Below, piece by piece: positions 1 to 39,571 of a DNA stretch of 39,571 nt. The DNA is taken from the NCBI GenBank assembly GCA_902761225.1, contig CACWJQ010000025.1, positions 1 through 39,571 of the forward strand, given 5' to 3'. This stretch comes from an uncultured Lachnospiraceae bacterium (GTDB taxonomy: Bacteria; Bacillota; Clostridia; Lachnospirales; Lachnospiraceae). How positions within the stretch are numbered: position 1 is the first letter of the stretch; each line of letters begins with the position of its first letter. The position numbers were made by a program, and so were the translations under genes. A model generated the notes under the pieces. It saw nothing but the letters and a program-made list of their open reading frames with translations. It did not search any database and was not told the origin of the DNA.

Positions 1-345
1 GAGCAGGCTGAATTTGACTATAAATGGACGCTGGAAGCGGTGAGCAACATAGTCGATAATGCCATTAAATATACAGAAAAGGGCGGTATCGACATATGCT
101 TCAAGTCCTCTGAGATGTTCTCCTGCATCAGCATTAAGGACACGGGCATAGGGATCGCAGAGGAGGATATCCCCAGGATCTTCGCACGTTTTGAACGTCT
201 TCAGTCATCACGTGATAAGGAAGGCGTCGGAATAGGATTATACCTTTCCAGAGAGATAATCCGGAATGAAGGCGGATATATAAAGGTCAATTCCAAAAAG
301 GGAGAAGGTACGGAGTTTCTCATCTATTTAAAAAAGACAGTCTGA
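1..345 (+). CDS. Sensor histidine kinase, C-terminal part (5' end outside window)
   Basis: The frame is open from the first base and ends in TGA at 343-345, so only the last 114 residues are present. They form a HATPase_c ATP-binding domain: an N-box (SNIVDNAIKYT), a G1 box (DTGIGIAEED), an F-box-like IFARFER and a G2 box (GVGIGLYLSREII). The sensor, membrane and phospho-acceptor parts lie upstream. The kinase is followed by an ABC ATPase and an FtsX permease. That order is typical of Firmicute peptide-sensing and detoxification modules, in which an OmpR-type regulator and kinase control the adjacent transporter. The regulator would be expected just upstream of the window. The role is inferred from context; the kinase identity is clear. 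Confidence 0.9.
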   Translation, partial: EQAEFDYKWTLEAVSNIVDNAIKYTEKGGIDICFKSSEMFSCISIKDTGIGIAEEDIPRIFARFERLQSSRDKEGVGIGLYLSREIIRNEGGYIKVNSKKGEGTEFLIYLKKTV

Positions 346-379
346 AATCTGTCAAAACTGTAAGAATCTTTTTTTCTCA

Positions 380-412
380 TGAAAGATTCCTGAAAGATTT
401 AAATGCGATACT
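380..412 (+). promoter_or_regulatory. Candidate response-regulator operator and extended -10 for the ABC operon
   Basis: TGAAAGATT occurs at 380-388 and again at 391-399, an 11-bp period. Direct repeats about one helical turn apart are typical of OmpR-family operators. Downstream, TGC-GATACT (404-412) fits an extended -10. No good -35 is present, as expected for an activated promoter. Part of the first repeat also forms an 8-bp inverted repeat (364-371 with 382-389). This is inference from sequence only. Confidence 0.45.
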
Positions 413-449
413 AAATGCGTGGAAAGGAAAGCCACGCATTTATTTTTTG
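413..449 (+). terminator. Intrinsic terminator after the histidine kinase gene
   Basis: A perfect 10-bp stem (413-422 with 432-441, AAATGCGTGG/CCACGCATTT) and a 9-nt loop are followed by a T-rich tract to 449. Only 19 bp separate it from the next start codon, which leaves no room for a promoter after the hairpin. The ABC genes must therefore use read-through or the promoter signal just upstream. Confidence 0.8.
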
Positions 450-468
450 AGATAACGAGGATGAAAAA

Positions 469-1149
469 ATGAGTATTTTATCAGCTAAGAATCTAATGAA
501 GGTATACGGACAGGGCGAAAATCAGGTAAAGGCTCTGAACGGAGTAAATCTTGAGGTTAATAAGGGAGAGTTCCTTGCCATCGTCGGAACATCGGGCAGC
601 GGCAAATCGACACTGCTTCATATGCTGGGGGGACTGGACAGACCTACATCGGGAGAGGTCATCGTGGACGGAAAGAATACCGCATCCCTTAAAGATGACG
701 AGCTGACCATATTCAGAAGAAGAAAGATCGGATTTGTATTCCAGGCATTTAACCTTGTTCCCGTGCTGAATGTATATGAAAACATCATTCTCCCCATCGA
801 GCTTGACGGAGAGAAGGTTGATAAAGAATTTGTCGAAGAGATAATCGATACCCTGATGCTCTCTGCCAAGAAGGAAGCCCTTCCCAACCAGCTGTCGGGA
901 GGCCAGCAGCAGAGAGTGGCCATAGCAAGAGCTCTTGCAAGCAGACCGGCCATTATTCTGGCGGATGAGCCCACCGGAAATCTTGATTCCAAGACAGGTC
1001 AGGATGTTCTGAGTCTTCTTAAAGTCTCTGCCGAGAAGTTTTCCCAGACACTTGTGATGATCACCCACAACGATGAGATAGCCCAGCTTGCAGATCGCGT
1101 AATAAGGATCGAAGACGGCAGGATCGTTTCCGAAAGTGAGAGGAGATAA
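469..1149 (+). CDS. ABC transporter ATP-binding protein, MacB/LolD/BceA type
   Basis: This 226-residue ATPase has a Walker A at residues 40-47 (GTSGSGKS), the signature [15 protein letters not shown], Walker B with the D-loop ([13 protein letters not shown]) and a switch histidine (MITHND). The GNLDS form is characteristic of ATPases that power FtsX-type permeases, which work as mechanotransmission machines or exporters rather than importers. The ATG at 469 follows a weak GAGG ribosome site. The permease gene starts 5 bp after the stop, so the two form one operon. With the kinase upstream it probably forms a Bce- or Mac-like antimicrobial-peptide or stress-response module. The substrate cannot be read from sequence. 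Confidence 0.93.
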
Positions 1150-1154
1150 GAGTC

Positions 1155-3734
1155 ATGAAGGTCAATAACAAAAAATGTGTGCGCAAGATCGCCATGCGCT
1201 GCCTTATGGCAAATAAAAGACGCAATATCATCACCATCGCAGCCATTGTTCTGACAGCGATCCTTTTCACTACTCTTTTCACCATCGCTCTTTCAATGAA
1301 CGCTTCTTATGAAAAGAGCATCTTCAGACAGCTTGGAGGAAGCAATCACGCAACCTTTAAGGATCTTACGGACGAACAGGTTGAGGTACTTGAGGGAAAC
1401 GGTCTCATCAGAGCGTACGGAGTAAGGACCATTGCCGGTATCATTGATGAAGCCCCTTTTACCAAGCTGTCCGCAGAGGTCAGCTACATGGATGACAACT
1501 GTGCGGAGTGGAGCTTTATAAAGCTCGAAGAAGGACATATGCCGCAGGCCTATAACGAGGTCATAATGGATACCGAGTCACTCAGGCTCCTCGGGGCAGA
1601 ACCCGTACTCGGCCGGGAGATAGAGCTCTCTTTTGGTATTAACGGGATCTCAGAGCCTGAAGCAAAGGTTACCGATACCTTCGTACTGGCAGGATATTGG
1701 GAGTATGATCCCCTATGCCCCGCACATTTTATAAATGTATCAAAGGATTATATCGATGATTTCAGCAGGATCACTCTCGAAAGAGGATATGATCCCTTAA
1801 GAACAGACCTCAATGTAATGTTTTCATCATCCTTTAACGTGGAGGGAAAGATGGGTTTTACTTCGGAAGATTCCAAAAGTGAGGATTATGTAAGATTTGG
1901 TATCAATCCCGGATTCACAATGACCGGTATCTCCGGCGATCTTTCCATAGAGATGATCCTCCCGATCCTTGTATTCGGACTTCTTGTGGTATTTACCGGA
2001 TACCTTATCATCTATAACGTATTCCAGATCTCTGTCGCATCAGATATCCGCTTTTACGGTCTGTTAAAGACCATCGGAACCACCGGCAGGCAGCTTAAGA
2101 GGGTCATCAGGGATCAGGCTCTGGTACTTTGCACAATAGGCATTCCCCTCGGACTTCTTCTTGGCTACGGTCTGGGTGCCGTTCTGACCCCCGCAGTTTT
2201 AAAGACCACCACCATTTCTCTGAACTCCCTTACCGTAAGCACTTCACCCGTGATCTTTATCGGCGCTGCGATATTTGAAATAGTGACGGTACTTATCTCT
2301 GTATCAAAGCCCGGACGCATGGCAGGAAAGGTATCTCCCGTAGAGGCTTTAAGATACACCGAAGGCAGTGATATCCGTAAAAAGAAAAAGACCACAAGAG
2401 GAGCAAAGGTCACCGGAATGGCATTTGCCAATATGGAAAGAAACAAAAAGAAGACCGTACTGGTATTCGTTTCCATCGCACTGTCACTTGTGATCCTGAA
2501 TGCGGTATATCTCTTTGTGGGAGGATTTGACAGTGAAAAGTGGCTTGATACGGAAGTATATTCAGACTTCCTGGTGGGAAATGTGGACTACTTCAAATTC
2601 CAGGGCGCAGGAAATAATCCGCTTGATATCAGGGAGATCGAAGAGATAAAGGAAAATATTACCGTAGAAGAAGGGGGCTTTGCATATGATGTTGCCGGGA
2701 TCCCTCTCATCAAGGTAGATGACCGGGCATATGACGAATTTGTGGCAAAGCTTGGCGGAGTCTATGGTCTTGCAAATGATGCCGGAGACGGAATGCACTA
2801 CATTGACTGCAAGGCAGAGGCTATGGATGAATATCTTGTTGATAAGATCAGGGTGTATGAAGGAGACGCTTCGCTTCTTAATGACGCAGACGGAAGGTAT
2901 ATTGCGATCATCACACATGCGGATGAATACGGAAATCTGTACCTTGATGAAAATGCTCCGAAGATAGGAGATACACTGACCTTTGCGGTTGCTGAGGAGG
3001 TCGAAGTCATACAGGATGCAGCCGGTGGAAGGATCGGATTCAACGGTCTTAAGGAAAGTGAGTTCACAGTCTGCGCTTATGTAGGCGTTCCCACGGCGAT
3101 CGGCCCCAGAAGAGGAAGCTATGCTTATGATGTGGTGCTTGGAAGCGGTGCATTAAGGGAAGCGATGGGTGATACTATGGTCCCCATGTTCTATGCCTTC
3201 GATACTCCCTCCATGGAGGAAGAGTTAAGAGCGGAAGCGTTCCTGAGCAATTACTGCGAAAATACATCGGGACTGATTGAATATGAGAGCAAAGCCTCAA
3301 AGAGAGGGGAGTTTGAAAACTTTAAGAATATGTTCGCTCTTCTGGGCGGGGTGCTCTGTCTGGTGATCGGATTTGTGGGAGTGCTTAATTTCCTGAATAC
3401 GGTTATGGCAGGCATCATCTCAAGAAAGAACGAGCTGGCTGTTATGCAGGCCATCGGCATGACAGGAAAGCAGGTAAAGGAGATGCTCATGACAGAGGGC
3501 CTCATCTATACGGTGGGTTCCGGCATCATAGCTCTTGTACTCTCACTGGTATTTACCCCCATTATCAACTTTGCATGTGAAGATATGTTCTGGTTTTATT
3601 CGGGTCATGTCTCGGTAATGCCCTTTGTATACGTAATGCCGGTCATAGCAGTTCTCGGAGTGCTGGTCCCCCTGATCGCATACCGCAATCTGTCCAGGGC
3701 AAGCATCGTAGAGAGAATACGTGAGATAGGATAA
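1155..3734 (+). CDS. ABC transporter permease with two FtsX domains
   Basis: The 859-residue integral membrane protein has an N-terminal membrane helix at about 24-47, an outer domain of about 210 residues and a first FtsX bundle at about 266-390. A second anchor helix lies at 434-456, followed by a second outer domain of about 270 residues and a C-terminal FtsX bundle from about 725 to the end. This duplicated layout is common in Firmicute FtsX permeases and is longer than BceB (about 650 residues). The ribosome site AGGAG sits at the end of the ATPase gene. The large outer domains are the likely place where a peptide or lipid substrate is recognised. I infer function from architecture only. 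Confidence 0.92.
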   Translation: MKVNNKKCVRKIAMRCLMANKRRNIITIAAIVLTAILFTTLFTIALSMNASYEKSIFRQLGGSNHATFKDLTDEQVEVLEGNGLIRAYGVRTIAGIIDEAPFTKLSAEVSYMDDNCAEWSFIKLEEGHMPQAYNEVIMDTESLRLLGAEPVLGREIELSFGINGISEPEAKVTDTFVLAGYWEYDPLCPAHFINVSKDYIDDFSRITLERGYDPLRTDLNVMFSSSFNVEGKMGFTSEDSKSEDYVRFGINPGFTMTGISGDLSIEMILPILVFGLLVVFTGYLIIYNVFQISVASDIRFYGLLKTIGTTGRQLKRVIRDQALVLCTIGIPLGLLLGYGLGAVLTPAVLKTTTISLNSLTVSTSPVIFIGAAIFEIVTVLISVSKPGRMAGKVSPVEALRYTEGSDIRKKKKTTRGAKVTGMAFANMERNKKKTVLVFVSIALSLVILNAVYLFVGGFDSEKWLDTEVYSDFLVGNVDYFKFQGAGNNPLDIREIEEIKENITVEEGGFAYDVAGIPLIKVDDRAYDEFVAKLGGVYGLANDAGDGMHYIDCKAEAMDEYLVDKIRVYEGDASLLNDADGRYIAIITHADEYGNLYLDENAPKIGDTLTFAVAEEVEVIQDAAGGRIGFNGLKESEFTVCAYVGVPTAIGPRRGSYAYDVVLGSGALREAMGDTMVPMFYAFDTPSMEEELRAEAFLSNYCENTSGLIEYESKASKRGEFENFKNMFALLGGVLCLVIGFVGVLNFLNTVMAGIISRKNELAVMQAIGMTGKQVKEMLMTEGLIYTVGSGIIALVLSLVFTPIINFACEDMFWFYSGHVSVMPFVYVMPVIAVLGVLVPLIAYRNLSRASIVERIREIG

Positions 3735-3746
3735 GCGCTGAATTGT

Positions 3747-3775
3747 TTGAGGGCATGAGGGACTGATGATATAAT
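3747..3775 (+). promoter_or_regulatory. Promoter for the hybrid kinase-cyclase pair
   Basis: TTGAGG (3747-3752), a 17-bp spacer and TATAAT (3770-3775) make a near-consensus sigma-A promoter. TGA directly before TATAAT gives an extended -10. Transcription would begin near 3782. That falls exactly on the first possible ATG and argues for the second ATG at 3803 as the real start. Confidence 0.7.
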
Positions 3776-3802
3776 GTTGTCATGAAAACCTTAAGAGGGA
3801 AG

Positions 3803-6496
3803 ATGACAATCCTTATAGTCCTGGTAGTCATGGGCAGCTCGATACTGCTTTCATTTATCAGCTACCAGAGAGCCAAGAGCAGCCTCGTGTCCCAGCTGGA
3901 GGATAACTATGCTGCTTCGGCTCAGAAGTATGCCCTCGAACTGACGGCATGGGTGAGCACCAATGCAACCATAATAGATACTCTTGCCGCTGAGATAGCC
4001 GTTAACGGGATTACTTTTAAAGGATATGACGAATTCCATTCATATCTCGAAAGAAGTAATGAGCTTCTCAATAAAAACGGATATGTCTATGATGTCTACT
4101 TCACATACCCGGACAATTATATGGTATGTGCTTCGGACTTTCTTGCTGACGGAACAGTTGACTTTGTTCATGAAAGAGAGTGGTATACCACCTCTGCACT
4201 GACGGGTGAACTGTTCTTTTCGACTCCTTATCTTGATTCGGATACGTTAAAACCAATAATCACTATTTCCAAGGCTGTTTACAAGGATGGAGAGCTCCTG
4301 GGCGTACTTGCTGCGGATATTTTTGTGGATGTTCTGGTTGATATGGTCAGCAAGGTGGATGCGGGAGTAAACAGCTACGCTTTTCTGCTGGATCATAACA
4401 TGCATGTCATTACTCACCCGGACAGCGCCTATGATTACCCGGATAAGCCAATAGGCATCATGGATGCTCCGGATTCGCCTTATCAGTCCCTTGTGGACAG
4501 TATCAGATCGGGTGCTGACGGAATGGTGTTCGTGGATGATTATGACGGTACCGTGAGAGGAATAGTCTCTGCGGAGATGATCAACACCGGATGGTATGTA
4601 TGCCTGGCAACCGACAGAAAAGAGCTGGAGAAGAGCGTGGCGTCACTGATGAGAGGATTTGTGATCGCAGCAGGCGTTGCGATCCTTATCGGAGTTGCGA
4701 TGGCAGTATTTCTTGCAAGGGTTCTGGACCAGCTCAGCAGTAAAGAGCAGGAATACCGCCAGGAGGTTTTAAGGCTTGAAAAGCAGGCCGCGGATGAAGC
4801 CAGCGAAGCCAAGAGCCGGTTCCTTGCGGATATGTCACACGAGATACGTACTCCCATCAACACTATCATCGGTATGAATGAGATGATATTAAGGGAGACG
4901 GATAACAGGGATATAATGGGATATTCCAGAAATATCAAGCAATCCGGCAATAACCTGCTTCAGCTGATCAACGGCATACTGGATTTTTCCAAGATAGAAG
5001 ACGGGAAAATGGAGATCGTTCCCGTAAAATACAATGTTGCGTCCCAGATGACATATCTCATCAATTCAATTTCCGAGCGTGCTTCGGCTAAGAATCTTGA
5101 ACTTATCGCCGATATCGATCCCGGTATCCCCACCGGGCTGTTCGGCGATGACACCCGTATCAACCAGGTTCTCACCAATCTCCTTACAAACGCGGTCAAA
5201 TATACCGAAAAGGGTTCGGTGACTTTACGTGTAACAGAGCTTTCCAGACAGGATGAAAACATTGTCATCCGGTATGAGATAGCCGATACCGGTATAGGTA
5301 TCAGGCAGGAGGATATGCAGAGGCTTTTTGAATCCTTCGAAAGACTCGATGTTGTAAGGAACCGGAATATCGAGGGAACGGGTCTTGGAATGACCATAAC
5401 CAGAAGGCTTCTGGAGCTGATGGGAAGTGAACTGAAGGTGGATAGCACCTATGGAAAGGGAAGTACATTTTCCTTCGAGCTTTCTCAGAGGATAGAAGAT
5501 ACCGCCCCCATAGGTGATTATCGCAAGACGGCGGAAAGCACGGAATCCGGCCCGTCCTATAAGGAATCCTTCCACGCTCCGGATGCAAGGATCCTGGTGG
5601 TTGATGACACAAAACTGAATATTTTTGTTGTGGAGAATCTCCTGAAAAAGACGGGACTTGTGATAGATACTGCAGTTAACGGAAATGATGCAATAGCCCT
5701 TGCGGGTGAGAATGACTATGATGTCATATTGATGGATCAGAGAATGCCCGGTATGGATGGAACTGAAGCAATGCAGAGGATAAGGGCGCATGAGACCGTT
5801 ACAGGTAAGAGAACTCCCATAATCTGTCTTACTGCGGATGTGATAAGCGGAGCCCGTGAGAGATATATAGAGCAGGGGTTCGATGATTATCTTACAAAAC
5901 CCATCGATGGTACAGAGCTTGAGAAGATGCTCATCAGATATCTTCCCGGGGAAAAGGTTGAGAAGACACAGGTTCAGATAACCGCACCTTCGGGCGAAAG
6001 CTCTCTGAAGACGGGACTGTTTGGGGAACTGGAATCAGCAGGCGTTGATACCTCCAGGGGGCTTTCCTACAGTGCGGGAGACGAGGCAATGTACATAGAT
6101 GTCCTTAAGGCATATGCAGGCGAGGGCAGCACAAGAGTACAGAAGCTTGAAGACTGTCTTGCATTTGAAAATCTTAAGGATTACGGAATATATATCCATG
6201 CTCTCAAGAGCAGTTCAAGGACCATCGGGGCTGCGGGATTGTCGGATATTGCAGCTAAGCTTGAAGCTGCGGCAAAAGATGGTAATATGAAGGTTATAAG
6301 ATCCTGCCACGAGGATGCCATGGAAAAATACCGGAAGATCGTTGCCGTGATCAGGAATAATACCGGAGAAGCGTCAGGGATAAATGGCGGCGAAGGCTCC
6401 GGTGAAGGTGATGAACAGGAGATCTTTGAATTTTATCCAGAGGGAATGCCGGCAAAGAGATTAGATCATGAGCGTAGTATCACTTACCATAAGTAA
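3803..6496 (+). CDS. Hybrid sensor histidine kinase with REC and Hpt domains
   Basis: Numbering is from the ATG at 3803 (897 residues). A membrane helix (about 1-22) and an outer double-Cache-like domain (to about 285) are followed by a second helix (about 286-306). Then come a HisKA domain with His346 in MSHEIRTP, a HATPase domain (N-box NLLTNAVKYT), a receiver domain with Asp645 in LMDQRMPG, and a C-terminal Hpt domain with His799 in IHALKSSS. All four phosphorelay sites are present. The ATG at 3782 is in frame but would sit on the predicted transcription start with no ribosome site. The one at 3803 has AAGAGGG just upstream. The gene overlaps the next by 29 bp, so the pair is probably co-translated. 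The Hpt output should pass phosphate to a regulator not seen here. Confidence 0.93.
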   Translation: MTILIVLVVMGSSILLSFISYQRAKSSLVSQLEDNYAASAQKYALELTAWVSTNATIIDTLAAEIAVNGITFKGYDEFHSYLERSNELLNKNGYVYDVYFTYPDNYMVCASDFLADGTVDFVHEREWYTTSALTGELFFSTPYLDSDTLKPIITISKAVYKDGELLGVLAADIFVDVLVDMVSKVDAGVNSYAFLLDHNMHVITHPDSAYDYPDKPIGIMDAPDSPYQSLVDSIRSGADGMVFVDDYDGTVRGIVSAEMINTGWYVCLATDRKELEKSVASLMRGFVIAAGVAILIGVAMAVFLARVLDQLSSKEQEYRQEVLRLEKQAADEASEAKSRFLADMSHEIRTPINTIIGMNEMILRETDNRDIMGYSRNIKQSGNNLLQLINGILDFSKIEDGKMEIVPVKYNVASQMTYLINSISERASAKNLELIADIDPGIPTGLFGDDTRINQVLTNLLTNAVKYTEKGSVTLRVTELSRQDENIVIRYEIADTGIGIRQEDMQRLFESFERLDVVRNRNIEGTGLGMTITRRLLELMGSELKVDSTYGKGSTFSFELSQRIEDTAPIGDYRKTAESTESGPSYKESFHAPDARILVVDDTKLNIFVVENLLKKTGLVIDTAVNGNDAIALAGENDYDVILMDQRMPGMDGTEAMQRIRAHETVTGKRTPIICLTADVISGARERYIEQGFDDYLTKPIDGTELEKMLIRYLPGEKVEKTQVQITAPSGESSLKTGLFGELESAGVDTSRGLSYSAGDEAMYIDVLKAYAGEGSTRVQKLEDCLAFENLKDYGIYIHALKSSSRTIGAAGLSDIAAKLEAAAKDGNMKVIRSCHEDAMEKYRKIVAVIRNNTGEASGINGGEGSGEGDEQEIFEFYPEGMPAKRLDHERSITYHK

Positions 6497-7961
6497 TTAC
6501 ATAATGATAGCGGAGATCCTGGGATTATGGGTAATGCTTGATTCCAACGTTCATCTGAAAAAGAGAACGATCACCGCAACCCGTATCGTTATAATCCTGA
6601 TATTTACAGAGGCTGTATTCTGGGCGGTCGAAAGGTGGACCAGGGAGATCGGTTACCTGACATGGACCAGGATCATCCTTACTCCCACCATTTATCTGCT
6701 GCATCCGATAATAGTGCTGGGGATAATGGATATGGCGGAGTATCTGAAGAAGAACAGATTCCTCGTCTATCTTCCCGTTCTCATAAGTGCTCCCCTTCTG
6801 TACACATCACAGTGGACGCATCTGTTTTACTGGTTCGACGAGAACAACCTGTATATCGGCGCAGACAGTATTCTGAGGTATTACCCGTATTTCCTCTTCT
6901 TATTGTATGTTCTCCTGTTCATCGGCGCATTTACTGCCAGATATGCGATGTACGGAACCACGGAGAGAAGGGGCATCCTGATAAGTCTGGTCGCAGCGGC
7001 CATCGGTGTTATCCTGCACATTATATTTGAGATAGATGTGGACTACAGCACTCTTTTCGCATCACTACTGCTCATCTACTATCTGTCACTTTATGTTCTT
7101 ACGGCCAAGGAGGATACCCTGACCCATCTGCTGAACCGCCAGTGTTACTACGCTGATTCGGAAAACCTCAAGGAGCAGATCACGGCAGTTGTATCGGTGG
7201 ATATGAACGATCTTAAGAAGATCAATGATACCCAGGGACATGACGCGGGGGACAAGGCGCTGGTGACGGTTGCGGAATGTCTTACAAAAGGCAGGGTCAG
7301 AAATAAAAAGGTGTACCGCATAGGCGGAGATGAGTACGCTGTCTTCTACATGGGTAAGACCGAAGATGATGTTAAAAAGGACATTGAGCAGATGCGGGGT
7401 GAACTCGCCAAGACTCCCTATGTATGTGCCTTCGGTTATGAGATGGTCAGGGATAAGGATGTTGAGAAGGCCATGCTTGTGGCCGATCGTGAGATGTACA
7501 GCAACAAAGCCAGGATCAAGAAGTCCAGAGAGAAGAAGATCACAGCTCACAGGGAAGCTACCATCAGGGTTATGCATGAAGCACTTGGATCCGGCATGTG
7601 GAGTATGGAATTTGATGAAGACGGAACGATGACTTCTGTTGACTGGAGTCCCGAATTCAGGAAGATGATCGGATATACTGACGAGAATGACTTCCCCAAT
7701 AAGCTGGAATCCTGGTCTGATCTCCTTCACCCCGATGATAAGGAAGCGGTTCTTAAGGAATTCAACGATACCATAGCCGATTATTCCGGAGAGAGGAACT
7801 ACGATGTTGAGTACCGGCTCAAGGTGAAAAGCGGTGAGTGGAGATGGTTCCACGCCATCGGAAGACTGCTCAGATATGAAAACGGATCTCCCATGTCATA
7901 TGTGGGGATGTTCGTGGACATTACGGATCAGAAGAAGGATTATGACAAAAGTCATATCTAA
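6468..7961 (+). CDS. Membrane diguanylate cyclase with C-terminal PAS domain
   Basis: The 497-residue protein opens with about seven membrane helices (residues about 8-215, a MASE- or 7TM-like sensor). A GGDEF domain follows (about 215-350) and then a PAS_3/PAC domain (about 365-490) that ends in DITDQKK. The active-site signature is GGDEY at 286-290, with the metal/substrate block VSVDMNDLKKIND upstream, so synthesis of c-di-GMP is likely. The inhibitory RxxD site is absent: the positions carry Val and Lys. A PAS domain after the GGDEF with nothing beyond it is the reverse of the usual order. The start overlaps the kinase gene by 29 bp and has only a weak ribosome site. No EAL or PilZ gene is nearby. 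Confidence 0.9.
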   Translation: MSVVSLTISNYIMIAEILGLWVMLDSNVHLKKRTITATRIVIILIFTEAVFWAVERWTREIGYLTWTRIILTPTIYLLHPIIVLGIMDMAEYLKKNRFLVYLPVLISAPLLYTSQWTHLFYWFDENNLYIGADSILRYYPYFLFLLYVLLFIGAFTARYAMYGTTERRGILISLVAAAIGVILHIIFEIDVDYSTLFASLLLIYYLSLYVLTAKEDTLTHLLNRQCYYADSENLKEQITAVVSVDMNDLKKINDTQGHDAGDKALVTVAECLTKGRVRNKKVYRIGGDEYAVFYMGKTEDDVKKDIEQMRGELAKTPYVCAFGYEMVRDKDVEKAMLVADREMYSNKARIKKSREKKITAHREATIRVMHEALGSGMWSMEFDEDGTMTSVDWSPEFRKMIGYTDENDFPNKLESWSDLLHPDDKEAVLKEFNDTIADYSGERNYDVEYRLKVKSGEWRWFHAIGRLLRYENGSPMSYVGMFVDITDQKKDYDKSHI

Positions 7962-8001
7962 AACAGGTCTTTTTTCACTACAATCATAAAAAGGCAATCA
8001 A

Positions 8002-8007
8002 TATAAT
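8002..8007 (+). promoter_or_regulatory. -10 element for the LnrLMN-like exporter operon
   Basis: A perfect TATAAT lies 2 bp before a terminator-like hairpin. The -35 region (7979-7984) is poor, so an activator such as the LuxR-type regulator encoded by this operon may be needed. The start of transcription (about 8014) would fall inside the first arm of the hairpin. Confidence 0.5.
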
Positions 8008-8008
8008 G

Positions 8009-8050
8009 AGTGTGTCAGGTGAGATGATCATCCGGCACACTTATTTTTTC
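8009..8050 (+). terminator. Terminator-like hairpin between the cyclase and exporter genes
   Basis: AGTGTGTC (8009-8016) pairs with GGCACACT (8034-8041), counting one G-T pair. The stem is extended inward by GG/CC after a bulge, and a T-rich tract follows. The ribosome site AAGGAG begins directly after it (8051). It should stop read-through from the cyclase gene. Confidence 0.75.
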
Positions 8051-8063
8051 AAGGAGATATTAA

Positions 8064-8816
8064 ATGGGAACGATATTGAAAACTGTGGATCTTACCAAGA
8101 AATATGATGGCAGGATCGTTGTTGATAATCTGAATCTGTCTATTGAGGAAGGAGAGATATTCGGGCTCCTTGGACCAAACGGCGCCGGAAAGAGCACTAC
8201 CATGAACATGATCTGTGGGATCGTAAAGCCGACTCTCGGAGAGGTGGAGTTTCGGGGGAAGGATTTTGAAAAGCACCGCAAGGAACTGACCAGGGAACTT
8301 GGATACATACCCCAGGAGCTTGCGATCCACGGAAACCTCAAGGCCTGGGAGAATGTGGAGCTGTTCACTTCGCTTTATGGCATAAGGGGCGCGGAGCTGA
8401 AGAAAAGGATCGATGAATCGCTGGAGTATGTGGGACTGCTTGAGAAGAAGAACGATTTTGCCAGAACATTTTCAGGCGGTATGAAGAGGCGCCTTAACAT
8501 AGCCTGTGCGATAGGTCATCATCCGGATCTCCTCATATTCGATGAACCCACGGTTGGTATCGATCCACAGTCCAGAAACTTTATCCTTGATAAGATCAAG
8601 GAATCTAACAAAAACGGTGCAACGGTGATCTACACAAGCCACTATATGGAGGAGGTTGAGGCCATATGTACCAAGATCGCCATCATGGATAACGGCAGGA
8701 TCATCGCAACGGGTACGAGCGAAGAACTTAAGAAAATGGTGGTGGAGGATACTTCGTCCATCACACTTGAAGAGGTGTTCCTTACACTTACGGGAAAGAA
8801 GCTGAGGGATCATTAA
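8064..8816 (+). CDS. ABC-2 type exporter ATP-binding protein (LnrL-like)
   Basis: The 250-residue ATPase has Walker A at 37-45 (GPNGAGKST), the signature FSGGMKRRL, Walker B LLIFDEPTVGIDP and the switch histidine in TSHYMEEVE. These are features of drug- and lipid-export ATPases of the ABC-2 (DrrA/CcmA) class. AAGGAG precedes the ATG at a good distance. The next gene begins at the base after the stop. Together with two permeases, a NarL-type kinase and a LuxR-type regulator it reproduces the gene content of Bacillus LnrLMN/LnrJK, which resists linear polyene antibiotics. The actual substrate here is unknown. Confidence 0.93.
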   Translation: MGTILKTVDLTKKYDGRIVVDNLNLSIEEGEIFGLLGPNGAGKSTTMNMICGIVKPTLGEVEFRGKDFEKHRKELTRELGYIPQELAIHGNLKAWENVELFTSLYGIRGAELKKRIDESLEYVGLLEKKNDFARTFSGGMKRRLNIACAIGHHPDLLIFDEPTVGIDPQSRNFILDKIKESNKNGATVIYTSHYMEEVEAICTKIAIMDNGRIIATGTSEELKKMVVEDTSSITLEEVFLTLTGKKLRDH

Positions 8817-9899
8817 ATGATACTGTATCTTATAAAAAATAATTTCAAACTTATGATTCGGAGCATGACGAATATCATTATGTATATCGTCGGTCCCGTT
8901 CTTCTGGTGGCACTTCTTTCCACAGTCTTCAATGATCTGATGGAGAAATATGAATCGGAGGAAAGCATCAGCGCAGGATATTCTGTCAGTGCCGGGGAGT
9001 CCGATGTAAGGTCTCTTATGCTCTCGGAAATGGTTAGGGCAGCTGCCGGAGAAAATAATATGGTCCTGACCGAATACCACACGGCAGATCCGGAGAAGGT
9101 TATGCTTGAAGAGGATCTGTCAGGATTTATCGTATTCGAAGAGGGTGGCAGGTACACCGTCTATGAAAACGGTGATCATAAATACGGAGCGAAGGCGCTT
9201 GAGTATCTGGTAAGCAGCACTGATCAGAGGATCACAGGTTATATACAGGGCAGTACGGATGTTGATATAGAGGTTGCACATCCTGCTTATATGGAAGCGA
9301 TAGATTCAACAGATTATTACGGGATAGTTGAGGTTGTGTATTTCGGATGGTGCGCTATCCTGTGCGGCACGGGGATCCTCAATGCAGAGAAGAAATACCG
9401 TATCGGGAAAAAGCTTAAGGTATCAGGATTATCCGAAACAAAACTCTATCTGGCCAAGTTCATTCCAATGCTCCTGGTGGTATCAATATCATCACTTATC
9501 ACAGCATCTGCTACCATCGTGTTGTTCGGGGTACACTGGGGCAGTCCCATTCTTTCTGCGCTGATCGTGGTGCTTTCCGCTGCGGCGGCAACTGCTTTCG
9601 GCCTTATGTTCTACAGCATCACACAGAATTCCGTGGTGACGATCATCGGTGTATTTGCAGTGGTGTGGCTTGCGGGATTTTTCGGAGGAAGCTTTGAGAC
9701 ATATATGTTCTCATCACATTCTGCGTTTTTAAAGAACATTTCGCCTATATATCACATTAACAGATCCCTCACAGAGCTGTCGTGCATGGGGAGCAGTGAT
9801 TATATGGGAAGTGCTGTCTTATACTGCGTGATGATCATTTTTGTAAGCTCCTTTATAGCCATAGGTGCAGGAGATATCAGAAGGAGGATCGGCAAATGA
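8817..9899 (+). CDS. ABC-2 type permease, first subunit
   Basis: The 360-residue membrane protein has one N-terminal helix (about 18-40), an outer domain of about 130 residues and five helices in the C-terminal half (about 165-355). This is the usual ABC2_membrane_3 layout. The ATG abuts the stop codon of the ATPase gene, and the 3' end overlaps the second permease gene by 4 bp (ATGA). The two permeases probably form the heterodimeric channel of one exporter. The outer domains of the two subunits differ in sequence, as expected for paired rather than duplicated subunits. Confidence 0.9.
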   Translation: MILYLIKNNFKLMIRSMTNIIMYIVGPVLLVALLSTVFNDLMEKYESEESISAGYSVSAGESDVRSLMLSEMVRAAAGENNMVLTEYHTADPEKVMLEEDLSGFIVFEEGGRYTVYENGDHKYGAKALEYLVSSTDQRITGYIQGSTDVDIEVAHPAYMEAIDSTDYYGIVEVVYFGWCAILCGTGILNAEKKYRIGKKLKVSGLSETKLYLAKFIPMLLVVSISSLITASATIVLFGVHWGSPILSALIVVLSAAAATAFGLMFYSITQNSVVTIIGVFAVVWLAGFFGGSFETYMFSSHSAFLKNISPIYHINRSLTELSCMGSSDYMGSAVLYCVMIIFVSSFIAIGAGDIRRRIGK

Positions 9900-11146
9900 G
9901 GATAATGATAAAGACGAGCATGAAGCTGCTCCTTCGCACTAAGGCATTCTGGTTTTTCCTGATACTGACTCCTATCCTGTCAACGCTTGTATTAAGGTCT
10001 GAATTTGACAGCTCTGCTGCGTATATTCATAAGGATAACGGCGAGATCATCGAGCTTACCGGATCTGATGACAAGGTGGCATACAACGGGGGAAACGGAG
10101 AGTATCTGGTGAAGGTATATGATGCATCGGGGAGCGAAGCATCGGAGGAAATACTGAAGAATCTGGCGGGATCCGGCATGTATATGATATGCAGGGCGGA
10201 TCTTTCGGGGCAGGGAGAGGTATTTACGGATGCATTTGTGGAAAGACATATGGAGCGGGATGGCTTTGAAGACAGAATGGGAGCTGCGTTATACATCTAT
10301 CCCGGGTTTGACAGTGTGACATCCGCAGATGAAATGTCCGCATATTTCCGGATATATGCCCTGTCAGATGATGCAAGGACAGAGCTTCTTGAATCAGATG
10401 CGGAGTTTTTGCTGGGCGGATATGTGGGTAGCGGAATGGATTTCCTGAATGCAGTAAATGCTGCCGGCAACAATAAGAATGTGATCTCCATCTCGGCGGA
10501 TTCATTCAGTGAACTTACGGTAAAGCAGGTTAACCAGAAAACACAGATAGGATATGCCTTTGCCTTTATGACACTGGGATTTGTATTCTGCGGTATCTTC
10601 GTGGCACACACCTCCATTAAGGAGCAGAAGAACGGAGTGTATATAAGGATCAGTTTATCCGGGACAGGTCCATTACGATATTTTGCATCCAAGTTTGTTA
10701 CCGCTGTTATAATATCCATGATGTCCACCGGCGTGATGGGAATATGCAGTCTTTTTATGAGCAGTGATGATCTTGGAATGAGCAGGCTGCGGTTCCTTGC
10801 CATGATATTCCTTTTGGGGCTTATATTCTGCCTTGTGAGCATGCTCCTCGGAATACTTATGGGTGATGTGATGAGCGCCAATGTGGCGGCGTTCATGGTA
10901 TGGTGTATGTCTGCTTTGTTCAGCGGACTGTATTTTCCGATTAAGGATGTGTCGGATCTCATCAGGCTGATATCTTCTCTCATGCCCCAGAAGTGGTTTA
11001 TGGACGCTGCCGAAATGATGATCCGGGGCACCGATTCGGCTCTTGGTATGTTACTATGTATTACAGGAGCATACACGATGGTTGTGATAAGTGCAGGCGG
11101 TCTTGGATTAAAGCTTCGCAGAAAAAGTGAATGGGGAAATTCTTAA
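9896..11146 (+). CDS. ABC-2 type permease, second subunit
   Basis: The 416-residue membrane protein has a first helix at about 12-33, an outer domain of about 180 residues and five or six C-terminal helices from about residue 215. It has the same overall plan as its neighbour but a longer outer domain. It overlaps the upstream permease by 4 bp and the downstream kinase gene by 16 bp, so expression of exporter and sensor is tightly coupled. In such systems the kinase often senses the transported or membrane-active compound. That link is inferred from gene order. Confidence 0.9.
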   Translation: MRIMIKTSMKLLLRTKAFWFFLILTPILSTLVLRSEFDSSAAYIHKDNGEIIELTGSDDKVAYNGGNGEYLVKVYDASGSEASEEILKNLAGSGMYMICRADLSGQGEVFTDAFVERHMERDGFEDRMGAALYIYPGFDSVTSADEMSAYFRIYALSDDARTELLESDAEFLLGGYVGSGMDFLNAVNAAGNNKNVISISADSFSELTVKQVNQKTQIGYAFAFMTLGFVFCGIFVAHTSIKEQKNGVYIRISLSGTGPLRYFASKFVTAVIISMMSTGVMGICSLFMSSDDLGMSRLRFLAMIFLLGLIFCLVSMLLGILMGDVMSANVAAFMVWCMSALFSGLYFPIKDVSDLIRLISSLMPQKWFMDAAEMMIRGTDSALGMLLCITGAYTMVVISAGGLGLKLRRKSEWGNS

Positions 11147-12267
11147 AGGATAATTATTACATACTTGTCCGGATGGTCCTCATGCTCATTTACAGCATGT
11201 ACGGATTATCGGAGAATATGATTCAGGCAGGAGTGCCATTAAGGCTGCTCCTGCTTGTGGCGTTATATATTTCCGTAATGACTGTCAAGGAGCTGGCAGA
11301 GGGGTGGAAAAAAGCGGCTTTGCTTGCTGCAGCTGTCATCGATAATATCCTTCTGGTAGTATCCGGAGGTGCCGGATTCATCCTGCTCGCATGCTTTCTT
11401 GGATTTGAGATACTTTCATATCTGAAGGCGGCGATCCCGGTTTATTTTCTTATATATCTTGTGATGTTTGCAGATACTCCTCTCGGAAATCTCACGGAAT
11501 TCATGGTCATCACAATGCTGATCGTTTTTTATGTTCAGCATGAATATGTGGTAGCAGGATATGAGAAGCAGATGTATGAGGATACCGTTCTCCAGCAGGG
11601 GATGAAGCGGGAATATGAAAACAGGGAATATGAGGTCCGGGCAGAGCTTGAGAAGAAGACCCTTCAGGCTGAAAACAGAGTGCTTACGGAAAGAGCCGAT
11701 CTGTCACAGACGCTTCATGACAAACTGGGACACAGCATCAACGGTTCCATATATCAGCTGGAAGCGGCCAAGATACTGATCGACAAGGATCCGAAGAAGG
11801 CCGGGAGCATGCTGCAGTCTGTTATCGACCAGCTCAGGGGCGGAATGGATGAGATACGTGCCATACTCAGAAAACAGAGGCCTGAGAAGAAAAAGATGGC
11901 TATGCTCCAGCTTTATGAGCTCTGTGCGGATTGCAATAACAAGGGCGTCGAGGCGGAGCTAAACACGGAAGGGAATCTTTCCGCGATCACGGATGCTCTC
12001 TGGGAGGTTATCCTTGATAATACCTTCGAGGCAGTTACCAATTCAATGAAGTATGCCAGATGCAAGAGGATAGACATAAATATTCTGGTGATGAATGAAA
12101 TGGTGAGATGCAGGATTTCTGACGACGGTGTCGGGTGCAATGACATAAAGGACGGAATGGGGATCTCGGGCATGAGGCAGAGAGTACGGAACTGCGGAGG
12201 AACCATAAGCTTTGAGTCAGAAGCAGGATTTACCATAAACATGCTTCTTCCTCTGCGTAATTGTTAA
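11131..12267 (+). CDS. NarL-family sensor histidine kinase (LnrJ-like)
   Basis: The 378-residue kinase starts with four or five closely spaced membrane helices (about 10-150) and no sizeable outer domain, as in intramembrane-sensing kinases. A coiled-coil segment (about 150-190) follows. The HisKA_3 dimerisation domain has His196 in LHDKLGHSIN, and the HATPase domain has DNTFEAVTNSMKYA and a DDGVGC glycine box. It overlaps the permease gene by 16 bp. Its partner regulator follows after a short gap. Intramembrane sensing fits recognition of a membrane-active or lipophilic compound exported by the adjacent transporter. Confidence 0.92.
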   Translation: MGKFLKDNYYILVRMVLMLIYSMYGLSENMIQAGVPLRLLLLVALYISVMTVKELAEGWKKAALLAAAVIDNILLVVSGGAGFILLACFLGFEILSYLKAAIPVYFLIYLVMFADTPLGNLTEFMVITMLIVFYVQHEYVVAGYEKQMYEDTVLQQGMKREYENREYEVRAELEKKTLQAENRVLTERADLSQTLHDKLGHSINGSIYQLEAAKILIDKDPKKAGSMLQSVIDQLRGGMDEIRAILRKQRPEKKKMAMLQLYELCADCNNKGVEAELNTEGNLSAITDALWEVILDNTFEAVTNSMKYARCKRIDINILVMNEMVRCRISDDGVGCNDIKDGMGISGMRQRVRNCGGTISFESEAGFTINMLLPLRNC

Positions 12268-12318
12268 TAAGCCATTTAATCCATACTCTGTAATACCGGT
12301 TTTTGAAAGGATGTTGTG

Positions 12319-12966
12319 ATGGACAGGATTAGGGTGATGATCGCAGATGACAGCGATTTTGTACGAGACGGCATGAAGATCATACTGGATGTTGATGATG
12401 ATTTTGAGGTTCTCGGTACCGCGGCAAACGGACGGGAGCTGATAGAGCTTGCTGAGAAGAACCGTCCCGATGTGATACTTATGGATATCCAGATGCCTGA
12501 GATGGACGGCATCGAGGCAACGAAGTATGTGGCAGAGCATGACCTTGGAAAGGTTCTGATACTTACCACATTTGATGATGACGAGCTTGTGCAGAAGGCT
12601 CTGGGAAACGGAGCGAAGGGATATCTCATCAAGAATCACACCCCGGAGCATCTGAAGCAGATGATCAAGTCTGTATATGGCGGCACCGGTGTCATGGAAG
12701 AAAGTATCCTTCAGTCCCTGGCGGGAAGATCGGAGGAGCGCTCTCCCGAAAGCAGCGCGGGGACCGGCTTTAACCCCGAGGGTTATTCCGAAAGAGAACT
12801 GGATATAGTCCGCGCGGTGGCAGATGGGCTGTCAAACAGAGAGATCGCAGCCAGACTGTACATATCAGAAGGAACGGTCAAAAACTATATCACCAATATT
12901 CTGTCCAAGGAGGGTCTGTCTCACAGAACGGCTCTCGCGGTTTATTATCTCACAGGAAAAAAATGA
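12319..12966 (+). CDS. LuxR/NarL-type response regulator (LnrK-like)
   Basis: From the ATG at 12319 the protein has 215 residues. The receiver domain carries the acidic pair in IADDSD, the phospho-acceptor Asp56 in ILMDIQMP and the conserved Lys in LIKNHT. The LuxR-type HTH (about 150-210) reads YSERELDIVRAVADG and SNREIAARL. GAAAGGA 7 bp upstream supports this ATG over the in-frame GTG at 12316. It lies 51 bp after the kinase gene with no terminator between, so it is probably the last gene of the exporter operon and its likely regulator. Confidence 0.92.
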   Translation: MDRIRVMIADDSDFVRDGMKIILDVDDDFEVLGTAANGRELIELAEKNRPDVILMDIQMPEMDGIEATKYVAEHDLGKVLILTTFDDDELVQKALGNGAKGYLIKNHTPEHLKQMIKSVYGGTGVMEESILQSLAGRSEERSPESSAGTGFNPEGYSERELDIVRAVADGLSNREIAARLYISEGTVKNYITNILSKEGLSHRTALAVYYLTGKK

Positions 12967-13062
12967 TCATGGTGAAGGCGTGGCAGGGGAGCTTCATTAA
13001 GTATGGAAGAGTACGGTTTTTAAGGGACAGGAATAAAAGCATGATCTGAGAGGAGGAGAGGA

Positions 13063-13827
13063 ATGGAATTCAGAAAGATATTTGATACGATCCCGGAGAG
13101 GTTCGATAAATTCAGACCCCGCTACAGTGCGGAACTTTTTGAATATCTGATAAAAACAGCAGAAATAGGTCCCGATAAAAAGGTGCTGGAGATAGGTCCG
13201 GGCACGGGACAGGCAACGGACCCGATACTCAATACGGGATGCGATTATAATGCCATCGAGCTTGGCGAGCATTTGTATGCCAAGATGAGGGAAAAGTATG
13301 ACAGCTATCCGAATTTTCACATAGTGAATGATGATTTTATCACCCATGATTTCGGAGATACGAAGTTTGATATGATCTATTCGGCAGCCACGATCCAGTG
13401 GATACCGGAGAGATATGCTTTTCCCAAGACACTGGAACTGTTAAAACCCGGCGGAACCCTTGCCATGATGTACCTGATAGGAGATTACAAGACTCCCAAT
13501 GAAGAACTCTTTGAGAAGATTCAGAAGGTCTACAGCGAGTATTATAAGCCGGAAAGACCGTATAACGAGATGAAGGAACCCTTCGATTACCGCCATGCAA
13601 CGGACTACGGATATGTTGATCTTGTAAGGAATGATTTTCACGGGGTCAGGGTTTTCAATGCGGATGAATATGTCTCATACTGCGGAACTCACAGCGATCA
13701 TCTGGTGATCCCCGAGCCCTATAAGACCAAATTCTTCGAAGGCCTGAGAAATACCGTTCTGGAGAATGGCAACAGGGTGGAGTACAGGGATACATACGTA
13801 CTGTACACTGCGAGAAAAAATTTTTAA
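13063..13827 (+). CDS. Class I SAM-dependent methyltransferase
   Basis: The 254-residue soluble protein has the SAM-binding motif I (VLEIGPGTGQAT, about 41-52), an acidic motif II (AIELG), NDDF as motif III and a post-motif helix around AATIQWIP. This is the Methyltransf_11/25 layout, related to small-molecule enzymes such as trans-aconitate methyltransferases. The substrate cannot be deduced. A strong ribosome site (GAGGAGGAGAGG) precedes the ATG. It lies 96 bp after the response regulator gene without a clear terminator, so it may be transcribed with the exporter operon. A second methyltransferase, fused to a MerR domain, follows. Confidence 0.88.
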   Translation: MEFRKIFDTIPERFDKFRPRYSAELFEYLIKTAEIGPDKKVLEIGPGTGQATDPILNTGCDYNAIELGEHLYAKMREKYDSYPNFHIVNDDFITHDFGDTKFDMIYSAATIQWIPERYAFPKTLELLKPGGTLAMMYLIGDYKTPNEELFEKIQKVYSEYYKPERPYNEMKEPFDYRHATDYGYVDLVRNDFHGVRVFNADEYVSYCGTHSDHLVIPEPYKTKFFEGLRNTVLENGNRVEYRDTYVLYTARKNF

Positions 13828-13836
13828 AAACACTTA

Positions 13837-13867
13837 TTGACTCTTCCCCTGGGGAACCCCTTAAGGT
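13837..13867 (+). promoter_or_regulatory. MerR-type promoter with 19-bp spacer and dyad
   Basis: TTGACT (13837-13842) and TAAGGT (13862-13867) are 19 bp apart. The longer-than-normal spacing is the hallmark of promoters that MerR proteins activate by twisting the DNA. The spacer holds an interrupted palindrome (TTCCCC-T-GGGGAA, 13844-13856) and further GC-rich symmetry. The gene downstream encodes a MerR protein, so autoregulation is likely. Confidence 0.75.
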
Positions 13868-13931
13868 GAGATCATCACAGATTGATCTGGGTTATCGCGA
13901 AGCAATGATTTCACTGTCAGGAGGTAAAGTT

Positions 13932-15116
13932 ATGGATAAGAAAATGACATCGGGCGAGATCGCCAAAATAGCGGGAGTGAGTCAGAAGGCAGTACGCCTT
14001 TATGACGAGAAGGGGCTGCTGAAGCCTTCAGGATATTCGGAAGGCAATTACAGATTATATGATGAATCTTCTCTTAAGATACTTGAGAAGATCGTGGCCC
14101 TTAAGCAGATCGGTTTTTCTCTTGAAGAGATAAGGGACAATCTTGTCGCCGGAGATGCATCGGATGTTGAAGAGGCGCTCAGGATACAGCTTAAGGAGAT
14201 GGAGGACCGCAGATATCAGATGGATAAGGTGATAGCTGCCATCTCCGGAACTCTCGAGAGAAAAGAGAAAAAGCTGGACTGGGATGATGTTGCTGAGATC
14301 GTTCAGACCATAAGCCTGGACCAAAGAGCGGATGAAAGACACTGGGACGCTCTTAAGCACACCGGATCCGAGCCCGACTGGTATGTGAGGATCTTTGATT
14401 CTCTCGGACTTAAAGGTAAAGAAAGGATACTCGACCTTGGATGCGGTTTCTCCAAGCTCTGGAGGAACAACTGGAGTGATATCCCCGAGGGCAGCAGTAT
14501 CCATGCATATGATGTACACGGGAGCTGGGCTGACAACTTTGCAGAGTATCTCGAAGAAAACAGGGCAGCTCTTCCGAAGGGAGTTAATATCGATCTGGAG
14601 TTTTCCGATCTTGAGGAAGCTGAGACCTGGGATAAGATAAGTGAAGATAAAGAGTATGATGTGATCATCGCCCATTATCTTTCTTATATGCTCAAGGATC
14701 CCGAGGCTCTTATCGGGAGAGCGGCCGGTGTACTGTCCGATAAAGGGTATTTTTCGTTCGGAACCGTTTCCCGTGGATCGTGGCAGAAGTTTTTCGGAAA
14801 GGCTCTGGAAGCGATTGGTTCAAAAACAGACGTTATTGATAAGAAGCTGGATCAGCTGGACAAAGAGAATCAGGTCTGCCTTGACATGCTGAACAGACAT
14901 TTCGGAAGGACCGAGTCCGTGGTCATATCCAACAAGTGGCATTATACCGAAGCGGAAGAGATCCTTACCAAGATGTCAGAGGTCGTGGATGATCAGAATG
15001 TGATGTCTCCCGCTAACAGAAAGAAGCTCCTGGAGTATTTCGGCGGACTGATCGGCAGGGACGGTGAGATTGTGATCGAAGTAGAGTCCCAGTTCTGGCA
15101 CTGCTTTAAACAGTAA
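13932..15116 (+). CDS. MerR transcription factor fused to a SAM methyltransferase
   Basis: The 394-residue protein begins with a MerR winged helix-turn-helix (about 5-75; TSGEIAKIAGVSQKAVRLYDE). A coiled-coil dimerisation helix (about 80-125) follows. The effector-binding domain is replaced by a class I methyltransferase (about 145-394, motif I ILDLGCGFSKLW). The frame is open further 5', but AGGAGGT at 13919-13925 fixes the start at the ATG 13932. MerR proteins open promoters with long spacers, and such a promoter lies just upstream. A regulator that binds the substrate of its own enzyme domain could induce its own synthesis; that is inference. A strong terminator follows. Confidence 0.88.
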   Translation: MDKKMTSGEIAKIAGVSQKAVRLYDEKGLLKPSGYSEGNYRLYDESSLKILEKIVALKQIGFSLEEIRDNLVAGDASDVEEALRIQLKEMEDRRYQMDKVIAAISGTLERKEKKLDWDDVAEIVQTISLDQRADERHWDALKHTGSEPDWYVRIFDSLGLKGKERILDLGCGFSKLWRNNWSDIPEGSSIHAYDVHGSWADNFAEYLEENRAALPKGVNIDLEFSDLEEAETWDKISEDKEYDVIIAHYLSYMLKDPEALIGRAAGVLSDKGYFSFGTVSRGSWQKFFGKALEAIGSKTDVIDKKLDQLDKENQVCLDMLNRHFGRTESVVISNKWHYTEAEEILTKMSEVVDDQNVMSPANRKKLLEYFGGLIGRDGEIVIEVESQFWHCFKQ

Positions 15117-15153
15117 TATAGTTAAGTGATCTAAGTAGATAACATCGCGACAT

Positions 15154-15187
15154 AGGTGAACATGGAGCCCCATGTTCACCTTTTTTT
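15154..15187 (+). terminator. Intrinsic terminator of the MerR-methyltransferase gene
   Basis: A perfect 12-bp stem (15154-15165 with 15170-15181) with a 4-nt loop is followed by seven T residues. It ends the transcript of the MerR-methyltransferase gene. Confidence 0.92.
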
Positions 15188-15230
15188 GCAAAAAGAGTGC
15201 AGAAATCATAAAAATATGCGTAAAATAGGG

Positions 15231-15255
15231 AAATGTAAACCGCCATGTTACATTT
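15231..15255 (+). promoter_or_regulatory. Inverted repeat upstream of the nucleotidase-sensor operon
   Basis: AAATGTAA (15231-15238) and TTACATTT (15248-15255) are perfect 8-bp arms separated by 9 bp, about 60 bp before the predicted -10. It lacks a T-tract and is more likely an operator than a terminator. The protein that binds it is unknown. Confidence 0.4.
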
Positions 15256-15276
15256 TGCACAGGAGAATTTCCAGGA

Positions 15277-15323
15277 TTCCGATGTCATATCATACGGAAA
15301 TATCGGGGGTAAAATGTTATAAT
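15277..15323 (+). promoter_or_regulatory. Extended -10 promoter with overlapping inverted repeat
   Basis: TGT-TATAAT (15315-15323) is an extended -10 with no recognisable -35. The arms TTCCG (15277-15281) and CGGAA (15295-15299) form an inverted repeat across the -35 region, a natural place for a regulator. Transcription would begin near 15330, 21 bp before the ATG of the nucleotidase gene. Confidence 0.55.
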
Positions 15324-15350
15324 GGATGCTGATCATGAGGAGAAGATCTG

Positions 15351-16868
15351 ATGAAACATCTGAAAAAGCTCACACTGCTTCATTCCAACGACATGCACGG
15401 GGACTTCCTCGCGGAGCAGATAGATGAGAATCTGGTAGGCGGTGTGTCGCTTCTTTCCGGATATATAAGCAAGGTAAGACAGGAAGAGAAGAATGTCATA
15501 TATGCGATAGCGGGGGACATGTTCTGCGGATCTGTAATAGATTCCGAGTTCCATGGGATCTCTACCATACAGATAATGAACATGCTCTCTCCGGATATCG
15601 TGACCATAGGAAACCATGAAGTGGACTATGGGGTGGCACATCTGCTGTTTTTGGAAAAATGTGCGGAATTTCCCATAATCAACGCCAATATGTATCTTAA
15701 GACCAATCATACAAGGCTCTTTGAGCCCTGTAAGGTGATAGAGATCGACGGGATGAAGATACTGTTTATAGGAATACTGACAGAGCTTACCCTAATGAAG
15801 TGCAAGATGGATAAGAAGGTAGGCACATTCGTGACATTGGAAGAAGCTGCAAGTGAAGTCGGAAGGATATGCAATGCATACAATTCAACGGATGTGGATA
15901 TGACAGTGCTTCTGACCCATATCGGTCTCGAGGAGGATAAGAAACTTGCCGCCCTGCTGGACCCGGCATGGGGAGTGGACCTTATCATAGGCGGGCATTC
16001 CCATGATTATCTGGAGGCTCCTGAGGTGGTAAACGGTATCCCCATTGTTCAGGTGGGAACCGGAACGGATCATATAGGACGCTTTGACCTTGTTATAGAT
16101 ACCGACAGAAATGAGATAGATTCTTATACATGGACTCCGATCCCCATAAATGACAGTACATGTCCAAGGGATGAGTCCATAGAAGAGATGATACGCACAT
16201 ATAAGGATATTACCGATGAAAAATATGGGCGTATCATAACCAAGTTCGTAAGAAAACTGACGGCTCCGTCACATATTGAGGAGACGGAGATAGGTGATCT
16301 TTTTGCGGATGCACTTAAGGATTCACTGGGAGTGGATATCTTCCTGCTGGCATCCGGTTCATTTCGCGTGAAGGAATTCGGTCCGATTGTTACAAAGGCG
16401 GATTTTGATGAGTGCTTTCCATTTGATGACAGTGCACATCTGATGTACTGGACCGGAGCACAGTTAAGACACGCGCTTCTCAATATGCTGAGAGACGAAG
16501 CCCTTGCAGGTGAGCATACGGAATTCTACCAGGTATCACGCGGAGTGGAATTTGAATATGACGAGAATACCCATACTCTTCTTAAACTGAACTTTGAGGG
16601 TGAACCGGTTGACGATGAGAGGATCTATACGATAGGGCTTCAGGATTTCCATTATAAGAATCTGAAGGATTCCTTCGATCTTGATCATGAGGAAGTGGAG
16701 AAGGATCATCCCCAGCGTGAGATAGCGACCTCCTGTGTTCAGGTGCTGGAAGAATATCTGCAGAAGGGCAGACACCAGGATGCAAGGGTGGAGGGAAGGA
16801 TGATCATCCATCTGACTGAAGAGAATCTCCGAAAAAAAGTAGAGAGGATGAAGGAAGGTAAATTCTAA
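15351..16868 (+). CDS. 5'-nucleotidase/UDP-sugar hydrolase-like metallophosphatase
   Basis: The 505-residue enzyme has the metallophosphoesterase blocks LLHSNDMHGDF (about 8-18), GDMFCG, GNHEVDYG and GGHSHD, which bind two metal ions. A C-terminal 5'-nucleotidase domain (about 290-470) follows. No signal peptide or membrane helix is present, unlike secreted UshA. It should therefore act in the cytoplasm, as Bacillus YunD is thought to. Likely substrates are nucleotides or nucleotide-sugars; which ones is unknown. The gap to the next ATG is only 15 bp and there is no terminator, so it is the first gene of the operon with the sugar-binding lipoprotein, kinase and regulator. Confidence 0.9.
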   Translation: MKHLKKLTLLHSNDMHGDFLAEQIDENLVGGVSLLSGYISKVRQEEKNVIYAIAGDMFCGSVIDSEFHGISTIQIMNMLSPDIVTIGNHEVDYGVAHLLFLEKCAEFPIINANMYLKTNHTRLFEPCKVIEIDGMKILFIGILTELTLMKCKMDKKVGTFVTLEEAASEVGRICNAYNSTDVDMTVLLTHIGLEEDKKLAALLDPAWGVDLIIGGHSHDYLEAPEVVNGIPIVQVGTGTDHIGRFDLVIDTDRNEIDSYTWTPIPINDSTCPRDESIEEMIRTYKDITDEKYGRIITKFVRKLTAPSHIEETEIGDLFADALKDSLGVDIFLLASGSFRVKEFGPIVTKADFDECFPFDDSAHLMYWTGAQLRHALLNMLRDEALAGEHTEFYQVSRGVEFEYDENTHTLLKLNFEGEPVDDERIYTIGLQDFHYKNLKDSFDLDHEEVEKDHPQREIATSCVQVLEEYLQKGRHQDARVEGRMIIHLTEENLRKKVERMKEGKF

Positions 16869-16883
16869 TTGAAAGGCACAGAT

Positions 16884-17861
16884 ATGCTTAAGAACAAGGT
16901 CATCAGGTATCTGACGGTCATACTGACTCTATTTGTGATCGCAGGATGCGGCAGTACTGAGGAAGAGCCTGCTGATACGGGACTGTTACTGGGTTTTAGT
17001 CAGATCGGATCTGAGAGTGCATGGAGGATCGGCAATACAAGGGATATAGAGAATTCTGCAGACAATTACGGGATCAGCCTCATGCTGGAAAATGCGAATC
17101 AGAGTCAGGAGAACCAGATTGCGGCAATAAGGCGGTTTATCGCCTACAAGGTGGATGTCATAGCATTCTCTCCAATTGTCGAGGATGGCTGGGATAATGT
17201 ACTTATGGAGGCCAAGGAAGCCGGGATTCCGGTTATCCTTGTTGACAGGGATATAGAGACTACCAGAGACGATCTTACCACCTGTCTGATAGGTGCCGAT
17301 TTCTATAATGAAGGAGTAATGGCTGCGGAGTACCTGATCCGCAAGGCTGATGAACTGGGGCTCGAACATGTCAATATCGTTGAGATCACCGGAACAGAGA
17401 ATTCCACTCCCATGAGACAGCGTCAGGCGGGATTTGCGGATACCATAGCAGAAGATGAACGTATGTGTATCCTGGAGAGGATCGACGGAGACTTCCTTAA
17501 AAGCCGCGGTGCTGAGTGCATGAGATATCTTCTCGAAACATACGGTGATGACATAGATGTCGTTTTCTCACATAATGATGAGATGACACTGGGTGCCCTT
17601 CCTGAGATTGAGAAGACTGACCTTGTACCCGGACAGGACATTATCATAATATCCATCGACGGAGGCCAGGAGGCCATCGATGCCCTCAAGGCCGGCAGGA
17701 TCAATTGTGTCGTGGAGTGCACTCCCAATCTGGGAAATGAACTGATGGAAACGGCTCTCAGTCTCAAAAACGGTGAAGAAGTTGAAGCAGTGATCCATCC
17801 TGTCGAAAGGATATTCAGTGATGAGCAGGATGTATCGGCCATAGGTCCCAGAGGATATTGA
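16884..17861 (+). CDS. Sugar-binding lipoprotein, YtfQ-like, probable sensor subunit
   Basis: From the ATG at 16884 (AAAGG ribosome site; a TTG 15 bp earlier is less likely) the protein has 325 residues. It has a signal peptide with lipobox IAGC and lipidated Cys22. The rest is a Peripla_BP_4 fold resembling E. coli YtfQ, the galactofuranose-binding protein: GFSQIGSESAWR near the N-terminus, then ENANQSQENQIAAIRRF, DRDIET and SHNDEMTLGA. It is encoded 9 bp before a LytS-type kinase and not with the transporter, which has its own binding protein. That matches XylFII-LytS of clostridia, where a membrane-bound binding protein delivers the sugar signal to the kinase. The ligand is probably a pentose or hexofuranose. 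Confidence 0.88.
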   Translation: MLKNKVIRYLTVILTLFVIAGCGSTEEEPADTGLLLGFSQIGSESAWRIGNTRDIENSADNYGISLMLENANQSQENQIAAIRRFIAYKVDVIAFSPIVEDGWDNVLMEAKEAGIPVILVDRDIETTRDDLTTCLIGADFYNEGVMAAEYLIRKADELGLEHVNIVEITGTENSTPMRQRQAGFADTIAEDERMCILERIDGDFLKSRGAECMRYLLETYGDDIDVVFSHNDEMTLGALPEIEKTDLVPGQDIIIISIDGGQEAIDALKAGRINCVVECTPNLGNELMETALSLKNGEEVEAVIHPVERIFSDEQDVSAIGPRGY

Positions 17862-17870
17862 GGATAAGGG

Positions 17871-19337
17871 ATGGAGAGGATCAAGAAAGAGAAGAGTATA
17901 CTCGGACGTATAAGCGATCTGAGCCACAGGCTTGTCTTTATGCTTGTGATACCGATCATAATGAGTCTGGTATTTATGCTCGTCTATGCTTCCAAATATC
18001 ATAATGCCATCCTCAGAATGGAGACCATCACCAGTCTGAAGACTGTTGTGACGGAGGATATTCCCGGAAGTGCGTGGAATATAGTAAGCGGGCGCGAAAC
18101 ATTCCCGGAAAGCCGTATCTATGAGAAGATCAATAATGTTGATGAGACTATAGAAATGATCACTCAGAGTACCGGTGCGGAAAACAGGCTTTCCCTTGTT
18201 GTTGCGGGGCGTACGATGCAGACCCTTCGCAATTATGTGGACCGTATACGCGATAATATCGATGATGAGGTTCCTGTTGTCGAAAATGAAGAGGTGCTGA
18301 CAGAGGTAAGAGATGTTGCGGCACTTGTAGACTCCATGCTGAATGATTATATTGAACAGGAGATAAGATCCGCGGCAAGGATGAGCGGAAGCTTAAGACT
18401 CGGTATCTTCATAACTGCAGTATGTGAAGCTCTTATCGTTATTCTGGCCATGTGGATCAGAAACAGATCCGTTATCGCAACCGAGATGTCCATAAGACAG
18501 CCTATAGAAAGACTCGAGGAAGCGGCTGCCAGGATCGCAGAGGGTTCCCTTGATGCAAGGATAGCCGACACTGAGGTAACGGAGCTGAGAAATCTTACCA
18601 GTCAGGTCAATACCATGGCTGACAGGCTCAAGTCAATGATGGATAAGAGTACTCTGGATGCCAAGAAGCTGAGAAAGGCGGAACTGCGTACACTTCAGGC
18701 ACAGATAAATCCTCACTTTCTGTACAACACCCTGGATGCCATAGTCTGGAAGGCTGAGGCGGGAGAGAAGGAAGAAGTCATTCAGCTGACAAGTTCCCTC
18801 AGCGATTTCTTCAGGATCAGCTTATCTTCAGGCGCTGACTGGATACCCATAAGCCAGGAAAAAAAGCATATAGAAGGTTATCTGAAGATCCAGCAGACAA
18901 GATACCGCGATATTTTGAGGTACGAGATCGATATCCCGGATGAGATAGGAAAGTATTATATTCTTAAGCTCCTGCTTCAGCCCCTTGTAGAAAATGCCAT
19001 ATATCACGGAATAAAGATAAAGAGGGGCGGAGGTATCATAAAGGTCTCCGGAAGGCTGGAGGACGGAGTGCTGATATTCAGCGTAAAGGATACGGGCCTT
19101 GGAATGACTCCGGATCAGCTGAGGAAATTAAACGAGAGAATGAAGAAGGGTCAGCCCACGGTCAGTGAAGGTAACGGAGGCTTTGGCCTGGTTAATGTAA
19201 ATATGAGAATACGCCTGTACTATAACCAGGAAAACGGGCTTATGATCGAAAGTAATTCCGAAGGTACGGAGGTCCGTTTCAGCGTTCCTTGCAGGATTCG
19301 AGAGGAGATATTTGAAGATGAAAGTATTTCTGGCTGA
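17871..19337 (+). CDS. LytS/YesM-type sensor histidine kinase
   Basis: The 488-residue kinase has two membrane helices (about 22-42 and 173-193) that flank an outer domain of about 130 residues. This domain looks all-helical and has no Cache or PAS features. A HAMP domain (about 193-250), a His_kinase domain with His282 in QINPHFLYNTLD and a HATPase domain (KDTGLGM, GGFGLVNVN) follow. A plain helical outer domain suits contact with a separate binding protein rather than direct ligand binding. The lipoprotein gene ends 9 bp upstream and the regulator gene overlaps by 20 bp. The partner regulator is the AraC-type protein that follows. Confidence 0.92.
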   Translation: MERIKKEKSILGRISDLSHRLVFMLVIPIIMSLVFMLVYASKYHNAILRMETITSLKTVVTEDIPGSAWNIVSGRETFPESRIYEKINNVDETIEMITQSTGAENRLSLVVAGRTMQTLRNYVDRIRDNIDDEVPVVENEEVLTEVRDVAALVDSMLNDYIEQEIRSAARMSGSLRLGIFITAVCEALIVILAMWIRNRSVIATEMSIRQPIERLEEAAARIAEGSLDARIADTEVTELRNLTSQVNTMADRLKSMMDKSTLDAKKLRKAELRTLQAQINPHFLYNTLDAIVWKAEAGEKEEVIQLTSSLSDFFRISLSSGADWIPISQEKKHIEGYLKIQQTRYRDILRYEIDIPDEIGKYYILKLLLQPLVENAIYHGIKIKRGGGIIKVSGRLEDGVLIFSVKDTGLGMTPDQLRKLNERMKKGQPTVSEGNGGFGLVNVNMRIRLYYNQENGLMIESNSEGTEVRFSVPCRIREEIFEDESISG

Positions 19338-20574
19338 TGATGAGATAGTGGTCAGAGAGGGAATAAGAGAATCTTTTCCGTGGGATGAAACTCCCTATAC
19401 CCTTGTGGGAGAAGCTCCTGACGGAGAAATGGCGCTTCCCATCATCCGTGATACGAATCCCGATATTGTGATCACGGACATAAGAATGCCCTTCATGGAC
19501 GGAATAGAGCTGTGCCGCATACTGCGTGCGCAGATGCCGTGGATAGGGATAATCGTTCTGAGCGGGTACGATGAGTTCGAATATGCCCGTCAGTGCATAA
19601 GACTCGGTGTAAGGGAGTATCTTGTCAAGCCGATCAATGCGGAGAACCTGCGCGAAGCACTGGATAAGGTCAGCGAACAGCTGAAGGAAGAGCGTAAGAC
19701 CATAGAGCATGCCGCAAGTCTCAGGGTGAGACTTGGCAGTGATGAGCAGCTGGTTAAGGAAAAACTGATCGCCTCCCTGTATTCGGAGGAGGCAGCTGCC
19801 GAGGATTCGCACAGTGTATTAAAGCATCTTCATTCAATGGGATGCAATGTAATAGCGCCTTTTTATGCCGTTGTGGACGCTGCCTTCGACCCTGTTGGAA
19901 AGGGACAGGAGGCTGCATTTAACCTGTCGGAGAGCAGCGGAGGAGTAATGCATGCATCGTCAAGCCGGACAGGGGCAGCACTTCTCGTGCTGGGAGACAA
20001 TGCCGGTGATGCCGAGGAGAGGGCCTATGCATTTGCCACATCCCTTGTACGTGAGCTTGAACGTATCGGATGTGTTAAGATACGTGTCGGTATAGGGGAT
20101 ATCGTCGATACTCCCGAGGAGATACTGAGGAGCTTCAAGACGGCAAGGCATATAAGGCATATTCTGGTGGAACGCACCGATGAAAAACCCATGATACTGG
20201 GAACAAGAGAGATGGGAGAAGTGTCTGATGATCCCGGAACCTCCAAGGTTATCAGCGATGCGAAGTTTTATATGTCAGAACATTTTACGGATCCCAATCT
20301 TATGCTCCAGGATGTTGCAAAGTCGGTAAATATGAGCAACAGCCGTTTTTCCACTGTTTTTTCACAGCAGAACGGACAGACATTTACGGAATATCTCATA
20401 TCCCTCAGACTTGGCAAAGCAAAGGAAATGCTCCGCACAACCGGAGTCAAAAGTACCCATATAGCCAGAGAGTGCGGATACAACGACTCTCATTATTTCA
20501 GTTATATCTTTAAGAAGAATGTGGGGATCACTCCTTCGGAGTATCGTGCACAGTTTCAGAATTTTCAGGAATAA
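19318..20574 (+). CDS. YesN-type response regulator, REC plus AraC HTH
   Basis: The 418-residue protein has a receiver domain (1-120; LADDE, Asp54 in ITDIRMPFMDG, Lys in YLVKPIN). A middle linker (about 125-310) follows, then a C-terminal AraC-type double helix-turn-helix (about 315-418; LQDVAKSVNMSNSRFS and THIARECGYNDSHYF). GAGGAG upstream supports the ATG at 19318 rather than the in-frame TTG at 19312. It overlaps the kinase gene by 20 bp. AraC domains bind direct repeats about two helical turns apart. Such repeats start right at the end of this gene, before the transporter operon, which is therefore its likely target. Confidence 0.92.
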   Translation: MKVFLADDEIVVREGIRESFPWDETPYTLVGEAPDGEMALPIIRDTNPDIVITDIRMPFMDGIELCRILRAQMPWIGIIVLSGYDEFEYARQCIRLGVREYLVKPINAENLREALDKVSEQLKEERKTIEHAASLRVRLGSDEQLVKEKLIASLYSEEAAAEDSHSVLKHLHSMGCNVIAPFYAVVDAAFDPVGKGQEAAFNLSESSGGVMHASSSRTGAALLVLGDNAGDAEERAYAFATSLVRELERIGCVKIRVGIGDIVDTPEEILRSFKTARHIRHILVERTDEKPMILGTREMGEVSDDPGTSKVISDAKFYMSEHFTDPNLMLQDVAKSVNMSNSRFSTVFSQQNGQTFTEYLISLRLGKAKEMLRTTGVKSTHIARECGYNDSHYFSYIFKKNVGITPSEYRAQFQNFQE

Positions 20575-20650
20575 AACAATTTTCAACCTGAATAAAATAA
20601 TTTTCAACCATTTTCCCCAAAAAACGTTTTTTTCAAAACAAATTTGAACC
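20571..20650 (+). promoter_or_regulatory. Candidate YesN operator: three repeats before the sugar transporter operon
   Basis: The 18-mer ATAAAAYAATTTTCAACC occurs at 20571-20588 and 20592-20609, with 17 of 18 bases identical and a 21-bp period, the spacing typical of AraC-family sites. A third, looser copy (14 of 16 bases) is at 20635-20650, 41 bp further on, and contains TTGAAC (20644-20649), a plausible -35. A perfect 14-bp palindrome (AAAAAACGTTTTTT, 20619-20632) lies between copies two and three. No good -10 was found at 17 bp, as is common for activator-dependent promoters. Confidence 0.65.
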
Positions 20651-20736
20651 AAGTCAGAATAAACCTCAATTTACTCCGCCTGCAGTGTGATTTAACCTTA
20701 AGTCATACCGCATAGAGCGGAGAAATGGAGGAATTT

Positions 20737-21714
20737 ATGAAAAGGTTTAAAGCAATGGTAATGGCAGGAGTGCTTGCACTTACGCTTGTACTTTCTGCAT
20801 GCGGCGCAGGCGGCGGAAGCGGCAGCGGCGGATCAGGCGGACTTATCAAAGTCGGCGTTATCAATAACCCCCCTTCAGAGTCCGGATACCGTGAAGCAAA
20901 TGTTAAGGATATGGAATCAGTTTTCTCACAGGCTAACGGCTATGAGCTGAAAACATTCTACAGCCTTAAGAACGATGAGCAGCTTCAGGCAGCTCAGGGA
21001 TTCATCACCGAAGGTGTTGATTATCTTCTCATTTCCGCAGCTGAGACTACCGGTTGGGACGAAGTCCTCACCAAGGCTAAGGAAGCCGGAATCAAGGTTT
21101 TCCTTTTCGACCGTATGATCGACGTTGACCAGAGCCTTTACGAGGCAGCAGTTGTTTCTGACATGGCTAAGGAAGGCGAGACCGCAGTTAACTGGCTTCT
21201 TTCACAGAACCTCGGAACCTACAACGTAATCCACATTCAGGGTGCTATGGGTTCTGACGCTCAGATCGGACGTACCGGTGCTCTTCAGGCTCAGTTCGAT
21301 GCAGGAAAGATGAACATGGTTGTTCAGCAGACCGCTACCTGGGACGAGGCAGAAGCTAAGAAGATCGTTGAATCCGTTATCAACAGCGGTGCAGACTTCA
21401 ACGTAATCTATGCAGAGAACGACGGTATGGCAAAGGGTGCTGTAGCTGCACTTGACGAAGCAGGAATTACCCACGGCGTTAACGGTAAGGTTGTCGTTAT
21501 GGGCTTTGACTGCAACAGATGGGCTCTCAGAGAACTCCTTGCAGGAAACTGGAACTATGATGGACAGTGCTCACCTTTCCAGGCACAGATCATCAGTGAC
21601 ATCATCCAGGGAAAGACTACTATTTCCTCTAAGATCATCATCAACGAAGAGAAGGGATTTGACGCTGCAACTCTTACTCAGGCTGATATTGACACTTACG
21701 GATTAGGCGAATGA
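20737..21714 (+). CDS. Sugar-binding lipoprotein of the YtfQ-type ABC importer
   Basis: From the ATG at 20737 (GGAGGA upstream) the protein has 325 residues. It has a signal peptide with lipobox LSAC and lipidated Cys22, then a Gly/Ser-rich linker. The rest is a Peripla_BP_4 fold with ESGYREAN, FDRMIDVDQS and YAENDGMAKGA. It is related to, but clearly diverged from, the lipoprotein at 16884. Being first in the transporter operon, it is the delivery subunit for the importer. Its codon use is noticeably more biased than that of its neighbours, which suggests high expression. A hairpin after the gene probably gives more of this protein than of the channel subunits. The exact sugar is unknown. 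Confidence 0.9.
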   Translation: MKRFKAMVMAGVLALTLVLSACGAGGGSGSGGSGGLIKVGVINNPPSESGYREANVKDMESVFSQANGYELKTFYSLKNDEQLQAAQGFITEGVDYLLISAAETTGWDEVLTKAKEAGIKVFLFDRMIDVDQSLYEAAVVSDMAKEGETAVNWLLSQNLGTYNVIHIQGAMGSDAQIGRTGALQAQFDAGKMNMVVQQTATWDEAEAKKIVESVINSGADFNVIYAENDGMAKGAVAALDEAGITHGVNGKVVVMGFDCNRWALRELLAGNWNYDGQCSPFQAQIISDIIQGKTTISSKIIINEEKGFDAATLTQADIDTYGLGE

Positions 21715-21734
21715 TCAAGTGATCTTACCAAATG

Positions 21735-21771
21735 GCGCAGCTGTACTGACAGTTACAGCTGCGCTGTTTTT
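21735..21771 (+). terminator. Intercistronic terminator/attenuator within the importer operon
   Basis: A perfect 11-bp GC-rich stem (21735-21745 with 21754-21764) is followed by TGTTTTT. The ribosome site of the ATPase gene begins at the next bases. It should stop part of the transcripts after the binding-protein gene and protect its mRNA end. Confidence 0.85.
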
Positions 21772-21786
21772 AGGAGGTAATCATAT

Positions 21787-23286
21787 ATGCAGAATGAAAT
21801 ATTGCTGCAGATGCGTCATATAGATAAGGTATTCCCCGGCGTCAAGGCGCTGAACGGGGTTGATTTTACTCTGAGAAAGGGTGAGATCCATGCACTTATG
21901 GGAGAGAACGGAGCCGGAAAATCCACTCTCATCAAGGTTCTTACAGGTGTCTACAGAATGGACGGCGGAGAGATAACCGTAGAGGGAAAGAATATCTCCA
22001 TACATTCTCCGCAGGATGCGCAAAATAACGGAATCAGCACAGTTTATCAGGAAATTACCTTATGTCCCAACCTGACAGTGGCCGAGAACATGTTCATCGG
22101 CAGAGAGGACGGGGCATGGATCAAACATAAAGATTATGAAAAAAGAGCGGACGAGATCCTTACAAGGCTGAACATCCCCGCAAGAAGCACCCAGCAGCTT
22201 GAGAACTGTTCACTGGCAGTTCAGCAGATGGTTGCCATAGCCCGTGCGGTTGATATGAAATGTAAGGTTCTTATCCTTGATGAGCCTACCTCATCACTTG
22301 ACGATAAGGAAGTAAATATGCTGTTTACACTTATGAGGGATCTGAAGTCCCAGGGTGTAGGCATCATCTTTGTAACCCATTTCCTGGAGCAGGTATATGA
22401 AGTAAGTGACCGCATCACGGTTCTCAGAAACGGTGAACTTGTGGGTGAATATCTGACCGAAGATCTTCCTCAGGTTGAACTTGTCGCCAGGATGATCGGT
22501 AAGGAACTTGACGAGCTCATGGATCTGGGAGAAACAGAGGAGAAGGAAAAGAAGGAAACAGAGGTCTTCTATGAGGCCGAGAATCTTTCCAGCACCGATG
22601 CCCTTCCCTTTAACTTCGCCATCAAGAAGGGAGAGGTCAACGGATTTACCGGGCTTCTCGGATCCGGGCGAAGCGAAAGCGTAAGAGCGATCTTTGGTGC
22701 CGATAAGGTTACCGGAGGTGATGTGAAGATAAAGGGACAGCCTGTAAAGATCACCCGTCCCATAGATGAAATGAAAAATGGCATAGGTTACCTTGCAGAG
22801 GACAGAAAGCGCGACGGTATCATTGCCGAATTAAGTGTCAGGGAGAATATCATTCTTGCACTCCAGGTTCTCAACGGAATGTTCAAGCCCATCAGCAGAA
22901 GTGAGGCGGAAGCCTTTGCGGATGAGTATATCAAGGTGCTTAACATTAAGACGGCAAGCCGCGAGACACCTGTCGGTTCACTGAGCGGAGGCAATCAGCA
23001 GAAGGTCATTCTCGCAAGATGGCTGCTTACGCATCCTGATTATCTGATACTCGATGAGCCCACAAGAGGTATAGATGTAGGAACAAAGCTTGAGATACAG
23101 AAGCTGGTTCTGAAGCTTGCCGAGGACGGAGTGAGTGTAACCTTCATTTCCTCAGAGGTTGAGGAAATGCTCAGAACATGCAGCAGACTGATAGTAATGC
23201 GTGACAGGCACATAGTGGGTGAACTGAAAGGTGCCGATCTGAATCAGGCGAAGGTTATGAAGACCATTGCGGGAGGTGAGGCTTAA
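21787..23286 (+). CDS. ytfR: Sugar ABC importer ATPase, two nucleotide-binding domains
   Basis: The 499-residue protein has two ABC domains, as in the MglA/RbsA/YtfR class. Domain one has Walker A GENGAGKST, signature region SLAVQQMVAIARAV and Walker B ILDEPTSSLDD. Domain two has the usual degenerate Walker A (GLLGSGRSE), a canonical signature LSGGNQQKVILARWL and Walker B ILDEPTRGID. Such ATPases work as single chains that power a permease pair. AGGAGGT precedes the ATG. The permease genes follow directly. With the YtfQ-like binding proteins the best match is the galactofuranose-type importer; the gene name marks similarity, not proven substrate. Confidence 0.88.
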   Translation: MQNEILLQMRHIDKVFPGVKALNGVDFTLRKGEIHALMGENGAGKSTLIKVLTGVYRMDGGEITVEGKNISIHSPQDAQNNGISTVYQEITLCPNLTVAENMFIGREDGAWIKHKDYEKRADEILTRLNIPARSTQQLENCSLAVQQMVAIARAVDMKCKVLILDEPTSSLDDKEVNMLFTLMRDLKSQGVGIIFVTHFLEQVYEVSDRITVLRNGELVGEYLTEDLPQVELVARMIGKELDELMDLGETEEKEKKETEVFYEAENLSSTDALPFNFAIKKGEVNGFTGLLGSGRSESVRAIFGADKVTGGDVKIKGQPVKITRPIDEMKNGIGYLAEDRKRDGIIAELSVRENIILALQVLNGMFKPISRSEAEAFADEYIKVLNIKTASRETPVGSLSGGNQQKVILARWLLTHPDYLILDEPTRGIDVGTKLEIQKLVLKLAEDGVSVTFISSEVEEMLRTCSRLIVMRDRHIVGELKGADLNQAKVMKTIAGGEA

Positions 23287-23287
23287 G

Positions 23288-24394
23288 ATGAAGAACAAAA
23301 AGAAATCTTTCGGAGGCCTGGGCCAGCTTACGATCCCGGTAATAGCTCTCTGCCTGCTGGTCATATTCAATCTCGTAAGGGATATGTTATTTATCTATTA
23401 TTTCAAGGATCCCAATTACGTAAGCTTTTTCAGTATTGAACTGACCAAAAACAATCTGGACAATATGGTGTTTGCCGGGAACCTCATAAGCATCATTAAC
23501 GGTGCGAGTGAACTTGCCATACTTGCAATGGGCATGACTCTTGTAACCGCTGCCTGCGGCGGACAGGATATCAGCGTGGGTGCTGCTGCCGCCATCGCCG
23601 GAAGCGTATTTGTCAAGATCATTAAAATGTCACCGTGGGTCAATGGAATAGTGGTACTTTTCGCATTCGTGTGTGCATGCATAGTGGCAATGATCTTCGG
23701 ATCATTCAACGGTACGCTGGTAGCAATATTTAAGATACAGCCGATGATAGCCACGCTGATCCTGTATACCTGCGGCAGATCCATAGCATACTGGATCAAC
23801 GGCGGTGCGACCCCTACTGTCAGCAGCCCGGTAATTTCGGCTATAGGAAGCTTTATCCCGGGTATTCCCATTCCCACTCCGGTGCTCATAGTCATCGCAA
23901 TGGCGATAGTGTTCAAGCTTTTGTTCAAGTTCACGGCACTCGAACTGTTTACACAGTCTGTAGGTATCAATCAGAGCGCTGCCAGACTTAATGGTATCAA
24001 CTCTACCTTCATCAAGCTTCTGTCATTCATAATCCTCGGTGTATGTGTGGCGGTTTCCGGATGTATCGGAGTGAGCAGACTCGGACTTATCAATCACGAG
24101 ACGCTGCTTCTCGATATAGAAATGGATACCATTCTTGCAGTTGCCATCGGAGGTAATAATCTCGGAGGAGGAAAGTTCAAGATCAGCGGAAGTATCCTGG
24201 GTGCTTATGTTATCCAGATGCTCACGATCACACTCTACTCCATGAAGGTTTCCTCCACGGATGTTAAGGCTTACAAGGCAATAGTCATCATTCTTCTGGT
24301 TGTGATCGGATCTCCTGTTGTAAAGGAAAAGTTCGGAAAGTTAATGTCGAAGCTCCTGGGAAACAGATCCAAAACAGCAGTGAAAGGAGCGTAA
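23288..24394 (+). CDS. ytfT: Sugar ABC importer permease (YtfT-like)
   Basis: From the ATG at 23288 (GGGAGGTGAG upstream, one base after the ATPase stop) the protein has 368 residues and about nine or ten membrane helices. It shows the BPD_transp_2 permease pattern, including the loop GGQDISVGAAAAIAGSVF and, near the C-terminus, AIGGNNLGGGKFKISGS. An in-frame TTG 21 bp earlier lacks support. It pairs with the next gene as the two halves of the channel, as YtfT and YjfF do. The region between helices one and two is longer than in RbsC-type permeases. Confidence 0.88.
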   Translation: MKNKKKSFGGLGQLTIPVIALCLLVIFNLVRDMLFIYYFKDPNYVSFFSIELTKNNLDNMVFAGNLISIINGASELAILAMGMTLVTAACGGQDISVGAAAAIAGSVFVKIIKMSPWVNGIVVLFAFVCACIVAMIFGSFNGTLVAIFKIQPMIATLILYTCGRSIAYWINGGATPTVSSPVISAIGSFIPGIPIPTPVLIVIAMAIVFKLLFKFTALELFTQSVGINQSAARLNGINSTFIKLLSFIILGVCVAVSGCIGVSRLGLINHETLLLDIEMDTILAVAIGGNNLGGGKFKISGSILGAYVIQMLTITLYSMKVSSTDVKAYKAIVIILLVVIGSPVVKEKFGKLMSKLLGNRSKTAVKGA

Positions 24395-25426
24395 GTGATC
24401 ATGAAGAATAATAACAGATATCAACGTGAACCGCTTACAGACACTCAGCTTTTGATGAGTATCACAATAGTGATATTCGTTGTAATGTATCTTCTTGCGA
24501 TGATAATACTTCAGGGAGGATTCCTTCACCCTCAGCAGATCTTTGATATGCTGAACGATAATGCAAGCCTTATCATCGTATCCTGCGGACTTACCGTCGT
24601 AATGATAGGTGCAGGTATCGATATCAGTGTCGGTGCAGTAACCTCGCTTGTGGTAATGAGCTGTGTTATGTATCTTAACAACGGAGGCAGCATAGCCGGT
24701 TCGGTCTTTCTTGCACTCTGCATCGGACTTGCTTTTGGAATGATGCAGGGATTTTTGATCAGTTATCTGGACATTCAGCCTTTTATAGTAACACTTGCCG
24801 GAATGTTCCTTGCCCGTGGTATGACCACGATCCTTTCCGTCAATCCGCAGAAGGTTGAACATGAAGGATTCGCTGCACTCAGAAGTATTAAGATAGAGAT
24901 AAATGCTCTCGGCTATACGGCACCCAATGGGAACTTTATCCCTGCACGTATGGAACTCGGAGTTGTTGTTGCCCTGCTCTGCATAGTTTTCATTTTTATC
25001 CTGCTCAAGTATATCCGTTTGGGCCGTGGCTTCTATGCGATAGGCGGTAACCAGCAGAGTGCTCTTATGCTTGGTATCAATGTAAAGAGAACACGTTTCC
25101 TGAGCTACATAATAAGCGGTGTTTTGAGCGGAATATCAGGGTATGTCTTTATGATGCATACCGGCGCAGGAAATGCCACAAATGCAGCCGGAATGGAAAT
25201 GAACGCAATAGCATCCTCGATCATAGGAGGAACCCTTCTCACAGGCGGTGTTGGAAATGTGCTGGGTACATTCTTCGGAACGCTGACACTTACCACAATA
25301 AAGAAGATCGTTGTTTCCAGCGGACTTAACGATCCCTGGTGGCAGAGCATCACAACCGGAGGAATGCTGTGTTTCTTCATTCTTCTTCAGAGCGTGGTGC
25401 TGAACAGACGTAACAGAAAGAAATAA
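24395..25426 (+). CDS. yjfF: Sugar ABC importer permease (YjfF-like)
   Basis: The 343-residue protein has about eight to ten membrane helices and the same BPD_transp_2 hallmarks (GAGIDISVGAVTSLVV; IIGGTLLTGGVGNVLGT). The start could be GTG 24395, 5 bp after AGGAG, or ATG 24401, 11 bp after it; spacing favours the GTG. It follows the first permease gene directly. It is the last gene of the importer operon and ends before a strong terminator. The presence of two different permease genes is a point in favour of the YtfQRT-YjfF class over ribose or galactose importers, which use one. Confidence 0.87.
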   Translation: MIMKNNNRYQREPLTDTQLLMSITIVIFVVMYLLAMIILQGGFLHPQQIFDMLNDNASLIIVSCGLTVVMIGAGIDISVGAVTSLVVMSCVMYLNNGGSIAGSVFLALCIGLAFGMMQGFLISYLDIQPFIVTLAGMFLARGMTTILSVNPQKVEHEGFAALRSIKIEINALGYTAPNGNFIPARMELGVVVALLCIVFIFILLKYIRLGRGFYAIGGNQQSALMLGINVKRTRFLSYIISGVLSGISGYVFMMHTGAGNATNAAGMEMNAIASSIIGGTLLTGGVGNVLGTFFGTLTLTTIKKIVVSSGLNDPWWQSITTGGMLCFFILLQSVVLNRRNRKK

Positions 25427-25441
25427 TAATATCTGACAATG

Positions 25442-25495
25442 AGACCGTGATGGGATATGTACCGGTTTTGCCGGACAGGCCATCACGGTCTTTTT
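25442..25495 (+). terminator. Intrinsic terminator of the sugar importer operon
   Basis: A 12-bp perfect stem (25442-25453 with 25480-25491) encloses a smaller CCGG/CCGG hairpin and is followed by TTTTT. It separates the importer operon from the peptidase gene. Confidence 0.9.
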
Positions 25496-25512
25496 ATGTC
25501 CGTATACTTACA

Positions 25513-25581
25513 GCGACAAATGCTCTGATTGAGTGTAAAATAGGGTCGATGAGAATTTACTGTCCGGGAACCCTGTCCCGG
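25513..25581 (+). promoter_or_regulatory. Putative pepT promoter and leader hairpin
   Basis: GCGACA (25513-25518), a 17-bp spacer and TAAAAT (25536-25541) make a fair promoter. In the resulting leader, CCGGGA (25564-25569) and TCCCGG (25576-25581) form a 6-bp GC-rich hairpin with no T-tract, 10 bp before the ribosome site. The hairpin may affect translation or mRNA stability; its role is unknown. Confidence 0.4.
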
Positions 25582-25607
25582 TATCTGATGAAAGAGGTGA
25601 TCCTGAT

Positions 25608-26825
25608 ATGAGAGCATATGAAAGACTTTTGGATTATGTTGTTATCCATACAACAAGTGATGAAGAATCTGAAACCGTACCTTCAACCGGGCGTCAGTTC
25701 GATCTGGCCCATAAGCTTAAGGATGAAATGACCGCACTTGGAATAGAGGATGCAGATGTTGACGATAACTGCTATGTTATGGGACATATTCCCGCAACAC
25801 CCGGCTGTGAAGATAAACCTGCCATCGGTTTTATAGCACATCTTGATACCGCTCCCGACAGTTCGGGAGAGAATGTTCATCCCATCATTCATGAAGATTA
25901 CAGTGGCGGAGATGTTGAGCTGGGAAACGGACGGGTACTTTCGGGCGCACTGTTTCCGCATCTTTCCGGTCTTAAGGGGAGAACACTGATCACAACGGAC
26001 GGAAGTACGCTTCTTGGGGCTGATGATAAGGCGGGGATCGCGGAGATAATGACCATGGCTGAGGAGATGATCCGCGGCGGTCTGCCCCATGGCAGGATAT
26101 GTATTGCTTTTACACCGGACGAGGAGATAGGACATGGTGCGGAGCTTCTTGATCTTGAGAAGTTCGGGGCGGATTTTGCATATACCGTGGACGGCGGTCC
26201 GGAGAACGAGATAGAATATGAGAACTTTAATGCGGCAAAGGCGGTATTTGATATCAGGGGCGTAAGCGTTCATCCGGGAGATGCCAAGAACCGAATGATA
26301 AATGCTGCGCTTGTGGCATGCGAGATCTCCGGTATGCTTCCAAGTGCCGAAACACCGGCACATACCGAGGGCAGAGAGGGATTCTATCATCTTACCGATA
26401 TAAACGGGAATGTTGAAAATGCCATGATAGCCTATATTGTACGGGACCATGATGCCGGATTGTTCGATTCAAAAATAAAAACTCTCCGCAAGATAGAGCA
26501 GACCATCAATGAAAAATACGGAGACCATACTGTAAAACTTACGGTAGTTGATCAGTACCGCAATATGATAGAGAAGATCCGTCCCCATATGCATATCGTT
26601 GAAACCGCTAAGAAGTGCATAGCGGAGCAGGGACTTGAGGTTCTGGATGTGCCCGTCAGAGGCGGAACGGATGGAGCACAGCTTTCATATCGCGGGCTTC
26701 CCTGCCCCAATCTCGGAACAGGCGGATATGCATTCCACGGTCCCCTAGAACATATCACCGCTGAGGGAATGGATGCGGTTGTAAATATACTGTGCCGGAT
26801 AGTTAAAGAGTATGCGAATAAGTGA
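25608..26825 (+). CDS. pepT: Peptidase T (tripeptide aminopeptidase)
   Basis: The 405-residue cytoplasmic enzyme belongs to metallopeptidase family M20 and removes the N-terminal residue of tripeptides. It has the two-zinc site of PepT: His78 in AHLDTAPD, the bridging Asp in LGADDKAG (139-140), the catalytic Glu in TPDEEIGHG (about 172-173), Asp in YTVDGG and a late His in AFHGPLEHI. The length equals that of E. coli PepT. The ribosome site AAAGAGGTGA lies 8 bp upstream. It stands alone between a terminator and a regulator gene and is probably a housekeeping gene unrelated to the sugar cluster. Confidence 0.95.
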   Translation: MRAYERLLDYVVIHTTSDEESETVPSTGRQFDLAHKLKDEMTALGIEDADVDDNCYVMGHIPATPGCEDKPAIGFIAHLDTAPDSSGENVHPIIHEDYSGGDVELGNGRVLSGALFPHLSGLKGRTLITTDGSTLLGADDKAGIAEIMTMAEEMIRGGLPHGRICIAFTPDEEIGHGAELLDLEKFGADFAYTVDGGPENEIEYENFNAAKAVFDIRGVSVHPGDAKNRMINAALVACEISGMLPSAETPAHTEGREGFYHLTDINGNVENAMIAYIVRDHDAGLFDSKIKTLRKIEQTINEKYGDHTVKLTVVDQYRNMIEKIRPHMHIVETAKKCIAEQGLEVLDVPVRGGTDGAQLSYRGLPCPNLGTGGYAFHGPLEHITAEGMDAVVNILCRIVKEYANK

Positions 26826-26828
26826 CAG

Positions 26829-26853
26829 CCTGATACCTGCCTTTAATATCAGG
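26829..26853 (+). other. Small hairpin between pepT and the LytTR gene
   Basis: CCTGATA (26829-26835) and TATCAGG (26847-26853) are perfect 7-bp arms with an 11-nt loop. No T-tract follows, so it is not a classical terminator. It may be an operator or an mRNA end-protecting stem. Confidence 0.4.
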
Positions 26854-26875
26854 TTATGTGACCGGAGTGACAGAT

Positions 26876-27313
26876 TTGAAGATTGATATACGGAAAATAG
26901 AATCCGGAGAAGATGAGATCATCATAAGATACCGGGAAGAAACGGAGCAGATCAGAGCTGTGCTGGATGTGCTGCGATGTGAGGGTGAGAAGCTCTACGG
27001 TAAAAAAGACGGAGATACCGTATCCGTGATCCCGGGAGATATCCTGTACATAGAGTCTGTTGATGACAGGATCTTCGCGTATACCGCGGGCGACGTGATA
27101 AGACTTGAGGGTTCTCTTGCAGGAATCATACAGAAGCTGAACGATGACAGATTCTTCAGATGCAGCAAGTCAATGATCATCAATATTGATAAGGTTGAAA
27201 GGCTCAGAAGCCTCTCATCGAACCGCATCGATGCCACAATGGAAGGCGGAGAACACATTCTGATATCAAGGACATATGCTTCGGAATTCCGAAGGATCCT
27301 TAAGGGAGTATGA
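26876..27313 (+). CDS. Stand-alone LytTR DNA-binding regulator
   Basis: The protein is about 145 residues, with a LytTR DNA-binding domain in the C-terminal two thirds (GDILYIESVDDRIFAYT; FFRCSKSMIINIDKVERL) and no receiver domain. A GTG at 26858 is in frame, but the TTG at 26876 has GGAG 9 bp upstream and gives the N-terminus usual for this family (MKIDIRKIE). It overlaps the next gene, a DUF3021 membrane protein, by 4 bp. LytTR plus small membrane protein pairs are known from streptococci (HdrRM, BrsRM), where the membrane protein restrains the regulator. The ABC transporter just downstream is a plausible target. Confidence 0.88.
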   Translation: MKIDIRKIESGEDEIIIRYREETEQIRAVLDVLRCEGEKLYGKKDGDTVSVIPGDILYIESVDDRIFAYTAGDVIRLEGSLAGIIQKLNDDRFFRCSKSMIINIDKVERLRSLSSNRIDATMEGGEHILISRTYASEFRRILKGV

Positions 27314-27792
27314 GACAGATGGATAAGAAGAAAATATCAATTTGGGAAAGATATCTCACAAAAGAGATCGGGATAGAGTTCAAGGCATGTCTGTACTTTT
27401 TCGCCATCCTGTTTTTCTATTGTATGTACAGACTTTGCACCGGACGGACCGAAGCAGGGATACTGCATATGGGAGAGATGATACTTGCATGTTATCTCAT
27501 AGGATATCTGCAGGTATATGTTCTGTGGAACTTTGACGAGGCAGACAGTATAGGAGCAAAGGAAGTGACAGGCGTGTCGGTATGCACACTCATTTATTCG
27601 GGACTTTCCTATCTCCTTGCCTGGTTCGACAGGAATATCTTCGTAACGCTGGGACTTGCGGCATATCTTATTGTGACCTATGCCTGCATCATACTGATAT
27701 ATAAGACCAAGCGCCGGATCGATGATAAAAAGCTTAATGAGGAGCTTGCCTTATTCAAGACGGAACACAAAAAAGTGCATGATAAAGGCTGA
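27310..27792 (+). CDS. DUF3021 membrane protein, partner of the LytTR regulator
   Basis: The 160-residue protein has four membrane helices (about 25-42, 52-74, 85-105 and 110-130) and a charged C-terminal tail inside the cell. The segment GYLQVYVLWNFDEAD is typical of DUF3021 proteins, which almost always lie beside a LytTR regulator. The gene overlaps the regulator by 4 bp (ATGA), so the two are made together. By analogy with known pairs it probably holds the regulator inactive at the membrane until a signal arrives; the signal is unknown. Confidence 0.87.
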   Translation: MRQMDKKKISIWERYLTKEIGIEFKACLYFFAILFFYCMYRLCTGRTEAGILHMGEMILACYLIGYLQVYVLWNFDEADSIGAKEVTGVSVCTLIYSGLSYLLAWFDRNIFVTLGLAAYLIVTYACIILIYKTKRRIDDKKLNEELALFKTEHKKVHDKG

Positions 27793-27804
27793 TAAGTGCA
27801 ACTT

Positions 27805-27834
27805 GCGGGAACAGACATTGTTCCCGCTTTTTTT
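27805..27834 (+). terminator. Intrinsic terminator after the LytTR/DUF3021 pair
   Basis: A perfect 8-bp stem (27805-27812 with 27820-27827, GCGGGAAC/GTTCCCGC) with a 7-nt loop is followed by seven T residues. Confidence 0.92.
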
Positions 27835-27846
27835 GTGCTTTATCAT
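27818..27846 (+). promoter_or_regulatory. Putative promoter of the ABC-2 transporter, overlapping the terminator
   Basis: TTGTTC (27818-27823) and TATCAT (27841-27846) are 17 bp apart. The -35 lies in the loop and second arm of the terminator before it. Transcription would begin near 27853, leaving a leader of about 60 bp before the ATG at 27914. Confidence 0.5.
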
Positions 27847-27913
27847 ATGAGCAGAGACAGGAAATCAGAATGACGGGGCAGAGAAATAATAGAGGTGTAA
27901 AGAAAGAGGTCAT

Positions 27914-28753
27914 ATGGATAATGTGATAAGAATACAAAATCTTACAAAGCACTATGGAAAGAAACGCGGCGTTGAGGATGTATCCTTCGATGTTAATAAA
28001 GGTGAGATATTCGGATTCATAGGTCCTAACGGTGCCGGCAAGTCCACCACCATAAGATCCATGCTCGGGTTTATCAGGTTTGAATCCGGGTCCATAAAGA
28101 TACTTGGGATGAATGCGGTGAGCGAGCACGAGAAGATACTGAAGAGTGTGGGATATATGCCTTCGGAAGCGCTGTTTTATCCTGCGATGAAGGTGTCCGA
28201 TGTGATAAAGTATGCGGCGGATGTCAGAGGAATGGATTGCAGTGACGAGGCTGCTAAGCTGTGCGAAAGGCTCCAGGTCGATACATCCAGGAAGATCAGG
28301 GAGCTGTCCCTCGGTAACCGCAAGAAGGTTTCCATCGTGTGCGCAATGCAGCATAAGCCGGAGCTCTTTATATTCGATGAGCCCACGGGCGGTCTCGATC
28401 CCCTGGTTCAGAATACTTTTTTCGAACTGATAAAAGAATATGTAAATGAAGGTGCAACATGTCTTCTGTCCACCCATATCCTCCCTGAAGTCAGAAAGCA
28501 CTGCGACAGGGCTGCGATCATGAGGGAAGGGCGTCTCATCAAAACAGATACCGTTGAAAACCTGATACACTCTGCCGCAAAGTATATAAAGCTTACTGCA
28601 GACGGAAAGACTGAGGAGTACATGTTCAGCGGAGATATCAACGATCTGATCAGGGAACTGTCGGGAAAGCATATCGAGAATATCAGTATAGAGGATCCTT
28701 CTCTTGAGGATATGTTCATGCACTTCTACGAGGGCGGAAAGGAGAGAGTATGA
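27914..28753 (+). CDS. ABC-2 type transporter ATP-binding protein
   Basis: The 279-residue ATPase has Walker A GPNGAGKST (about 39-47), Walker B LFIFDEPTGGLDPL and the switch His in STHILPEV. The signature is the variant LSLGNRKKVSI instead of LSGGQ, as in many BcrA-like exporter ATPases. The last 70 residues form the usual C-terminal extension of this class. AAAGAGGT precedes the ATG. It overlaps its permease gene by 4 bp. Control by the LytTR protein encoded just upstream is likely from context. The substrate is unknown. Confidence 0.92.
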   Translation: MDNVIRIQNLTKHYGKKRGVEDVSFDVNKGEIFGFIGPNGAGKSTTIRSMLGFIRFESGSIKILGMNAVSEHEKILKSVGYMPSEALFYPAMKVSDVIKYAADVRGMDCSDEAAKLCERLQVDTSRKIRELSLGNRKKVSIVCAMQHKPELFIFDEPTGGLDPLVQNTFFELIKEYVNEGATCLLSTHILPEVRKHCDRAAIMREGRLIKTDTVENLIHSAAKYIKLTADGKTEEYMFSGDINDLIRELSGKHIENISIEDPSLEDMFMHFYEGGKERV

Positions 28754-29541
28754 CAGCTATAATAAAACAGGAGCTTAAGCTTAATCTTAAAAGCATGCTC
28801 ATATGGGCTCTTACTGTCGGAGGTCTTGGCTTCATATGTATCCTTATGTACACAAGCATGGAGGGAGAGGTTATGGAAATGGCCGATTCCTTTTCACAGA
28901 TGGGAGCGTTTTCCGATGCATTCGGAATGAGCACCCTCAGCATTGCCACCATAGCGGGATTCTTTGCGACGGAAGTCGGTACCGTACACGGACTGGGAAG
29001 TGCCATGTTTGCGGCATTCTTCGCTTCTTCCATGCTTTCCAAGGAAGAGGACGGACATACCGGTGAATTTCTCTTTTCACTTCCCGTATCAAGAGGCAAG
29101 GTCATCGCAGCCAAGGGTATGGCAATCCTTACACATCTGGTCCTCTTTACTCTTATCTGCGGTATCTTCTATGTCATGGGATTTGCCGCACTTGGTGAAG
29201 AAGTTCCCGGCGAAGAAATGGCAAGGTTTCTATCCTGCATGCTTCTTATGAATGTTGAGATAGCAGCCCTGTCATATCTGGTCTCAGCCACCTCTTCCAA
29301 AACCCGTATGGGACTTGCACTCGGTATATCCCTCATCATCTATACCTATGACATTCTTGGAAGAGTCGTCCCTTCAATGAAGGATTACCTCTTTATCGGT
29401 CCCTTTTCATATGCAAATGCTTCGGAGATCTTCGCTCATATTGATGCTCCGGATCACAGCTTCGTAACCTCGGTGCTGGTCACGGTACTGGCCACCATCT
29501 GTACCTTTGCAGCCTATACACGCAAGGATCTTGCAAGCTGA
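28750..29541 (+). CDS. ABC-2 type transporter permease
   Basis: The 263-residue protein has six membrane helices (about 17-38, 57-80, 92-110, 120-145, 165-190 and 235-260) and no large outer domain. It is the single-permease type that works as a homodimer with the ATPase encoded upstream (4-bp overlap, ATGA). The ISTTIAGFF-like region before helix three and the segment FLFSLPVSRGKVIAAK are typical of ABC2_membrane permeases. A strong terminator follows 87 bp after the stop. Confidence 0.9.
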   Translation: MTAIIKQELKLNLKSMLIWALTVGGLGFICILMYTSMEGEVMEMADSFSQMGAFSDAFGMSTLSIATIAGFFATEVGTVHGLGSAMFAAFFASSMLSKEEDGHTGEFLFSLPVSRGKVIAAKGMAILTHLVLFTLICGIFYVMGFAALGEEVPGEEMARFLSCMLLMNVEIAALSYLVSATSSKTRMGLALGISLIIYTYDILGRVVPSMKDYLFIGPFSYANASEIFAHIDAPDHSFVTSVLVTVLATICTFAAYTRKDLAS

Positions 29542-29612
29542 TACGCATCACGGGTATCTTCACCATTTTACTGAAGGATTCATGAGATCACGAACCGTGC
29601 ATGCTCCGGTAA

Positions 29613-30689
29613 ATGCTTAAAACAATAAGTCATCACATCCCCGGGAACAGGGGTGTGGTGACGTTTTTTGTTAAATGGAATGAGGAGCACAGGAATGATA
29701 TAATCAAAGGGTACGGGGTTACAGAGAGAGTGGGCATCGATGATGCAGTTAAGATACTTCGCAGGGCGTATGACGGAGGTATGAGATTTTTCGATACCGC
29801 AAGAGCGTACAGTGACAGTGAGATCAAGCTCGGTGCTGCCTTCGGAGATGGATATGTTAAGCGTGATGAGATAGTCATAGCCACCAAGACCACGGCTAAG
29901 AAGCCCGAGGACTTTTGGAAGGATCTTGAGACTTCCCTTACGAATCTTAAGACGGATCATATAGACATATATCAGTTCCATATGATGAACGAGTGCTGGA
30001 AGAGCGGTGACGGAACCGGGATGTATGAATGCATGCTTGAAGCCAAGAAGCAGGGTAAGATCCGGCATATAAGCGGAACGGCACACAAGATCGGAGTTGC
30101 AAGGGAAATAGTCGAATCGGGTCTGTATGACACGCTTCAGTACCCCTTCAGTTATCTTGCGGATGACAAGGAGATTGAACTGTTAAAGCTCTGTAATTCC
30201 AGGGATGTTGGTTTTATATGTATGAAGGGACTGGCAGGAGGCCTGATCACCGATTCCCGCGCTGCCATGGCGTTCATATCACAGTTTGACGGTGCTGTTC
30301 CCATATGGGGAATACAAAGGGAGAGCGAGCTTGAAGAGTGGCTTTCCTACATGGATGACACACCGGAATACAGCGGCGATATCAGGGAATTTATTGAGAA
30401 TGAGAAGAGATCCTTATCGGGGGATTTCTGCAGGGGCTGCGGATACTGTATGCCATGTACCGTGGGGATACAGATCAATCAGTGCAACAGGATGAGCCTG
30501 ATGTTGAGGAGGGCTCCCAGCGCCGGATGGCTCAGCGAATACTGGCAGGGTGAGATGGAGAAGGTGGAGCAGTGTATAGAGTGCGGTGCCTGTCTTCCAC
30601 GCTGCCCTTACGGCCTCAATATTCCTGAACTCCTTAAGAAAAACCTGGAGGATTATCATAAGGTTTTGGCAGGAGAAGCTTCTGTCTGA
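29613..30689 (+). CDS. Aldo/keto reductase with C-terminal ferredoxin domain, abnormal 5' end
   Basis: The frame from the ATG at 29613 gives 358 residues, but only the part from about 29715 resembles the family. The AKR barrel has the catalytic residues Asp and Tyr in FFDTARAY, Lys in IATKT and His in IYQFHM. The C-terminus has two iron-sulfur motifs (CRGCGYCMPC and CIECGACLPRCPYG). Relatives begin with a beta-hairpin of about 20-25 residues (form LGKTGI...GFG) that is absent here. The ATG at 29613 has no ribosome site, and codons 6-19 lie in the terminator of the preceding gene. A TGATATAAT at 29696 would put the transcript start after them. GTG 29730 is another possible start, also without a clear ribosome site. 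The gene may have lost its 5' end or use an unusual start. Confidence 0.75.
   Translation: MLKTISHHIPGNRGVVTFFVKWNEEHRNDIIKGYGVTERVGIDDAVKILRRAYDGGMRFFDTARAYSDSEIKLGAAFGDGYVKRDEIVIATKTTAKKPEDFWKDLETSLTNLKTDHIDIYQFHMMNECWKSGDGTGMYECMLEAKKQGKIRHISGTAHKIGVAREIVESGLYDTLQYPFSYLADDKEIELLKLCNSRDVGFICMKGLAGGLITDSRAAMAFISQFDGAVPIWGIQRESELEEWLSYMDDTPEYSGDIREFIENEKRSLSGDFCRGCGYCMPCTVGIQINQCNRMSLMLRRAPSAGWLSEYWQGEMEKVEQCIECGACLPRCPYGLNIPELLKKNLEDYHKVLAGEASV
29629..29669 (+). terminator. Intrinsic terminator of the ABC-2 permease gene
   Basis: GTCATCACATCCC (from 29629) pairs with GGGGTGTGGTGAC (29650-29662), counting G-T pairs, and TTTTTT follows at 29664-29669. It lies inside the open frame of the reductase gene and argues against translation starting at 29613. 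Confidence 0.8.
29696..29704 (+). promoter_or_regulatory. Extended -10 before the reductase coding region
   Basis: TGA-TATAAT is an exact extended -10, identical to those at 3767 and 30687. No convincing -35 is seen. Transcription would begin near 29711. Confidence 0.5.
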
Positions 30690-30695
30690 TATAAT
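30666..30695 (+). promoter_or_regulatory. Promoter of the alpha-glucuronidase gene
   Basis: TTGGCA (30666-30671), an 18-bp spacer and TATAAT (30690-30695) form a strong promoter. The extended TGA element at 30687-30689 is the stop codon of the reductase gene. Transcription would begin near 30702, 32 bp before the ATG. Confidence 0.75.
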
Positions 30696-30733
30696 ACCAA
30701 CACGTAAATCTATTTTTCAGCGAGGGAAATAAA

Positions 30734-32734
30734 ATGAAAAATTATGCAGATCTGTGGACCGGATACAAAGCAAGAAAGAGCGCAGGAGATATAGCCGTTC
30801 TGAAAAAGTTCTATCTGTCAGGCGGGGCTGAATCCGATAAGATTGTGATAAATGCGGTAAAGGAGCTTAAAGACGGACTGAAGGCCATGCTGGGTATAGA
30901 CCCTGAGGTGGTATACGGTCAGGCTGCCGGATGCGCACCGGTGGCTAATGGTAAGGATATTCAGGACAGAGAAGAGTATACCGTATCACTTTGTGATGAC
31001 GGTGTCAGGATAGATGCAAAGAGCGGTTCCGGAATCCTGTACGGAGTCTTTGATGTGCTTCGCACGGTTTCCTGTGAGAAGGATGTTAAGGCTGTATATG
31101 CCTCCGGCAAAAAGGTTCGTCCTTCCAATCCCTTAAGAATGCTCAATCACTGGGACAATATGGACGGAAGCATCGAGAGAGGGTATTCCGGAGAGTCCTT
31201 CTTCTATGTTGATAATGAGATAGTGATCGATGATCGTACCAGGGATTATGCCAGACTTATCGCTTCTGTAGGCATCAATGCAGTCGTCATCAACAATGTA
31301 AATGTTAAGCAGGCTGCATCCTATATGATAACTGACAGATATTTCGACAAGCTGGCTGAGCTTGGTGAGATTTTTGCCGGATACGGCATCAGACTGTTCC
31401 TGAGCCTTAACTATGCTTCTACCATCGAGATCGGCGGACTCGACAGCGCGGATCCTCTCGATGAGAATGTCATAGCATGGTGGAAGACCAAGATGGCAGA
31501 GGTATTTGACAGGATACCGACTCTTGGGGGATTCCTTGTAAAGGCAGATTCGGAGGGCCGTCCCGGTCCCTTTACCTACGGCAGAACACAGGCAGACGGT
31601 GCCAACATGCTCGCGGATATCGCCAAGGAATACGGCGCTATAATTATCTGGAGATGCTTCGTCTACAACTGCCGTCAGGACTGGAGAGACAGAAAGACTG
31701 ACAGGGCAAGAGCAGGATATGACAACTTCATGCCCATGGACGGAGATTATCACGATAATGTCATCCTTCAGATCAAGAACGGACCTATGGACTTCCAGAT
31801 AAGAGAGCCCATCTCTCCCCTTCTCGGCGGACTTAAGAAGACCAACCAGATGCTTGAGGTTCAGATCGCACAGGAATACACCGGACATCAGATCGATGTA
31901 TGTTATCTTATCCCCGAGTTCAAGGAGATACTCGGATTCAGGACCTATTGCGGCGGTGATAAGGATACCGTTGCCGACATCATCAGCGGAGATACCTTCG
32001 GAAGCAGATATTCCGGGATCGCTGCTGTTACCAATACCGGAAATGATTTTAACTGGACCGGTAACTATCTGGCCGGAGCCAATCTGTTCGGATTCGGAAG
32101 ACTTGCATTTGATACAGAGCTTTCATCCGAAGAGATCGCAGAGGAATTCGTAAGGATGACCATCTCCACGGATGATGCCGTGGTTAAGGAGATCCTTGAT
32201 ATCCTTCTTCCTTCCAGGGAGATCTATGAGAGATATACAAGCCCTCTGGGGATCGGCTGGATGGTAACTCCCGCAACACACTACGGATGCTCTGTGGACG
32301 GATATGAGTATGACAGATGGGGAACATATCACAGGGCAGACCATCTCGGCATAGGAGTTGACAGGACAGACAAGGGAACGGGATATGCTCTTCTGTATAA
32401 TGAGCCCAATGCATCAACATATAACGATCCCGAAAAATGCCCCGATGAGCTGGTACTGTTTTTCCATCATCTTCCATATACACATAAGCTTCACAGCGGC
32501 AAGACCGTTATCCAGCATATCTACGACACACATTTTGAAGGATACGCAGAGGCACAGCAGCTTGCTGAGAAGTGGAATGCGCTCAAGGGAAAGGTTGACG
32601 AAGATATATTCGAAAATGTCAGCGAGAGGTTCACACGCCAGCTTTCCAATGCAAGAGAATGGTGCGATCAGGTGAATTCCTATTTCTTCCGTAAGAGCGG
32701 AATTCCCGATGAGAAGGGACGACAGATCTGGTGA
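30734..32734 (+). CDS. aguA: Alpha-glucuronidase, glycoside hydrolase family 67
   Basis: The 666-residue enzyme removes 4-O-methylglucuronic acid from the ends of short xylan fragments. It has the N-terminal alpha/beta domain, a barrel and a helical C-terminal domain of GH67, at the family's usual length. Conserved blocks include RMLNHWDNMDGSIERGYSG (about 134-152), Glu274 in KADSEGRPGP, Asp330/Asp336 in GYDNFMPMDGDY and Glu358 in DFQIREP; the catalytic carboxylates lie in these last blocks. No signal peptide is present, so it works in the cytoplasm on imported aldouronic acids. GAGGGAA precedes the ATG. With the GH3 enzyme at the window end it points to glucuronoxylan use. Confidence 0.93.
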   Translation: MKNYADLWTGYKARKSAGDIAVLKKFYLSGGAESDKIVINAVKELKDGLKAMLGIDPEVVYGQAAGCAPVANGKDIQDREEYTVSLCDDGVRIDAKSGSGILYGVFDVLRTVSCEKDVKAVYASGKKVRPSNPLRMLNHWDNMDGSIERGYSGESFFYVDNEIVIDDRTRDYARLIASVGINAVVINNVNVKQAASYMITDRYFDKLAELGEIFAGYGIRLFLSLNYASTIEIGGLDSADPLDENVIAWWKTKMAEVFDRIPTLGGFLVKADSEGRPGPFTYGRTQADGANMLADIAKEYGAIIIWRCFVYNCRQDWRDRKTDRARAGYDNFMPMDGDYHDNVILQIKNGPMDFQIREPISPLLGGLKKTNQMLEVQIAQEYTGHQIDVCYLIPEFKEILGFRTYCGGDKDTVADIISGDTFGSRYSGIAAVTNTGNDFNWTGNYLAGANLFGFGRLAFDTELSSEEIAEEFVRMTISTDDAVVKEILDILLPSREIYERYTSPLGIGWMVTPATHYGCSVDGYEYDRWGTYHRADHLGIGVDRTDKGTGYALLYNEPNASTYNDPEKCPDELVLFFHHLPYTHKLHSGKTVIQHIYDTHFEGYAEAQQLAEKWNALKGKVDEDIFENVSERFTRQLSNAREWCDQVNSYFFRKSGIPDEKGRQIW

Positions 32735-32774
32735 TCCGTGACCGTGCGGAATACAGGATATGTGAATCGGTATC

Positions 32775-33890
32775 ATGAGTACAGAAACAGAACGTAAAAA
32801 GATAATAGTCAGAACAAGTATCATAGGGATATTTACCAATATTCTTCTTGTGATCTTCAAGATGATCGTCGGCATCGTATCCAATTCCATCGCGGTGATC
32901 CTGGATGCGGTCAACAACCTGTCGGATGCGCTTTCATCGGTGATAACCATTGTGGGAGCGCTCCTCGCAGGCAGGGCACCGGATAAGAAGCACCCCCTGG
33001 GATACGGACGTATAGAGTATCTTACATCAATGCTGGTGGCATCGCTGGTATTGTACGCAGGCATTACTTCACTGGTTGAATCCATCAGGAAGATTATCCA
33101 TCCTGAGACGCCGGATTATTCCGTGGTCTCAATAGTGATCATCGCAGTTGCGGTATTTGTTAAGGTGATCCTTGGTACCTTTGTTAAGAAGCAGGGAGAG
33201 AAGGTTAATTCCGGAGCGCTTACGGCTTCCGGTTCCGACGCTCTCTTTGATGCGATCCTTTCAACCTCCGTACTGGTGTCCGCACTTGTATTCACGATCT
33301 TCCACATCTCTCTTGAGAGCTACGTAGGTGTGGTCATCGCAGGATTCATCATCAAGGCCGGTATCGAGATGTTCATAGAGACTCTTAACGACATCCTTGG
33401 ACAGCGTGCCGACAAAGAGCTTGTTCTGAAGGTTAAGGGACTTATAAGAGAAGAGGAAGGCGTACGCGGTGCGTATGATCTGATCATCAATGATTATGGT
33501 CCGAACAAGAAGATCGCATCGGTTCATATGGAACTTCCGGATACCATGACTGTTGCTGAGGTTGATGTGCTGACAAGACGTCTTGAAGAGAAGGTCTATA
33601 AGGAAACGGCAGTCATTCTTACCGGTGTGGGAGTATACTCCTATAACACACATAATGACGATGCTGCAGCGATCAGGGATAAAGTCCAGAAGATAGTAAT
33701 GTCACATGATTTTGCATTGCAGATGCACGGCTTTTATATCGATCAGGTTAAGAAGACCATGCGTTTTGACACCGTCATCAATTTTGGTGAGACGCCCTCT
33801 AAAGCAGTGGCGATATTGACCAAAGCAGTAAATGAAGAATTTCCGGATTATACAGTGACAATATCACCCGATGTGGATGTGTCCGACTAA
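32775..33890 (+). CDS. Cation diffusion facilitator family efflux protein
   Basis: The 371-residue protein has six membrane helices (about 15-200) of the CDF family, which export divalent metals in exchange for protons. The metal-site positions are unusual: NNLSD in helix two and ASGSD in helix five replace the HxxxD pairs of zinc carriers, so the metal cannot be assigned. The cytoplasmic part (about 205-371) is long and looks like two ZT_dimer-like alpha/beta units (about 210-290 and 300-367). The ATG has only a weak ribosome site. The gene ends at a bidirectional terminator facing a minus-strand gene. Confidence 0.9.
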   Translation: MSTETERKKIIVRTSIIGIFTNILLVIFKMIVGIVSNSIAVILDAVNNLSDALSSVITIVGALLAGRAPDKKHPLGYGRIEYLTSMLVASLVLYAGITSLVESIRKIIHPETPDYSVVSIVIIAVAVFVKVILGTFVKKQGEKVNSGALTASGSDALFDAILSTSVLVSALVFTIFHISLESYVGVVIAGFIIKAGIEMFIETLNDILGQRADKELVLKVKGLIREEEGVRGAYDLIINDYGPNKKIASVHMELPDTMTVAEVDVLTRRLEEKVYKETAVILTGVGVYSYNTHNDDAAAIRDKVQKIVMSHDFALQMHGFYIDQVKKTMRFDTVINFGETPSKAVAILTKAVNEEFPDYTVTISPDVDVSD

Positions 33891-33893
33891 AGA

Positions 33894-33927
33894 AAAACCG
33901 TGATGCCGAAGCGTCACGGTTTTATTT
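33894..33927. terminator. Bidirectional terminator between convergent genes
   Basis: A perfect 10-bp stem AAAACCGTGA/TCACGGTTTT (33894-33903 with 33914-33923) is flanked by A residues on the left and T residues on the right. It can stop transcription from both the cation-efflux gene and the facing membrane protein gene. Confidence 0.88.
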
Positions 33928-33954
33928 TGCCTGTACAGTTGTATAGAGGCTGTT

Positions 33955-34722
33955 TTATTTTCTGAGGAAGCGGATCCTTTCCGCAGTGAATTCCTCTATC
34001 TGTTTCCACAGACTCTTCAGCTGTTTTTTATGACTGCAGAGTTTTTCCGTACAGTTTTTGCAGGCGAGATACTCATTGGTATTTTCTGAAAAGCGCTCCG
34101 GATGTCTGTAGAAGGTGAGCTCCCAGCGGAGCATCAGTGCAACCGAGAGCACCAGAAGGCTCCAGGTATATGACTTGCGGACGAAGAAAAGCGGCGTGAA
34201 CATCATGGCGTAGTCCCAGTTGTATATCCTGCAGGTGATACAGCATCTGTTCTTAAGAAACCAGGACTGGAAGGGACAGAAGAACAGTATGCAGATCATG
34301 TCACAGACGGAGTAGAAACCGCAGAGAAGTATCATGATCCCGTCGTCCAGTATTCCCAGCATGTGAAATGCTCCAAAAACGGCATTAAAGATGATCCATA
34401 TCAGGGCAACAAGGAAAGTGGCGTGATTATCCGGAATAACGATATCCGTTTTGCCGGTTTTTATGTAATTCCTTGCAAACTGCTTCTGACATCCGGGACT
34501 TTCATATGACGAGGGAAAGAATCTGAATATCATCTCCACAACAAATACAGCCCAGGTTACAACAAGGATCGTGGGCATATCCTCAAGCTGGGTCAGGATC
34601 TCATTTCCGTGTGTGATACGGAATCTTATATAAGCTATGAGGATCAGCAGAAAGAGAACGGATCTGTATACCAGCCTTATATAATGCCATGTGCTGACTT
34701 TGGTGAATTTCCTTTTTTTCAT
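33955..34722 (-). CDS. Unknown membrane protein with two cysteine clusters
   Basis: I do not recognise a named family. The 255-residue protein has about six membrane helices (around 15-36, 50-68, 102-118, 122-150, 165-185 and 190-205). Two cysteine-rich parts stand out. One is CPFQSWFLKNRCCITCRIYNWDY in part (Cys at its start and a CCxxC, about 150-165). The other is a C-terminal CKNCxxxxCxH segment (about 226-236) followed by a basic coiled tail. These could bind metal or an iron-sulfur cluster, or form disulfides. AGGGGAT lies 5 bp before the ATG. It is the only minus-strand gene and diverges from the gene at 34943. Confidence 0.8.
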   Translation of the reverse strand: MKKRKFTKVSTWHYIRLVYRSVLFLLILIAYIRFRITHGNEILTQLEDMPTILVVTWAVFVVEMIFRFFPSSYESPGCQKQFARNYIKTGKTDIVIPDNHATFLVALIWIIFNAVFGAFHMLGILDDGIMILLCGFYSVCDMICILFFCPFQSWFLKNRCCITCRIYNWDYAMMFTPLFFVRKSYTWSLLVLSVALMLRWELTFYRHPERFSENTNEYLACKNCTEKLCSHKKQLKSLWKQIEEFTAERIRFLRK

Positions 34723-34764
34723 GATTCAATCCCCTGGTGCGCAGCGGTTGTCATATTCAAGGGT

Positions 34765-34793
34765 AATATACCACATTTTACGGATATATTCAC
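34765..34793 (-). promoter_or_regulatory. Minus-strand promoter of the Cys-rich membrane protein gene
   Basis: On the minus strand, GTGAAT (34793-34788), a 17-bp spacer and TATATT (34770-34765) with a TGG extension form a moderate promoter. The start would be near 34758, 36 bp before the ATG. Confidence 0.5.
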
Positions 34794-34862
34794 TGAAGGC
34801 TGATGGTTATGACGGTATTCATACGGAAAGCTGTCAGTGTGGATGAACGGAGAAAGATACGC

Positions 34863-34868
34863 TATAAT
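34863..34868 (+). promoter_or_regulatory. Putative -10 for the Rossmann/RyR-like membrane protein gene
   Basis: An exact TATAAT lies 75 bp before the ATG with a poor -35. The leader contains GAAGC/GCTTC inverted arms around 34885-34910. It shares the 220-bp divergent region with the minus-strand promoter. Confidence 0.4.
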
Positions 34869-34942
34869 TGAGTGGCAGTAAACGAAGCTGCAGCCTATAG
34901 GCTTCAGACTTCATGATATAAAGTGAAAGGTGACCGGAGATT

Positions 34943-36808
34943 ATGCCCGATATACAGACTATATGCTGGTATGCATCATATGCCCTCGGAATGATCCTGT
35001 TTCTGGGAGGCATATTTTATCTGCTCAGAAAAAAGCATCCCCGTGAGGAGGATTTCATAAAGGCAACTCTTTTTGAGTTCTGCGCCGCATGGATCCTGTA
35101 TCTCCCGGAAGAGATCTTCAATGATGTACCGGAATCCCTGCCGTCACTGAAGATGGCAGAGAGTATTTTCACCGCATTTCTTCGAACCTTCAACATATAT
35201 CTCGGAAATGATTATTCCAGGATCGAGTTCGCAGGGCACCCGGTTTTTTCTTCCCTTTATGCAACCCTGATAACTGTTGTTAACATTGTGATGCTCTTCT
35301 TTGTGGCAGGTCTTATCGTGAAGTTCCTGGAGGGACCGGTCCAGCTGATGAGGATGTCCTTAAGTAAGAGAAGACCCGCTTATGTCTTCCCGGTATGTAA
35401 CTCCAAAACCCTGGCTATCGCAGAAAGCATAAAGGATCCCAGGACCAATATCATATTTGCCTACGGTGACAGGGAACCTGGGCAGACGGAAAAGCAGAGG
35501 ATAAACGATATCGGCGGCGTATATGTCAGCGGTTCCGTAGCGGGAATATTGGACAGGATCGGCAGAAGGTCGAAAGGTATAGAGATATTTCTGTTCGGAG
35601 ACAGTGAAGTGAGCAATCTGTCCGAGCTTGAGAAGATATGTGATAAGGTTGGAGCCGGTGTTAAGGCGCCTGTCAGGATCTTCGTGGAACTGTCGGATAC
35701 GCCCTGGGATCTCTATGACAGTTTTCTTGATAAGCACAATACTCCGGCAGGTGAAAAGCTCATCATCAATTTCGTACGTACCGAGGAGAGCTTTGCATAC
35801 AATGATCTCCTTAAGTATTCTATCTTTGAAAATGCGATACAGACGGATGAAAACCGGAAGGATATAAAGGTTCTGATCGTCGGAATGAACGAGAGAAACC
35901 TGGAAATGCTCAAAGCCGTGCTGCATCTGGGACAGATGCCGGGATACAGGCTTACTGTCATGGTGCTTGACGAAAGTGACGGACGAAAGAGACTGATGGC
36001 GAAGCTTCCGGAAGTGTATGATGAATGCAAAACAGAGGGAGATGCGATCTACCGTCTTATATATAAAGAGAACGTGGATATGGAGGTGCTCGAAGCGGTC
36101 GGGAATGAATATCCTGACTTCACATTTGCATTTGTAAACGCAGGCAATGACCTGAAGAATACAGGCATCGCTGTCAGACTGAATGAGATGTGTCTGAGAA
36201 AAGGCAGGAAGGCCGGATACAGAATACAGGTTAATATTGAAGACCAGAAGATCTGCCGAAGCTGGGATTCCGATATAACCGAGAGGATGGACTTTGTCGG
36301 AGACATAAAGACCATCTATGCACATGACTTTATCACCATGTCCGATATAGAAAAGGGAGCCATAGCGATCCATGAGGTGAGATATCCGGAAGGAACCGAC
36401 AGATACAGATCATGGGTATCATACTGTAATAACGAATACAACCGCCATTCTGTATATGCCAGAACTCTCAGCTTTAAGCATAAGGTGAAGATCATACACG
36501 ATATGTACGATCCGAATGATGAGCTTAAGGGCACTGAGAAGGAATTCGATATATACCGTGTCACTAAGACAAACCGCATCTGGAAGATATACGAACACAT
36601 GAGGTGGAACATGTACACAAGGACCAGGGGATTCGTCCTTGCTGACAAGGCTCTTCTTGATGAAGACGGAAGAGTGGATAAGAAGACAAGATCTGCTGCA
36701 AGAGTTCACCACGACCTGATACACTACTCGAAGCTGCCTAAAGAGGATCAGGACAAGGATGCACTGGAGCTGACACCGGAGATCGTGAAGATACTTAGAG
36801 ATATCTGA
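34943..36808 (+). CDS. Membrane protein with tandem Rossmann-like regions and RyR-like C-terminus
   Basis: The 621-residue protein has a membrane helix at about 8-28, a hydrophobic stretch at about 42-58 and a clear helix at about 102-132. About 480 cytoplasmic residues follow. Two segments look like TrkA_N/RCK-type Rossmann units: one starting YVFPVCNSKTLAIAESI (about 146) and one at KVLIVGMNERNLEMLKAVL (about 311). Neither has a standard GxGxxG. The C-terminus (about 535-610; EHMRWNMYTRTRGF and HHDLIHYSKLPKEDQDKD) resembles the RyR repeat domain, which bacteria combine with nucleotide-binding domains. The two-helix plus tandem-Rossmann plan recalls ligand-gated channels, but no selectivity filter is visible. 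I infer a nucleotide-sensing membrane protein; the function is unknown. Confidence 0.75.
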   Translation: MPDIQTICWYASYALGMILFLGGIFYLLRKKHPREEDFIKATLFEFCAAWILYLPEEIFNDVPESLPSLKMAESIFTAFLRTFNIYLGNDYSRIEFAGHPVFSSLYATLITVVNIVMLFFVAGLIVKFLEGPVQLMRMSLSKRRPAYVFPVCNSKTLAIAESIKDPRTNIIFAYGDREPGQTEKQRINDIGGVYVSGSVAGILDRIGRRSKGIEIFLFGDSEVSNLSELEKICDKVGAGVKAPVRIFVELSDTPWDLYDSFLDKHNTPAGEKLIINFVRTEESFAYNDLLKYSIFENAIQTDENRKDIKVLIVGMNERNLEMLKAVLHLGQMPGYRLTVMVLDESDGRKRLMAKLPEVYDECKTEGDAIYRLIYKENVDMEVLEAVGNEYPDFTFAFVNAGNDLKNTGIAVRLNEMCLRKGRKAGYRIQVNIEDQKICRSWDSDITERMDFVGDIKTIYAHDFITMSDIEKGAIAIHEVRYPEGTDRYRSWVSYCNNEYNRHSVYARTLSFKHKVKIIHDMYDPNDELKGTEKEFDIYRVTKTNRIWKIYEHMRWNMYTRTRGFVLADKALLDEDGRVDKKTRSAARVHHDLIHYSKLPKEDQDKDALELTPEIVKILRDI

Positions 36809-36842
36809 CGGGATAGGGATAAACATGATCTTTATGAAAATG

Positions 36843-36868
36843 ACAGGGGGCGCGTCCCCCTGTTTTTT
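36843..36868 (+). terminator. Intrinsic terminator after the Rossmann/RyR-like gene
   Basis: ACAGGGGG (36843-36850) and CCCCCTGT (36856-36863) form a perfect 8-bp GC-rich stem with a 5-nt loop, followed by a T run. A TATAAT (36870-36875) directly after it has no -35. Confidence 0.92.
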
Positions 36869-36976
36869 ATATAATGGCTTTTGAGAAAGATTTTACCGAA
36901 GGGCAGTTCCGACCGGTGAGCACCCTGATCTGCAAATGCGGCGTACAGAGCATAATTCGGGAGAAATATGACAGAT

Positions 36977-37007
36977 TTGGAATGGTTCACCGGCAGTTAC
37001 GTATGAT
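36977..37007 (+). promoter_or_regulatory. Putative promoter of the GH3 gene
   Basis: TTGGAA (36977-36982) and TATGAT (37002-37007) are 19 bp apart, a little long. Transcription would begin near 37014, just before an inverted repeat that could be an operator. Apart from this, the 273-bp gap (36809-37081) holds only the terminator at its start. Confidence 0.4.
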
Positions 37008-37020
37008 AGGATTAATAAGA

Positions 37021-37048
37021 TGCGGATAGTGTTTTTTTGATATCCGCA
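37021..37048 (+). promoter_or_regulatory. Inverted repeat in the GH3 leader, candidate operator
   Basis: TGCGGATA (37021-37028) and TATCCGCA (37041-37048) are perfect 8-bp arms around a 12-bp T-rich centre. It sits just after the predicted transcription start and 33 bp before the ATG, where a repressor or an mRNA stem could control expression. Confidence 0.5.
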
Positions 37049-37081
37049 GTAAATATCGGGACAGATACCGGGGGTACAGAT

Positions 37082-39571
37082 ATGGAAGTAAAGAAAGCGG
37101 ATAATCCCTTATGGGACAGCAAGCTGAGTACCGAAGAAAAGCTTGACCGTCTTGTTAAGGAACTTACCATCGATGAAAAGCTGCATATGCTCGCATCGGG
37201 ATCCAAGGGAATAGAGCGGCTCGGAATACCTGACTGTCTGCTGGGCGGTGAGGCGGCACATGGCGTTGTTGCAAGGAACTGGCAGAACGGAGAGATAGTA
37301 AAGGATACAACCACCTCTTTTCCACAGCCCATAGGCATGAGTTCATCATGGGACAAGGATGCTATCCGTGAAGCAGGCAAGACAGTGGGCAGGGAAGCAA
37401 GGATCTGTTATTACAGGCGTCCCTGGGGAGGCCTGTCCAGATGGGCGCCTACCGTGGATCTTCTGAGAGATCCCAGATGGGGAAGGAATGAAGAAGCATA
37501 CGGTGAGGATCCGGTCCAGGTAGGGGCAATGGCCTCATCATACATAAAGGGTATACAGGGAGAGGATAAGGATCACCTTATGGCTGCCGCTACCCTTAAG
37601 CATTTCTATGCAAATAATACGGAGATTGGACGCGGATGGAAGAATTCCACCATCAGCCCCCGCAATAAATATGAGCTCTATATCGAACCCTTCAGACGCT
37701 GTATTGAGGACGGCGGAGCAGAGGGAGCAATGGCTGCATATAACAGGATCAATGGTGTGCAGGGACTATTCAATGAGGAGATGAATACGCTTCTCAAGGA
37801 TGAGTTCGGGCTTACACATACGGTATCCGATGGCGGTGCGATGGAACTGTCCGCAGCCTTCAGCCATGCTACGGCAATGGATGCGGAGACTGTTGCAAGG
37901 TCCATAAAGGCAGGTATCGATGCACTCAGCGGACGTCCTGACGGGGTATATGCCGCGGCTGCAGAAGCCTATGAGCTGGGTCTGCTTACGGAAGAGGATA
38001 TGGATACTGCCATCAGGAACGTATACAGGACCAGGATAAGGCTGGGACTTTTCGAAGACAGGGATGACAGAGAGGCCCTTGGTGAACTGTGCAGTGAGGA
38101 GGCTCACAGAGTATGTAAGGACCTTACGGACAGGTCTCTGGTTCTTCTTAAGAATGACGGGGTACTACCAATAAATGAAGATACACTCGGCTCATCCGTG
38201 CTGATAGGTCCTGTCGGTGACAAATGGTACAAGGACTGGTATGAAGGAGAAGAACCTGAAAGTATATCACTGCTTGACGGATTGAAGAAGATTGCCGAAG
38301 AGGACGGATCCGGTACGGATGTAAGGTATATAGAAGCCTGTGATCATATTGCACTTAAGTGTGGAAACAAATATCTTGCCGCAGGGGATGAGGGCAGGCT
38401 CGGATTGTATGATAATGCGGATGTCTATGTGCTGGAGGACTGGGGCGAAGAGTCATACACATTGAGAAATGCGGCAAACGGTAAGTATCTGAGTACTCAT
38501 CTTGCAGGGGATGCAATAGAAGGAATAGCCGCTGCCGAGGAAGTTGGTGGGGGAACCAATACCATTGCAGGCAAGGTCTACTGTGATTCGGAAAGGATAT
38601 TCAGCTGGTTCGATCTTGAAGTGTTCAGAATGGACAAGGCGAGTTCCGGGGACGGTCAGACAGAGCAGATCATCATGCGTGACCGTTTCGGAAACAGACT
38701 GTATGCCGACAAGGACGGATATATTGTTACGGCAAAGGAAGATTATCCCGGACTGACACCGCTGTCATTTATAACCGAAGTAAGGAGCAGCGGAATGGAT
38801 GAGGCGGTATCGGCTGCAGCAGATGCCGGAACAGTGATCATGGCACTTGGTCACAATCCTATGGTCAACTCCAAGGAAGAGATCGACAGAGCCACCATAG
38901 AGTTCATACCTTATCAGCAGAAGCTTTTTGATGAAGTGTATAAGGTCAATCCCAATATCATAGTCGTACTTATGAGCGATTATCCATTTGCCGTAAATGA
39001 GATAAACGAAAAGGCAAAGGCGATCCTCTGGTCGGCAACAGGATCCCAGTGCATGGGGCCGTCCATAGCAGATGCACTGACCGGAAAGGTTCATCCTGCA
39101 GGAAGACTGACTCAGACCTGGTACAGATCCGATAATGATCTGCCCTCCATCGATGATTATGATATCATCCAAAAGAACCGTACCTACAGGTATTTTGAGG
39201 GTGAGGTTCTCTACCCGTTCGGATACGGACTGACATATTCTTCATTTGTATACAGTGATCTGACGGTATCGGTAAGAGAGACGGAAGCGGTTAGGAAAGA
39301 GACTGTAAGACGTAAGGTGTTCGGCCAGCCGGTGGGAGTATATGATGCTCTTCGCAGTGAAGGAAGAGTGCTCGATGTGGAGGTTACTGTGACCAATTCC
39401 GGCGATACTGTATCCGATGAGGTGGTCCAGATATACGCATCGGCAACGGGCAGTAGGGTGAAGAGGGCAAAGAAGCAGCTGATCGGATTTGAAAGGGTAA
39501 GAGATATCATTCCCGGAGAATCGAGAAGCGTAAAACTGACGATCCCGGCAAGAGAGCTTGCATATTATGAT
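37082..39571 (+). CDS. Glycoside hydrolase family 3 (beta-xylosidase/glucosidase), 3' end outside window
   Basis: The frame runs from ATG 37082 (GGGGGT upstream) to the window end: 830 residues without a stop. The GH3 N-terminal barrel (about 15-330) has WAPTVDLLRDPRWGRNEEAYGED, in part, and KHF, and the nucleophile Asp250 in TVSDGGAM; the SDxGA form is commonest among bacterial xylosidases. The second domain starts near 345 (SLVLLKNDGVLPI) and resumes near 565 (VIMALGHNP; KEEIDRATIEF, part of the acid/base loop). Between lies an insertion of about 140 residues (about 421-562) with ALKCGNKYLAA and TLRNAANGKYLST, resembling a beta-trefoil. A fibronectin-like C-terminal domain begins at the end. 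No signal peptide is present, so it probably acts in the cytoplasm on imported oligosaccharides. Confidence 0.92.
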   Translation, partial: MEVKKADNPLWDSKLSTEEKLDRLVKELTIDEKLHMLASGSKGIERLGIPDCLLGGEAAHGVVARNWQNGEIVKDTTTSFPQPIGMSSSWDKDAIREAGKTVGREARICYYRRPWGGLSRWAPTVDLLRDPRWGRNEEAYGEDPVQVGAMASSYIKGIQGEDKDHLMAAATLKHFYANNTEIGRGWKNSTISPRNKYELYIEPFRRCIEDGGAEGAMAAYNRINGVQGLFNEEMNTLLKDEFGLTHTVSDGGAMELSAAFSHATAMDAETVARSIKAGIDALSGRPDGVYAAAAEAYELGLLTEEDMDTAIRNVYRTRIRLGLFEDRDDREALGELCSEEAHRVCKDLTDRSLVLLKNDGVLPINEDTLGSSVLIGPVGDKWYKDWYEGEEPESISLLDGLKKIAEEDGSGTDVRYIEACDHIALKCGNKYLAAGDEGRLGLYDNADVYVLEDWGEESYTLRNAANGKYLSTHLAGDAIEGIAAAEEVGGGTNTIAGKVYCDSERIFSWFDLEVFRMDKASSGDGQTEQIIMRDRFGNRLYADKDGYIVTAKEDYPGLTPLSFITEVRSSGMDEAVSAAADAGTVIMALGHNPMVNSKEEIDRATIEFIPYQQKLFDEVYKVNPNIIVVLMSDYPFAVNEINEKAKAILWSATGSQCMGPSIADALTGKVHPAGRLTQTWYRSDNDLPSIDDYDIIQKNRTYRYFEGEVLYPFGYGLTYSSFVYSDLTVSVRETEAVRKETVRRKVFGQPVGVYDALRSEGRVLDVEVTVTNSGDTVSDEVVQIYASATGSRVKRAKKQLIGFERVRDIIPGESRSVKLTIPARELAYYD

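Follow-up and report, generated by a model that had tools for sequence, protein, structure and literature searches.

The presence of two genes for sugar-binding lipoproteins in a single locus, one ahead of a histidine kinase (HK) and its response regulator (RR), and the other ahead of an ABC importer, raises the question of whether the first protein (SBP1) serves transport, as the second one (SBP2), or is devoted to sensing. The locus lies in a stretch of 39,571 nucleotides from an uncultured Lachnospiraceae bacterium (contig CACWJQ010000025.1, C25 of the host genome), which was analysed as a whole and is referred to here as the window; the host genome has 2.70 Mb and is 93% complete. We consider it likely that SBP1, HK and RR form a three-component induction circuit governing the SBP2-ABC importer, and this binding-protein-gated kinase circuit is real and conserved, and probably functional.

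Table 1. Features of the locus, in positions of the window.
Feature	Position	Strand	Description
SBP1	16884..17861	+	lipoprotein, YtfQ/GafA-clade sugar-binding protein (Peripla_BP_4, 6e-40); candidate dedicated sensor
HK	17871..19337	+	YesM/LytS-type histidine kinase (Pfam His_kinase, HATPase_c, HAMP)
HK outer domain	18003..18371	+	residues 45-167, predicted helical bundle
RR	19318..20574	+	YesN-type response regulator: Response_reg receiver, GGDEF_2-like, AraC-type HTH (HTH_18)
Repeats	20579..20609	+	ATTTTCAACC in two perfect copies 21 bp apart; may be additional half-sites, only partly conserved
Conserved element, candidate operator	20641..20674	+	extends into the -35 box; mean pairwise identity 0.73 in 22 loci
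Candidate importer promoter	20670..20698	+	TTTACT, 17 nt, TAACCT; hexamers as assigned by us
SBP2	20725..21714	+	transport binding protein of the importer, from best NCBIfam model (YtfQ) and clade placement
Importer ATPase	21787..23286	+	best NCBIfam model YtfR
Importer permease 1	23288..24394	+	best model YtfT; first ATG taken, the frame as listed begins at 23267 with TTG
Importer permease 2	24395..25426	+	best NCBIfam model YjfF

The genes of SBP1 and HK are separated by 9 bp, those of HK and RR overlap by 20 bp, and 150 bp lie between RR and SBP2. These coordinates, together with the Pfam assignments, confirm the original prediction of overlapping or near-touching genes for a sugar-binding protein, a LytS/YesM kinase and a YesN regulator, placed before an importer that has its own binding protein. 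SBP1 has the lipobox IAGC, as identified by eye; H282, within the motif NPHFLYN, is the candidate phospho-acceptor of HK, and D54 is present in the receiver of RR. No sensor Pfam domain was found in HK at E≤0.001. SBP1 and SBP2 are identical at 73 of 269 aligned residues; apart from these two genes, no place in the host genome matches SBP1 at E≤0.001. The first lipoprotein had also been described as YtfQ-like, and YtfQ is indeed its best NCBIfam model (240.3 bits; 138.6 bits for SBP2), though both scores are below the equivalog cut-off of 510. The other importer components are likewise below the cut-offs of their models, i.e., 637.8 bits versus 850 for the ATPase (YtfR), and 183.7 versus 535 (YtfT) and 248.1 versus 363 (YjfF) for the permeases.

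According to the mechanism that we propose, the lipid-anchored SBP1 would take a sugar, probably in its furanose form, outside the cell and would dock onto the helical outer domain of HK, which itself has no recognisable pocket domain. Ligand binding would alter the HK dimer, and phosphate would pass from H282 to D54 of the regulator, which would bind the conserved element and bring RNA polymerase to the weak promoter that precedes the SBP2, ATPase and permease genes; SBP2 would act in transport only.

The first 270 residues of HK have a near-full-length match (E≤1e-105) in 20 of 31 genomes of the same genus, which argues that the locus did not arise by chance; three of the remaining genomes have weak HK matches only and eight have no match. 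Both SBP1 and RR were found beside the kinase in 19 of the 20 genus loci, the exceptions (L024 and L021) being short loci that end there. In the family as a whole, 70 of 397 genomes match HK at 1e-6, and 28 new loci among these matches were looked at for layout. The SBP1-HK-RR block extends beyond the genus to nine genomes, with SBP1 identities of 73-78%, and two more carry a relative with 54% identity. SBP2 follows RR in 18 of the 20 longer group-A stretches; the other two (L066 and L069) end at a contig edge. The weaker matches show other layouts, i.e., HK-SBP-RR followed by a separate importer, or RR-HK-SBP2-importer, in some cases with an extra SBP at the end; in three loci of Anaerolineae (L109, L110 and L179) the order is RR-HK-SBP-SBP-importer.

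It had been predicted that the circuit acts on the importer, and the conserved element before SBP2, to which the regulator may bind, lends support to this idea. The mean identity of the element (0.73) was compared with that of the fourfold sites of RR (0.35, n=53), the fourfold sites of SBP2 (0.56, n=88) and the intergenic region (0.57, 116 columns; shortened in L075 and L079 by start miscalls). The TTTAC that ends the element and a TA...T located 17 nt past the candidate -35 box are invariant in the 22 rows. With up to three mismatches, the element pattern occurs once in the host genome and, in a set of 32 genomes, a single time in each of 22 among the 29 carriers; it has no occurrence in the three genomes of this set taken from the eight of the genus in which the kinase had no match, and the reversed pattern has none in the 32 genomes. 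All 22 places share a contig with the kinase or, in G022, with part of it. Some of these loci served to derive the pattern, so that finding it there follows by construction; that it is missing from the rest of each genome suggests that the regulator may serve the SBP2 promoter alone. Near matches to ATTTTCAACC are a weak signal when taken alone, with five in the window versus 2.99 expected and as many in 13 of 100 shuffles.

A site next to the -35 box of a poor promoter is a common place for an activator, and the element adjoins and enters the -35 box here, where both promoter hexamers are poor. This position speaks against a control of the opposite sign, in which sugar-free SBP1 would lock the kinase until the sugar releases it, or the regulator would be a repressor. 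SBP-kinase pairs do vary in the polarity of their contact, since some bind in both states (as described in the available part of PMC6321045) and some dissociate on ligand (available part of PMC10384115); nevertheless, we regard the opposite sign as improbable, and favour an activation of the importer genes that would follow the binding of sugar to SBP1.

The relationships among the binding proteins were examined in a quick tree with 148 rows, from which SBPs with less than 30% identity were dropped, except for two that were retained as outgroup. SBP1 belongs to a clade of 30 rows (support of 96), all of them kinase-adjacent and none ABC-adjacent, with L082 on a very long, uncertain branch; the group-A set, of 23 rows (100), is nested within it. 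SBP2 belongs to a clade of 45 rows (100), of which 31 are labelled T, 12 HT, one Srr and one S. Sensors from other layouts form sets of 11 rows (100) and four rows (98), and four Chloroflexi rows are not united with support. Since the label S needs seven changes over the tree, the sensor SBPs are not a single lineage. The distances between outer domains in 34 loci show a correlation of 0.964 with those of the sensor SBP and of 0.659 with those of the transport SBP; in 19 group-A loci these values are 0.749 and 0.505. Because the kinase core also correlates with the sensor SBP (0.979), and the partial correlation of the outer domain with the core held is only 0.276, a co-inherited cassette explains these values better than coevolution at the level of residues. 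The proposal that the first lipoprotein is a dedicated sensor is thus supported by its separate clade and by the fact that it follows the kinase and not SBP2.

These same results bear on the possibility that SBP1 is a second transport subunit, which would bring another sugar to the importer while the kinase responds to some other signal. As a lipoprotein of the GafA type SBP1 is complete, all the importer parts are adjacent, and in eleven related loci one SBP lies beside both HK and ABC; nevertheless, the exclusive association of its clade with kinases, its covariation with HK, and its location upstream of a separate candidate importer promoter make a transport role quite improbable in comparison with a sensor role. 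A C-terminal Arg-x-Tyr/Phe tail was rejected as a mark of the sensors, given that it was found in 46 of 54 of them, but also in 7 of the 54 SBPs beside an ABC importer and in 14 of the 32 that have both neighbours.

The association between the type of kinase and a neighbouring SBP was evaluated in 80 kinase loci, the best among at least 589, in classes set by the position of the phospho-acceptor His; 47 loci are of a short class and 31 of a long class, and L113 and L150, without a kinase frame, were left out. Within these best 80, Cache models matched none of 45 short-class kinases (those of 44 loci and the window; L102, L117 and L125, with cut or unsure N-termini, were excluded), and dCache_1 was detected in 30 of the 31 of the long class; 4HB_MCP_1 matched one short-class kinase (9e-4). 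In the same sample, a YtfQ-like SBP gene (at least 30% identity) is present on the same strand within 300 bp in 44 of the 47 short-class loci versus none of the 31 long-class loci, four of which have a weaker SBP (Fisher p 1e-18, for loci that are not independent). Two of the three exceptions (L102 and L141) are truncated where their contigs end, and in L107 the SBP is past the regulator. The short-class kinase frames, of 422-545 residues, are too short to include an SBP as well.

The predicted model of HK residues 3-260 is helical and without strands, which agrees, as does the lack of Cache matches, with the helical outer domain anticipated for this kinase; the prediction thus gives no confident Cache or PAS fold, and the VIA ranking puts LytSN first, with 8% identity and, for a helical bundle such as this, a Z tied within 1 with 4k0d. 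The limits of the domain in Table 1 correspond to the stretch that VIA aligned with LytSN, shifted by two residues. Among the Foldseek matches listed, LytSN is fifth by E-value, yet it has the highest target TM (0.87). A PDB sequence search with the outer-domain profile returned mostly HAMP-region and NarQ matches, and LytSN was absent from the best 60 of 162. When SBP1 and the outer part of HK were modelled as one read-through chain, i.e., a single-chain fold and not a multimer prediction, both parts were confident (mean pLDDT of 92.6) and the pTM was 0.64; among 36 other rows, only L100 and L105 paired an SBP with a kinase, the remaining ones being single proteins. That the helical bundle binds a small ligand directly, as in NarQ or PcaY, with SBP1 as a mere neighbour or helper, is very improbable: NarQ, PcaY_PP and MCP2201 domains are also among the closest folds in Foldseek and VIA, and overproduced CuaSR without CuaD still answers cellobiose, but LytSN leads by VIA rank and target TM, among the 47 short-class loci, wherever there is sequence to inspect, only L107 has no SBP within 300 bp, and the outer part of CuaS bound none of three sugars tested (both Cua results from the available part of PMC10384115).

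Several known systems resemble the sensor circuit proposed here. XylFII-LytS and its YesN-type regulator from Clostridium beijerinckii (PDB 5XSJ/5XSD) share the contiguous SBP, kinase and regulator genes and, by the predicted fold, the helical LytSN-type outer domain. XylFII binds D-xylose, and the xylose importer that XylFII-LytSR serves is also of the CUT2 class. SBP1 scores 44.4 bits with the xylF model (cut-off of 389.55) versus 240.3 with YtfQ, and the outer domains have the low identity given above. The XylFII-LytS/YesN architecture that had been suggested for this locus is therefore retained for gene contiguity and first-ranked fold, but not for the SBP; since SBP1 is not of the XylF type, the circuit shares the working principle of XylFII-LytS and is outside that family proper. 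An SBP fold also acts as sensor in the hybrid two-component protein BT1754 of Bacteroides (PDB 2x7x), where the SBP domain and the kinase are in one protein. The dCache YesM kinases differ from HK, which has no Cache domain. In Geobacillus stearothermophilus, AraPST comprises a sensor SBP, a kinase and a regulator beside the L-arabinose importer AraEGH. Compared by description, the likeness lies in this order of functions beside a CUT2 importer (the names and the class of AraEGH are found in the available part of PMC4194401), and the difference in that the host genome here has no detected L-arabinose isomerase. In the available part of PMC10384115, the C. beijerinckii and G. stearothermophilus systems are described as two-SBP carbohydrate systems, one SBP for sensing and one for uptake; likewise, CuaDSR from Ruminiclostridium cellulolyticum has a dedicated sensor SBP, a HAMP kinase, a YesN/AraC regulator and a separate importer SBP, with an SBP-kinase contact detected by two-hybrid. 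It differs in its cellobiose SBP of 410 residues and in the much larger outer part of its kinase, between TM helices 30-49 and 316-339 (same source). A locus of P. thermoglucosidasius has been reported in which YesM-YesN is accompanied by two SBPs, one ChvE-like and the other a second putative arabinose SBP, either of which may act with the kinase (available part of PMC13068155).

The original prediction also held that no such circuit was described for this transporter class; this goes too far, since XylFII-LytSR and AraPST act beside CUT2 importers, and the novelty is limited, as far as our searches go, to the YtfQ/GafA subtype, for which no description appeared among the literature matches listed, most subscription papers being outside the search scope. 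The arrangement was found in dozens of loci, from Lachnospiraceae and other Clostridia to Chloroflexi, and its sensors fall into several separate lineages, which suggests that SBPs acting as gates of YesM/LytS kinases are more than isolated oddities. A predictive rule can be proposed, i.e., no Cache, a short helical outer domain and an adjacent SBP gene, and the ligands of many orphan gut kinases could be sought by assaying the adjoining lipoprotein.

Regarding the ligand, SBP1 falls in the YtfQ/GafA clade by sequence and fold, its nearest structures being 6hbd/6hbm (M. smegmatis, D-Galf and L-Araf), 5ocp (Shewanella, L-Araf) and 2vk2 (E. coli, D-Galf). In the available part of PMC10191376, Arg38 and Asp111 are key in E. 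coli YtfQ, Phe40 likely bars D-Galf in Shewanella GafA, and these proteins and MSMEG_1712 of M. smegmatis are described as transport subunits with no mention of a kinase. The equivalents of Trp, Arg38 and Asp111 are kept in SBP1, where hand-matching to the positions of that source (offset 21) gives W47, R48, Asn51 and D121; with Arg48, Asp121 and Asn51, both D-Galf and L-Araf are possible ligands. In SBP2 a Tyr replaces the stacking Trp, and its clade is on a long branch (2.04).

An assignment of L-arabinose as the ligand by gene association was rejected, since its isomerase AraA was not found in the host genome (93% complete) and is present in just 8 of 29 group-A genomes (G306 with a partial match) versus 15 of 17 distant-locus genomes (Fisher p 1.5e-4, for genomes that are not independent); among group-A genomes at least 98% complete it is present in three of eight. 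GalK is found in 28 of the 29 group-A genomes, and a gene so widespread is no argument for galactose. The host genome has eight GH43 matches and a GH67 gene lies inside the window, from which the use of plant polymers is likely. It could be that cue and cargo differ, SBP1 with its full GafA site (Trp, Arg, Asn, Asp) reading a furanose from plant polymers and SBP2 carrying another sugar, a rather doubtful reading based on the residues of the two sites; if true, SBP1 would belong to an extracellular sensor of a short-lived furanose form, of which no description was found in the literature searched. These loci are candidate natural furanose biosensors. Among the 17 genomes with distant loci, six (G115, G172, G179, G229, G272 and G302) have araA no more than 15 kb away from the kinase; of the two loci scanned for such neighbours, L087 lies next to araA and to genes for an FGGY kinase, a class II aldolase and a mutarotase, and L088 next to araA and a mutarotase gene.

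The gene that directly precedes the cassette formed by the proposed sensor lipoprotein SBP1, its YesM/LytS kinase and the YesN-type regulator encodes a UshA-like 5'-nucleotidase, which ends 15 bp before SBP1 in the window. Since the genes upstream of the cassette vary among the relatives fetched, this nucleotidase is probably not part of the sensing circuit. In two related loci, L100 (1442-8846) and L066 (4517-11992), a second kinase, a regulator and CUT2-like permease and ATPase genes are found immediately 5' of the SBP1 cassette.

A different arrangement is present in L104, where a single open frame of 953 residues (39-2900) has the sensor binding protein as its final third; the first 658 residues gave no Pfam family match at 1e-5. 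A distinct regulator-kinase-binding protein set occurs in two genomes of the same genus (G030, locus L027, and G023, locus L028) that do not carry the kinase of the window type. In Paenibacillus (L132 and L166), a YtfQ-like importer has a binding-protein gene on both flanks, and a kinase of the long class is divergent from the importer; that of L132 matches dCache_1.

Regarding plant polymers, the window genome has eight GH43 matches and no match for L-arabinose isomerase, which is likewise unmatched in 17 of the 20 same-genus genomes with the kinase. Given the presence of the former and the absence of the latter, arabinose may be released yet not used. In the window, an aldo/keto reductase with a 4Fe-4S domain precedes the GH67 gene, and an ABC-2 type transporter pair comes after the LytTR regulator and DUF3021 protein.

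Other features of the window
Position	Feature
3782-7961	Overlapping genes for a hybrid kinase (dCache, receiver, Hpt) and a GGDEF-PAS protein
13063-15116	Methyltransferase, then MerR regulator with methyltransferase-like domain
15351-16868	UshA-like 5'-nucleotidase gene
26858-27792	LytTR regulator and DUF3021 protein
30734-32734	GH67 alpha-glucuronidase gene
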